64,000 bases of DNA from NCBI GenBank assembly GCA_015501595.1, contig JADNRX010000031.1:124001-188000 (forward strand), written 5' to 3'. Below are positions 1-64,000 of the stretch, piece after piece. The position numbers and the translations under genes were made by a program. Positions within the stretch are counted from its first letter, which is position 1. The number at the start of each line of letters is the position of its first letter. The DNA is from Hymenopellis radicata (taxonomy: Eukaryota > Basidiomycota > Agaricomycetes > Agaricales > Physalacriaceae). The notes below the pieces were generated by a model. That model did not search any database, was not told the DNA's origin, and saw only the letters and a list, made by a program, of their open reading frames with translations.

Positions 1-2076
1 TATGTTCCACGTTCTCAGATCGCGATGTAGAACGCCTGCGGCATGAATGGACGTCATCGCAGCTCGTATAAGGGTTCTGTGAATTGCTCAGAGGGTTGGT
101 ATTCGATGAGAGTAGGCCCCATACTTTTCATTCGCCGTGAGTTTAGCTCGGCGCCCACCGAGTGAGCGGCCATCGTTGCTCAATATCAGTGCACCAGCGC
201 TGCGTTGAGCATCCTGATAAAAGCCAAATACCCGTGGAATACACTTCACATTGGCATTCTTCAAGTGGGCGTAAACAGAGTACTCGTGTCGTAATCGGCA
301 TAGGCGTCTGAAAGTCGTCGCCAGCTTCACGACTATCGGTCCGTGCTTGACATTGGGAATGGTGGCCGCGAATACATCACCCGTTGCGCCTGTCCCGAGC
401 CGAGAGTTCAAGACCAATGTAAGATAACTAGTGGGAGGTAGGCTGCCCTTCGCCTTTGCCCGGGTTGAAGAAGAATGGAAGGAGAAGGAGAATTATATAT
501 CCCAAATCGAATGTATATGGCGATCGCAACGTGTCGAGAGAACGAGGTTTCGAGGTTCTACAGACTGATTAGTGATAAAATCTCCGGACAAAACAAAAAA
601 GAGAACATTCATCTGTGAAACCGTGCCTGAAGAAAGACCAACAACCTTCATGGGTGAGATCAGAGAATAGAATGGTTGCAAGACTAATCTAGAGGCTTCG
701 TCTCACCTTTTGACGGCTCGTGGTTGTTTCCCCTTGCCGTTTCGACGTGCCAGTCTTCGCGTGAGATCCCTACCAATCGTCAGGACTTGATGAAGAGAAT
801 AATATACTACATACCTTGCTACGGCGGGTGCCCCGCGCTTTGGCCTTTCGTTTTTTGTTGGAACCTTCTTCGGTATCTGGAGCTGCACGCTTCAGACCGG
901 CAGTAGGTACAGGAACGGGTTGGGACGCTAGACGGATGTGATAGCGTTCCATCAAATCCTGCGCGATAGCAATATGCATACCAGCCCAAATCTTCCCATA
1001 CGCGGGGTCCTTGGCATGACACACGTCGAGTAAATCAGACAAGATCAGTGTTTGCGTCTCGCGATGACGAATTCCGATACGTAGATAGTTCCCGCAGTCG
1101 AAGACAATAACCGAGGCGTCAGCTCTTACTGCGAGTGCCCACGCCTGCGCCGAGTTAAACAAAAGTACAAGACCAGAAATGAACTCACCCTTTGAATATA
1201 TTGAGCAGGGTTGTCACGCCAGTTTTCCATTCCGATAGACATGACACGACCAGGCGAGCAGTAGTTCACGATGGGAGAATCGGTACGGGAACTACGTCGA
1301 ATGTGGCCCTCCCGACGCGGGGCGAGATCAAGCTTGGGAAGAGGCCATAACGGGTGAGGGTTATCAGGAGGTTGTGGCACCTTCGGGGCTGGAGACGGAT
1401 TGCCTGTTGTCGAATTAGATGTCCAAGGGAATTCCTCCATCTCTGCCACACGCTCCATCTTCCGAAGCAGTTCATGCGCAGCTGGACAAAAGAACATGGC
1501 AGTAGCACAGTGAGGATACTTCTTTCCGATATCCAGCATTTTAGGGCGCATTTCTGGATGAAACTTCTGTATGAAGCGAGGCTCCCTTATACTATAGTTG
1601 GCGAAGCGAAGAAGGAAATGTTCAACAAGGAAGGAGTTTGACGAGTTTTGGTCACATGTATCCAGTTGAGAATATCCCCATGAAAGTGCTGAGAGGATCT
1701 GCGGCTGCTCAGGGTGTACATATATGCTAGACGCGAGTTGCGAGGCCACAAGACCGGCCCCCAGTTGGTGTGTCGTGGCTATAGGCTCCGCGGTGTTTAC
1801 ATCGACCGGGTTCCGATACCAGTCCTGCGTACGTCCAAAAAGGTCATCTGGTATCAAGTGACGATTGGAGAATCCGCCAAGTTTCACATCGACAACGTGT
1901 GCTAGCGCTGTCAGCAGAGGAAGATGTATCACGACGCGCCTCAGGACGAGATTCTCGTCAATGTGCGTGTCGAGAAAGTTGCCCGGGGGATACTTAGGTC
2001 TGGGAGATGCCACACCATCGCGTCCGTAATGTGGTGGGTTGAGGTCCATGAACCTCGCTTCATGCGTCGTGGTCAT
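1..2076 (-). CDS. Protein kinase-like gene, 3' end cut by window edge
   Basis: A multi-exon minus-strand gene starting at the ATG at 2076 (MTTTHEARF). Clear exons are 2076-1189, 1144-815 and 769-707, joined by 44-45 bp GT-AG introns that keep frame. A later exon (about 417-125) has a glycine-rich loop (LGTGATGDVF), a VVKLA strand with the expected ATP-binding lysine, and a helix HEYSVYAHL. After a 48 bp intron (77-124) the last visible exon reads LHRDLRTWN, which fits the catalytic loop of eukaryotic protein kinases (HRD...N). The long N-terminal part has no domain I recognise, but carries a basic stretch (NKKRKAKARGTRRSK) that could be nuclear targeting. The exons between 707 and 417 are uncertain. 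The DFG and activation segment lie outside the window. I infer a basidiomycete kinase-like family member; activity is not shown. Confidence 0.72.
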
Positions 2077-2470
2077 GGTAGGGGTGAGAGTTAAGTGAGA
2101 GCCACAAAATAACGCGTCTTTCCTATATGAGTGCCGAGATGGTGGCATTTTCCCACGTATGGAAGGACATTTCACATTTGGTAAACAGACCCGTACCACG
2201 TAGGTGTCAAGGACAGTCAGGTCGTCATGAGAAGCGGCAGAATTTTGGATGCGCGAAGAGTGGCTTCTTCAGAAGGCGAAGCGGTGACACGACTCCAACA
2301 CGACTCTGCTCGTTCGCTCAACAAGTCACCTGATCCCGCTTCAAAGTTCTCTCGGGCTGCCGGGGAATCTGATGCAAATTGAAATTACGGAATGACAGCA
2401 AGGCCGTGCTGCTGCTGTTAAACGCGCTTGCTTTCACACTACTACTACTAGTACTAGTACCAGCGCGCTT
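2077..2470. promoter_or_regulatory. Divergent intergenic region
   Basis: About 390 bp separate the kinase-like start (minus) from the DUF6535 start (plus), so both promoters should lie here. A short CTA/GTA trinucleotide run sits at about 2441-2460, just before the plus-strand ATG. No clear TATA box was seen. Confidence 0.4.
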
Positions 2471-5400
2471 ATGTCAACCCGTGATGTATCCAACGACGGG
2501 CAAGAAATGCCTGCGAGTACTCCCGGCCCCGCGGCTCCGGAGAACGTAACAATGCAGGCCGAAAACACCGAGCCAAGCTCTGCATCTGTACCTCGACACA
2601 CACAACCCACGAAAACGTTCTTTGGGCTCGCGCAGGATGCCCGAAGGCCAGGCTTTTCGCGGCCTGTCTTCAATGATGACTATGTGGCGCGATTCCCAGA
2701 GGATTCTTACGGCCAGGAAACCGCGCCCAATGCGAGAGCATGGCGTGTGTATGTTGAAGAAGCCGCCGCCTTCGATGAAAACATGATTGGTCAATCCCGC
2801 GATGGTTTGGATGTGATGCTAGTATTCGTACGTATCCAAGTTCGTCATTAAGCATTATTGCTGAGTAGACTTACTTACTAGGCTGGTCTCTTCTCTGCCG
2901 TGGTCACGTCGTTCCTCGTACAGGTTTCGCAGAACCTTCAAGCAGACTTTTCGGAAATCTCCGCTCTCCTCCTCCACGATCTTCTCCTCGTTCAGCTCGC
3001 CATGGTCGATGGCGCGACAGTGAATGTTACGACTCCCTCCATAAACCCCGCCGAGAAATTCGAGCCTGATGTTATTGACGTCTGGATTAACGGATTGTGG
3101 GTCGTTAGCCTCGCCACCAGCCTTGTCGTTGCTCTCGCGGCCGTCCTGGTGAAGCAATGGTTGCACCGGTACATGACCTTCCCCTCTGGTACACCGGGAC
3201 TTCGCAGCCACGTCCGCCAGTTTCGCTTCATGGGCCTTCAGAAGTGGCGCGTTCGTATCATCATCGGCATGCTCCCTATCATTATGCACATCTCCCTCAC
3301 GCTTTTCTTTGCCGGCCTCGCCCTTTTCTTCATCCCATTACGCGTCTCGCTCGCATGGACTGTTGGCACACTCACGGTCCTTGCCGGTGTACTCTACCTC
3401 ATCAGCAATACAATTCCAATTGTCTTTCCACAATGTCCCTACCAGACACCGTTGACCGACTTCATTCATCACATTCATCAAGTTGTCCAGTTCGGTATTC
3501 GGTCTATTCGACGACTCTGGCGGAAAACCGTCCATCATTGTTTCGTGGCATGTCGTGGCATCCGCAAGCTGGCTATTCCATCAGACCACCAGTCTTTCAC
3601 GGCTTTGGCTTTGGAGGTGTTGCAGTACCCGTGCAAGTCATTGGCCCAACTAGAGTCTGACGCAGTCCAAGACACGCATGATACTCTCTCCGTCGATGCT
3701 CTCGACTGGTTGTATCAGATGTCGTCAAACCCGACTGTTCATACTCTTGTTTTACAGAGCATCAGTGGGCTTCCTGCCGAGTCGCGCTCTTATGCTGTGA
3801 CGAAATGGAGTGGCGCCACGAACATGCAGAGTCAACGCCGTCAACTGGTCCGAGAAGCATTACCGAGTCTCAACTTTCCTGGCCAACCGTGGGTAGTGGA
3901 GCGCCTCTGTCGCTCTTATCTGTTCCTCCCAAGGGTCTACGACAGCGAAGAGGTTACAGTGGCAAACATGTTCATTGAAGAATCCCGTGGTTGGGATCCA
4001 CGTATCAGAGCCGCTACATGGGTTGCCTCCGGGGGGTCGTTCTTGAATTACAATGGTTTCTTCGTTAGCCACTCCGAGGTGCTCATGCATCCTCTCATTT
4101 GGGAAGAAATAGTCCGTTTTGTGCTTGATGTCTATTGTCGTCTTGACTCGTCGCATTTCCCAGAAAGCCATATTGACGAATGTTCGTTGGCTGAAGTCTT
4201 ATCCGCGGTCATCGGTCCACCACCCGCCACTAGTCCTAGCGCGTCGTTGATGACGGGTACGCAAGTCGTCTGGACTCGTCTTCATGCGAGAATTTGGGAT
4301 ACAATTCTCGAAACGCCCCTCTTGGCGCCTTATGATAGCATCCCAGTCAAGCCTATCTCTTCATACCACAGAACATTGATAGCCGCTGGGAAAATGGCCC
4401 TTTCTCATGTTCTGGAGCACCGGGATAACATGAACCACTTTACAACACATTGCGGACATCTCGATCTCCTTACTTTCGTTGTGAAGCTCATCGTGGATCC
4501 CGTTGTCATGCCGAATGCGGCCCAATGGACAGTGGATTTCGACTTCTTGTGCAGCGTCATACAACGGCTTCGGGACGTCTCCTCCTCATCTATTCTCGTA
4601 GATTCACAGAACGACAGCAATCTTCTTCTCTTGTGTCTTTCTAAGTTTCGCTCATTCTATCGTCGGTCCTCCTTCATGCCGGAATTCCACTTTCCGTGCC
4701 TTGAATTCCTTCTGCAAACCTGGGCGGGTTTCTACGACTGCATTCAATATGATTCTGTTTTTTACTTCGCTCGATCGTCAGACCTCGAAATGCCCATGGA
4801 CATAATGGGCAATGCATTGTCTTGTGGTCGCGAGGAAGCATATAGAATCTTTAGAGATGAGGGGTGGATGCAAATCGTTTTCACGCAATGGGCGATATGT
4901 GGCGGCATGAGCACATCCCTGAAACAGGTTATCGGGGGCTATGTCGAGGGTCTTTATACTCTGACATCAATCTCGAACCGTCGCGAATTCTGCGAATATC
5001 TTCACCAACCGCGAGAACTCCTACTCGGTTTCATGCTTATTGTTACAGCAGGCGCCGGGCGACGGGACTTTTCAAGTTCCCTCCAAGATCTTGTTGTACA
5101 GCTAGCCAAAATCTGCCCAACTCATACGTCATGGAGAGACTGCGATACGGCAGTGAAAGCCATCCTTGTATGGACCCAAACACCAAACCGGGAGATATCT
5201 CTATTCCCGTGGCCACCCTCTCTGCAGAGCCTCTGTACCACAGCGGCATTCCGCAAATATCCCTTGGTATATTGGATTGCAAACCGGCTTTCTTCCCCAT
5301 ATGTGCGAAAACATTGGGAAGTCAGCTTGGAAATGCTGCATACAATCTTGGAAAACGCTGAGGGTGTTAGTCCATTACTCTTAGATGCGAAAGACACTGT

Positions 5401-5558
5401 TTACTAACGAATCCCTCACGCAGGTCGAAGGAGTCTTAATCCCTGACCTCCAGAGTCGGATGCGCATTGTCGCAGCTCCGGAATCCCAGGTATTAGCACC
5501 GGCTGGAGATCAACTTGTGGCGTGCACAGTCGTCGCGGGACCTTCATTTTCAGGATGA
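2471..5558 (+). CDS. DUF6535 domain membrane protein
   Basis: Three exons: 2471-2827, 2882-5365 and 5424-5558, giving about 991 residues. Intron 1 (54 bp) rejoins DVMLVF to AGLFSAVVTSFLVQ, the signature start of the DUF6535 domain. Intron 2 begins GTTAGT and has a TTACTAAC branch site before CAG; splicing adds a 44-residue tail. The first 120 residues are polar and probably disordered. DUF6535 follows, with hydrophobic segments at roughly residues 113-135, 188-210, 240-262 and 265-285. The remaining 700 residues are predicted helical and soluble, without a recognised domain. Function is unknown for the family, which is often multi-copy in Agaricomycetes. All splice junctions keep frame and no break is visible, so this copy looks intact. 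It is the only complete DUF6535 gene in the window; two half-genes lie at 37970-39637 and 57615-58978. Confidence 0.85.
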
Positions 5559-6649
5559 CTAACACTAGGATACTCTAATTCGTAAGTGTCTACGGTCCAG
5601 CGAAACGTGATCGTACTCAACTGTAACCAGACGTTGAATTGTAAACATTCTAACATATAGCACTCGTTAACAAAAGTACACCATAACGTCTCATTCGTGT
5701 CATTCCTCTAAGCCTATATACTGGGCATTGGCTCTAAGCCCTCGCCCTGAGCAAGCTCTTGCATCTTCCTTGAGCTTCTTGGAACGATTCGCTAGATAAA
5801 CGGATCAACGCCCACACAGAAAAGAGTTGGCAACACTTACCGGTCTCGTAGAAGGCCGCCAGCCGCTAACACCCTATGCGTTGCGTTCAATCGGGAAGAT
5901 TTCGGTTGGCTAGACCCATATGATCGCAAGCCTTGTCGCGCCGAAGAAAGCAGACGTTGAACAGATTGTAAGCACCCAGTCGCGAGCACCCCGGACATCA
6001 ATACGAACGAGGGAGAGATACCCTGGCCAGCCACCAGAGCCCAACGCACTCGATATTCTAAAAACCTTATTAGCTCGTGCATAAAGGATCAAGTTGACGA
6101 GGCTTACGACGGGTCGCAAGCCGCCGTACTGGACACAGGATCTAATTCCATCGCTTAAGGATGGGACGCCGCAGGACCAGTGGTTGAGACGAGAACAAGA
6201 TGCGAGGCGACGTTCTCTCTAGAGGTGAGGTAACACCATGAACTTGAAGGCCGGGACAGGAGTGATTTCAAACGCGACTGGGAACGGCCAGTTAAAGCGA
6301 CCACTGTCGCCGACGAATCCAAAGTACCCTCGTACACAAGCATAGCAGAGCCACGCTATGCAGGGCATTTCATCCGTTCCGGGCAACATCATCATTTGCA
6401 TTCTGTTGCATGAATAGAAAAACTGTCGCTCCTTGGCCCAAGTAGTGTGTGATGTGCAGTAGGCTAGTAAGAAGTTGTTGGTTTTTTCCAGGACTCAGTA
6501 TTAGAAACTGCTGACATTTGCGCGAATCAACGTTGCAATACTGGTAGTAAGGTGGCTAGAATCGAAGGCGGAATGCTCCTTATGATGAGAGTCGAAAGAA
6601 AGAGGAGTAACGCTCAAAAAGGCAATTCCCCTTTCATCAATGCCGTTCA
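5559..6649. other. Intergenic, no gene recognised
   Basis: About 1.1 kb between the DUF6535 gene and the left arm of the inverted duplication. Only short open frames are present, without recognisable domains or convincing intron-exon patterns. It should contain the 3' end of the DUF6535 transcript. Confidence 0.4.
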
Positions 6650-7368
6650 CCAAGAAAGCTAGTACTCAGCACTCCATAACATAGGATCTCTCCCAACAGG
6701 ATGAATTCAAGTGCATGGTAGTCCTCTCTCGCTTGATATAACTGTCTGGTATCGGACGCCGGGAATCGTCATACTTAGCGCAGAACGTCGTACGAAGAAC
6801 ACTGTTGCACATGGACGCCTTCAAGAGTATTTGTAATCCAACTCTGAAGGAAGCCTGAAGCTTACATTCTAGATATCTATCAGAGCTGGGCGCTGAATAC
6901 TGAGTAAGCGATTTTTGTTCGGGCACGGGATCCGACTGAGCCCGCAAGGTCGCAAATTATCTGAATTGAACTTCAGCGCATTTGTTTTATGCCTGAAGAA
7001 CTTTTTACTCTTCAACATACTCAAGATTCGAGTGGTTTGAGCGGCGCAATTGCTTTTACTACTTAGTACATATCAGGTAGGTATGCCAACTTTAGCTCCG
7101 ATCGCGACTGAGAGTCAACCAACTACTTCATAAATAGCACAGTAACTCGGCCCTCGGTAGGCTATGAGAATCCTTTTGGAATATAACCCTGAGGACACTA
7201 CTCCGCTCTCTGCATACAAGGTCACGGTACTTGGTATTCCCCCCCTCGTCTTACTAATCGGATTGTAAAGCAAGTTGAAAGAATCTGTACCTATATAAAG
7301 TCTGTAGCTCAATCTAGAGTTTACTATCTTTCCTCTGAGTTTGATTCCTTCTCATCATACCTTTCAAT

Positions 7369-8382
7369 ATGGACCAGTACAACGCTCTTCACATACGCCA
7401 GTCGCCCAACCTGCGCCAGGCCATCGCCGACACCATAAAGAACGACACTGCCCTTTTCGGGTATTGGGCTGGTCTTCCTTCCGTTGATGTCTGCAAGGTC
7501 GTCGCAGCCACCAACGTCGATTGGGTAGTCGTCGATGCAGAGCATACTCCGCTTTCGCCGACGCTCATGGCTGAGATGGTACACGTTCTCCTCCTGCTTT
7601 CGAGCGTCTGCTGATCGTGAGCCACCACAGATCCAAACATTGAGGATGTACTCCCAAGGCCGCATCATCCCTGTTGTCCGCGTCCCATCGTACGCGCACG
7701 ACTGGGTTACATGGGCACTCGACGCCGGCGCAGGCGGGATTATCATCCCCCACTCTGAAACTCCCGCCCAGGTGCGCGCGTCCATCGCGGCCGCGAGGTT
7801 CCCTCCACAAGGAAACCGGTCCTTCGCGCCGTTCGTCCGTAAGTTACACCCCAGTCGGCGCGTCGTTGAGGTGCTAACCATGTTCACAGTCTTCCCTGGA
7901 GCCCAACTGGCCGCTCCGGAGGGAAAGACCTGGATGGACGTCGCGAGCGACCATTGTGCTGTCATCCCTCAGATCGAGAGCGGATTGGGCGTCGAGAATC
8001 TTGAGGAGATTCTGCAGATTGAGGGCGTAGACGCTATTAGTGAGGCCGCCATTCGTGACGAGCGTAACATTGACACTGACTTGACTTGTTGGTTTCAGTG
8101 ATTGGTCCTACTGATCTAGGAAATGACCTGGGCAACGATCCCAAGCGCGTCGCGGAAGCCATAGAGCGCATCGAGTCCCTTGCGCGCCAGTACGGCAAGC
8201 CTCTTCTCGGGTCCCCGTCGGCGGAGAGTGGCATCGTCGACAAGTTCAAGGCGGGCTATCGCCTGATAACGACGGTTGCTGATGTTCTGGTTCTGAAGAA
8301 TGGGATCGAGACGGGTATTCAGACGGGCAGAGATCTCGTTGAGAATTATCAGAAGGAGGAGAGGCAGAGGTTGGTGAACTAG
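7369..8382 (+). CDS. HpcH/HpaI-type aldolase, left copy
   Basis: Four exons (7369-7578, 7631-7838, 7890-8039, 8099-8382) give 283 residues. This class of metal-dependent (beta/alpha)8 aldolases splits 2-keto-3-deoxy sugar acids or 4-hydroxy-2-oxo acids into pyruvate and an aldehyde. Family landmarks are visible: FGYWAGLPS, the DAEHTPLS segment with the catalytic histidine, PVVRVPS with the phosphate/pyruvate-binding arginine, PQIESGLG with a metal-ligand glutamate, and MIGPTDLGND with the metal-ligand aspartate. The last intron restores that motif exactly. No targeting signal is seen, so it is probably cytosolic. The physiological substrate cannot be told from sequence; sugar-acid or aromatic catabolism are possible. 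A second copy with the same intron positions lies at 16091-17104. Neither copy shows a frame break. Confidence 0.9.
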
Positions 8383-8394
8383 GAATCAAAGCCA

Positions 8395-8907
8395 TGAACA
8401 CGGATATATTACCTTAGAGCAGTATGGCGAGTCGAAGAACACAGTAAGCTGTAAGCTATTCGATTTGTCGAAAAAGCCCAGACCAGAAAAAGAAGACATT
8501 TTATGTCTGCCCGTGGACCGACAGCGAGAGAACTCTAGAAGTCTGAGCTCAGGTAAATCTCCAACAAAATTGAAATCTTGGATTAAAAAAATTGCATGTA
8601 TACCAAGGAAATTATTGCAGAGCATTGATAGCCAGAGTGTACCGGGCCACGAATATCGCATCGCCCTCGACTTCTGTACAATCAGCAACAAGGAACAGGC
8701 CAATACTGGTTTCGACATACCGACTTCACGGTCGCGCCACAATCCTGGACGTACTTCCGCAGAGTCGTTGCACCAACGAAGCGCTATGGTCTCCTCGATC
8801 TTTACGGCAGTTGATGCTGCCGAAACGACTTTGGAACAAGAGCAAAGACACCACTCGAAAACTGCGCTAGTACCGCGGTACTAAACCACGGTATGTATCT
8901 GCGTTTC
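8395..8907 (-). pseudogene. Relic of the uncharacterised tandem family, left arm
   Basis: Minus-strand remains of a gene related to the copies at 30790-32265 and 33467-34995. Starting from 8907, after an intron-like GTGTAG, it reads ETQIHTVV (compare ETLIHTID), then a stop, then FSSGVFALVPKS (compare HGGFALVPKT), then EVRPGLWRDREV (compare EVRQGLWRGREI). A GTATGT donor and a GATTGTACAG acceptor lead to EVFVARGDAI (compare EFFVACGTGI). In-frame stops and frame changes separate these blocks, so this is a pseudogene. The order of blocks and the intron position match the intact family members. The region contains a 16 bp perfect palindrome (TAGTACCGCGGTACTA) near 8869. Confidence 0.75.
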
Positions 8908-8944
8908 CTACACCAGACACGATAAGTAGTGATTGATAGAACGT

Positions 8945-9405
8945 ACTATGATATCTTGATGCAGCGTGATAAACTCGGCGACATTTTCCCGGTTTGGCTT
9001 TATGTATATAGCTTTGGGGCATGGGCGGTTGAAGGACATGATTGTACTCACGGGCGAAGGTCAACCGCAGCATCGAAAGCAAAGGTACCTAAAAACAAGA
9101 GAGTGTTCAAGCTTCAAGTCGCATTATGCAATCGGCATGTCTTGGTGCCATAGTCGTCCGTTTGTGTGACGAGTGGGGACAAGGGCATTTGTGAATCCGA
9201 ATGGTAAGCCCTAAACCTCCGTAGGATCCCAAGTAAGACAAACCTAGGATAAACAGATGTTGGTCGAAGACAACTATAGCAGAGCGTAGGTACCAGCGAT
9301 ATCCGAGTTTGGCGTTTCCCATTTCCGTTCACCGTTTTCAACAGAACTGAAGGGATTGACGACTTCTGCTTCCCAAGCTCAGGAAACACAACGACGCATG
9401 AGGCC
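8945..9405. other. Segment present only in the left arm
   Basis: Between the relic and the Oxa1 upstream region the left arm has about 460 bp that do not align with the right arm. The right arm has about 100 bp of unrelated sequence at the equivalent place (about 15425-15525). No terminal repeat or gene was recognised, so I cannot tell insertion from deletion. Confidence 0.5.
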
Positions 9406-9685
9406 ATGAACGATGTTTATAGCTGGGACGGTCAATGTCCTGGAAGAAGCTGGGAAGAAGGAAGAGTGCCGCGTCTATTTTCGGAAATAACCTTCGATCA
9501 CGTGGCCATCCAATTTTTCCTTCCGATCCACCACCTTTAGATTGAGCGGGCTTGGGCGGGTGCTGCCAAAATGCAGAGCATCCGAGGGATATCGTCTGCC
9601 GGGAGGCTTTGCTTGTCAAGGTGTCCCTTCCGTCTAATCAACCCGTTGTTTTATCCCGTATTTAATGACCATTTAATAGTTCTCG

Positions 9686-11212
9686 ATGTCGGACAAATGC
9701 TTTGAGGTACGTGTCCAGCCGATTTATTGCTCTATCTTAACTAACTCAGACAGCCGGAATTTGCCTACCAGACAGGTGCGCATCCCGCTTTGTGGGTCGT
9801 CTTAATTCACCAAGTCACGGCAGCTTTGCAGGAGCACGCAGTCGAGCCACGCAGTTCGGAATTTGCTGGCAACGCGTCCATTTTCTACCACGCGTCCACA
9901 CGCTTTTGGATTCAACATCTTTTCTAAAAAGACGCCAGAACCTGCACCAGAAACCGTTGCACCTCCCTCGGAAATTGCTGCACCGCCTTCAGAAATTGCT
10001 ACTCCTGCAGAACCTTCGACGTTACCACCACCACCAGCAGATGAAGCTGTAGCAGCTACCAGCAGCACGGCCTCTCCACCTATAACTGAAGCTGCTAGCA
10101 GCACGCCCGCGACAGAAGTTGCTAGCAGCACGCCCGTGACGGAAGTCGTATCAATATCTCCCTCGTCCGCCGTAGATGTCGTTGCATCATCCGTTCCAGA
10201 CGTGTCCGCAGACGCTATCATGGCTGCCACCGCTCCTCTCCAATACGGCGACCTCGCGTCAATGGGTATCATGGGCTGGACACCAGCCGCCCTCTTCCGC
10301 TATGTCATCCAGTTCCTCCACATCTCCGTTGGCATGCCCTGGTTCTGGACAATCCTCGCCTCGTCCATCATCGCCCGCCTCGTCGTCGTCCCACTAAGCA
10401 TCCAGGCGCTGCAGCTCAGCGGTCGGATGACTGCTATCCGACCGCAGTTGGAGGTTGAGCAGGCCAAGATCAAGGAGGCCGGCAAGCGGCATGATGTCCT
10501 TGTGCAATCTGCGGCGGCGAGGAAGACGCAGAAGCTTTTGGAAGACTCGGGGTATAGTGTGAGCAAAGCCATATTGAGCGGCGGTGTGCCCATCATATGG
10601 TCGTTTGCAACGTTCTATGCCACGGCGCGTATCGTTTGGAATGTCCCTCAGGTGGCGCAGTATAGCGGATTCTGGCTGCTACCGGATATGTCGGCTACTG
10701 CACCGGCTTGGATGTGTGTTGGGATGGGCGGGATGACGTTTGTAGCCATCAGGGTGCGCACTCTTGCCCTCTTCATGAGCAATCCTGATATGAATCCTTG
10801 TTCAGGCTGCACTCGGCGACCCAGGGACTGAAGGATACATAAAGCGGATGGATTTACTGAGTTTTGTTCTTCCGGCTCTGATCCCATTTTCGTTTTGGGC
10901 TGTCGGTGGTACATCGGTGAGTGTCTGCTTCTGTTCTTTCGGTAACGAAATGCAGCGCTGATATTCCGACTTGAGGGCGTTGGGATATACATCATGGCTA
11001 CGGCGGGCGTAATGCAGGCACAGTCGCTTATTCTGCGTCATCCTGCAGTGAGGGCACGGCTTGGACTTGCTCCAAGGTACTATGTTCCGTTCCTCCCCAG
11101 CTTGCGGGCTGTTGGGCCAAACGCGAGGGAGGCTTGGGGGGACTTTAAAGCGTGGTTTTTCCAGCCCACTCAGGCTGTTGCTGCTACTACAAAGAAACCT
11201 CGTCGACGATGA
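9686..11212 (+). CDS. OXA1: Mitochondrial Oxa1/YidC insertase, left copy
   Basis: The core is certain: exons 9832-10753, 10806-10916 and 10976-11212. Two short 5' exons (9686-9706, 9750-9775) are inferred because the frame has no ATG after an upstream stop, and because the right copy keeps the same exons with an in-frame 12 bp difference. The protein is about 438 residues. Oxa1 inserts nascent mitochondrial and nuclear-encoded proteins into the inner membrane. The N-terminus is Arg/Ser-rich (LLATRPFSTTRPHAFGF), typical of a presequence. A low-complexity Pro/Ala/Thr/Ser linker follows. The 60KD_IMP/YidC domain begins at GWTPAALFRYVIQFL, with hydrophobic helices at MPWFWTILASSIIARLVVV, AILSGGVPIIWSFATFYA, LLSFVLPALIPFSFWAV and GVGIYIMATAGVMQAQSLIL. 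The short tail is basic (TKKPRRR), as expected for ribosome contact. Confidence 0.9.
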
Positions 11213-12195
11213 TTGTAGCATTGCCTGTTGAATAGGATAACCTTCAGACTTGCTCCTTTCCTCTACTTAGCACAAATGGTAGACGACACGGGTAGGACAT
11301 ACCATGAGGGCAGCAAAGGGGAACACTGACTGACGGCACAGTTTGTACCGTCGACGAAGGTGCGGGCCAGAGAGAAAATGTCTTGATGCTGCTCCTTAGG
11401 AAGGGGGACGAGCTTCCCGCCCTCAACACGGGTGTGTGTGCTGGTCTACTTAGTAGGGTAAAGGTAACATATGGACATGGTAAAGGCACAGAACTGAAAT
11501 GGAACAAATGTGAATCAATTGAAGAGCTAGCTGTGGATCAGCATGAGAAAGGTACAGAGGAAGCTGCAAATCAATGACGGAAGGTAAAGAATCAACGTGA
11601 GAAACGCCTGAACACTTGACCAGATTCCAAGAATTCCAGCAGACATTCCGCGTCCCTCAAATCAATCTTGTCTCGGTGTCAGATACACCCACTATTGATA
11701 TCAAGCTTCAACCGTATGCGTCCGCAACTCGTACGTTATTATAAGCGTACAAAAACCAGAGCGTCCATGAAAAACGCGTAATGATGAACGCGTAGATCTA
11801 GCAGAGGCCAAAGACTCTGTCGCCAGACACCGAAAGGCGATCTCAAACCTCTATCCCAAGGTGTATCCGTGCATGAGCGTATTGGTGCAGAAAGCATACA
11901 TACCCAGTTCTGCTACGTGTCCTGGATGTGTACAGTTACACTGGTGGATTAAAGAAAATAAATAGTGGCCGGCCACGCCCTACCCATAGCCCAAAGAAAC
12001 GACCTGGATTAGGATGTAAATAGAGCTGCGTAGATGATGATGAAATAAGAATACGATAACCAAACAGTCTATGCTAGCTTAATGAACATACACTGCGGAA
12101 GCGGGGGGAGGGGGTATACTATAATGCCCAGAGACGAGGAAAAATCTTGAATGAACAAGGCGACGGCAAAGGTATACTGTAGTGCCCATAGATGA

Positions 12196-13207
12196 CTAGA
12201 TGAACAAAGAGGCTAATACAAGGCCTCCAATCGCGGTAGCGACACCCTCCAACCTGGACACAACGCGGGGGGCATCAGAAGAGTCCATGCCGGAGCTGGA
12301 GATACCACCAGCAGCCTGGACGGCGCTGTTGAGGAAGCCCGCGCCGCAGACGGACGAGATGCCCGAGTACAGCGCCGCCTGTCCGCTCATCAACGCACTC
12401 TGGGCAAGACCGGGACCATAAGGAATCTTGGCCTCAAAGTCCATGTACGCAGACATGATGTTGGACGTGCAGGTCGTGCAGAGCGTAGAGGCAGTGCCTG
12501 ACCCGTTAAGGAAAAGGTATACGAGGTTGCTGTTCGCCCAGGTGGTTGCGTTAGGGGTTGTGACGGTTACGTCTGCGCGGCGGGAAATGGAGGAGGCGGT
12601 GGTGGTGAGGTAATCCTCTAGAGTGGATACGTCGACCGACGAGGAGCCCGCGTACGCCTTGACGCCCGCTGAGACGGATGCCGAGCTGTTGCTGGACGCC
12701 GACTGGACAAGGCAGTAGTTGCCGCCGTCGTTCTTGGTGCATAGAGCGTTGTGGAAGGGGACTATGGCGTAGAGCGTGTCGTAGGTGAGGACAACCTGGG
12801 CTATGGGCTCGCTGGTCAGCTCCTGGGGGCACGCCGCGGAGAACTCGGTGAGCAGAGGCCGCACATCGGTGTCGCTGCACGACGAGGCGCACAGAGTATC
12901 GAGCGTCTTGGTTATGCCAGACACCGTCGGGGTGTCGGTAAAGTTGCCAGGGGAATATGCGGATGAAGCAGACACCATCGAGTTGGCACACTTGTCCAGC
13001 GTTGTATCCGAATTCAGTTTGTTCAAAAACGTTTTGCAGGTACTGCTGGCTGCGCTGGGAATAAGGGCATTGGCTGTCGACGTCGATGACTATCGGAAAA
13101 TCGGGAGAAATTTAGAAAAAATCCGGAAAATGGAACGGTAGAAGATGGCGCACCTGGGCGTAAGCTGCAGTCGTGAGCAAGGAAAACACTGCGAGAGAGG
13201 CAATCAT
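12196..13207 (-). CDS. Secreted Cys-containing protein, probably GPI-anchored
   Basis: Two exons, 13207-13154 and 13089-12196, with a 64 bp intron, give about 315 residues. Exon 1 is a textbook signal peptide (MIASLAVFSLLTTAAYAQ) ending exactly at the intron. The mature protein has repeated single cysteines (SSTCKTFLNKLNSDTTLDKC, TLCASSCSD, ACPQ, LCTKNDGGNYCL, TLCTTCTSN), Ser/Thr-rich stretches and a hydrophobic C-terminus (IGGLVLASLFI) after small residues, as in GPI-anchored fungal wall proteins. The cysteine layout resembles the DUF7729 family of fungal extracellular proteins; that assignment is from memory and tentative. A role at the cell wall or surface is inferred. The gene sits alone between two convergent Oxa1 copies. 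Confidence 0.8.
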
Positions 13208-13582
13208 GGTGGTGGTGGTGTTAATGAAAGGTAGAAAAAGAGTGGACGAGTTGGTAGCCAACGACGACGAGAACAACGGCGAAGATGGGCGTTTCGATGA
13301 CAAGGTAGGTGATCGGACACAAGGTTTGATGTGTCAACATTCGGTGGCGTGGGAACTTGTGTACCCTTGGCACGGCACAGGATCACCGAAGAATTCAAGC
13401 TGGAGGATTTGCGTTTAAACTGCGCAGGATTCGCGGAGCTGCGCGAACATAACGCGAACTGATTCAGATATCTTATAGCAGTGGATAAAGTACTTATAAC
13501 CCCCGTCAAGATTTACAGTTACTGTTTAGAACCTCACGCATATGACCGTTTCATCACGCTGACCTGGTTCCTGTCTTGTCAA
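13208..13582. promoter_or_regulatory. Upstream region of the secreted-protein gene
   Basis: About 375 bp between the start of the secreted-protein gene and the inner edge of the right arm. It should hold that gene's promoter. No specific element was recognised. Confidence 0.3.
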
Positions 13583-13640
13583 AAAGTAGAGGAAAGGAGC
13601 AAGTCAGAAGGTTATCCTATTTCAACAGGCAATGCTACAA

Positions 13641-15148
13641 TCATCGTCGACGAGGTTTCTTTGTAGTAGCAACAGCCTGGGTGGGCTGGAAAAACCACGC
13701 TTTAAAGTCCCCCCAAGCCTCCTTCGCGTTTGGCCCAATAGCCCGCAAGCTGGGGAGGAACGGAACATAGTACCTTGGAGCAAGTCCAAGCCGTGCCCTC
13801 ACTGCAGGATGACGCAGAATAAGCGACTGCGCCTGCATTACGCCCGCTGTGGCCATGATGTATATCCCAACGCCCTCAAGTCGGAATATCAGCGCTCTGC
13901 ATTTCGTTACCGAAAGAACAGAAGCAGACACTCACCGATGTACCACCGACAGCCCAAAACGAGAATGGGATCACAGCCGGAAGAACAAAACTCAGTAAAT
14001 CCATCCGCTTTAGGTATCCTTCAGTCCCCGGGTCGCCGAGTGCAGCCTGACAAGGATTCATATCAAGATTGCTCATGAAGAGTGCAAGAGTGCGCACCCT
14101 GATAGCTACAAACGTCATCCCGCCCATCCCAGCACACATCCAACCCGGTGCAGTAGCCGACATATCCGGTAGCAGCCAGAATCCGCTATACTGCGCCACC
14201 TGAGGGACATTCCAAACGACACGCGCCGTGGCATAGAACGTTGCAAATGACCATATGATGGGCACACCGCCACTCAATATGGCTTTGCTCACACTATACC
14301 CCGAGTCTTCCAAAAGCTTCTGTGTCTTCCTAGCCGCCGCAGATTGCACAAGGACATCGTGCCGCTTGCCGGCCTCCTTGATCTTGGCCTGCTCAACCTC
14401 CAACTGCGGTCGGATAGCAGTCATCCGACCGCTGAGCTGCAGCGCCTGGATGCTTAGTGGGACGACGACGAGGCGGGCGATGACGGAAGAGGCGAGGATC
14501 GTCCAGAACCAGGGCATGCCGACGGAGATGTGGAGGAACTGGATGACATAGCGGAAGAGGGCGGCTGGTGTCCAGCCCATGAGACCCATTGACGCGAGGT
14601 CGCCGTATTGGAGAGGAGCGGTGGCAGCCATGATAGCGTCCGCGGACACGTCTGGAAGGGATGATGCAACGACATCTACGGCGGACGAGGGAGATACTGA
14701 TACGACTTCCGTCACGGGCGTGCTGCTAGCGGCTTCAGTTATGGGTGGAGAGGGCGTGCCGCTGGTAGCTGCTACAGCTTCATCTGCTGCTGGTGGTAAT
14801 GTGGAAGGTTCTGGAGGAGTAGCAATTTCTGAAGGGGGTACAGCAATTTCCGAGGGAGGTGCAACGGTCTCTGGTGTAGGTTCTGGCGTCTTTTTAGAAA
14901 AGATGTTGAATCCAAAAGCGTGTGGACGCGTGGTAGAGAATGGACGCGTTGCCAGCAAACTCCGAACTGCGTGGCTCGGCTGCGTGCTCCTGCAAAGCTG
15001 CCATGACGTGGTGAATTAAGACGACCCACAAAGCGTGATGCGCACCTGTCTAATAGGAAAATTCCGGCTGTCTGAGTTAGTTAAGATAGAGCAATGAATC
15101 TGGTTGGACACGTACCTCAAAGTCGAAAAGCGAACATTTGTCCGACAT
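13641..15148 (-). CDS. OXA1: Mitochondrial Oxa1/YidC insertase, right copy
   Basis: Exons 15148-15116, 15071-15046, 14989-14098, 14046-13936 and 13874-13641 give about 431 residues. Intron positions match the left copy. Exon 1 is 12 bp longer and in frame (MSDKCSLFDFE against MSDKCFE), which supports the inferred short 5' exons. The presequence-like N-terminus, the Pro-rich linker and the YidC/Oxa1 core with its hydrophobic helices are all kept. The linker lacks one of the short Ala/Ser/Thr-Pro repeats seen in the left copy, and the tail has one alanine fewer. Substitutions are mostly conservative and there are no frame breaks, so both copies appear to be under constraint. Most fungi need only one Oxa1, so redundancy or subfunctionalisation is possible. 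Confidence 0.9.
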
Positions 15149-15530
15149 CGAGAACTATTAAATGGTCATTAATACGGAATAAAACAACGGGTCGATTAGA
15201 CGGAAGGAACACCTTGACATGCAAAGCCTCCCGGCAGATGATATCCCTCGGATGTTCTGCATTTTGGCAGCACCCGCCCAAGCCCGCTGAATCTAAACGT
15301 GGTGGATCGGAAGGAAAAATTGGATGGCCACGTGATCGAAGGTCATTTCCGAAAATAGATGGACAGGGCACTCTTCCTTCTTCCAGGACATTGACCTGCT
15401 AACGACCCAGCTATAAATATCGTTCATGGCCGCGCCTGAAGGATATGTCAAGTTACAGGCTGAATCGATAACCCTACATGTGATCTCAATCTCCAATATG
15501 CATAATTCGCTACTTATCCTGGCTGGTGTA
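15149..15530. promoter_or_regulatory. Region between Oxa1 right copy and the relic
   Basis: Upstream flank of the right Oxa1 gene. Most of it aligns with 9420-9685 of the left arm and should carry the promoter. The stretch at about 15425-15525 is specific to the right arm. No gene was recognised. Confidence 0.4.
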
Positions 15531-16040
15531 GGAAACGATGACTCTACATTCCTCATTATAACTGACGTGGAACTTACGCCACTTTCGAGTGGTGGCTTTG
15601 CTCTTTCTCCAAAGTCGTCTGGACGGCATCAACTGCCGTGCATGGGCGTGCTAATGAAGATCGAGGAGACCATAGCGGTTCGTTGGTGCAACGACTATGC
15701 GGAAGTACGTCGAGGATTGTGGGGTATGTCGAATCCAGTATTGGCCTGTTCCTTGTTGCTGATTGTACAGAAGTGTTTGTGGCAAGGGGCGATGCGATAT
15801 TCGTGGCCCCGTAGACTCTGGTTGATTCTGGCTATCAATGCGCTGCAAATAATTTCCTTGGTATACATGCAAGTCTTTTTCATCTAAAGTCTCAATTTTG
15901 TTGGAGATTTCTTGACCTGAGCTCAGACTTCTGGAGTTCTCTCTCTGTCGGTCCACGTGCAGACATAAAATGCTCTTCTTTTTCTGGTCCGGGCTTTTTC
16001 GACAAATCGAATGGCATTACAGCTTACTGTGTTCTTCGAC
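15531..16040 (+). pseudogene. Relic of the uncharacterised tandem family, right arm
   Basis: Mirror partner of 8395-8907. After an intron-like GTGTAG it reads LSSGGFALSPKSS, IEETIAVRWCND and YAEVRRGLWG, collinear with HGGFALVPKT, IREVRTTRW and IEVRQGLWRG in the intact member at 33467. A GTATGTCG donor and a GATTGTACAG acceptor then give EVFVARGDAIFVAP before a stop. The 5' exons and the long last exon are missing. The two arm relics have different disabling changes, so decay went on after the duplication, though the gene was probably already damaged before it. Confidence 0.72.
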
Positions 16041-16090
16041 TCGCCATACTGCTCTAAGGTAATATATCCGTGTTCATGCAGCTTTGATTC

Positions 16091-17104
16091 CTACTTCGCC
16101 AACCTCTGCCTCTCCTCCTTCTGATAATTCTCAACGAGATCTCTACTCTTCTGAATACCCGCCTCAATCCCATTCTTCAGAACCACAACATCAGCAACGG
16201 TCGTCATCAGGCGATAGCCCGCCTTGAACTTGTCGACGATGCTACTCTCCGCCGACACGAACCCGACAAGAGGCTTGCCGTACTGGCGCGCAAGGGACTC
16301 GACGCACTCTATGGCTTCCGCGACGCGCTTGGGATCATTGCCCAGGTCATTTCCTAGATCAGTAGGACCAATCACTGAAACAAACAAGTCAAGTCAGTGT
16401 CAATGTTACGCTCGTCACGAATGGCGGCCTCACTAATAGCGTCTACACCCTCAATCTGCAGAATCTCCTCAAGATTCTCCACGCCCAATCCGCTCTCGAT
16501 CTGAGGGATGACAGCACAATGGTCGCTCGCGACGTCCATCCAGGTCTTTCCCTCCGGAGCGGCCAGTTGGGCTCCAGGGAAGACTGTGAACATGGTTAGC
16601 ACCTCAACGACGCGCCGACTGGGGTGTAACTTACGGACGAACGGCGCGAAGGACCGGTTTCCTTGCGGAGGGAACCTCGCGACCGCGATTGACGCGCGCA
16701 CCTGGGCGGGAGTTTCGGAGTGGGGGATGATAATGCCACCCGCGCCCGCGTCGAGTGCCCATGTAACCCAGTCATGCGCGTACGATGGGACGCGAACGAC
16801 AGGGATGATGCGGCCTTGGGAGTACATCCTCAATGTTTGGATCTGTGGTGGCTCACGATCAGCAGACGCTCAAAAGGAGGAGGAGAATGTGTACCATCTC
16901 AGCCATGAGCGTCGGCGACATTGGAGTATGCTCTCCGTCGAAGACCACCCAGTCGACGTTGGTGGCTGCGACGACCTTGCAGATGTCTACGGATGGAAGA
17001 CCAGCCCAATACCCGAAAAGGGCAGTGTCGTTCTCTATGGTGTCAGCGATGGCCTGGCGCAGGTTGGGTGACTGGCGTATGTGAAGAGCGTTATATCGGT
17101 CCAT
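16091..17104 (-). CDS. HpcH/HpaI-type aldolase, right copy
   Basis: Exons 17104-16895, 16842-16635, 16583-16434 and 16374-16091 give 283 residues. Exon and intron lengths are identical to the left copy. The signature segments are kept: GEHTPMSP (DAEHTPLS in the left copy), PVVRVPS, PQIESGLG and MIGPTDLGND. Substitutions are scattered, for example GFVSAESS for GSPSAESG and QKSRDLV for QTGRDLV. Changes next to the catalytic histidine (VFDGEH against VVDAEH) could alter substrate preference, but that is inference. There is no frame break, so both copies appear functional. Confidence 0.9.
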
Positions 17105-17838
17105 GTTGAGTCTAGGTACGATGAAAAGGAATATAACTTAGAGGAGAGATAGTAAACTCTAGCTTGAGCTACAGACCTTATATAGGTATAGATTATTTCA
17201 ACTTGCTTTACAATCCGATTAGTAAGACTAGGTGGCGAATGCCTACATGTTTATCAGCATTGTGTCCTTGTATGCAGAGAGCGGAGTAGTCGCCTGGTTC
17301 TATTTCAAAAGGATTCTCATAGCCCACCGAGGGCCGAGTTACTGTGCTATTAATGAAGTAGTTGGTTGACTCTCAGCCGCGAGCTGAAGTTGGCATACCT
17401 GCCTGATATGTACTAAGTAGTAAAAGCAATTGCGCCGCTCAAACCACTCAAACCTTGAGTATGTTGAAGAGTCAAAGGCTCTTCAGCGATAAATAATTTG
17501 CGACCTTGCGGGCTCAGTCGGATCCTGTGAGTAGGCTTCAATGATAACCCCCGCCGCTTTGAACCAAATTCGCTTACTCAGCTCTGATAGATATCTAGAA
17601 TGTAAGCTTCGAGCTTTCTTCAGAGTTCGATTACAAATACTCTTGGAGACGTGTATGTGCACTAGTGTTCTTCTTACGACGTTCTGCGCCACAATCGCAA
17701 ACGCGCGAAGTTTCACGATTCACGCTGATTCACGGCGCCGATGCCAGACTGTTATATCAAGCGAGAGAGGACTACCGTGCACTTGAGTTCATCCTGTTGA
17801 GAGAGCTCCTATGTTACGAAGTACTAGCTTTCTTGGGC
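17105..17838. promoter_or_regulatory. Upstream part of right arm
   Basis: Corresponds to 6650-7368 in the left arm. It contains the aldolase promoter and about 600 bp of diverged non-coding sequence. No gene was recognised in either copy. Confidence 0.4.
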
Positions 17839-20800
17839 GGGGTTCGGGAGACGCCGTGGCCAGCCAAGTCCCACACGAAGACCGAGAACAGCCGAGAACC
17901 GGTGACAGTGCAAAGCATTTCCTCCTTGAGACCCTACAGCGAGGTTGAAAACTCCTCGCTGTCAACCTACGGGCCGACGCTATATACTTAGTTTATAGCG
18001 GAAAGCCGTTAACGTACCTCAAAAATAAAATAAAAAAAGGTTGGCGCCACATCACATGACGGATATCAAATTGGACAACATACGCAAGCAACATAGCACA
18101 GCTTTTCTTATTCGATGTCCCTTCCAGTCATCATTGTCGTTACCCGGGCAGTCTCTGCTATTACTCTAAATTCGTCTATGCTACTTGACAAAAAGGCATC
18201 CACCGATGACTATGGTTGTGCAATCAGTTATCTATACAGATGGCTACACCGCACGCGCGCCATCTCCGAGTCCTCCCAATGCTCTTTCAACGCGACCTGC
18301 CAAGTTCGCAGGTATAAATGTGTCTTTTCACCCGACTCTAATCCGTGTTCATCCGCAATTCTAACGAAAACGTGTAAAGTAAGCCTATATCAATGTTTTC
18401 TCATGCTCCTCCATAATTCGCACAGAACTTTCTTCCTATACTCCAACTACATTCTACAAATGCCCCATGTTGGCCGGGCGATTCGTCAAAAATCACTTGG
18501 CATGCGTGCCGTCCTCGAGGGCGAAGCAGCTTCCTACATTCATCGTCATTTTCCTCGGTCCGTGTCCCCGAAGTCTACTGTCTCCTCACCTTCATCCGTC
18601 GTCGGACTCGCATAGTACGTACGCACTATCTATTGCCTCCACGTGAAAATATGAGTGAGCCGTGGCGGCTGCGCTGCTATAGGTTAGCGAGTGGTTTTCT
18701 GTGTGGTGCCTACTACTGATTTCTCCAATCACCTGTAGTGTGCAATTGAATCAACAATCAGTGTCGCAGGGTGGTAAGTAACTTCTCAATTATGCGCTTT
18801 CCGTCGGAACGCCGCCAGTAGAATGACGAGCTTCGCATGTGCGTGTGTGGGTCACTTTGAGGGCAGGGATAATATGAGGTGAGAGATCTTTGCGGACAGT
18901 AACAGAAAGTTCGCACGCGGTTTTGATGCCGGCGAGTACACGAGCTGAAATGTTAGGACCAGCAAGGGCTACGCCGACGGTAGTCGGCATTTTACGAGTT
19001 CTGATTATGAGCGCCACATAGGGCTGCTGATTGATTCTTACTAGGCCAATCGTCTCGCTGGATCATAAAGTCCACTGCACAGTCGAGGCCTCCATATTAT
19101 CCTAATAGCGGAGTCCGTTCTGTGTCATCAAATCAAACCTTAGCTGGAAATGAAGGCGATATTCTTGTCGACCTCTTTTCGTGGAGAAAACCTTACTCGC
19201 GATTCTGCTTGGATCAATTGGATAGGGCCGTTTGGTTCCGATGCTACCTTCGGACTTCTACCCTCCGACGTTCGAAGGGTTCGACGGTCAACAGTCCATT
19301 TCCGCCCATGACTGATATGTCATGGAGGCTTTGTTCTGGGTATGAAATTTTGGGGGGGTTAGCGCGTCGTTATCCCGTGCTTCGTGGCTGGGAACCAGCG
19401 TTAACTTTCAGTGGTTCATTTCCTACGTAAGTGTCATGAACTGAGGCGAATGGGTATGTCGTCAGGGAGCAAGGTAAGTCCTCGCTATTCATCAACTCTA
19501 AACGTATTGCGCAGGCTGACTAAATACCTTCAGGCAAAGGCCGGGACGTCCGATGTTCAGCGTTCAAACCCGCCGTAAGGCCAGCAACGCCGGAATGCAC
19601 ACACGGTCTCTTCCGTTCTACACAGTGGAGCTCTCGTAAGAAGAGTTTCTTCAACTGCTCGTATGGTGAAGTGGCCTCGGTCAGCGCCTTATATGCACAC
19701 ACGGTCGTATGACCTCTGGGAGGCAGAGTAGTTTGTATGCATGTCAGCAGGTTTGATACATTCGCCCATCATGCAATGACGACCACATCTGGCATGCCAC
19801 GTCTGCACCCAGCGCAGCAAGGGAATTCCCCAGCCGCTCGCGCAACGTGTCTACGCCACCACTCTGTCCCCAGCCCGTCGTTAACCACTGCAACTGCCTA
19901 TTAAATGCAGTGACACACTATATGATCGGCCAAGAGCCCAACTTTACTCGCACTGGCGCAGGTTTACCACACACCCGTGCGTAAGCACCCCTCCCCACCT
20001 CTGTCCTCCCCCATTTCTCATTCTGGTTCTGTTCCCGTAACACGCCAGGGAACGTGGAATGCTAATCGCGGAGTGCATCTTCCGGAAGCTACTAGGCCGT
20101 GAGTCATCTCACGCCGCTCCGCGACAGTCGTATCCCACTCATTCATCTAGCAGGAGAGGTGCACTGATTGAAACGGACGACGGCGACCTTGTTCTTTCCT
20201 CATCCGGGTCCGATCGAAAGGCACTGTACCTCGAGTCCCTGCCATACGTCCGCTCAGTGTCCGAATAGGTGTGCTAGGGAACCGTGAGGTAATGATACTG
20301 AAGCAGCAGCAACAACAACACTCACGTCTCGCTCCTTTTCGGGCCAGCTCTTCCGTTACTTGCCACGTTTACTATACTTGACATGGCCTGCGTCCGATGG
20401 GTTTCCCGGCGCCACGTTGAGTTCAATTCACTCCTTGGTGTTGAGACGAGTCGCGACCTGCGCGCGGAAGAACCGTTGGTGGTAACGGCCCCCGACGCCT
20501 GTCTGAGTAGCTCAGCTACCGCTTCTATTACGCCGTGGCGTCTGTGCAAATCGTCTTCTCTTGATTTCTATATTTACGCATGTCGATAGTCTGGTCGCGT
20601 GTTGCTCGAAAGCGTTGTTTATCTCGGCGTTCGAATGGAATGTCGTAACCTCATGTTTATTCGATCGACGTTTCCTGAAGGTACTAGCTTCAGCGGCGAA
20701 CAGACCGTCAAGGCGTGATGCCAACATTTGGCGCGTCTGGATGGCTGCGATTACGTGTGTCCTGGTTTCATTTCACTGCTCAATAAACGCTGGAAACTCT

Positions 20801-20979
20801 TTCAAGGCTAGTCCCCGAGCGCGGCTAGCTAGAAGAGGCTCTGTCGGGTCGCTCATTACTACGCAATTACAGTACACCATCGAGTAAAGGGCTGAAGTAA
20901 ATTAGGTACCAATTAAACTAAGCAGAGTTCGATAGTAGAAAAGGGTGCCACATGAATAATACGTCTATGCGATGGGTGA
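17839..20979. other. Long stretch without recognised gene
   Basis: About 3.1 kb. Open frames up to 166 codons exist (for example 18115-18615 plus) but lack recognisable domains, plausible splice partners or a coding look. I found no transposon ends, tRNA or clear gene relic. Confidence 0.4.
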
Positions 20980-22932
20980 TCACTTTTGGGACTCTGGATC
21001 TTCCCGCTTGCGCATGCTGAAGATGCCTTTGAAGGCCGGGCTGCCGGGCGCGATGCAGCTTCTCCAAGTTCCGACCCAGGAGTTGCCGTAGTGTAAATAG
21101 CCCTCGAAGATGCGCGAATCGAACGTCGTATCCCAGGAGTTCTTCTACACGAAAACAAAGACGTAAGAGATCCGTTCACAAGGACGAAAGGAGTGCACCC
21201 AGTACCGGTTGTCTCCGCATGACAATCTTTCCATCTCTCTTGACGCGTCCATAGAAGTTGTACGCCCCCCAAGCGTCGGCATGTTCTTCCGTCGTCTGCG
21301 TGTCGGATAATTATCAGTTTGACAGCTACTCCACTGAATGGAAGAGGGAACACACCTGCCCAATGATGAGACAATCCAGCGCCTGGTCAGGGTGCCGCCA
21401 AGCGAAAGACTCTGAATTGTGTGCGATATCCTGTCGGCAATCGGAGCCCTATTTCATTCCGTCAGCCGTTAATTAAAGAAAAGTCGGAGTGAAAGAGTCA
21501 TACTTTGTAAGCGCCTGCACATAGTGATTGATGTGCAACGTCCCATTTGAATGGGTCTTCATCGCTCATGTGCCCCCAAGTCACAGGGAGCGTGGGGGTG
21601 AAGCAGAGATGAACAGACAGCGAGCACTGCATTGGATGTTGGGAGATGAAATCCGGGCTAGCGGCATCAGAAGGTGCGCTGAGAGAACTCTCATTTGTGT
21701 CTGGAAGAATCAACGGGGAGATCTATCAGAAGATCTTTAGTTACAACGGCGGTCAGAGAATGAAAAAAGGAAGCGTACAAGAAGAGCCCCTTCCCATAGC
21801 CCTTGAAGGTTGTTCTGAATGTAGCTGTACACGCTCGGAGGCTGGGTGTACGGAACATGAAGGCGAGTTAGACAGGGATCATGGTGCTGCTGGAATCCCC
21901 GCGTGTGTGAAGCGGTCGCACCGGCTGCAGCCCCTTCGGCCCGCTGAGCTAACGAGGTGGAAGGCAGCGTCTCGGCGAAAAGTGGCGTCCTGAACGACGC
22001 CATGGCGTTGTAATCCTCCAGAGTTGGACCCGACCGTTGCGTGGCTATAGCTGCGGCTCTATCCGCGGCAGGTCCAGCGCGCAAAGAGGAACATGGGTTT
22101 GTCTGAGCGCGAAGCACAAAGTAATGGCCGCTGAGGAAACGGGAGGACATTGTGGACGAGGTCTTTGCTTTTGCGAATAGAAGACAACATGCGAGGAAGA
22201 GGTTTCGGCGCGTGTCGAGTCAAACACGTGCTTCACGCTCTTACCAGAGAGCTCCTCCTACCAAAAGGTGTTAGTCTGAGAACATCAGGGTGGAGCTGGT
22301 ATCGTGCCTTGTCCACGGCGAGAGGTCGCAGGATGCCCAGCAACTCCTCGCGTGCTTCTTCGCTCATTCGTACGATATCGTCTATAATAAATCAGTACGT
22401 GTATTGCAAGGTCCCCGCGTCCAGACCCGATGCTCACCTCTCGTTATCGTCAAGGCCAGCAACCAGGTAGCGAGATTGCGACAGGCCATCCGAGCTTCGC
22501 GTTGGTTTCGGTCATCCGTTCGGGCGCTGTACGTTCTGAGCACTTCCTCGATGAATGCGGAAAAGCCAGCGGCGGCGAGATGAGACGCGTTAAGGGACCC
22601 TCCTTCCAAGACCAGGCCGTACGCTGTCCATAGAGCTTCGGGTAACGCCTGAACGGAAAGGTCGCCGCGTCTAATTCTCCGGAATAGACGGAGGCGTTGG
22701 ATGAGTTCCGCAGCGATAGCTGAGTCGGCGGAACACCCTGGCGGAGAAATGGCACGTCGAATATCTGTCGAGATATGGAGGCGTAGACGTGGGGATTGTA
22801 TGCGATGGAGAGTTGGTCATGTACCGTTCGACATGTTAGCATCAGGTGCAGCAAGTCAGCCAGTGACTGGGAGCTGGCGATGATGCCAACCTGTTCGAGG
22901 ATGTCGGTGGGGAGTGTTGCGAGAGAGGCCAT
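20980..22932 (-). CDS. F-box-type protein with conserved C-terminal module (frame break in exon 1)
   Basis: The ATG at 22932 starts an F-box-like helix pattern (LATLPTDILEQVGIIASS, then LMLTCRTVHDQLS and NPHVYASI). In this basidiomycete family a region like ELIQRLRLFRRIRRGD, then ALWTAYGLVLEGG, follows. Both are present, but in a different frame, so about one base appears to be missing near 22760. Later exons are well conserved: DDIVRMSEEAREELLGILRP after the intron 22382-22437, LQGLWEGALL, FAWRHPDQALDCLIIGQ, DAWGAYNFYGRVKRDGKIVM after the intron 21296-21355, and WDTTFDSRIFEGYLHYGNSW after the intron 21145-21205. F-box proteins usually recruit substrates to SCF ubiquitin ligases; that role is inferred. 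The conserved 3' end argues for a sequencing error or a very recent break. Confidence 0.75.
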
Positions 22933-23738
22933 TCTGGTGGGGGTTGGGATGGACGGTCGAGCGAAACGCCTTCATTTATAGTCCTGGAGGGTGTGTACCG
23001 AAAACGGAATTATGAGTTCGAGTTATCGAATAAATCATACGCGTGCTGCTGTTTCGCAGCTATCAAACGCGATGAGTCGCCGACTTGCTGGTCCTCGAAG
23101 GTTGTTTGGCGTGCCTGGGGCAGATACTGAAGCCAAAGCCAAATATTCGGAAGTAGCGTCTTTCCTCGGACGCGCCATTTCCATCGCCTTTAATGTTATT
23201 TCTAGACATGCCATTCAGAATGACCGGAACAACATGTAAATCAATGCCTTACAAGTTACGATGTCGTCAGGACGGGAACGGTAATTATCTGGACTGGAAA
23301 TTTCTTAGCGCCACCGTTTCCGGAGATAAGGGAACTGGACCTGGGGTGTTCAAAGAAGTCCCGTTTCAGCTGTGCACCATAACGTTATAACGTGCCCAGT
23401 CTCAACAAATCGATCATGGGGGATTTGGTTAGGATTTCTGTTGCCCTGAAGAACAATGATCTCGATATAAGTAAAGTAAGGGTCTCGCCAGATCTTGACA
23501 AACCGAACTCATTTCCGACAGGGCCAAATTAAGACCATATCTTCGCCGGCATTTTTAACTAGTCTGTTAGCTGGTTCACCGAACAATTCGATCGTATCGG
23601 GAAGAGGAACGAAGGGTTCGACGCGTTGACGTCGGTACCTTGACGCTAATCCACGCACGGTGCTTGTATATGTTCAACAACAGATGGCATTTTCCTAAAA
23701 ACACAAATGTACAGCGGTACAGTTCTTTTTCTCACATG
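22933..23738. other. Intergenic, no gene recognised
   Basis: About 0.8 kb between the F-box-type gene start and the eEF1B 3' end. Only short frames are present. The part next to 22932 should hold the F-box gene promoter. Confidence 0.35.
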
Positions 23739-24824
23739 TTACAATTCTGGCAACTGAGTAAGTAGATGATGGCAAGGAAGCTGCAGAGAGACTTACTTTG
23801 CATGGCAGCAATGTCAGTACTCTGGACGTAATCCTCAAATTCAGCAATCTTCTCCTGAAGTTCGTCCGTCGAGACCAATTCATCCTCTGTATCAGGTTTA
23901 GCGCGTCATAGAGCTAAAAGAGAGATAAATGAGGCTCACCGACGACGAGAGTGATCTATAACGCGCCCAAAAGACTAAGTATGTGTTAAAATGGGTGACA
24001 TCAGAGTACAGACCTGGAGTTTCTTGATACCTAGACACGCGTTTTCAGTACGAATGCGGCCGTAGAAGTAGGGAGTAGATACCATAACCGATCGCGACGA
24101 GCTTGCTGGCTCCCCAGACGAGGCCAGGCTGCTCAATGGAGCGGACGGCTTCCTCGAGAGCCTTCATATCGGTCTCATCATCCCAAGGCTTGATGTCCAT
24201 CGTGACGACGGACTAGGAAAAGATCGGCGATGAAACCATCGATAACAAGGCGAGTACCGACCTTTGCGATAGTCTTGGGCTTGTTAGCCTTTTTGGCGTT
24301 GTAAGCGGCGACACGCTCCGCCTTGACACGTTCAGCCTCTGCGTCATCCTCTTCGTCGTCGTCGCCGAAAAGATCGACCTCATCATCATCGTCATCGGCA
24401 GCCTTGGCCGCAGGGCAGCACCACCACCCGAGCTCAAAAAGGTTTCTCCGGCTGTGCTCGAGCCGGGGAGAGTATCCAGCTCCGCGGAGAAGGACTGGAT
24501 GTGGTTGTACCAGCGGGCAACATTGGGGTAAATTTCGCCGGCCTTGATGGCATTAAAGACAAGAACATCGGCCTGGGACGGCGTGTATCTGTCGAATAGG
24601 CATAGTTTCAGCTTAAATCCAAATTAACGACAATTAAAGTCAGAATGCTAGGCAAAAAGTTGTCGGCAGCTGGAAGCAGCGATGTCTAGTCGCCTCTTGG
24701 AAACACGGACCATAGCGATAGCTCATCATGAAAAAATAAATAAATCGATATTAAAGATATACGCACCCCTCAACATACGAACGGGAGGCAAGGTGCTGCT
24801 CGAGCTTGCTGAGATCGACGGCAT
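23739..24824 (-). CDS. Translation elongation factor eEF1B alpha (eEF1-beta)
   Basis: The guanine nucleotide exchange factor that reloads eEF1A with GTP during translation elongation. N-terminal GST-C-like part: [18 protein letters not shown] joins across a 178 bp intron (24589-24766) to [20 protein letters not shown]. An acidic linker follows ([20 protein letters not shown]), then the basic [20 protein letters not shown]. The exchange domain reads [20 protein letters not shown], then [20 protein letters not shown] and [10 protein letters not shown] at the stop. Small introns keep frame and the final acceptor gives the classic KL end. Two breaks exist: the ATG is followed by CCGTC where GCCGTC is expected (one G missing), and CCC at about 24410-24425 should be CCCC. 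Since this gene is normally essential and single-copy, assembly errors are more likely than a pseudogene. Confidence 0.9.
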
Positions 24825-27216
24825 GATGGCGAATGAGAGCAAGATGGGATGCTGCTGCTATCAGATGAAAAAAAAAATTATCTGCCCACGTGCCATAGCA
24901 CGTGCTATCGCGCCGCGTTCGAGTCCCTCCGCACACTTTGACCTCAACCACCTCCTAGATTTCTCTTTCGGCCGCGACCCACATTGTAAACCCTAGACGC
25001 GTCCGTCTTCGGCGTAAAATGTACAAAAGTCCCTTTCTCTGATGCGAATGCGAAATAGCAACCTTTCTTGTCCTCTTCGACGGCAACGTGTTTAACCTGT
25101 CTTCATTTTCTCGATATCTCTCGCTTTTGACCATATGGGGCCCCGAAATCTCCCCCCATGGTGTTCTCGTATTCCTCGGCCTGGCAGCTGCTTTAATCTC
25201 CGTCCCGTGCCCTACCAAACTCAATGAAACTGTAACGCGACGCAGCCGTTGGACTCCATGCCCTCCATGCTCACACGCACTAATCCCGCCTCCGAGACAG
25301 ACGGCCTTCCCAGCTCAAGGTGCGCGAATTGGTCCAACCTACGGCCAATGTGTGGGTCAGTCCAGTCTTTTCTTGCTTCGCGTATCAGCGATTTACCTAC
25401 GGAAATTGGTCCAAAACGTCCCGAACTTCGTGCCCATGCGAACACGTTCACGACATCAACTAGGTCATGCAGTCTCGTGTCTGGATACGAGTCCGGTGCT
25501 ATCCTGAACCTATCTCTTCACCAGTCTCATTTGTTGTCATGCCTCCGTACTCTTCGTTCTCCGACTCTTTTAAGTTATTCTTATCAGAACACACGCGACT
25601 ATGGTCCAGTGATATAGCCCCGGCTTTTGGGCTCGTATCAAGTCGCAAATGCATCATATCACTGATTATTCGTTCACTGACCTGTACACGTCTTCGAAGG
25701 AAACCTGCTGGTCAATGTGGGACTCCTTTCGCATGCGTAGGTTCTTTTTATGGACGCTGAGGTATACAGTTCTAATTCCATATGGTTAGAAAGATCTGGA
25801 AGAGCCATTAGATCATTTCGTACGAAACCTGGGCAGGGTGGCGAGGATGTCGACTTGGATGACATTCCTTCAAAGACCCGAATAAATCCAGACCTCTGGC
25901 GAATATACTCTTACCAGTGACTACGCCCTGTGCTGGCGACGCGTCTGTCCTTTCCGACAGTTGGACGCCAAGTTTGATCATCTGAAAATGTTTCCCTAAA
26001 TTGTGCCTGTGGTACTACCCGACCAGAAAATAAGAATCGCTCTGGCGCTCGTCTCCCCGCTCGCTTGTGTTCACTCGGGTTACCGCTTCAACTCTTAACT
26101 TCAATGCAGTCGAGCTGTCAGGATATTCTTGTTCTCTTGCGCCTGCACTTGCCTCGCCTGGTCCTTTTCGGAAGCATTCCGACATCAAGAGCTGAGTGAC
26201 ACCTAATCTATATCTATATAATCTTCGGGACAGAAGTCCGCGCTCTAGAGCACCATATTCTCCTGGAACTCAAACAATGTTCCTATATCAGGATTCGCGA
26301 TTTCCCCGGACGATTGACGCGTAGCGCGCGCCCACTCTGTAGGGATGATATCACCGAGATGTACGAGATGACGATTATGACGAAGCTACAACCTGTCGAC
26401 GCGCGAAATGGCTTGTCCACTCCAAATGCATTTATGACCTATCTCGGAGCCCCAACTCTGGCTCCACGACCGGGACTAGGATAATTGCACTTATTCGCGG
26501 TTGATGAATTCAATGAGACCATTCACGACCAGCAATACGAAACGGATCCAACGGAGGCAGTATGCGACCAGCCCCGCAAAGCAGCGTATGGCGTTGTGGG
26601 CTTTCGTGGAGGCGATCACAAAGTGTTGGCCGAGGTGGATTACACGATTCATCATATTGACAGTTTCCATTCGCTTTAACCAAATTCTTTGCCATTTGCA
26701 TACTAACCTGAAACTAGTCTGCGCGCGCGGGCGTCATTTCCGAGCGTTCTGAAAGATACGGGGACGAGATAACACCGTAATGATTCCTTGAATGGCTCAC
26801 TTCTCACACACGCCCTCGTGCGCGTCATTCTTCAGCCTCACCTGCCTCGGATGTCGGCCTCGTACATTGCATTTCACCGTGTACGTACCGAGAAACTACA
26901 GCGGTAAGTTTAATGTCTTGGTGTACTCCCGATCCCACGAAAATCATGGCATTCTTGTCCAAGCTGGCTGTCTGATGATGATTTACCGAGTTAACATTGT
27001 GGCATTCATTAATACCGCGCGTTATCATATTGTCCTTGGCCAGTCAAGTCCTGGAGGCCGAAGCTTGACGTTCAACATGTTCCCAAATGTTCGCGGGTGA
27101 ACTTTCTCGGGTGTGCGGCACGGCTGTCCTGATTTGCCGGTTAATCCCCGGTTAGAAGACCGGATAGGCCGGTCCGATTACCCTGTCCACTACCATCAGC
27201 ATTCCCACTGCTTATC
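24825..27216. other. Long stretch without recognised gene
   Basis: About 2.4 kb between eEF1B and the second F-box-type gene. Some overlapping frames of 60-140 codons occur on both strands (about 25088-25617), but I recognise no domain. The first few hundred bases should hold the eEF1B promoter. Confidence 0.4.
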
Positions 27217-29088
27217 ATGCTCTCCTCGACGCTGGCCAGCGTACCCCAGGAAATTGTTGAGCATGTTGCCTACCTTGTGGCTACAGACACCATCGTGGGG
27301 CCGCCTATCGATCTAATCTCACTCGTGTCTACGAGTCGGCACTTTTATTCTGGGCTGTCCATTACCAAAAATCTAAATCTCTATGCGAACATCTTTACGT
27401 TCAAATTTGACACCGGGGTAGCCACGCGCAGACTTGGCGTGGACAAGCTCACTCAATCTGTCTTGACAGAAGAATTGCAAAGGAGGTTCATTCTATTGAA
27501 ACGAATACGGGCACGCACCGAGTCGTCTTTGGAGCAGTGTGATCCCCGGAAACCAGAGGACAGAACGCGTTTACGAGAAACGCTGTTTGGGGCGTACCTG
27601 CTCATGCTGGAGAACGAGGGCAAAAACGAACTACATCTGCGGGCGTACGGGATCGACGATTGGTTGAATGAATACTGGTTCAGAGAGCAAGGGTCGTCTC
27701 TCGCGACATCGGCGCTCAAAGCAGACCGTTGGCCAGATCAAAACGAGGAACATGCACTCGCTATGTGGCTGTTCTGGTTTTTGTTCAAACCTGGTATGTA
27801 CTGTGTGGCGTGGTTTGATCCGTTTATGATGATTATTGGATTGCCTCTTAGGAGACCACAAGTATAACCAGAACCGGACGATGACGCATGTTCTGAAAAT
27901 ATACGCTCTCGGTGCGCATGTAGTAAGTCCTTTCTCTCTATTCGGTCTCTTGTTTATAAAGTTCGTGTCACAGTACCAACTTGCCGCTCCTTCATGGACA
28001 GAGTTCTTCCCGTCGTCTAGACCTGCATCGCCTGAGATAGTCAATCATTACTCAGAGGCATATCATCTCAGTTCTCCGTCCATGGCTTCTCCCGCAATTC
28101 TATCGTTCCTTAGCTTGATAGATCGGGTAGAGATGTCGACAACAGCATCTGACCCAAGGCCACGACGAAACTGGGGAGAGAAGCTCTCATCTAGCTCGGC
28201 TAAATGGGACTGCGAATGGCATCGCTGCGTCAATCTCGGACGCGGCCTCTTGAAGAAGACGCTCACTTCAGCGTTCACACCGGGAAGGTAGAAGACCTTT
28301 TTTCCTATAGCCTTCGCTGTTCTAACATTTGGCTCGTTACAGCATTGAGGGAGTCTGGGAAGGCACCTTCACGGTGAGGGAACCTGTACTCATCCCCATT
28401 CGTTTTTAACAATTATGATGCAGTATACGGAATTTGGTGCATATGCGGAACTGCTCGGAGGTGCCGCGCCGACTATTTTGACGAAGAGCATGGTGGTTAA
28501 GCACCGCCAGACTTGGAAGCTCCGGGAACATCATTTGCTCCTCGATTCACCGACGTCTGGAAACGATGATGAAGACCGTGCACCCTTGTCTGCGGGAGAT
28601 CCGTTGCGATCATACTTTGCCACAGGCACGCGCGTAACGGAAAACGCGACCGGCGTAGAAGTTCAAGAACCTGGAGCTAATCCCTTGTTCTACAAGCGAG
28701 CCACTTCTCTGCAAGATGACAATCAGGCCGTTCGTGACATCATTCTTACGGGCGAGGTCTGCTTTCTTCGATTAGCTTCCGGACGCTTGCATTGTTTAAT
28801 TATTATCTCAGGGACACTCGGCTTGGGGCCAATTTAGTCTAGTGGGCCGTATACGCCCATGCGACGGCTTCATTAGCCTGTCGAAGGATTATGTACGTGT
28901 CCTCGTCGAGTTCGATCGTGTTTGGCTGAGATCAACGTTAGGTCGATGGTGACCGCGGAAAGTGGTTGTATCGTGGTTATCTAATCGGGAATGCAGATGG
29001 ATGCCTTGCTGGTCGCTGGCGGGATACCATGAGTCCTATAGACACCGCCGGCTATGAAGGCTGTTTTACGATGTCACGGCGCATATGA
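27217..29088 (+). CDS. F-box-type protein with conserved C-terminal module
   Basis: The complete paralog of the gene at 20980-22932. Exons: 27217-27793, 27852-28287 (with an optional 39 bp in-frame intron at 27923-27961), 28343-28373, 28424-28756, 28812-28892 and 28942-29088. The start reads LASVPQEIVEHVAYLVATDT, then LISLVSTSRHFYSGLS, an F-box-like pattern. Then come ANIFTFKFDTGVATRRLG, EELQRRFILLKRIR and FGAYLLMLENEGKNELHL. The end has SIEGVWEGTFT, GHSAWGQFSLVGRIRPCDGF, WLYRGYLIGNADGCLAGRWR and EGCFTMSRRI, matching the C-terminal module of the paralog. All junctions keep frame. A role as an SCF substrate adaptor is inferred from the family only; the C-terminal module has no known function to me. 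Confidence 0.82.
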
Positions 29089-30789
29089 TTTACTTCAAGT
29101 TTTTCCAGTTCTTCGCGCATATGGTTCTAGGGAAACATCTTTTTGTGTTACTACTCTACAGCCTTATCCTTTCTCCCTCATCGATAACTATTGAGGATCC
29201 AGATGGGTCATCTCAACAGCTTCAGTACACATATTTTTTCAAGCAGAAATGGCTCAAGCCTTTCATCAGGGCTTGATGCGCGCTCAGATCGCCCTCTGTC
29301 GTTACTGGAAATCATCGACTCGCTCCGACTTGTAGTCGTTCCGGTTTCTGACAAGACACTGCCAAAGGTAGACTCCGCTTTCGCCCAAGTGTGTCAGATC
29401 TGTCGTAATGTGTGGCCAGGATCCCATGCCTACTAGACGGTATATGATACAGACAACGCCAGCAAGATCAGGCTATCGATCAGTCGTTGTTCTCGGAGAC
29501 ACAGCAGCAGATCTAAGTTTGTGTTGTGTAAGTATACCCGTCATGAGCAATACTAGTAGCGTTATTTCGTCACTGGCAGCTCTAGTCGTCATCCGCTTTG
29601 ATTGCATTGCTGTATCTGTCAAATACCGGTAGGCTGTATGATCTGTTGTTTGAGTTTACAGGAAGCGCTGAGGATCGATTTTGCCCGCTTTGAATCCCGC
29701 TGAGGGGGAAACTACGACACGAGGCGATGTCTTACTTGACCTCCTTGTCCATTGTCCGTCTAGCAAGGGAGACGGACTAGCTGTCCTCCTAATGATCGGC
29801 GTACTTGGACTTGGTGCGTCTTCTGCAAGGGACCGAACATGTCGGGGGACATTAAGTATAAACATATCTAGTTTCAGCGAGCGAAGGAGTGTATTATCAA
29901 ATATCAGAGGCAAGTAGATTATGCAGCAATACGGTAGCCAAAGAGAAGAATATTAGTGTCTAGGCTATGATGTCCAGGAAAAAGAAAGGGGTCGTTAAGT
30001 CATAAGTGATGTATCTGAACGGCTAAAGTCAGAGCTGTCGCAGAAGGACAAATGTTCTCTTGGACTCACAAATTAGCAGTAGTCTGGGGTAAGAGGAAGT
30101 CCTGATTCCTGAACACACAAGCTGCGCGTAGACGGAGTCGATGTTAAAGCCAGTGAGTACCAGGCAGTAAGGCAGAAGCTCGAGGTCGAAAGAAACGAAG
30201 CAAGCCAGAGACGTGCACCAAGGCTCAGCGGCATGAGCACAAATACGTCGAAGACGTTCAAGGCAGTGGCCTCATAGAGTGTTATCGTCTACAGGATGCG
30301 CAAGACGCGACGTGGACGACCTGAAGAGGCGGCCCACCGATCCCCTTCCGGAGGAGGCAATGAGGACTGTAGCAGGCGTTCAGCATCTTTCTCTCGCTTC
30401 TGCAAACCGCGCAGCGATAGGAAAGCATAGCGCACATACATGCGAAACGGATATCAACAACATGGCACACTCACATTTGTATCTATAGCATGTATGGAGG
30501 CGCCTGTTTCGAAAGAAACATAGCCAGCGCATTCGCAAAGTGGAAAAAAGCGTGCTACGACGAAGATCCTTGTAACGCGCGTCGTGAACAGCGAATAGCG
30601 CATCGATGGAATACGGAACAGAGGCTGTTGGTCGTAAATTGGCGCCAGCAGATCATGATGAAATAGTGAGCTAGCCGACAAGGTGTATTTCCAGGCTCGA
30701 CGGACATCGTGGCTGAGTTCAGACTGGATCAACATAGTGTGACGGTGACAGATCGGCTGTGACCCGCATCTCTGCTGGACCCACAAAGT
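29089..30789. other. Long stretch without recognised gene
   Basis: About 1.7 kb with short frames only. A minus-strand frame at 30454-30918 lies opposite the 5' exons of the next gene and is probably a shadow. The last few hundred bases should hold the promoter of family copy A. Confidence 0.4.
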
Positions 30790-32265
30790 ATGACGATACC
30801 AGAACATGCCATAGCCTTTCTCGGTCCGTATCTGTACTTGATTAACTGCTATCTGAGTGCTCACCTCTGTGCCTATCTCCTCAGAGATTTTGCCGACACC
30901 TTCATTCGTTGAATACACTTTGGTTCAAGATGGCCATGTCGTCAGAATCAACGGTCCTAGTTGGCCAGGAAGTCTGACGCGCCCCTCTGATCCCGACCCC
31001 GATTTCACTATGGAGTTTGACAGAAACACGGCCGAGTTTACCAAACTTTATCTAGAGCTTTTGGTCGGTTGATTTCGGATGCTCCGCATTGCATGATCCC
31101 TGAGCAGCCTATTAGGAAACCCTCATTCATACTATCGACTTTCAAAACATGTCTGGAGCGATGCTCGCGCCTCTTACGAATGGCAGCTTCACTCTCCTTC
31201 CTAAAGAGATCGAACCGGAATATCTCGCCGTGCGCCAATGCCACGTCTGGGCACCTTTCGTAGACATTAACGAGATCAGAACAACGCACTGGCGTCGAAG
31301 TCAAGCTCGCCGCGGACTGTGGCGCGGCCGCGAAGTTGGTGCGCGAGTGAAACCATACTCCTTCAGTAACCTTATCGGTTCATACAGAGATGTTGCTTGC
31401 ATCCGGCGGTCCTTCGTCCTGGAGGATGGTCGAAAAGATGACGAACGGCCTCTGCATACTTTCAGAACACGATCTAGACCTCTTCTTTCCCGTCTTAGGG
31501 CATATAGTACAAGATGGAAGGATTATAGGCCTTCTATCGGAGTGGAATGATGGTGACTACGTGGAGGAAACTCATCGGGCATTGGTCAGTCATTAATGCC
31601 CGCGCCTAATTTTGCTCGGTTGCTGAACACTTTGATTCTAGATGTACGATGCCTTCCAACAGCTAGAAGGGCAAAGCATATTCTTCGATGACCCTGATGG
31701 GTGGATATCGGAGAGTTGTTTCATGGTAGCCGATGGCAAGATACGATTGCAGGGGGATGCGATCGCAAGCCTCAAGGTATATCTTCCTCACCGGCATCCT
31801 AGTGCATTTGAAGAAGCAAGTAGAGTGCATTGGGACGTTCTTAATCGCGTGCTCTCCCACGTTGAAGGAAGGCCAAACTTCACGCTCCTTAGTGGAGACG
31901 ACTACAGATGGGTGAAGAATGTACGCTTACTCGCGTACATTCCTTCTCCTGAGCGTCCCCGATTACTGGAATTTTCACTCACAGTCCGCCGAGGGCCTAG
32001 ATGGGTCAAGTTTAGGCGGAACCGGCAGCACCATCGTAATGAGAACCTCGTGGCTGCGTCAGAAGAGGTGCCCGAAATCAGTTACGAAAGCGATGATAAC
32101 ATTCCACTGCCTGGAACCCGTGCGAGTCTCGCAATACGACGCGTTCGTCAGAGACAGGTGTACGATCCGATTCCAAGGCTTCCCACCCAACTACGTTATC
32201 GCTCGGTCTGGGGTGACGAGAGTGATCTTACTGCAGATAGCGTATCCTCTCTTGCGTCGCCTTGA
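30790..32265 (+). CDS. Uncharacterised family, tandem copy A
   Basis: Five exons: 30790-30823, 30885-31063, 31116-31338, 31388-31584 and 31642-32265, about 418 residues. Exon 1 (MTIPEHAIAFL) has exactly the same length (34 nt) and phase as exon 1 of copy B (MSIPDHAIGCL), and exons 3 plus 4 total 420 nt in both, which supports this structure. Visible blocks are ETLIHTIDF, GSFTLLPKEIE, VWAPFVDINEIRTTHW, RRGLWRGREV, LFFPVLGHIVQDGRIIGLL, YDAFQQLEGQSIFF, FEEASRVHWDVLN, VRLLAYIPSPERPRLLEF and a C-terminal RYRSVWGDESDLT. No signal peptide, membrane segment or known catalytic motif is seen. Some features (FEEASRVHWDVLNRV, VQDGRIIGLLSEW) distantly recall kinase C-lobe-associated proteins, but I do not assign it. 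The copy looks intact. Confidence 0.75.
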
Positions 32266-32585
32266 CACTCCCCGCCTTCGTTTTGATCGGACGCGCCCTA
32301 TCTGTAACAGGATGCCTCGTCTTGCTCTATTCTTTGCTATACATACTTTCTTTCATCGTAGGTAGGTACGATTTCAGTGTGTACTAGGGGTCTTCCCCGA
32401 GTACTCCGGCCAAATTGTATCTGCAATCAGTGTTCCTGCGTTTGGGACAAGTGTATAATAGTATAATGGGTGTAATTGAACATTAGTGTGTGATATAGTA
32501 TGTATATTAGTTGCGAGACAATACGAAAGGTCCAGCGATGGGATGTGAAATGCTATCGATACATGATAAGTTCAAGCTCAATGTC
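32266..32585. other. Intergenic spacer
   Basis: About 320 bp between copy A and the 3' end of the minus-strand membrane-protein candidate. AT-rich and with no recognised element; probably the two convergent 3' UTRs. Confidence 0.3.
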
Positions 32586-32588
32586 CTA

Positions 32589-33225
32589 GAGCTCCGATAA
32601 AATATCAGCCAGTGAGGGAATCGTCAAGAGGAAGCCAAGTAGAGGCCATGTTATAGGAAGAGAACCAGACAGTCCTATGGGGGGAATGACAATCAAAAGT
32701 AGAAGCAAAACGAATAGTGACCGACATACACTGTGGTCAGCGAGTCCAGGGGAATTAGGGCAGCTCCAGCAGGACCAGCAGCAGTAACGAGTCAAGAGCA
32801 GTAGCAGAAGTTTGCGGCAGTAGATAACCAGAAGCGGCTGGAGAATAGGACGGGCAGCGACGTATACAGGACCCCAGTGTTTACGCAATAGCTGTTGTGC
32901 AAATACGCGACAAGACATCGAAGCTAAGAGACCGTCAATACAATATAATATCAGGGCAAGCATACCAACATCCTGGGATTGCGTCCTCATTTGCAGCTTT
33001 GACACGAAGACACAGTCTGAGCAGGTAGTTGGGAAGGAGAATTGGAGAGAGGACAGCGAGGTAGACCGCAAGGAACTTTATGATATGTGTTGGTTCCACA
33101 TCGAGCACAGCGTAGGACCTGAAGATTACACATGAACAGGCGAAGAACATACTAGGAGGATGGACCTACCACAGACTATAAATAAGAGTAGATCTGCGAC
33201 TCGCGAGGAACGCTAGGTTGAACAT
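32589..33225 (-). CDS. Uncharacterised membrane protein candidate
   Basis: Exon 33225-33170 (MFNLAFLASRRSTLIYSLW) joins in frame across a 51 bp GT-AG intron to an exon starting at 33118 that reads SYAVLDVEPTHIIKFLAVY, then LAVLSPILLPNYLLRLCLRV and KAANEDAIPGCW. Further 3', minus-strand sequence to 32589 is strongly hydrophobic (RKLLLLLLTRYCCW, SLFVLLLLLIVIPPIGLSG). The splice pattern and hydrophobic blocks suggest a multi-pass membrane protein, but the exon structure from about 32980 downward is not resolved. I recognise no family. It lies on the opposite strand between tandem copies A and B. Confidence 0.42.
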
Positions 33226-33466
33226 CTGCAGTATCGCGACTGAAGGTGGTGAGCTGGAAAACGAGAGGCGCCGAGGGCTCGCTGTAGTTACGCGATGCTG
33301 TTGTTATCGATGCGCGTCGCGCGTCTATCATGGCGAGAGGTTTGGCTTAATACGGTAACGAAGTAAACTTGGATCACCTCGGACGCAGCCGGGCGCAGGG
33401 TAGGGGACTATCTCTTTCTGGGAATAATTTACCCTCGTCCCCACGCATCCCCACAAACCGTCATCT

Positions 33467-34995
33467 ATGTCCATTCCTGATCATGCCATCGGTTGCCTAG
33501 GTAGGCCTCGGAACACGGAGTTGGGAAAAGCTGACTAGCTTCTAGGTAGCCTGTGGTCCCCGACTTACTTGCGATTGACCTTCGCCCAATTTGATCACGT
33601 CCTCGAAATCGATGCCCCTCCTGTTCCCGAGTCTCGAGGAAATCAAGATCCTGCCAATGCTGCAATGCATATCAAGCATGATAGAGAGTTGATTAAGCTG
33701 CATCAAGATATCGTTGTAAGTACTACTTTACGAATGAAGTATGTGAACAGCAACTCAGCAACTTGAATTTCACAGGAAACCCTCATTCATACCATCGACT
33801 TCATGCGTATAAATAGCGCTGTACTGGCCCCGCAGCCCCACGGCGGCTTTGCTCTCGTTCCAAAGACGTCACAGGTGGACTTCTATACCATCCAATGTCG
33901 ACCGTGGGCGCCGTTAATAGACATAAGAGAAGTCAGAACGACGCGTTGGTGCGCAGACCCGCAGATAGAGGTACGCCAAGGATTGTGGCGTGGTCGTGAG
34001 ATCGGTATGCCAATTCAGTCACGTCGCCGGTTCGTTCATCCAGATTTACGTAGAATTCTTTGTGGCATGCGGAACTGGAATTCGAGTCGCGATTCAGCGC
34101 TACACGGATCTGCTTCAGGCCTTAAATGCATGCGGTCTGGATCTGTGTTCCCCTGTTGTAGGCCATCTGGTCAAGGATGGCTCTGTTATTGGTGTAGCTA
34201 CCGAGGTCCACACTGGACTGGCTACGTATGCGGACCGAGCCTTGGTAAGCTTGTAACTTTCTGCCTACGAACGTGTCCCCGGCCAGTACCTGATTGTGCG
34301 CCCTAGCTTTATGACGCTTTCCAGCAGCTTGAACGCGAAAACATATTTTTCAAGATCGAGCTATGCCCTGGCTCCATATACATCTCTGACGGAAAAGTAC
34401 GGTTCGGCTACCTGTGCGCGTCTCGTATGCGTCTGTATTCCGGACGCGAAGGTGGCGCCTTTTTAGAAGAAGCGCGACAAATACATTGGAGCTGCCTAGA
34501 TGACTTTCTTTCCACACTCGAGGATGAATTCTTCTCCACATTCATGCCAATTCGTTGGAACGAACAGTTTCGCATACTGGCATATATCCCCACCCCGAGC
34601 GACCTATCCTTCTTGATATAACGCTTGACGCTCGGACAAGATCGAAGTGGGTCAAGCATAGACGCTTTCAAAGCGGCCAGTCTCACAAGCCTTTACTCCA
34701 TGGCCTGACCAATGAGACCAATGACCTATCCGTCCATGCTTTCCCCTTCCCCTCCTCATACTATGACAATGTGATTCCCCTGACAGCGCGTGTGGGCTCG
34801 TACGAGACCGAAGATGACACGCCTCTACCACGAGCACATATAGAACTTGGAACACGACCAGTTCGTCGCCGGCACGTATTTGACCCGTATCGACGGGTAT
34901 CCACCCATATACGCTATCGCTCAAGCTGGGGCGACGACAGTGACGTTACCAGTGAGAGCACACCCTCTGTCGTTGCGCTTTCTCCGTCACCTTAG
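33467..34995 (+). CDS. Uncharacterised family, tandem copy B (one-base frame break)
   Basis: Same five-exon layout as copy A: 33467-33500, 33546-33715, 33776-34004, 34054-34244 and 34307-34995. The intron 3 acceptor is TTACGTAG, giving REI-EFFVACGTGI. Collinear blocks include ETLIHTIDF, HGGFALVPKTS, PWAPLIDIREVRTTRW, RQGLWRGREI, SPVVGHLVKDGSVIGV, YDAFQQLERENIFFK, FLEEARQIHWSCLDDFL and FRILAYIPTP, then after a frame change ERPILLDITLDARTRSKW and RYRSSWGDDSDVTSES. The change falls in CCACCCCGAG at about 34590, where one more C restores the frame read in copy A (YIPSPERPRLLEF). The broken frame stops within about ten codons. Restoring that base would give about 437 residues. Either a consensus error or a very young pseudogene. 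Confidence 0.72.
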
Positions 34996-35157
34996 CCAGT
35001 CTTCCTTTCTGTTTGATTTGCTCTTGAACCAGTGTTTTCTTGCTTGGCTTTTACGCTCATGCTTTTAGTTACTTTTATTGTCGCTTCCACCCCAGCACCT
35101 GTAGCCGGTTTATAACCATGCAAGTGCCCCGGCTTAACTGGCAGGAATCTTAATGTT

Positions 35158-35343
35158 CTCCTGGATGGAACAGCTTCGCATCCTGGCTTTCATCCGTACT
35201 CCTGTCCGTCGCCGAGGGGTCTTTGACCCGTATGGGCGCGCCCATACTGCTCGTACACGCTATCGCTCAGTCTGGCCCGGGGTGATGATATGACCACTGC
35301 GAGGGGGCAACCAGCTCCGTCGTTGGACCTCCACCACTGTAAC
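35158..35343 (+). pseudogene. Stub of a third tandem family copy
   Basis: Reads WMEQLRILAFIRTPV then directly RRRGVFDPYGR and RTRYRSVW. This matches NEQFRILAYIPTP and, after a gap of about 80 residues, RRRHVFDPYRR and HIRYRSSW of copy B. It is therefore a piece of the last exon with an internal deletion. No upstream exons were found. It shows that the tandem array was once longer. Confidence 0.7.
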
Positions 35344-36849
35344 ACATGTGCCCTTTCGTATCCTCACTCCATATCCTCTATCCACTCGTATTTCCTATGA
35401 AGTCTTTCTTTCACCGTTTTCGCTATCTTTGTGTCAATTCTCTGTGACAATTTTATATTACTAGTCCCCACATTACTAGCGCTAAAGGCTGTATATAAAC
35501 AATAGCACTTGTCTTTGCTATAGAAATCTGAACTTACTATACAGTACAATATTACTCTGATTTTTGACCGTTCTGGACAGTGGCGGACAGCGCGACAGAG
35601 CGGACATATAGATGTGCGGAGAACATGAGGAGCCGAAATACAATATTTCAGCTGTTACCTCAGTTGAGAGACAAGCAGACACAGGTCTAACTTTTGGATT
35701 GGGCTAACATTCTGTGCAGTTGTGGTCGATCTGTGGGCGCCAACTTAGTAGTATCAACGTTAGGCCATGTCAGTATCAAGGCTTTCCGATCACATGTAAA
35801 AGGTCCTGGATCCACGGAATGTCTGATAGCAATGTTAAGTGAGATGCCTTCATACCCGAACGCGGACTTGAGGGACGATGCCAGGACCTTCAAGTTGGAA
35901 TCAAGTTTCACAGATCGCAACTTGTCGCGCTGGGCTCAAGATCCGCCTCCGCCTTGGAAGCGCCCTTGTACTGCCCCACAGTAGACATGGTGCATCCTGT
36001 GTATCCTGTGTCAGCGGAAGTCGCAGGCCAGTACCATCTTCTGTGGGGACTCAATCAAAGCATCATGGCCCCACAATGAGATGACGTTCAACCACTGCCT
36101 CTGGCCAAGACCGCTATGACAGAATTTGATCTCCTCGGAGATGTATCTCGTTTAATCTGAGCATTTCAGGCAGCAACGAAGGCCCCGACATCAGGAAATT
36201 AATAAAATGCGCCGCATTGAGGCAGAGTGCATTCGGATACGTATATTTTCGCGTCGCGCGATGAGATGTCGTCTGGAGGTGTTGAAGAAAGGGGACCCGG
36301 ATGCAGAGAAAGACCGAACTATTGATAAATTACTGGTCGACGTCGTGAGCTAATGAGGGTGACTTGACCGAGGGAAGCGCAGACTACTTGGAGAACAGAA
36401 AGTAGAGGAGGAAGCTGCGACGCGCTCAGGCTGGAGGATGGCAGGTATTAATGCAATAACTTTCTCGACGAATCTGAGCGCCCAAGCAGCGAGTTACAGA
36501 CGCGCGGAGCGGCGAATCAGAGCGCGACATGAGGCATTTGTGTTTTGTAGAAACTAAGAAAGAAAGGTTGACCGATGACAACAGCCTGTCACCGGTCCGT
36601 CGACTCCGAGCGCGATCAGCACTGCCACAGTTGATGGTATGTCTTCTACTTCCATGTCGTTGGAGGATAACAATCCTTATACGATAAACTAACGACCCCT
36701 CGCGGAATTTCTCATTGATCTCTGTACCATTATTGTTTTGTCGCTGTCGTCGCTTTACTATCTATTACTGTAGGTGAACAACCTGTCATGATAGGACCTG
36801 ATCTCTTTACAGATTACAAGCTGTACTCCGTCTACAGCGTTAAATTTGC
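35344..36849. other. Long stretch without recognised gene
   Basis: About 1.5 kb. No open frame above about 100 codons and no recognised relic. The part just before 36850 should hold the promoter of the DUF6699 gene. Confidence 0.4.
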
Positions 36850-37904
36850 ATGGACCCTAACGAAAACGGCCAATCCTCTGATTTTCAACCCGAAAAACCA
36901 CTTCGTTCCATTCTTAGGCCGGGCCCCCCGCGTCCTATACCATCACGGTTTACGGTTCACCCACCGTCTGGCCCTCGCATACGCATCCATGAACAAGCAC
37001 ATCCCAATCACCCTATCCGCGACGTCTCTGAGCTAGTAGTGCCGAGTCATGGACCCACCCCAGGGTTCTATCTACCGTCCATGTCGAACGCCGAGGAGCT
37101 TGAAGCGTTTACTTTTCAGATCGCAGCGAAACTCCGCACTCAACGTCTGGCAGGCGAGGAAGCCCGTCGAGCAGCGGAAGAGGCTTGTAGAGCGGAAGAG
37201 GCGAACCGTCCTCCTCCGCTTCCCCGACCGACGGGCAAGCCGGAAGAATTTCGAGAGTTCAGCATTATTCTTATGGGCCCATGGGTCCCTGGCCCTGATA
37301 GTACGTGCATCTATTCAACGAAGGTGCCCAGACGTCTGATAGTCTCTCAGTGGGACCTATGCTTCCACCCAGGCTTGCCATGTCATTGGGACCTATCACC
37401 GTGAACCCGCTCATTGCCTTTCCGTTTTCCGCCCAACGTCGTTTCCGTTGGGATGTCAGATACTCATACGAAGATGCGAAATACGCGACTCCGAATCGAG
37501 AAATTCCCATTAGCCTTCCGAATGCTCGGCTTCAGCCCGCGACGGCTCCAAAGGTCCCGCGTCTGTTTATAATCTCGGAATCGTTTACATGGGACATCAT
37601 GGTGAATGCTAGACAACCGTCGGCAGGAGTCACTGTCCATGATGTGCTACATACCGTATGCAGGTTCCTTCATACCGCCCTGATAGATCAGACGATGTGC
37701 GATGCAAGTCAATCGCATCGGACGGCGGTTAGGAATGTGAATCGGATTCGCCTTTCGCAGTCCATAGGCCCTTCGGGCATTTGCATCTTTGATCTCTTAT
37801 TAGGAACAACCAAGTTCGGGGGGCTCATTCACAAACCGGATCATGTTGCAAACAATTTTTTACGAGAAGATGATGCTTTTTTTGTCTTATCTTTCGAGAA
37901 TTAA
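36850..37904 (+). CDS. DUF6699 domain protein
   Basis: Two exons, 36850-37300 and 37351-37904, with a 50 bp intron, give about 334 residues. The first half is Pro-rich and disordered (PLRSILRPGPPRPIPSRF) with an Ala/Glu/Arg helix (EEARRAAEEACRAEEANR). The second half fits the basidiomycete DUF6699 fold: VNPLIAF, FRWDVRYSYEDA, LQPATAPKVPRLFII, FTWDIMVNAR, GVTVHDVLHTVCRFLHTAL, then an arginine-rich stretch and FDLLLGTTKFGGLIHK. The acceptor choice (CTCTCAG) is the one that keeps the domain in frame. Function of the family is unknown. No localisation signal is seen and the copy looks intact. Confidence 0.8.
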
Positions 37905-37969
37905 TGGTCATACCTTCCATTACGACCCGTAGTTCGCGACATGTGGATATAAATTAGTGTCAAGTCATA

Positions 37970-39637
37970 CTACTGTTCTTGTACTCTTGGGAAACGGATG
38001 TGCAGGTAAGTGTATGCGTCAAATTCTAGCTGTGTATGACCATGTTCAAGTCGAAGATATGTTTCCCATTGATCCAGACAGTCCTTCAGTTGGTCGATGG
38101 TGCTAGGGTTTCGAAGCGCCACGAGAGCTGTTGCTACATCTTCGAACAGACGGATAGCAATAAAAGAATGCAATATAGGTCGGTACGCCACATCGGTGAT
38201 ACTGTGAGTGAGGGCTGCAATCAACATTGCACAAAGGCTGGCTGTTGTATCCTCGATATCTCGAGTCTGAAGCTGGGTACGAATGAAATACAGAATGCTC
38301 GGAATGAGAGCTTCTGTTATTTCATCGGACCAAGCCGCACCCAACATGACCTCTAGGATTTTATGAACCTTCTTCTTGTTTGTGGTTGAAAATCCAGGCT
38401 TTTGATAAAACGTACAGAGAAGCCGAGTGACCCAAAGAGGGTGTCGAGTCCAATATTCGAACGTACTGCTACCGGGCTGCATGTCAAGGCGGATAACTTC
38501 GATAAGATCATCCGCGTATCGTCCCGGTAGCGTGCTGGACAGAACCCGTTCCACAGGGCTACGCAACTCCCCAACTGTATAGGTGAACTTGTACAGAGAG
38601 CAGCAGATCTGAGTGAGAAGGGAATCCGAGCCTTGGTTTGTGGCAACTTCAAACAGCTTCCCAACAGTATCGACGAGTTGGAGATAACTGTGTCCAGCTC
38701 CGAGCAGAAGATGAGTCTCTGGTTTTTGGTTTATTCTCTGCTCTAAGGCCCCATGTCTCTCTTCTGGACTCCCACTATACATGACGAAACATGCATGCAA
38801 CGGTGAAAACACCTGGAACTGGTGTGGCTCCAAGCCACGTAACAGCTTCTGCAGTAAATCAAGAGTTGGTAGTGCATCCTGCCGCAGTACAGCAGAGTCA
38901 AAAGCAAACAGCACATGTGCAAGGGAGTCCAGAAGGAGGACGAGAACATCCTGGTGCAAGTATGTATCATTTGGTAACACAGACTTTAGATGCCACTCCA
39001 ATATGTGCTCTATCTCCCGGAGCGGATGATTGGCACGACTGACGATTCCCATCTGAGAGGCGGCCTTGTCGGAAGTCTTATATAACGAGAAATAGATAGC
39101 TTCCGTCGCCACCGCAACTGCAAGACTTTCAATCGGCCACTGCCGTGCAGATACCTGAGAGAGCGAACGACACTCTATTCTCAATGCTTTCCAGGCAGTC
39201 ATTAGCTCAGGATACAGCTTTCTTGGTACCTGAGGCAAGCCCCCTGTCATCAAAGACAGTTGATACGGGGACCCGACACCATCCAGAGAGATACACTTCC
39301 ACAAATGAAGATAGCTCATCATCAAATCGAGGTTCCGTCCTAAGATGTCTCTCATCTGGATTGCAGGGACAAGGTCTTTCATTGAATACAGTTCCTCAGA
39401 GGAAATGTCCAAGGAAAGCTTGGAATAGAGCAGTCCAGGGACTTTGGTGGAAAGGACCGAGGTCATCTTTCGGGGGACGTATTTGAGCGAGAAGATGGAG
39501 CGGAGGGCGGTGTCGATTGTAAGGGCGTTTTGGGAAGAGGAAAGGAGCCAAATGACCGCATCCCATATGAGGGCGCGTCGTTTCAGCTGCATGTACTCTT
39601 GTTCGCGACGTGCAAGGGTATTCTGCTGATGCGGTTT
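37970..39637 (-). pseudogene. 3' half of a DUF6535-type gene, 5' end cut by TIR element
   Basis: One long minus-strand frame of about 555 codons runs from the element edge at 39637 to the stop at 37970. It begins after an intron-like GCATCAG with QNTLARREQEYMQLKRRALI and continues as a helical C-terminal region like that of the gene at 2471-5558 (LIWDAVIWLLSSSQNALT, AYTYLHIRFPRVQEQ at the end). The N-terminal membrane domain is absent. Upstream, the frame runs straight into the terminal repeat of the 4.2 kb element. The frame is intact over 1.6 kb, so the truncation should be recent. A matching 5' half lies at 57615-58978 on the other strand. Confidence 0.72.
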
Positions 39638-39669
39638 CATCAGGAAACGACCATGGGACTCAGGATAAC
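39638..39669 (+). repeat. Left terminal inverted repeat, element copy 1
   Basis: Pairs with 43825-43857: CATCAGGAAA, a variable core, ATGGG, one mismatch, CTCAGGATAAC. The end of the DUF6535 half-gene abuts it. Confidence 0.8.
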
Positions 39670-40097
39670 TCAAGAGAACTCCCCAATGGTCAAGTCCTCC
39701 CAGAGCACCAGAGCAGATCAGAGCTGCTCTGGGTCAACCTGGACTGACTATGTGCAGACTGCATTCTCCAGAGCCTGCGTGAGTTATGTCTGAGTGATTT
39801 GGGCTTCCCACTGTAGAGCTGTTGTATTGAGTTGCATGAAGGTAAACTCAGGTTGCTTGAAATGACTCACATTCTATCCCGAGTCAGCCACGGCAAGCAC
39901 ATAACCCCACCCAAGCCTCCAACTTTGCATTATGTACATTACAATCTCCATACATAATGTTAAAGGTTTTCTCGATGTTCATGCTTAGTACTCCTTTAAA
40001 TACAGTGGCCCAAGTTGACGGGCGCAGCCTTGGGTGTAGCTAGAAAAGAGAATCGCGTCAGTACTATCATTGATGATTAAGGAAGAAAATGATCAGC

Positions 40098-40905
40098 TTA
40101 CTTGTGCAGTGTGTACGTGCCCAGCTCCCGTCCGATACCGCTCTGTAAGTCACCGAAAGGAACATTCGCGTGGAGCTGGTTCGCGCAGTTGACCCAGGCA
40201 GTCCCGGCCTTGCAGTCTCGAGTGCGCAGTTGATGTTCTGCGAGAACACTGCGGCGGCGAGACCGTAGACTACGAAGTCGTCGGGATTGGAGAGAAAGGA
40301 TGCTAGGGAAATGATACACACCGGTGTCGTTGGCCTGTCTCATCACATCCTCCTCATCCTCAAATTTGATAACAACACCGACGGAGCCAAAGATCTTCAT
40401 GTCCGGGGTGGTGTTGGTGAAGATGATGGGTGAGAATCAAGTAGCCCTCGTTTCCGTGGCGCTCGCCTCCATGGTGGACGGTAGCACCCTGCTCCTTGCC
40501 GGACTGGATGTAGCCCATAACGCGGTCGTATTGCTGCTGGGAGACCTGCGGGCCCTGGTCGATGCCCTCAGCAAAGGGGTCGCCCACTTTGATGTTCTTG
40601 GTGCATTCGGTGAAGCGCTTGAGGAACTCGTCGTAGATGCCGGACTGCACGAAGATACGCGAACCGGCGCAGCAAGCCTGTCCGTGGTTCCAGCTATAGA
40701 AAAGAGTTAGACAAGATCGAGGAGCAAACGCGGACAACGTACAAGATACCGTGAGCGGCCCAGCTGACGGCTTGTTCGAGATCGCAATCGTTAAAGATGA
40801 TGAGGGGGATCTTGCTGCCAGGCTCCGGGGTGACATCCTTGAGGTTGAACTTGGCAGCAGCCTCCATGACCTTGCGGCCGACGAGAGTAGATCCGGTGTG
40901 CCTTG
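40098..40905 (-). pseudogene. Aldehyde dehydrogenase fragment in element copy 1
   Basis: Only the C-terminal half of an NAD(P)-dependent aldehyde dehydrogenase is present, in pieces: TGSTLVGRKVMEAAAKFNLK, IFNDCDLEQAVSWAAHGI, NHGQACCAGSRIFVQSGIYD (the catalytic cysteine region), KVGDPFAEGIDQGPQVS, PDMKIFG then VGVVIKFEDEEDVMRQAND, YGLAAAVFSQNINCALETA, GTAWVNCANQLHANVPFG and GIGRELGTYTLHK. Defects: the normal LELGGKS motif reads PEPGSKI, a frame change follows GNEGYLI, a five-residue deletion follows KIFG, and another frame change follows CALETA. Host-type introns remain, so it was picked up from genomic DNA, not from cDNA. The N-terminal coenzyme-binding half is missing. Confidence 0.85.
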
Positions 40906-40999
40906 TCGACCTTGGTGATGAACGTGCCGTTAGAAGGGTTGATGGACACTGTCGATCGTGAGCGAGAGAAAAAAGTGAGACAAGCTGAGCACGTACTCG

Positions 41000-43824
41000 A
41001 CGTGATGCGCATGGGCGTATTGGCCATCGGTTGTCGGGGAGCAAGCGAGATCGGCGGCGGCGGATATCACGCAGGATGATTGAGTTGAGAGTGCAGTCAA
41101 ACCGTCGCCGCTTGTCTTCGCGCATAGAGCGACGGATATCGTGAGTTTAGCGAGTCGTCAGGTGAGCGCAGTTCGTCGCAGGAAAGCTATGGTCGCGAGT
41201 GGGCGACGACGAGCGCGTTGTTGAAGAGGAACCGCGTTCGTCGTCGGGAAGGATGCCCTGGTGGGGGAGCGGTGGGAGCCTGATCATACCGCAGCAAAGA
41301 AAGAGGCGAAAATGATGCATGAAGCTGAATCACGAAAAAATTAATAACATGTCGATCCAGGCAGAAAGAATGAACGTACTTGTCAATGCAGACCAAGCAG
41401 CAGCCCAGTCTGCACACTCTCACATGTCGCCTCTCATCCTTGAATCGGTCCTATGTCGTCCATGGAAGTTGCCATCGCTGCGTTGGCACTTGCTGCCTCC
41501 AAAAGGCTCCATGAGTGCGGAGACGGGGCATCACAGGATCGTCATTCGTGACGCACTTCGAACGGTCTGACAGCTCCAGATGCGACGACAACAAGATTAG
41601 GTCGCTGTGGAGAGACGGTCGCGTATGAGGCCCAAGCGGTGGTGGTAAGAATGAGACCTTGAGGACAAAAATGCTGGTGCGATCACCCCTCGGATGATCG
41701 GACCGGGCTGTTTTTGGCGACTTGGTCGAGCTCCAGCGCGATAACGAAGACAGTTGATATCTTAAAACATTGCGGGATGCATTCCCGACACAAGTTCGGA
41801 CATTTTATTTTTTGCCTATTTTTTTGGCCTATATGAAGATGATACTTGCACTTAGTAGCATTAACGCTGTCTCAAGACACTATATGCGGTACGTCGAGCT
41901 CGGCCGCATTTATACAAATGTGAAGTAGGTTTACTTGGTTCTTCCCCTTCTATTTCTAGGCCGCTTTGTGCTAGCGTTCGACGCCAGCGACACGATTGAA
42001 CGATGGTCGGATGACGGGACGGCGATCCGAGCAGTGATCAACCACTGTTCGGAGTCGTCTCTCTCTCTCTTTAACTACCACCACGATCGGCACGGACGTC
42101 TATCCCAACCCTTCCTTGTTGCCTCTGCCCTCTATTTTCGTTCCCGGTGCTCGCTGGATGACTCTGCCTACGCGTAAGCCCTGTCAGAACAGGCTACACT
42201 TACATGATTTTGGCCCCGTCGACTTGAGAAAAGTCGGCGTCAAGGAGTGCCTTGCCCCGCTGCATCCCACAAGTGGGCTCTGCCAGAGCGAGAGCCGGAG
42301 GCATAGACGCTGCACCGTCTGCAGGCGGGCTGCGTTCCCTCTCATTTTTCTGTCTTGATTTCTGGTTGAGTTCTCTAACAGGTCCACACCAGCTAGGTAT
42401 CGCTAGGTGTCAGTCCCTGCTGTCACCCATTCCACCTCCGAATGTGTTGCTCTAGCCAAGTCAGCGGCCATGTCGGCGACACGTGCGTGTTGATTTTTTC
42501 TTTCTCGATCAAGTCACTTACTTGTTTCCAATCCGCCACCACCATCAGTATCTGCCCCAATCACGCTGTGAAAACCAGGACACCGACCTCAATCATAGCT
42601 CTGACTTCCCAGCACGACGCACGCATATAAGCCCTGCCAACGTAGGCACCACCTTCAAGCATTGCACCCTCGACGCGCAAGTTTGTGTCAAGCCGTCCCG
42701 ACCCCGCTACGTACCACAGGCTAGCTCAACCAGAGCAAGAGCACGACGAGTAGACGCAAGGCCCTGTGCTTGCAGGCAATATCGTGCGCTCTTTCCCTAC
42801 TGTCTCTCACGCTGTCTTAATTTTCTATCCAAAGGAGTAGGTCTTTTTACGGCAAGAGGGCTTCTCAACGACGCTACTCTCAGGCCACCTCAGCACCACG
42901 TGCGTGTTGCCTTTTCTTTCAATCAATCCCCTCATCCCTTTGCCTCTCATTTCAACCACGGCAAAGGACGCGCAGTGACGACAGCCACAACTCAACAACA
43001 TCTAGCACCACAGCCACCGTCACTGACAATTACCGTAAGCCCCGTCCGCATCCTCTCATTCGCCCATACTGACGGCACACGCCGCCACGTCAGCATCGCG
43101 TGTATGTTATCATTTATCCTTCAACTCCAATCATCCTGACTTGTCCTCTTACCAGTACTCACGTCTATCGCCATAGTGGGCGGACCTGATGGCATCATAT
43201 TGCCCGTACCATCTTGAGTCAACCCGCACTGACGATTTGCAGCGCGGACCACCTGAACAACAACTTCAAGCCAGGACGACGACGATTGCGAATCATGACG
43301 ACTACGAGCGCCCACAATAATGACCAAGCACGGCGACGACAGTACGACCAATCACGACACCGTCGAGGACGAGCCAGCGCGACAAGAACGATGGTCTATG
43401 GATGACTGCGAGCTATGCCGTCGTCGACTTCCACCTCTGAGTACCGACGACGACGGGAACTAATGTATGGGGCTTATAAAGCATTTCTCTACATAGCCAC
43501 CACTGTTGTATCTGTTTTATGTTCTGGTAGACCAAATGTATGTTGTACAGCTATCGTGAAAATTGAAGGGAACCATTACTCATCTGGCATTCTCGAGAAT
43601 TGATGATGATTTCCATCAGAAGTGTAGTGGACTAGGGGGATTTCCTTGAGATTGAGTTTTCTTGAGGTGTATTTGAGTATGTCCAAGTGCTCCCCAGTCA
43701 TGCCAGAGCCAACCTCTGAGTGACTTGAGTTAGGCTGCAGGTCTGAACCTTTCTCAGAGTCAGCTTCATAACCTGTATGATTTCCTGTCTCCTGGTCAGC
43801 TAGAGTCAGCTATGGCACACCATG
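41000..43824. repeat. Element copy 1 interior with diverged tandem repeats
   Basis: No coding region was recognised. From about 42060 to 43140 it has related units about 420-430 bp apart. ACGTGCGTGTTG occurs at 42481 and again at 42900; TAAGCCCTG occurs at about 42174 and 42628; CAGAGCGAGAGC near 42286 resembles CAGAGCAAGAGC near 42733; and a GCAGGC block recurs. TC-rich tracts follow each unit. Confidence 0.5.
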
Positions 43825-43857
43825 GTTATCCTGAGCCCCATACCCCTTTTCCTGATG

Positions 43858-44254
43858 TATCCCCTTCCTTTATCTCGCGCGGCCGCTCGCTTTAGCCAGC
43901 ACCCACAGCTGTTGACTGGCGGGCCGACCTTGAGCCTACCTCCAGAAATGGGGATTGGCTAAAGAGCGCAGGCGCGCGAGATGTTTATTCATTTCTGAGA
44001 AGTTTCCCGGAGTTAAATGAATTTCCTTCTACTAACTACATTCTCCAGACATCTTTGGAGTCAACGACAACGGGTCCTTTTCCCAATGTGCCTCACTATC
44101 TGTACTTGCCGTGTACGACTACGGAGCCGCCAACGTTCATTCCGGCATGATGTAGAGCGCGACGTTGGGACTGTGAGACACCCCTGGCTTCGAGGGATGA
44201 CGACCACAGGACTATGTGTCCCTGGCGATGATGTCGCTAGCAACGTTGTCACTG
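43858..44254. other. Spacer between element copy 1 and the duplicated segment
   Basis: About 400 bp with no gene. It contains an imperfect inverted repeat with arms at 43873-43904 and 43950-43981 (CTCGCGCGGCCGCTCGCTTT against a diverged partner ending GCGCGCGAGA) around a 45 bp loop, which could be a small foldback element. Confidence 0.5.
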
Positions 44255-44505
44255 TACCAAGGTGAGATGGTCAAATTTGACCAATTCCTTCAGAAACTGA
44301 TGTTGTGCTTTAGACGAGAGTGCGAGGGCGTAGGACGGCTGAAGTTGGAGGGATGTGACCGTACCATGGAGGATACGTCGTTGTTACGGTCCTACGATGT
44401 GTGCCGAACCCGCCAGACGTGGCACGAGTGGTGCACGGGAGGTCGGGATGGTTCTCGACCTCACGGCGAAGCATGGAGGATATCGTTGTGATATCTCGCA
44501 CACGA

Positions 44506-47500
44506 CATCAGGAAACGACCATGGGACTCAGGATAACTCAAGAGAACTCCCCAATGGTCAAGTCCTCCCAGAGCACCAGAGCAGATCAGAGCTGCTCTGG
44601 GTCAACCTGGACTGACTATGTGCAGACTGCATTCTCCAGAGCCTGCGTGAGTTATGTCTGAGTGATTTGGGCTTCCCACTGTAGAGCTGTTGTATTGAGT
44701 TGCATGAAGGTAAACTCAGGTTGCTTGAAATGACTCACATTCTATCCCGAGTCAGCCACGGCAAGCACATAACCCCACCCAAGCCTCCAACTTTGCATTA
44801 TGTACATTACAATCTCCATACATAATGTTAAAGGTTTTCTCGATGTTCATGCTTAGTACTCCTTTAAATACAGTGGCCCAAGTTGACGGGCGCAGCCTTG
44901 GGTGTAGCTAGAAAAGAGAATCGCGTCAGTACTATCATTGATGATTAAGGAAGAAAATGATCAGCTTACTTGTGCAGTGTGTACGTGCCCAGCTCCCGTC
45001 CGATACCGCTCTGTAAGTCACCGAAAGGAACATTCGCGTGGAGCTGGTTCGCGCAGTTGACCCAGGCAGTCCCGGCCTTGCAGTCTCGAGTGCGCAGTTG
45101 ATGTTCTGCGAGAACACTGCGGCGGCGAGACCGTAGACTACGAAGTCGTCGGGATTGGAGAGAAAGGATGCTAGGGAAATGATACACACCGGTGTCGTTG
45201 GCCTGTCTCATCACATCCTCCTCATCCTCAAATTTGATAACAACACCGACGGAGCCAAAGATCTTCATGTCCGGGGTGGTGTTGGTGAAGATGATGGGTG
45301 AGAATCAAGTAGCCCTCGTTTCCGTGGCGCTCGCCTCCATGGTGGACGGTAGCACCCTGCTCCTTGCCGGACTGGATGTAGCCCATAACGCGGTCGTATT
45401 GCTGCTGGGAGACCTGCGGGCCCTGGTCGATGCCCTCAGCAAAGGGGTCGCCCACTTTGATGTTCTTGGTGCATTCGGTGAAGCGCTTGAGGAACTCGTC
45501 GTAGATGCCGGACTGCACGAAGATACGCGAACCGGCGCAGCAAGCCTGTCCGTGGTTCCAGCTATAGAAAAGAGTTAGACAAGATCGAGGAGCAAACGCG
45601 GACAACGTACAAGATACCGTGAGCGGCCCAGCTGACGGCTTGTTCGAGATCGCAATCGTTAAAGATGATGAGGGGGATCTTGCTGCCAGGCTCCGGGGTG
45701 ACATCCTTGAGGTTGAACTTGGCAGCAGCCTCCATGACCTTGCGGCCGACGAGAGTAGATCCGGTGTGCCTTGTCGACCTTGGTGATGAACGTGCCGTTA
45801 GAAGGGTTGATGGACACTGTCGATCGTGAGCGAGAGAAAAAAGTGAGACAAGCTGAGCACGTACTCGACGTGATGCGCATGGGCGTATTGGCCATCGGTT
45901 GTCGGGGAGCAAGCGAGATCGGCGGCGGCGGATATCACGCAGGATGATTGAGTTGAGAGTGCAGTCAAACCGTCGCCGCTTGTCTTCGCGCATAGAGCGA
46001 CGGATATCGTGAGTTTAGCGAGTCGTCAGGTGAGCGCAGTTCGTCGCAGGAAAGCTATGGTCGCGAGTGGGCGACGACGAGCGCGTTGTTGAAGAGGAAC
46101 CGCGTTCGTCGTCGGGAAGGATGCCCTGGTGGGGGAGCGGTGGGAGCCTGATCATACCGCAGCAAAGAAAGAGGCGAAAATGATGCATGAAGCTGAATCA
46201 CGAAAAAATTAATAACATGTCGATCCAGGCAGAAAGAATGAACGTACTTGTCAATGCAGACCAAGCAGCAGCCCAGTCTGCACACTCTCACATGTCGCCT
46301 CTCATCCTTGAATCGGTCCTATGTCGTCCATGGAAGTTGCCATCGCTGCGTTGGCACTTGCTGCCTCCAAAAGGCTCCATGAGTGCGGAGACGGGGCATC
46401 ACAGGATCGTCATTCGTGACGCACTTCGAACGGTCTGACAGCTCCAGATGCGACGACAACAAGATTAGGTCGCTGTGGAGAGACGGTCGCGTATGAGGCC
46501 CAAGCGGTGGTGGTAAGAATGAGACCTTGAGGACAAAAATGCTGGTGCGATCACCCCTCGGATGATCGGACCGGGCTGTTTTTGGCGACTTGGTCGAGCT
46601 CCAGCGCGATAACGAAGACAGTTGATATCTTAAAACATTGCGGGATGCATTCCCGACACAAGTTCGGACATTTTATTTTTTGCCTATTTTTTTGGCCTAT
46701 ATGAAGATGATACTTGCACTTAGTAGCATTAACGCTGTCTCAAGACACTATATGCGGTACGTCGAGCTCGGCCGCATTTATACAAATGTGAAGTAGGTTT
46801 ACTTGGTTCTTCCCCTTCTATTTCTAGGCCGCTTTGTGCTAGCGTTCGACGCCAGCGACACGATTGAACGATGGTCGGATGACGGGACGGCGATCCGAGC
46901 AGTGATCAACCACTGTTCGGAGTCGTCTCTCTCTCTCTTTAACTACCACCACGATCGGCACGGACGTCTATCCCAACCCTTCCTTGTTGCCTCTGCCTCT
47001 ATTTTCGTTCCCGGTGCTCGCTGGATGACTCTGCCTACGCGTAAGCCCTGTCAGAACAGGCTACACTTACATGATTTTGGCCCCGTCGACTTGAGAAAAG
47101 TCGGCGTCAAGGAGTGCCTTGCCCCGCTGCATCCCACAAGTGGGCTCTGCCAGAGCGAGAGCCGGAGGCATAGACGCTGCACCGTCTGCAGGCGGGCTGC
47201 GTTCCCTCTCATTTTTCTGTCTTGATTTCTGGTTGAGTTCTCTAACAGGTCCACACCAGCTAGGTATCGCTAGGTGTCAGTCCCTGCTGTCACCCATTCC
47301 ACCTCCGAATGTGTTGCTCTAGCCAAGTCAGCGGCCATGTCGGCGACACGTGCGTGTTGATTTTTTCTTTCTCGATCAAGTCACTTACTTGTTTCCAATC
47401 CGCCACCACCATCAGTATCTGCCCCAATCACGCTGTGAAAACCAGGACACCGACCTCAATCATAGCTCTGACTTCCCAGCACGACGCACGCATATAAGCC

Positions 47501-48723
47501 CTGCCAACGTAGGCACCACCTTCAAGCATTGCACCCTCGACGCGCAAGTTTGTGTCAAGCCGTCCCGACCCGCTACGTACCACAGGCTAGCTCAACCAGA
47601 GCAAGAGCACGACGAGTAGACGCAAGGCCCTGTGCTTGCAGGCAATATCGTGCGCTCTTTCCCTACTGTCTCTCACGCTGTCTTAATTTTCTATCCAAAG
47701 GAGTAGGTCTTTTTACGGCAAGAGGGCTTCTCAACGACGCTACTCTCAGGCCACCTCAGCACCACGTGCGTGTTGCCTTTTCTTTCAATCAATCCCCTCA
47801 TCCCTTTGCCTCTCATTTCAACCACGGCAAAGGACGCGCAGTGACGACAGCCACAACTCAACAACATCTAGCACCACAGCCACCGTCACTGACAATTACC
47901 GTAAGCCCCGTCCGCATCCTCTCATTCGCCCATACTGACGGCACACGCCGCCACGTCAGCATCGCGTGTATGTTATCATTTATCCTTCAACTCCAATCAT
48001 CCTGACTTGTCCTCTTACCAGTACTCACGTCTATCGCCATAGTGGGCGGACCTGATGGCATCATATTGCCCGTACCATCTTGAGTCAACCCGCACTGACG
48101 ATTTGCAGCGCGGACCACCTGAACAACAACTTCAAGCCAGGACGACGACGATTGCGAATCATGACGACTACGAGCGCCCACAATAATGACCAAGCACGGC
48201 GACGACAGTACGACCAATCACGACACCGTCGAGGACGAGCCAGCGCGACAAGAACGATGGTCTATGGATGACTGCGAGCTATGCCGTCGTCGACTTCCAC
48301 CTCTGAGTACCGACGACGACGGGAACTAATGTATGGGGCTTATAAAGCATTTCTCTACATAGCCACCACTGTTGTATCTGTTTTATGTTCTGGTAGACCA
48401 AATGTATGTTGTACAGCTATCGTGAAAATTGAAGGGAACCATTACTCATCTGGCATTCTCGAGAATTGATGATGATTTCCATCAGAAGTGTAGTGGACTA
48501 GGGGGATTTCCTTGAGATTGAGTTTTCTTGAGGTGTATTTGAGTATGTCCGAGTGCTCCCCAGTCATGCCAGAGCCAACCTCTGAGTGACTTGAGTTAGG
48601 CTGCAGGTCTGAACCTTTCTCAGAGTCAGCTTCATAACCTGTATGATTTCCTGTCTCCTGGTCAGCTAGAGTCAGCTATGGCACACCATGGTTATCCTGA
48701 GCCCCATACCCCTTTTCCTGATG
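44506..48723. mobile_element. TIR DNA element carrying an ALDH fragment, copy 2
   Basis: A 4.218 kb copy of the element at 39638. It splits CACACGACGTGGAG, which is intact at 59222-59235. The flanks are CACACGA on the left and GACGTGGAG on the right, so it duplicated two bases (GA), or three (GAC) if the element end is placed one base further in. Terminal repeats are at 44506-44537 and 48691-48723. No transposase was found. The near-identity to copy 1 indicates recent movement or recent duplication. Confidence 0.85.
44966..45773 (-). pseudogene. Aldehyde dehydrogenase fragment in element copy 2
   Basis: Identical to the fragment at 40098-40905, including the changed LELGGKS motif, the five-residue deletion and the frame changes. 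The defects therefore predate the copying of the element and are true mutations, not assembly errors. Confidence 0.85.
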
Positions 48724-49649
48724 GACGTGGAGACGCGCCGCGCCCCTCCGCATGGTGAGTCTTTCAAATTCGAGTCTGTTATTACGAAAACCGACCTTTT
48801 GTACTTTAGACCTCTTTTTCGTCGAGCGCCGACGTCGGACTATTCGAGTGCTCTCGGTTCAAAGGACGACGTCTTCCAACTCATGGGTAGTCTTTCACAC
48901 CGGTTATATTAATGTTGATTGCCTACTAATCTCGTAATCTCTAGACTTTGAGCGATGTTACATGGGGCGTCATTAGTCTTGTACTCAAGCTCGACACTGA
49001 GCTACTGGCGAAGATTCATTCCTGAGCTATTCACCTCCCGCCTTTTATGTAGACTTGACTTGGGGGTATGCAGCAGTTCTTTTGATTAGTCTATGTTGTG
49101 GCAGTATTAGTCTTAGTTTACCCTGTAGGTCTACGTCGTCTTTCGCGTACTTCATAGTAAGTCGTCTCTTATTTCCTTATACTGCCTTCGTACTGACAAG
49201 CACGTATATAGGTTTTGAGCTCCCCTCCCCGCTCTGAGTTTATCCGCATTGACGGCCTCTGCTAAGCCCCGGACGAAGTCACCCTCAACGTTGGGAAAGA
49301 CCCTCCTCAAGTCCCTTCACAGGTATAACACGATGCCCACCCCGACGTTACCCTCCTCAAGCATTCGCGCCCTCTCTTGGAACGACGTCGGTGGTTGTGA
49401 CTATGGACCTCAGCCATGTTGCTTGTCCGATATTAGGTTCAACGCGACCAGCGGCGCTACCGCCGCTGCGCTCGCGCTGCTCGCTTCTCGCGTCTGAGCT
49501 AGTTATTAGAAGCTCTTCTTGGAGTACTCCTGTAATCCCTTTTCATGTCAATCAAAAAACATTGTCGAATTCCAAATGTGCGTATCAGATATAAGTACAG
49601 TACAGTCATCGAGATTCGAATACAAGTACAGCAAGGATCAATCCACCAC
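48724..49649. other. Non-coding part of duplication copy A
   Basis: Matches about 59229-60155. Plus-strand frames are short and unrecognised, and several GT-AG-like steps are visible without a convincing gene. Confidence 0.35.
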
Positions 49650-51199
49650 CTAGTTACTTCTGGCTTTCCCTTTCCCTTCCGCGAGCGCTTCCTCTTCGAC
49701 TGTTTTTCCTTCTGCATAGTATCGAACAGTTGCAGATCCTTGAGGAGGTTTTCCCTGCCGTGTTTGCCGTGATCTCTGCACATAGTGTTGAACTCGACTT
49801 CGTCGGCGCTGTAGTGGTCGACAAGTTGGAGTCCTTTCCTGGCGGCCCGGATTGACTGCATCCCGATATTGATCGCAAGTGCAATCTGGATTGGCGGAAT
49901 CGTTTACCGTCCTAGATTTCATCCCGTCAGTTGAAAATATAAGCGTCGAGCACAAGGAACTCACCATGCCGACCGTCGAGTAGAACTCGACAAAATATGT
50001 AATCATACGCCAGTTCGCAATAATGTCCTCATCATCGTCGAGGACGTGGTGCTTAGTGTGAAGAAGTATCTGATAGTCGAGGGCGTAGTTGGAGGAAAGA
50101 ATATGGTTTCGGATAATCGTCCAATCGGGATGAGTAACACCATTTGGCGGCATTGGCGGCGCGAGTAGAGCGGGTGAAACAGTAAGAGGTGGTGCTGCGA
50201 CCTGAACTTGACTGAGTCAATGGTGTCGAGACAGATATATGGAACTTACGGTGTCAATGTAAATCTTCAAGCCGTTCGTTAAGTTCACGTCAATAGTACC
50301 GACGGCAAAGGTGGAAATTCCATCTTCGCCAGGGTGAACGCGAAAGAGGTGTTTAACAATGCCGGCGTGGAGATGATGGAATCCCATCTCGAGATCCGGG
50401 CCTACGATGTTGTCAATCCCGACAGAGATTACACCTTGAAGATTGAGTATATGAGAAAAGCAGCCTCGCTGAAGAAAATATAGAACTTACTCAACAGTGT
50501 ATGATCAAACGGAGGACACAGAAGCGCATTACCGAGCGCCTGGAAGACGTCTTGTGGATCAAAGCAAACGACGCGCACGCCGTGCTTCCACTGCCCGCCG
50601 GCAATCGGGAGCTCCCAATCGGAAGTAGAGAGAAGGACATTATCGCCAGTCCTATCTTCCACCCCACCGTCACAGCGTGAAACCCTAGCGTAGTTTGCCC
50701 ACCGCCAGAAGCTGCGTGAACATATGGTGCCACGGCTGTCAAGTTGACAGCAGAGCCCGAAGGAGCGGGGAGACCTTCAGCTGAGAGCGTGACCTGTGAA
50801 AAATATCAGAACACGGATTAAATTTGAGTGGTAGAACGTACACTCTGCGCATCGTCCGCATTCACACTGTTGAGGTACAGGGGAATAATATTCTCGGGAG
50901 CTTCCGCGCTGGTTGAGAAGAGGTTGTTCGGGTCGAGAAGCGCCGCGGTGAGCTCTTTGCGAGTCGCTGACTTGTACGTGAGCCGGACAGGCTTTCCAGA
51001 GTCGTTAGTGTGCGGCCAGCTGTCCCGTTGATGCAAGACGAGCCGGAGAAGATCATTTTTGGGAAGCTCACTGAGAAATTGGTTAATAAGACGAGGCGGA
51101 TATACGAGTCTGAACTCACCTGAGCTCGGAGGAATCATAGAACCTCGGAGGATAGTACCCCGTAGGTGTAGCGAGTCGTGACGCGCGGATGGGAGCCAT
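49650..51199 (-). CDS. Unknown protein, duplication copy A (frame breaks)
   Basis: Starts at the ATG at 51199 (MAPIRASRLATPTGYYPPRF). Exons joined by about 50 bp introns read ELPKNDLLRLVLHQRDSWPH, ENIIPLYLNSVNADDAQS, VTLSAEGLPAPSGSAVNLTA, HGVRVVCFDPQDVFQALGNA, GPDLEMGFHHLHAGIVKHLF, ISTFAVGTIDVNLTNGLKIY, PDWTIIRNHILSSNYALDYQ, MITYFVEFYSTVGM and, at the end, ENLLKDLQLFDTMQKEKQ plus a Lys/Arg-rich tail. I recognise no family. One-base losses relative to copy B break the frame near 50663 (GGGGTGG for GGAGGTGG), 49892 and 49675. Where copy B is broken (GAGCTCC, NLTNGLK), this copy is intact. A soluble protein with a basic, possibly nuclear, tail is all that can be inferred. Confidence 0.55.
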
Positions 51200-52469
51200 C
51201 GAGGTTAGAGAATAGCAGGAACTTCGGCCGAAGTTAAATTCCAAGCAGCGGCATCTTCCAAGTCAAATACTCTTGACGAACGATCGTCTCCCAGTCTATT
51301 CTCGATGTTCAGTCTGCTGCCTGTCAAGCAGATAGAGTCCATTGAGTCGAATGAGTGTCTGGTGAGCGGCAGTGGCGTCGAGTGTGTGACTAGGTGTCCG
51401 AAGTCCCAGATGACGACGTCGAGAAGGATGGCTGAAAAGAGGAATCGCTGGCGCGCGTGGGGGCCGAGGCCAGAAAAGCCAACATGAGGCAAACCGGTTC
51501 TGATGTCGTCAGGGAGAGAAACACGGAGAGAAAAGGTTGGTGGTCGAAGAAGCAGAAATCTCACCTGTGAAGCTTGATGAAACCTTAGGTGCGGCGGTCA
51601 CCGCGGCCAATGGCGCTGAAAGACGCGTGGAGAGCGACTGGAATTAAGCAGGGAACGTCGAAATACAGGAGCTGAGCCGTACGCGAGCTACAAAGACCGC
51701 GGTACGGTCACGCTCAAACATCGCCATCTGCGCGATTGACACCGATGACGAGGGCGACTGAATGGGAGAAGTCGAGAAGAAGGCGCGCGAGACGAGGCGT
51801 AACCAGCAAGGTGACAATGTGTGACGAACCAGCCAATCACAGGGCGAAACCAGGCGGCACGTGATCGAAACCGGTCACCGCTGGACACGATTAAAGTCCT
51901 AACACATTATGTTACTGAGAAGACTCACGTGTGAAGATACTGCTCAGAGAAGCGCGATTGAGTTAACGCGAAAGTTTCGCGTCGGCGGTGATACGGTCTC
52001 AGATATGATGGCCTATACGCGCCCCGGCCGCGCATGCGACACGTCATATTTCCTCGACTATCGGTGTGGGGACGCTGCTGTCCTTGACCTAGAGAGAGCG
52101 GGCTCGTTGTATGATGTCCTACTGGACGCAGGGGCTCTGCGCGTCGAGCGTGGCCACGCAAATCCGCTTCTGTGCTGGATCGCTTACGACGAAGGCGTTA
52201 TGGGATAAATTCAATGGGGACGTTGTTGAAGCAAAGGAAGGTCATGATGCATGATGGCAGGTTGCAAGAGCCAGTGTGACCAGGTGACATTAACGTGAGT
52301 GATTCTGGGACCCCCAAGGACCAACAAAATGGGACGGCCAGTAGTACCGACAACGCGGTCTTATGAATAATGACAAGACAGGTACTCCACTGTTACACCG
52401 GCCTACCCTCCAGTGTATGAACTCTCATAAAGGTCAAGACATTTTCGATACCAACCATGAGATTGATAT
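51200..52469. other. Upstream of unknown gene and right flank of duplication
   Basis: Up to 51907 this is the duplicated upstream region. A minus-strand frame here (matching 62024-62332) has a mitochondrial-presequence-like start but no supported gene. From 51908 to 52469 the sequence is unique and no gene was recognised. Confidence 0.35.
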
Positions 52470-53991
52470 TCAGGAGACATATACAGGAAGAGCCTCTGAT
52501 TCTGAAGTCTTCTCCAGTCCATGTGATAGTACCGAATCAAAACGCCCTCTGCGATAAGCCGTTACATTGGCGCGACACTCGTTCACCACCTCAATAGCCA
52601 CCACAAGGTCCGCACGTGAGCGTTCTGCTCGCCGTAGTGCGCCCATGAGTTCTTCTTTGAGCTAAATCGAACATTCAGACTTGATGTCTAAAGCTAATGG
52701 CGATATCAGGCTTACTTGTTTGTGCGCCACAATGACTTGCTCCCCGGATTCTTCCATTGCGCTCCTGAACGGTATTTCGAAAACTGTTTGGAGGAAGAAA
52801 GCTTCCAGTCGAACGCTCCTGACCGGAGTGTAAGTATTTCTTTAAGCCTAACGCGTTGTCTGTGACGTACACTTGCGGTACGACGAACTCGCCGATATCT
52901 TGCACCTCCGCTGTCGCATTTTGCGCAGCGCGGACGAGGGTTATCGCCTCATCCCCTAACTCCCTAGCTTCTCGAAGATTGTTGCGCTTGGCCTTGTCAC
53001 TCTTTCTGGTAAGAAGAACGGCTCCTCAGAACCCGTCTTCAAACGGCGACCAAAAGGAACTACGTACGCAGAGCTTCCGTAGACATCTAATGTTTGTTCA
53101 AACATCCGCTGCACTCTGGTCAAGTGATGTACAGCTCACCTCCTCGTGTCTGCTCAAAGACTTCCTTCATAATCTTTGCATGACACACTTTCATCTTGTC
53201 CTCTGCCTGCTGTAGTATAGTGACAACATGACGATCGTTTGCATCTTGACGCGTAAATAGCTCTTGCGTGACTTCGGCGTGAAACAATTGTTCCTTCAAT
53301 TCTGTATCTTGAGGATCTACAGTGAACAGTCAGCAGTATCCATCAGTAATAACGTTCTTTAACGTCACAGAACCACATACCATTCTGACCCTCGAAAACA
53401 CTCTCGCACAAATTCCATAGGTCGTCCTTGAGTATATCATAACTGTTCATCTTTCCTGTCAGTTCATTATGCTGATTGACCGTCAGAGCCCGACGACGCC
53501 GAAACGTATCCCACATACCTCCGCCTTCGCCTTCGCTATATCCATCTCTAATTCTTCTTGTCGACGACGTGCAACAACCTGTCGATTTAACGCATCGACG
53601 TAGTCTCTATAATCCAGCACCTAAACTCAGATGGGTTGCCCATATACCGGCGATTCACGCACCGTTCTTCCTTACTCGCAATCTCCTCAAACTTCTCTTT
53701 CTTCCCCGCTAACTTATACGCCAGTTTCCGCGCTGTCGCATCCCGCATCTGCTCATGCTCTTCTCTCTGCTTCCTCGTCGCCTCATCCGATTGTCTCACA
53801 TCTGCAATAGTCCTCGAAAGCTCCTTCTCCAATGTCTTCAACTTTTGGGATTGCGTCTGGAGCACCGTCGGTACATGCCGTAGTTCAGCCAACGACGCTT
53901 GAATGCGCATATACGCAGAAGCATTTTCCAGGATCCTCTCAGATAACCGATCCCCGGCGGTCGCTGATGGCGGTGAAATAGGAAAAGTCAT
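52470..53991 (-). CDS. Coiled-coil protein, paralog 1
   Basis: Starts at MTFPISPPSATAGDRLSERI (ATG at 53991; an upstream ATG at 54009 is in frame). Exon 1 reads ENASAYMRIQASLAELRHVP, then a long charged helix (LKTLEKELSRTIADVRQSDE, ATARKLAYKLAGKKEKFEEI, ASKEER). Later exons give DYVDALNRQVVARRRQEELE, MNSYDILKDDLWNLCESVFE, LFTRQDANDRHVVTILQQAE, DEAITLVRAAQNATAEVQDI and finally LKEELMGALRRAERSRADLV, stopping at 52470. All are joined by small GT-AG introns. It is almost entirely heptad-rich helix, with no signal or membrane segment. I know similar uncharacterised coiled-coil proteins from Agaricomycetes; the function is unknown. The copy looks intact and is the neighbour and paralog of 54140-55856. 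Confidence 0.7.
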
Positions 53992-54139
53992 CGTGAATGT
54001 GGCTATCAACCCGGCATACTTATATATGAGCCATACGCGGATGATACGCCGAGACTCGGCGGGTGATCACATGGATATGGCTTGCGTTCAGTTTCCCATC
54101 ATCGCGTATTCCTCATCCACGCGCTAATGTTGAATCAGA

Positions 54140-55856
54140 TCATGTTTGCCTAATGTTAGAATACAATGGGAGAGCGTCGTTTTGTGATTCGAGCAGAACC
54201 ATGTCGAACACCCCCTGTCGGTGTACCTCTAGATTCCTACGAGACTCATTCACGACATTCGCCGCCTCGTCAAGATCTGCACAGGAGCGTTCAGCGCGCT
54301 GCATAGCCAACAAGAGTTCCGCTTTGATCTACAGAATAAATAAGTTGAGAATCGACCCGTGGTAATGTTAGAACAGTTCATACAGTCTTATAAGCAGCCC
54401 CGACACATTGACCAGCTTCCCTCACCGACTCGTCAGAAGGGGCTTGGAAGACCGGATTCACATAGAAGACTTCCATGTGCATGTGTCTGTAAGAGTAAAT
54501 TAGAGTATGGATATAGAGGTTGGGAAACCTCGAACTGACCCGGTGGGTACTGTGAACTCTCCCATTTCGCCCACGTCTGCCGACACATTCCGGGCATCTC
54601 GTACGAAAGATTTTGCCCTGTCACCAGCCGCATTCGCAGCTTTGAGATGATTGTGCTTGATCTGGTCGCTCATTCTATATTGGCAAGATGCTTGGGAATT
54701 CAGTCTTCAATAACCGGGCTGGACAGCTTACGCAGAGTTGCTGTTGATGTCTATAACCGACATAAGTCAATGATAGGAAAAGGAATATTGCACCCACCCC
54801 ACTTCGTGAGTTCGATTGCTTTGTTCACATTTTCTCGAGCCTCCTTCATCTTGTTCTCTGCTTCTTGCAGAGACCTGACAACTTGGGTATCATCTGAAGC
54901 TTGTCTGACAAGGCGCCGATAGGTCCCATCAGCGATGTTGATTTGATGTTTTAGTTCGGAGTCTCTTCTGTCTATTGATAGTTCATTAACACGAATACGC
55001 TAGGCTGGGAAGATACCGACCGCCTTCCCCATCAAACACACTGTCGTATAGGGTCCACAGCTCGCTTTTGAGAATGGTGTATTGCGTCATGGTGCGATTA
55101 GCAGCGTCTAACTGAGTCCCAATTAGTTGTAGGCGCACACGTTCAGAAACCAACAACCGATACCTCTGTTTTAGCTTGGCTTAGAGTCTGCGCTAGTTCT
55201 TCTGCACGCCGTCGCTCTGAAATCTCACGATTCAACGTGCACACGTACTGTAGCGTTTCGACCGTAACTTCACAGCCTGTGACCCGTTATGGTCTGAAGT
55301 TACAGTGAACAGCTTCACAGACCCTTAAATTGCCTTATTTGGACAGTCCCGCCTATGGCGGGACCTGAAATTTCCTTATTTGGAGGCTCGTGCCTGGCCA
55401 AAGTGGTCCGTGACCCGTTATGGTGTATATATAGCTTCACTTCAAAGACCCCCGTGACCCGTTATGTGAATTTGCGGTCGAAACGCTACAGTACTCTCTG
55501 CGAGAAGGAATTTAAATCCAGGTTATGAAGTAAGGAGTTCGAGAGGTATACCTTTCCTCCCTACTAGCTTTCTCTTCATACTTCTCCTTCCTCCTCGTCA
55601 GCTTGTATGCAAGCTTACGGGCGGTCGAGTCCCGTATCCGCTCGTGCGCCTCCCTCTCCTTCTTCGTCGTCTCTGCGCATTTCTTCACGCTTTCCGCAGC
55701 CTGTGAAAGGTCGCTCTCCAATGACTTTACGCGTTTCGTTTGATACGCGAAGACAAGCGGCACATCACGTAGATCCGCAAGTGATGCCTGAATCTGACGA
55801 TAGGATGGCGCGTTTGCTAGGACTTTCGGAGAAATGGAGGGTGATGTTGGGCTCAT
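54140..55856 (-). pseudogene. Coiled-coil protein, paralog 2, disrupted by a MITE-like insertion
   Basis: Exon 1 (55856-55552) reads SYRQIQASLADLRDVPLVFA, then ARKLAYKLTRRKEKYEEKAS, and REER. After a 54 bp intron (55498-55551), exon 2 starts at 55497 with EY and is cut by the 242 bp element at 55249-55490. Beyond it, exon 2 resumes as CTLNREISERRRAEELAQTL. Paralog 1 reads EERDYVDALNRQVVARRR here, so the insertion is inside coding sequence. Reading into the element soon meets a stop. Later exons are intact (TQYTILKSELWTLYDSVFDG, ADGTYRRLVRQASDDTQVVR, KMKEARENVNKAIELTKW), ending at NIRQT at 54140. All else looks functional, so the insertion must be recent. Confidence 0.75.
55249..55490. mobile_element. 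MITE-like element with TIRs and GTAC target duplication
   Basis: A 242 bp insert with perfect 16 bp terminal inverted repeats (TGTAGCGTTTCGACCG), extended to about 25 bp with three mismatches. It is flanked by GTAC on both sides (55245-55248 and 55491-55494). Internally it has three copies of GTGACCCGTTATG (55279, 55410, 55454), two of CCTTATTTGGA, and a perfect hairpin GTCCCGCC-TAT-GGCGGGAC (55346-55364). It encodes nothing, which is typical of a non-autonomous miniature element. Confidence 0.88.
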
Positions 55857-57614
55857 CGATGGATTGTCCCCAACAAAGAGAAGACGGTATATATAGCAGT
55901 GGGGAACAGCAACCGGTCCAAGGCCGTGACGCCGACTTCCCGATATCGGTTACATGCACCATGGAGCTCCCGAGTATTGCAAGTCCTGTAGTCTGAGCTC
56001 GTCGGGATCAAGGTGGCGGTCGAACAGAAAGACACAGACAAGCGCGTCGTGTCGGCATATCAGACCACCTAGTCTAGAGGCGGCATTCGGCACTTCCCTG
56101 AGTAATTTCGGACAGCGGCGGAGCCTCAGCCCGAACTCCTTGAAAGCCGCTCCCTGGTATGATCTGGCCAGTAGAGACTTGTAGTCAACGAACGAGTACC
56201 CAAGTAGCAGGAACCTCTGATAAATGTAGGATTAACTTGGTTCGTTTAGTGCATTTGCCATGGGAACTCGTACCGTTAGGCGTGTCCGTCACCGTCGGCT
56301 GAATGCGAAGCAAAGCAATATGATTGGAATATGATGGAAATGGATACCGCTCCTCAAACACAGGTCTCTAGGCAATCCTCTGAGAACGACGAGATTCGGG
56401 GAGTAAGAATGAGGGAGCACCGAGATGACAGCATACAGAGCATCCGTACATTGTTTTGTTAGCTCATACAACGTAGAGCCCCGTCTCGCTCAGCAATGAA
56501 GTAAACTTCTGTTGCGAGCCGGGCAGGTTGTGGGAGCCCTTGTCTTGTCCATGAGAGTAACGAGCCTGCCTGTCACCTTGTCGAAGGAATATGAAACCAA
56601 AGGCAACCCATGAGATGAATGTAGTCTGAGGTAACAAAACTCCGAAACACTCGCCGACCCACGGCGATAAGTACCTCGCTATTAATTTTCTATCAGTTTT
56701 TGAATTGGCCGAAGCAGAGGTGGTGAAGCATACCAGCTAGAGCAATGCGCTCGCGCACCCCGACGCATTTTTGAGAGAGAATAATATCGATAATTTCCCG
56801 CGCATTGGAGAATGACCAGTCGTCAGACCTCTAGGCGTTTCCGCTGAAGATTGGCCGCGTATAAGTGCGCCATCTAGTCTGCAGGTATAGTTTGGCTCTC
56901 ATGCGGGTTTTGAAGTAATGTGGGATTTTCTTCGGCTGCCAGTGTGGTATATCGTGTATTCTTCGTCGGATTTCGCTGACGAGGTATGATGATGGTCAAG
57001 AGCAAGTGGGGTGACCAAATCCATATGACCCCTATGTACTGCAACTCGCCCGTGTCCGCCGTCGACGGGACAATGGCAGGCCAATGGAAAATCGCGCTAC
57101 ATAGCACGTCCGTCGTCCGGGCTGCAATTTAGCAATAGGCGCGACCACGGGACCCATGGAGCGAAGCTCATATAGCCGTTCTTCCACCGAAGTCGCTGTC
57201 GATCTAGTGAAAAAAGTAATGCGGGTTTTTGCTGCTTCAACTCACCTTTTCTCTGCCAATATTTCAATATTTAGGTGTTGTGCGCTAAACGCGTCTCCTT
57301 TGCGTCTCCTGACTCGGGTATAAAGTGTACGTCGAGTATTGGTGCGCTCTGCTGATGTTCGCTTACTGCAATACTGGGGAGAAATTCCGCTTTTTCTTTC
57401 CACGGAACGCGACGAAGAACAAAAACGCGACTTCTATGTCGACGGATTGAGGACAAGAACATTCAGGTTCGATTTCCAAAACGGGTCCTTGATCCCTGTG
57501 GCAGGTGCCCTTGAAATGCTTCTTCAACGTGCATCGGTATCTCTTTCCTGACAGTGACATCCAACTGCACATCTCCTCGTCAATACAGCTCTCTCCTAAA
57601 TCACTCTAAACCTA
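55857..57614. other. Long stretch without recognised gene
   Basis: About 1.8 kb. A 70-codon plus frame at 57339-57551 and a 69-codon minus frame at 57363-57572 overlap, and neither is recognised. The last part should hold the promoter of the DUF6535 half-gene. Confidence 0.4.
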
Positions 57615-58984
57615 ATGGATTACTTCAGTCACACCTCCGATCCCGGATACGACCCCATACTCGGAATTTTGCCTACCGCTGAATCCCTCAGTCATGGTGG
57701 CTGCGAAACGGGCGCGCTGTTAACGGAACCGGAGCGTATCTCTCCTCTACCGATACAGGACATCGTCTCTCCTGAAGCAGACGTGTTGTCCTCTTCATTC
57801 ACACTTGCTGGTCACGGAATACCAGTTGGTGGCGGGGACGTACAGGACTCGAACACCTCTCACCTCGGTACCCAAGGACATACTGCCACCAGTGAGTCTG
57901 CGCCAGCCTCACGCGGGCGTACTCCTGAGCCTGGTCCGCGGCCAACACGTTTGTTACTTTCTGTTCATCGTCAACTTGATCGACCTCATCACTTCTAACA
58001 GAATCCCTCCCCCCTACTCGTGCCGCTTCCATCTCATCTCACACTTCATCTACGGATTTTCGCACCTTGCGTCCTCGCGGCGTTCGCCTTGGTGTAGACC
58101 CCAAAGCAACCGTTTGGGAATGCTTTAACCACGAGGCTACCTCATCGGATCGTGAGCTATTTCGTGGCTGGAGGGAAGGTCTCGATCATCAGACCATCAC
58201 AGTATGTCTACATTATTCGACGTATGGACTGACGCTGACCGATTTCGTCCAGACCGCTCTCTTCGCAGGGCTCTTAGGCAGCTTCCTGAACGATCACCAT
58301 AATCCGGACCCAGGGAAGACCGTCGCAGCTGTCCTTGTGCAGGCGTTCATTCTCTCCTCCGCAACAACATCCTCTTCGCCGCCGCTCTCCCCAGAAGAGA
58401 TCGCATCCCGTCTCATGGCACCCGTATTGGCTCCTCCCGGCCGGATGGATGTCTCCATTTCCCTCATATGGTCAATATCATTCCTCGTCTGCATCGGCGT
58501 TGTCATCTTCTCATTATTTATTCGACACTGGCTTTCGGAATACGACCATGAACTACGCACGGGGAGCACCTTTGATTACGTGCAGCGTCGCCAGTTGCGC
58601 TTCGGCGCGCTTAACACTTGGAATGTGCCGACTATTATACCCATTCTCCAGCTATCCATGATCGGTGCTGTCTTCTTGTTCCTTGGAGGATGGAGTTTGA
58701 AGCTCTTTCAATACCACACGCTGCCCGCGACCCTCGTTTCCGCTACAAGCGGTCTGCTGCTTCTCGTATACACCGTAATGACTATCCTCCCTCTATTCTT
58801 CCCCACCTGTCCATATCATAATACCATACTCGTACTCTTCCTGAAGGTGTATCATTTGGCTGTCACCCTCCTCAAGCGATGTGGTGTCTACGTTCACGCA
58901 AGGCTCACGCACGGCCTCAGTGTCCTTTCAAAAGCCCCTACGCCGCCCATGACTCTTCCCATGTTTATGGCCTGGCATACCAAG
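57615..58984 (+). pseudogene. 5' half of a DUF6535-type gene
   Basis: Exons 57615-57948, 58002-58201 and 58253-58984 encode a disordered N-terminus (MDYFSHTSDPGYDPILGILP) and the DUF6535 membrane domain: TALFAGLLGSFLNDHHNPDP, SISLIWSISFLVCIGVVIFS, FIRHWLSEYDHELRTGSTFD, RQLRFGALNTWN, LSMIGAVFLFLGGWSLKL and LFFPTCPYHNTILVLFLKVY. The last visible codons are MAWHTK followed by a GTGAG donor. Copy B of the segmental duplication starts here (58978), and no matching DUF6535 C-terminal exon follows. Without splicing it stops 11 codons later. The helical C-terminal half expected of the family is missing here. One such half, with a compatible phase, is at 37970-39637 on the other strand. It could also be a gene still using unrecognised exons downstream. 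Confidence 0.65.
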
Positions 58985-60155
58985 GTGAGATGGTCAAATT
59001 TGACCAATTCCTTCAGAAACTGATGTTGTGCTTTAGACGAGAGTGCGAGGGCGTAGGACGGCTGAAGTTGGAGGGATGTGACCGTACCATGGAGGATACG
59101 TCGTTGTTACGGTCCTACGATGTGTGCCGAACCCGCCAGACGTGGCACGAGTGGTGCACGGGAGGTCGGGATGGTTCTCGACCTCACGGCGAAGCATGGA
59201 GGATATCGTTGTGATATCTCGCACACGACGTGGAGACGCGCCGCGCCCCTCCAGCATGGTGAGTCTTTCAAATTCGAGTCTGTTATTACGAAAACCGACC
59301 TTTTGTACTTTAGACCTCTTTTTCGTCGAGCGCCGACGTCGGACTATTCGAGTGCTCTCGGTTCAAAGGACGACGTCTTCCAACTCATGGGTAGTCTTTC
59401 ACACCGGTTATATTAATGTTGATTGCCTACTAATCTCGTAATCTCTAGACTTTGAGCGATGTTACATGGGGCGTCATTAGTCTTGTACTCAAGCTCGACA
59501 CTGAGCTACTGGCGAAGATTCATTCCTGAGCTATTCACCTCCCGCCTTTTATGTAGACTTGACTTGGGGTATGCAGCAGTTCTTTTGATTAGTCTATGTT
59601 GTGGCAGTATTAGTCTTAGTTTACCCTGTAGGTCTACGTCGTCTTTCGCGTACTTCATAGTAAGTCGTCTCTTATTTCCTTATACTGCCTTCGTACTGAC
59701 AAGCACGTAGTATATAGGTTTTGAGCTCCCCTCCCCGCTCTGAGTTTATCCGCATTGACGGCCTCTGCTAAGCCCCGGACGAAGTCACCCTCAACGTTGG
59801 GAAAGACCCTCCTCAAGTCCCTTCACAGGTATAACACGATGCCCACCCCGACGTTACCCTCCTCAAGCATTCGCGCCCTCTCTTGGAACGACGTCGGTGG
59901 TTGTGACTATGGACCTCAGCCATGTTGCTTGTCCGATATTAGGTTCAACGCGACCAGCGGCGCTACCGCCGCTGCGCTCGCGCTGCTCGCTTCTCGCGTC
60001 TGAGCTAGTTATTAGAAGCTCTTCTTGGAGTACTCCTGTAATCCCTTTTCATGTCAATCAAAAAACATTGTCGAATTCCAAATGTGCGTATCAGATATAA
60101 GTACAGTACAGTCATCGAGATTCGAATACAAGTACAGCAAGGATCAATCCACCAC
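58985..60155. other. Non-coding part of duplication copy B
   Basis: Equivalent to 44262-44505 plus 48724-49649. It has several intron-like motifs and frames below 115 codons. A plus frame RRECEGVGRLKLEGCDRTME might be a further exon of the upstream gene, but there is no support from homology. Confidence 0.35.
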
Positions 60156-61714
60156 CTAGTTACTTCTGGCTTTCCCTTTCCCCTTCCGCGAGCGCTTCCT
60201 CTTCGACTGTTTTTCCTTCTGCATAGTATCGAACAGTTGCAGATCCTTGAGGAGGTTTTCCCTGCCGTGTTTGCCGTGATCTCTGCACATAGTGTTGAAC
60301 TCGACTTCGTCGGCGCTGTAGTGGTCGACAAGTTGGAGTCCTTTCCTGGCGGCCCGGATTGACTGCATCCCGATATTGATCGCAAGTGCAATCTGGGATT
60401 GGCGGAATCGTTTACCGTCCTAGATTTCATCCCGTCAGTTGAAAATATAAGCGTCGAGCACAAGGAACTCACCATGCCGACCGTCGAGTAGAACTCGACA
60501 AAATATGTAATCATACGCCAGTTCGCAATAATGTCCTCATCATCGTCGAGGATGTGGTGCTTAGTGTGAAGAAGTATCTGATAGTCGAGGGCGTAGTTGG
60601 AGGAAAGAATATGGTTTCGGATAATCGTCCAATCGGGATGAGTAACACCATTTGGCGGCATTGGCGGCGCGAGTAGAGCGGGTGAAACAGTAAGAGGGGT
60701 AGTGGTGCTGCGACCTGAACTTGACTGAGTCAATGGTGTCGAGACAGATATGTGGAACTTACGGCGTCAATGTACATCTTCAAGCCTTTGTTAAGTTCAC
60801 ATCAATAGTACCGACGGCAAAGGTGGAAATTCCATCCTCGCCAGGGTGAGCGCGAAAGAGGTGTTTAACAATGCCGGCGTGGAGATGATGGAATCCCATC
60901 TCGAGATCCGGGCCTACGATGTTGTCCATCCCGACAGAAATTACACCTTGAAGATCATTGAGTATATGAGAAAAGCAGCCTCGCTGAAGACAATATAGAA
61001 CTTACTCAACAGTGTATGATCAAACGGAGGACACAGAAGCGCATTACCGAGCGCCTGGAAGACGTCTTGTGGATCAAAGCAAACGACGCGCACGCCGTGC
61101 TTCCACTGCCCGCCGGCAATCGGAGCTCCCAGTCCGAAGTAGAGAGAAGGACATTATCGCCAGTCCTATCTTCCACCTCCACCGTCACAGCGTGAAACCC
61201 GAGCGTAGTTTGCCCACCGCCACTGGCTGCGTGAACATACGGTGCCACGGCCGTCAAGTTGACAGCAGAGCCTGAAGGAGCGGGGAGACCTTCAGCTGAG
61301 AGCGTGACCTGTGAAAAATATCAGAACACGGATTAAATTGGAGTGGTAGAACGTACACTCTGCGCATCGTCCGCATTCACACTGTTGAGGTACAGGGGAA
61401 TAATATTCTCGGGAGCTTCCGCGCTGGTTGAGAAGAGGTTGTTCGGGTCGAGAAGCGCCGCGGTGAGCTCTTTGCGAGTCGCTGACTTGTACGTGAGCCG
61501 GACAGGCTTTCCAGAGTCGTTAGTGTGCGGCCAGCTGTCCCGTTGATGCAAGACGAGCCGGAGAAGATCATTTTTGGGAAGCTCACTGAGAAATTGGTTA
61601 ATAAGACGAGGCGGATATACGAGTCGGAACTCACCTGAGCTCGGAGGAATCATAGAACCTCGGAGGATAGTACCCCGTAGGTGTAGCGAGTCGCGACGCG
61701 CGGATGGGAGCCAT
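60156..61714 (-). pseudogene. Unknown protein, duplication copy B (several indels)
   Basis: Same gene as 49650-51199: exon 1 61714-61635, exon 2 61585-61357, exon 3 from 61308. Here a one-base loss near 61125 (GAGCTCCG for GAGCTCCCG), a two-base loss at about 60788 (ACAAAGGC for ACGAACGGC) and a five-base gain at about 60697 break the frame. The C-terminal exon is intact and gives GKRFRQSQIALAINIGMQSI, then ENLLKDLQLFDTMQKEKQ, and the tail SRKGKGKARSN. The multi-base indels are unlikely to be sequencing errors, so this copy is probably decaying while copy A may be the working one. Confidence 0.6.
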
Positions 61715-63317
61715 CGAGGTGAGAGAATAGCAGGAACTTCGGCCGAAGTTAAATTCCAAGCAGCAGCATCTTCCAAGTCAAATACTCTTGACGAACGATC
61801 GTCTCCCAGTCTATTCTCGATGTTCAGTCTGCTGCCTGTCAAGCAGATAGAGTCCATTGAGTCGAATGAGTGTCTGGTGAGCGGCAGTGGCGTCGAGTGT
61901 GTGACTAGGTGTCCGAAGTCCCAGATGACGACGTCGAGAAGGATGGCTGAAAAGAGGAATCGCTGGCGCGCGTGGGGGCCGAGGCCAGAAAAGCCAACAT
62001 GAGGCAAACCGGTTCTGATGTCGTCAGGGAGAGAAACACGGAGAGAAGAGGTTGGTGGTCGAACAAGCAGAAATCTCACCTGTGAAGCTTGATGAAACCT
62101 TAGGTGCGGCCGTCACCACGGCCAACGGCGCTGAAAGACGCGTGGAGAGCGACTGGAATTGAGCAGGGAACGTCGAAATACAGGAGCTGAGCCGTACGCG
62201 AGCTACAAAGACCGCGGTACGGTCACGCTCAAACATCGCCATCTGCGCGATTGACGCCGATGACGAGGGCGACTGAATGGGAGAAGTCGAGAAGAAGGCG
62301 CGCGAGACGAGGCGTAACCAGCAAGGTGACAATGTGTGACGAACCAGCCAATCAAAGGGCGAAACCAGGCGGCACGTGATCGAAACCTGTCACCGCTGGA
62401 CACGATTAAAGTCCTAACACATACTTTCGGCCCCGCCTGAGAGTTACGCGAAGGATGGAAACACGTTTCCCACTACTTCCCATTGTTATCGTGAAACTTG
62501 ACTTTCTCCCACCGCGATAGAGAATGCTCCGTGCGCCACGCGTAGGAATGAAAATTTCTTGACTTTCGTTCCCAAAGCTGAAAATATGTTGGAGGGCCTT
62601 CGAGACCTCGTTTATGCACATCGTATTGAGTGGCCAGTCGGCCATCGTCTGCACTGCTGACAATTTGTGGGAGTGGCGGGAGCATTAACCCACCCGTGAC
62701 AGTGACAGATGTAACACTGGCGGAGTTTGAAAACTGAGTTTCTGTCTTCCCGTCAACGTGAAGACAGCATGTTAACGTTCAGCACGCGACACGTTCGGTG
62801 GACATAAAATCTACAAAGAGTCCCAGATTTCTTATATGTATGTTTTGGAGGTTCACCATCGCTAGGCTCGACCTTGATGATGCTCATCCTACTAAGGCGT
62901 CAACGTTTCGCTCCATGGATGTTCGGTATTGTTCATTGATTGTTCATGGCTTACCGAAACTCTGGGAATGCCTGCCGTACACAAGCGCAAAGTAACTTTC
63001 TCATTCTATGCCTTCATCACTGGCAGCCTCGATACTTCAACATCCGAGTCCAGCCTGGCCACATGCGTGAAGACGAAGCGTCAGTGTCCACCAGTTGAAC
63101 AAATCCTGTGATTATTTGTTACTTACCGATGTGCCTCATGGCGCAGTACGTCCTTCTACAGCCATGGGAATCGCTCTCGGATAAGAAAGAAAGATAGCGC
63201 TACGGCCAAGGATTCAGTAGATTGGACCTTGTAAACAAGAAATCAATCTTCGTTGCACGACAAGAATTAGAGCACATTTGGAGAATATCATACGCGTCCG
63301 AGAAGAACAAGGAATGT
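61715..63317. other. Duplication right end and unique spacer
   Basis: To 62422 this is the duplicated upstream region of the unknown gene. From 62423 to 63317 the sequence is unique. A minus frame at 62406-62663 (ADWPLNTMCINEVSKALQHI) looks mildly coding, but I recognise no family and could not join it to other exons. Confidence 0.35.
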
Positions 63318-64000
63318 CTACGTCTCCATTCCGAACATTTCCCTCCCCATCGCCGCAAACGCTCCCGCTAACCGGTTTCCGGAACGGGGGTCTGGTCCTC
63401 GACTGAGGTTCAACCCCATGCGAGAGGCACTTCCATCATTGTAGATTGAATCAGGAAGCGGACGTCCCATCCTGGAATCATGATGAGATTATTGATAACA
63501 AATGGTCGAACAAGGAAATTTACTCACTTGCAAAAGTCACAGGTACACGGAGATGGGCCCGTCCCATGGTGGTCGCAGCCCCACGACATCCCTCCATCCG
63601 TGCCGCAGCAAGTCCAGCGATATCCTTGAGGCCAATGCTTGAAGAACTTGGCGTCGTTACTGCCATATTCCTGCTCGTATTTCTTCTTCAAGTCGGCAGA
63701 TTCATCTTCAAAGCAGTGTCCCCAGCCAGTCTCTTCCTTTCGCGATGGCCAGGTAATGAGCTCCAGCTTGCCGTGGTGCTTGGACCCGTCGCGACAGAAA
63801 CGATGCCGGTCGTACCACTTGGAGCCTTTCTCAGTCTGGCATACAGTCTTGTGCTTCGGCCAGTCGGCGCGCTGGCATTCAGGCCTGGCGGGATAATTAG
63901 CAGGGGAGAGGGAGAGAGAACACGAAAGCCACGTACTACAATACATACGCGCCTTACAGCCCGAGCACCTGCTCTCGCTGTGCTTTGCGCATACGGCGCA
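63318..64000 (-). CDS. MYND zinc-finger protein, 5' end outside window
   Basis: From the right edge the minus strand reads CAVCAKHSESRCSGCKARMY, CS, an intron, then ECQRADWPKHKTVC, which is the C-x2-C...YC...CQ..DW..HK..C pattern of a MYND zinc finger, a protein-interaction module. The body (KWYDRHRFCRDGSKHHGKLE, FKHWPQGYRWTCCGTDGGMS, CDHHGTGPSPCTCDFC) adds Cys/His-rich elements that may bind further zinc. After an intron starting GTGAGTAAAT the last exon reads MGRPLPDSIYNDGSASRMGL and ends MFGMET at 63318. Joining the MYND halves needs one extra G in GCCTGAATGC at about 63886, again a homopolymer-type loss. The function beyond protein binding is unknown. The N-terminus lies beyond 64000. Confidence 0.82.

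Follow-up and report, generated by a model that had tools for sequence, protein, structure and literature searches.

Within the 64,000-nt stretch of Hymenopellis radicata DNA analysed here (the window), we found two nearly identical units, W1 and W2, and the observations as a whole are in all probability best explained by a Pack-type Plavaka element that captured an aldehyde dehydrogenase (ALDH) gene, spread and was then eroded, with W1 and W2 as non-autonomous copies. Direct support comes from the element ends, the target-site duplications, a transposase-bearing relative, the DNA-level copy of the gene, the cargo shared between copies, and the empty site of W2. In agreement with the original prediction of two ~4.2 kb units with common boundaries, W1 lies at 39638-43857 (4,220 bp) and W2 at 44506-48723 (4,218 bp), both on the plus strand and spaced by 648 bp; they differ at three positions, of which one is a substitution and the other two are 1-base indels within C runs. 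Imperfect terminal inverted repeats of ~32 bp, likewise predicted, were present at 39638-39669 (plus strand, CATCAGGAAA..CTCAGGATAAC) and 43825-43857 (minus strand) in W1 and at 44506-44537 (plus) and 48691-48723 (minus) in W2. The 32- and 33-bp repeats of W1 agree in 27 of 33 columns when aligned with one 1-base gap (15 of 33 ungapped), and both ends of each unit read CATCAGGAAA. Further inside W1 are a stretch at element positions 1646-2699 (41283-42336, plus strand), which relatives on other contigs match in whole or in part at 70-90% identity, and three 33-nt imperfect direct repeats (42466-43115, plus strand; starts at 42466, 42883, and 43083). Their W2 counterparts are at 46151-47203 (plus strand, position from the offset to W1) and at starts 47333, 47749, and 47949. 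Pfam scans of four minus-strand stretches of W1 gave matches in three, to PF00171 (ALDH) only (E 1.9e-11, 5e-26, and 2.1e-11), and no Pfam match was found for ten further reading frames (76-227 aa; W1 has 29 frames of at least 60 aa). Thus, as had been predicted, W1 contains no recognisable transposase, a Plavaka transposase included.

The motif CATCAGGAAA occurs five times in the window versus 0.14 expected, and 1,004 times genome-wide (515 + 489) versus 111 (48 + 63) for a reversed control pattern; the longer W-type end, allowing up to 3 mismatches, gave 23 matches versus 0. Since both are far above expectation or control, a chance origin of the ends is excluded. The ends belong to a large genomic family, and the final 158 bp of the element have 22 genomic matches with W1 and W2 counted, so the total absence of other copies, which would have spoken against the original prediction, does not apply. 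The fifth CATCAGGAAA of the window, at 36189, is a lone copy. Exact 2-bp target duplications flank 17 of 18 CATCAGGAAA pairs fetched from the genome, and the next two bases outward agree in 2 of the 18; these pairs were picked by the CATCAGGAAA pattern, by eye, less than 10 kb apart on contigs up to C240, among the first 100 listed of the 1,004 sites. Related copies likewise have duplications of their own: TG in a third copy with the W cargo (C774a; C774:41283-45421), CT in C774b, GA in C1151, and TC in C1074. No protein family could be assigned to ten large ORFs from other elements. Among 355 ORFs of at least 75 aa in 20 elements (L051-L070), the 148 largest yielded one Aldedh match, presumably that of C774a (L069). 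Marginal matches in the same scan to Treslin_N (E 0.0011) and zf_RING_Vps8 (E 0.0034) were taken as chance.

To which transposon group these ends belong can be judged from their sequence and from the length of the duplications. Mutator elements make 9-bp target duplications, and those of Tc1/mariner are TA only. In PMC12730594, EnSpm elements are described with CAC..GTG ends and 3-bp duplications, hAT elements with 8-bp duplications, Kyakuja and Zisupton of the KDZ (Kyakuja-Dileera-Zisupton) group with duplications of 7 and 8 bp, and PlavakaB with CATCA..TGATG ends and 2- or 3-bp duplications, Plavaka being placed in the CACTA/EnSpm-related CMCT clade. The CATCAGG ends and 2-bp duplications of varied sequence found here do not fit CACTA/EnSpm proper, hAT, Mutator, and Tc1/mariner. 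A KDZ transposase as mobiliser was set aside, since the duplications here are 2 bp and the published KDZ ones are longer; in 20 fetched of 166 KDZ matches, with 1.5-kb flanks that larger elements would exceed, exact CATCAGGAAA occurred in 0 of 20 and the decamer with one mismatch in 7 of 20. The PlavakaB ends are present in W1, W2, and all 18 sample pairs, although the latter were selected by pattern, and a duplication of 2-3 bp is present in W2, 17 of the 18 pairs, C774a, C774b, C1151, C1074, and the C488 element described below, but not in W1 (TT/TA). The units would therefore be classed as non-autonomous and PlavakaB-type, from ends and duplications only. Contrary to the original prediction that they match no known group, the ends fit PlavakaB as characterised in PMC12730594.

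A larger, transposase-bearing relative, for which a search had been proposed, exists as a 6,985-bp element at C488:9307-16291, which has W-like outermost end bases and an AA/AA duplication and encodes a Plavaka transposase (PF18759, E 6.7e-112). However, it has no match in the window and shares with the W units only the outermost end bases and the duplication length. At two other fetched Plavaka loci, C114 and C485, the domain is followed, 1.75 and 2.0 kb farther out, by an inward CATCAGGAAA end. Comparison by coordinates of 22 right-end matches, most of whose left ends were not located, gave no Plavaka match within W-type ends; contigs C464 and C918 carry both W-type right ends and Plavaka matches, the latter outside the element. 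In the C488 subfamily, only 1 of 42 plus/minus end pairs less than 15 kb apart encloses a Plavaka match (pairs built from 100 listed of 101 end matches, the longest perhaps spurious). Single-sequence structure prediction for a fragment of the C488 transposase was uninformative (mean pLDDT 33).

The cargo lies ~0.3 kb inside the left end, on the minus strand, at 39926-41000 in W1 and, by offset, at 44794-45868 in W2. The predicted broken C-terminal half of an ALDH with introns is indeed there (39926-40898, with some 3' sequence past the stop; minus strand), but it is accompanied by a short piece of a 5' exon (40899-41000, minus strand) that the prediction lacked. Alignment to an intact host gene, as had been proposed, identified the source on contig C752, where the exons run in order from start to stop; 659 bp of that gene are missing between the two pieces in W1. 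The gene was copied as DNA, and its introns are retained. In a near-identical copy of the gene on C766, a T run in exon 1 contains one inserted base, which is either an allele defect or an assembly error. Over 253 codons, C752 and C766 differ at 0, 0, and 11 first, second, and third codon positions, whereas W1 and C774a differ at 4, 8, and 6 (~240 sites each) and at 4 of 239 non-coding sites. The cargo thus changes without sign of coding constraint and is not kept up as a coding gene. Host sequence between inverted repeats, with a parental copy elsewhere (C752 and the near-identical C766), is what characterises Pack-type elements, and so is movement of the cargo by the element: W2 and C774a carry it at separate sites with their own duplications. 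The central claim of the original prediction, that a non-autonomous TIR element bears part of a host gene and mobilises it, is upheld by C774a, with its cargo and own TG/TG.

The extent of the original capture can be read from the relatives, with cargo positions counted on a C752 stretch in which the start codon is at 144 and the stop near 1950. C774a, with cargo as in W, matches 256-361 and 1021-2034; C1151 matches 104-139, 232-264, 346-679, and 919-1097, with a further 16-nt match at 300-315 (E 0.095); all that is left in C774b is 58 nt, 150-207. All of these pieces have one orientation, and they range from the 5' leader of the gene to past its stop. Since three lineages carry different, co-oriented pieces, their ancestor probably captured the complete gene, with introns and untranslated ends, and the lineages then lost different parts. 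Since parts of this gene from the 5' leader, the N-terminal region, and the middle persist in relatives, the C-terminal half probably represents a late stage. Of 14 relatives compared (12 of them partial or cut), 3 yielded ALDH and two more gave 25-nt chance-level matches (E 0.33); it was seen in none of the 18 sample elements (L051-L068), and the portion of C1074 covered (4,288 of 4,718 bp) gave only a 14-aa chance match (E 2.1). Because few relatives carry it, the capture was limited to a sub-lineage or the cargo was lost in others.

Could related elements instead have captured different pieces of one ALDH gene independently? We consider this quite unlikely. The pieces do overlap little between lineages (~100 nt for W/C774a versus C1151, i.e., 77 nt at 1021-1097 and ~25 nt near 256-264 and 346-361), and no ALDH was found in C1074, which is related by its ends and its internal stretch. 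However, all pieces derive from one host gene, in one orientation, and always occupy the interval from the left end to the shared internal stretch; if an insert of full length began near 289-311, its 5' end would fall at approximately the place of the 5' piece of C774b, 2191-2248. That the units did not transpose at all, and were carried along by a local tandem or segmental duplication, is highly improbable, even with W1 and W2 nearly identical and only 648 bp apart in a neighbourhood that holds a duplicated block (44255-44506 and 48724-51907 versus 58978-62422). Their identity ends at the element boundaries on both sides, so they were not duplicated together with adjacent DNA, the event that would have undone the original prediction. 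Moreover, W2 is a clean insertion. It is flanked by a 2-bp duplication, GA/GA (44504-44505 and 48724-48725), whereas the insert-free counterpart of the site (58978-59906, plus strand; identical in 925 of 932 columns, the other 7 being gaps, with 0 substitutions) has a single GA, two of the 7 gap columns being the extra GA at the W2 junction. Together with the TG/TG of the third copy on C774, this empty site contradicts duplication without transposition, unless the assembly is wrong at that place. Near-identity of the copies and the empty site also indicate that W1 and W2 would be products of very recent transposition.

The predicted target duplication of 2-3 bp thus holds for W2 but not for W1, which is flanked by TT/TA, with flanking DNA derived from two places. 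The left end of W1 coincides exactly with the point at which a DUF6535 gene is broken in two; the continuation of its left flank in C1262 (95%) and C723 (82%), part of the split gene, lies in the window at 58395-58972 (minus strand). Either the rearrangement at this break is genuine or the assembly is wrong here. It is conceivable, though somewhat doubtful, that the mismatch is an artefact in which near-identical copies or haplotypes were joined, leaving only W2 trustworthy. The TT/TA flanks, the near-identity of W1 and W2, the two copies of a block on one contig with indel-only differences over 932 columns, and the resemblance of C1262 to a second haplotype (90-98%) are consistent with this. 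However, the other side of the break, at 58972, has 5 extra bases and joins a different sequence rather than an element copy, an arrangement not expected from a simple mis-join inside the element. A real inversion made by the element, in which one end of the transposon was cut and then joined to the DUF6535 break (aberrant transposition), is rather doubtful. The left flank of W1 runs into the reverse complement of 58972-58395, a junction that is direct in C1262 and has a few unaligned bases in C723; one breakpoint is exactly at a transposon end and the other has the 5 extra bases; and flipping 39638-58977 back gives W1 a TA/TA duplication. This TA agreement is, however, expected by chance in ~1/16 of cases, and the prior order requires a head-to-head repeat around W1. 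In addition, the part of C1262 to the left of 63673 (L076) has no further match in the window, and window positions 62423-64000 are without a match elsewhere in the genome, so the two contigs differ by more than one change.

Under the favored explanation of a Pack-type Plavaka element, a Plavaka transposase from another copy would act in trans, recognising CATCAGGAAA ends, excising the element, and inserting it with a 2-bp duplication. An ancestral element would have copied the complete ALDH gene from the host locus now on C752, perhaps by template switching or gap repair, and the ALDH-bearing element would then have spread, with sister lineages losing different internal parts and the window lineage keeping a short 5' exon piece and the C-terminal half. 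That Plavaka elements are whole-gene shuttles in this fungus, one of which swallowed ALDH and spread until a window descendant made a single-end inversion that split the DUF6535 gene, is unlikely; if true, gene capture and aberrant transposition would be combined in a group of transposases about whose mobility few studies exist.

Plant Pack-CACTA elements differ from W and Plavaka in ends and transposase. In plants, Pack-type capture is well described; it has also been surveyed in animals and is known in fungi from hAT elements with histone H3. For some Pack-type elements, transcription of the cargo or chimeric transcripts are reported. Compared by description with PlavakaB (PMC12730594), the W units have the same CATCA..TGATG ends and 2-bp duplications, and an element of this genome that shares these outermost bases encodes a PF18759 transposase; the units themselves, however, lack a transposase and hold a host gene. 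Like animal Pack-TIRs (PMC8277862), they enclose host sequence between TIRs while the parental gene persists, and a multicopy case there also has distinct target duplications; unlike those mostly short pieces (median 224 bp), the cargo here is probably a complete ~1.9 kb gene, in a Plavaka-type element of a fungus. In Dothideomycetes (PMC6710886), a TIR element likewise amplified a host gene: an intronless H3 was taken by a hAT with 8-bp duplications in Pseudocercospora fijiensis, with hundreds of copies RIP-damaged, and 23 of 26 H3 copies looked functional in Pyrenophora tritici-repentis. The W cargo, in contrast, keeps its introns in a Plavaka-type carrier. Plant Pack-TYPE elements, including Pack-CACTA (PMC8903248), are also non-autonomous DNA transposons that move host coding DNA, but in plant hosts.

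Our search of the open-access literature found nothing on gene fragments in Plavaka elements or on Pack-TIRs in fungi, and we regard the Pack-type Plavaka element as modestly new. If our reading is right, Pack-type capture extends to Plavaka-type transposons, and a gene with introns, probably complete, was transported and afterwards decayed in different ways among sister lineages. The end motif and the 2-bp duplication offer a handle for finding non-autonomous Plavaka elements in fungal genomes, and very recent movement would make the process testable in living strains.

Two matching units are indeed present in the window, as the original prediction held: one substitution and two indels of 1 base each distinguish unit 1 (W1, window 39638-43857) from unit 2 (W2, window 44506-48723), and on either side their identity goes no farther than the element boundaries. 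The paired terminal inverted repeats match in 27 of 33 aligned columns, with one gap. The decamer at the outermost ends, CATCAGGAAA, occurs five times in the window (0.14 expected) and 515 + 489 times in the 75.5-Mb genome, compared with 48 + 63 for the reversed pattern. A lone copy at window 36189-36198 is without the CTCAGGATAAC part and is probably not an element end. A search for paired ends gave a sample of 18 plus/minus pairs less than 10 kb apart among the first 100 sites listed (contigs up to C240), CATCAGGAAA at both ends being the selection criterion. These pairs spanned 1,989 to 6,101 bp, and the 2-bp flanks were identical in all except L058 (GA/CA), i.e., in 17 of 18, while the next two bases outward agreed in 2 of 18. 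Since the duplicated dinucleotides varied (AC, TG, TT, GA, CA, AA, GT, and TC), the target is not TA only.

W2 inserted cleanly: its host sequence recurs, insert-free, at window 58978-59906, with 925 of 932 columns identical and no substitutions, and two of the seven gap columns correspond to the additional GA where W2 joins its host DNA. This stretch may be a duplicate nearby or the second haplotype placed in the same contig; in either case it displays the insert-free site. It lies in one copy of a duplicated block (window 44255-51908, minus W2, and 58978-62423; copies 98-100% alike), whose shared right end reads CCTAACACA and whose left part has 68-75% relatives on numerous contigs, frequently with several on one contig. 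No left end of the block was found; its ACA end recalls the TGT..ACA described for PlavakaA (PMC12730594).

W1, flanked by TT and TA, is not a clean insertion. Its left flank is present on contigs C1262 (99%) and C723 (89%), where the match halts at the element end; beyond that point, C1262 (95%) and C723 (82%) run into the reverse complement of window 58972-58395, which is contained in a reading frame with a DUF6535 match (E 7e-25). Both contigs are uninterrupted across the compared stretches, while in the window the DUF6535 gene is split into parts 19 kb apart and in opposite orientations. One break lies exactly at the W1 left end (39637); the second, at 58972, has 5 additional bases after it. 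C1262 matches the window piecewise at 90-98%, forwards over 51910-58972 and backwards over 31638-39637. If 39638-58977 were turned round, W1 would be flanked by a TA/TA duplication. This split may be a real inversion, or it may be a misassembly; farther outward the window and C1262 diverge. Other repeats also occur in the window. A short inverted-repeat sequence (TCTCGCGCG..CGCGCGAGA) adjoins W1 at about 43861-43996 and has 10 further genomic places (86-92%). At about 55241-55500 lies a 250-bp element whose inverted ends read TACTGTAGCGTTTCGACCG; missing from the corresponding C1262 position and recurring (98-99%) at no fewer than 31 sites elsewhere, it resembles a short repeat that was active very recently. 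Large inverted duplications (6650-8932/15507-17836, 86%; 9402-11268/13584-15431, 93%) together make a palindrome-like structure.

The ends of the units had been said not to match obviously those of hAT, Mutator, Tc1/mariner or CACTA elements; by ends and duplication, the units fit PlavakaB, whose published hallmarks are CATCA..TGATG termini with duplications of 2 or 3 bp, those of PlavakaA being 2 bp (PMC12730594). The Plavaka transposase domain, PF18759, has 73 matches in H. radicata and none in 14 control genomes, and at all three fetched Plavaka loci an inward-facing CATCAGGAAA lay 1.6-2.0 kb past the 3' side of the domain. As predicted, W1 itself has no recognisable transposase, ten non-ALDH reading frames (76-227 aa) matching no Pfam family. 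For one of the three loci, the other end was located by pattern search, giving C488:9307-16291 (6,985 bp, flanked by AA at both sides), in which a 474-aa open stretch matches PF18759 (E 6.7e-112). No transposase gene was found between the longer, W-type ends. KDZ transposase domains are also plentiful in the genome (166 matches, exon fragments counted); on the strength of Plavaka, KDZ and DUF6535, the host is taken as a mushroom-class basidiomycete.

The aldehyde dehydrogenase (ALDH) content of the units was confirmed, with three of four scanned minus-strand stretches matching PF00171. The closest host gene is on C752, its exons ordered from start to stop (tblastn). A near-identical copy on C766 has a 1-base insertion in an exon 1 T run; the two diverge by 2.9% over the compared 3' part, with changes at codon positions 1/2/3 of 0/0/11 (253 codons), as expected for a gene under constraint. 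The W1 cargo differs from these genes by 9.4-9.9% and from the C1270 ALDH copy by 19.5%. As anticipated, the cargo still contains introns; thus, DNA was copied rather than a spliced message. Compared with the W-type copy at C774:41283-45421, the W1 cargo differs by 2.4%, with 4/8/6 changes by codon position and 4 at 239 non-coding sites; these few changes give no sign of upkeep as a gene since the two split.

Three relatives with W-type ends carry ALDH pieces, all co-oriented, numbered here along the C752 stretch (start codon 144, stop near 1950). C774:41283-45421 (duplication TG), whose cargo is that of the W units, carries 256-361 and 1021-2034; C774:224616-229724 (CT), 150-207; and C1151:43901-48139 (GA), 104-139, which is 5' of the start codon, 232-264, 346-679, and 919-1097, plus a 16-nt match at 300-315 (E 0.095). 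A reversed host stretch, used as a control, gave one 35-nt match (E 0.33), i.e., chance level. The simplest history suggested by these alignments would be a single whole-gene capture, after which each lineage underwent its own deletions. C1074:91941-96658 (TC/TC) resembles these relatives in its ends and internal stretch; 4,288 of its 4,718 bp were read, and the only ALDH hit there was a 14-aa chance match (E 2.1). The 10 other partial relatives gave two 25-nt matches (E 0.33). Such relatives may be older than the capture, or the cargo may have been lost from them.

The end type, duplications, and transposase group are already published, and TIR elements are known to capture genes in plants, in animals, and in fungi, the fungal case being hAT elements with histone H3 (PMC6710886). 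Some Plavaka families are described as encoding a TET/JBP dioxygenase (PMC12730594). Among the open-access literature matches listed, there was no report of a non-autonomous Plavaka with a captured metabolic gene. Judging from the anatomy of the elements, a Plavaka transposase supplied by another element would cut at the CATCAGGAAA ends, and the element would then be inserted with a 2-bp duplication. Template switching or gap repair, the routes proposed for animal Pack-TIRs (PMC8277862), probably accounts for the acquisition of the ALDH sequence.
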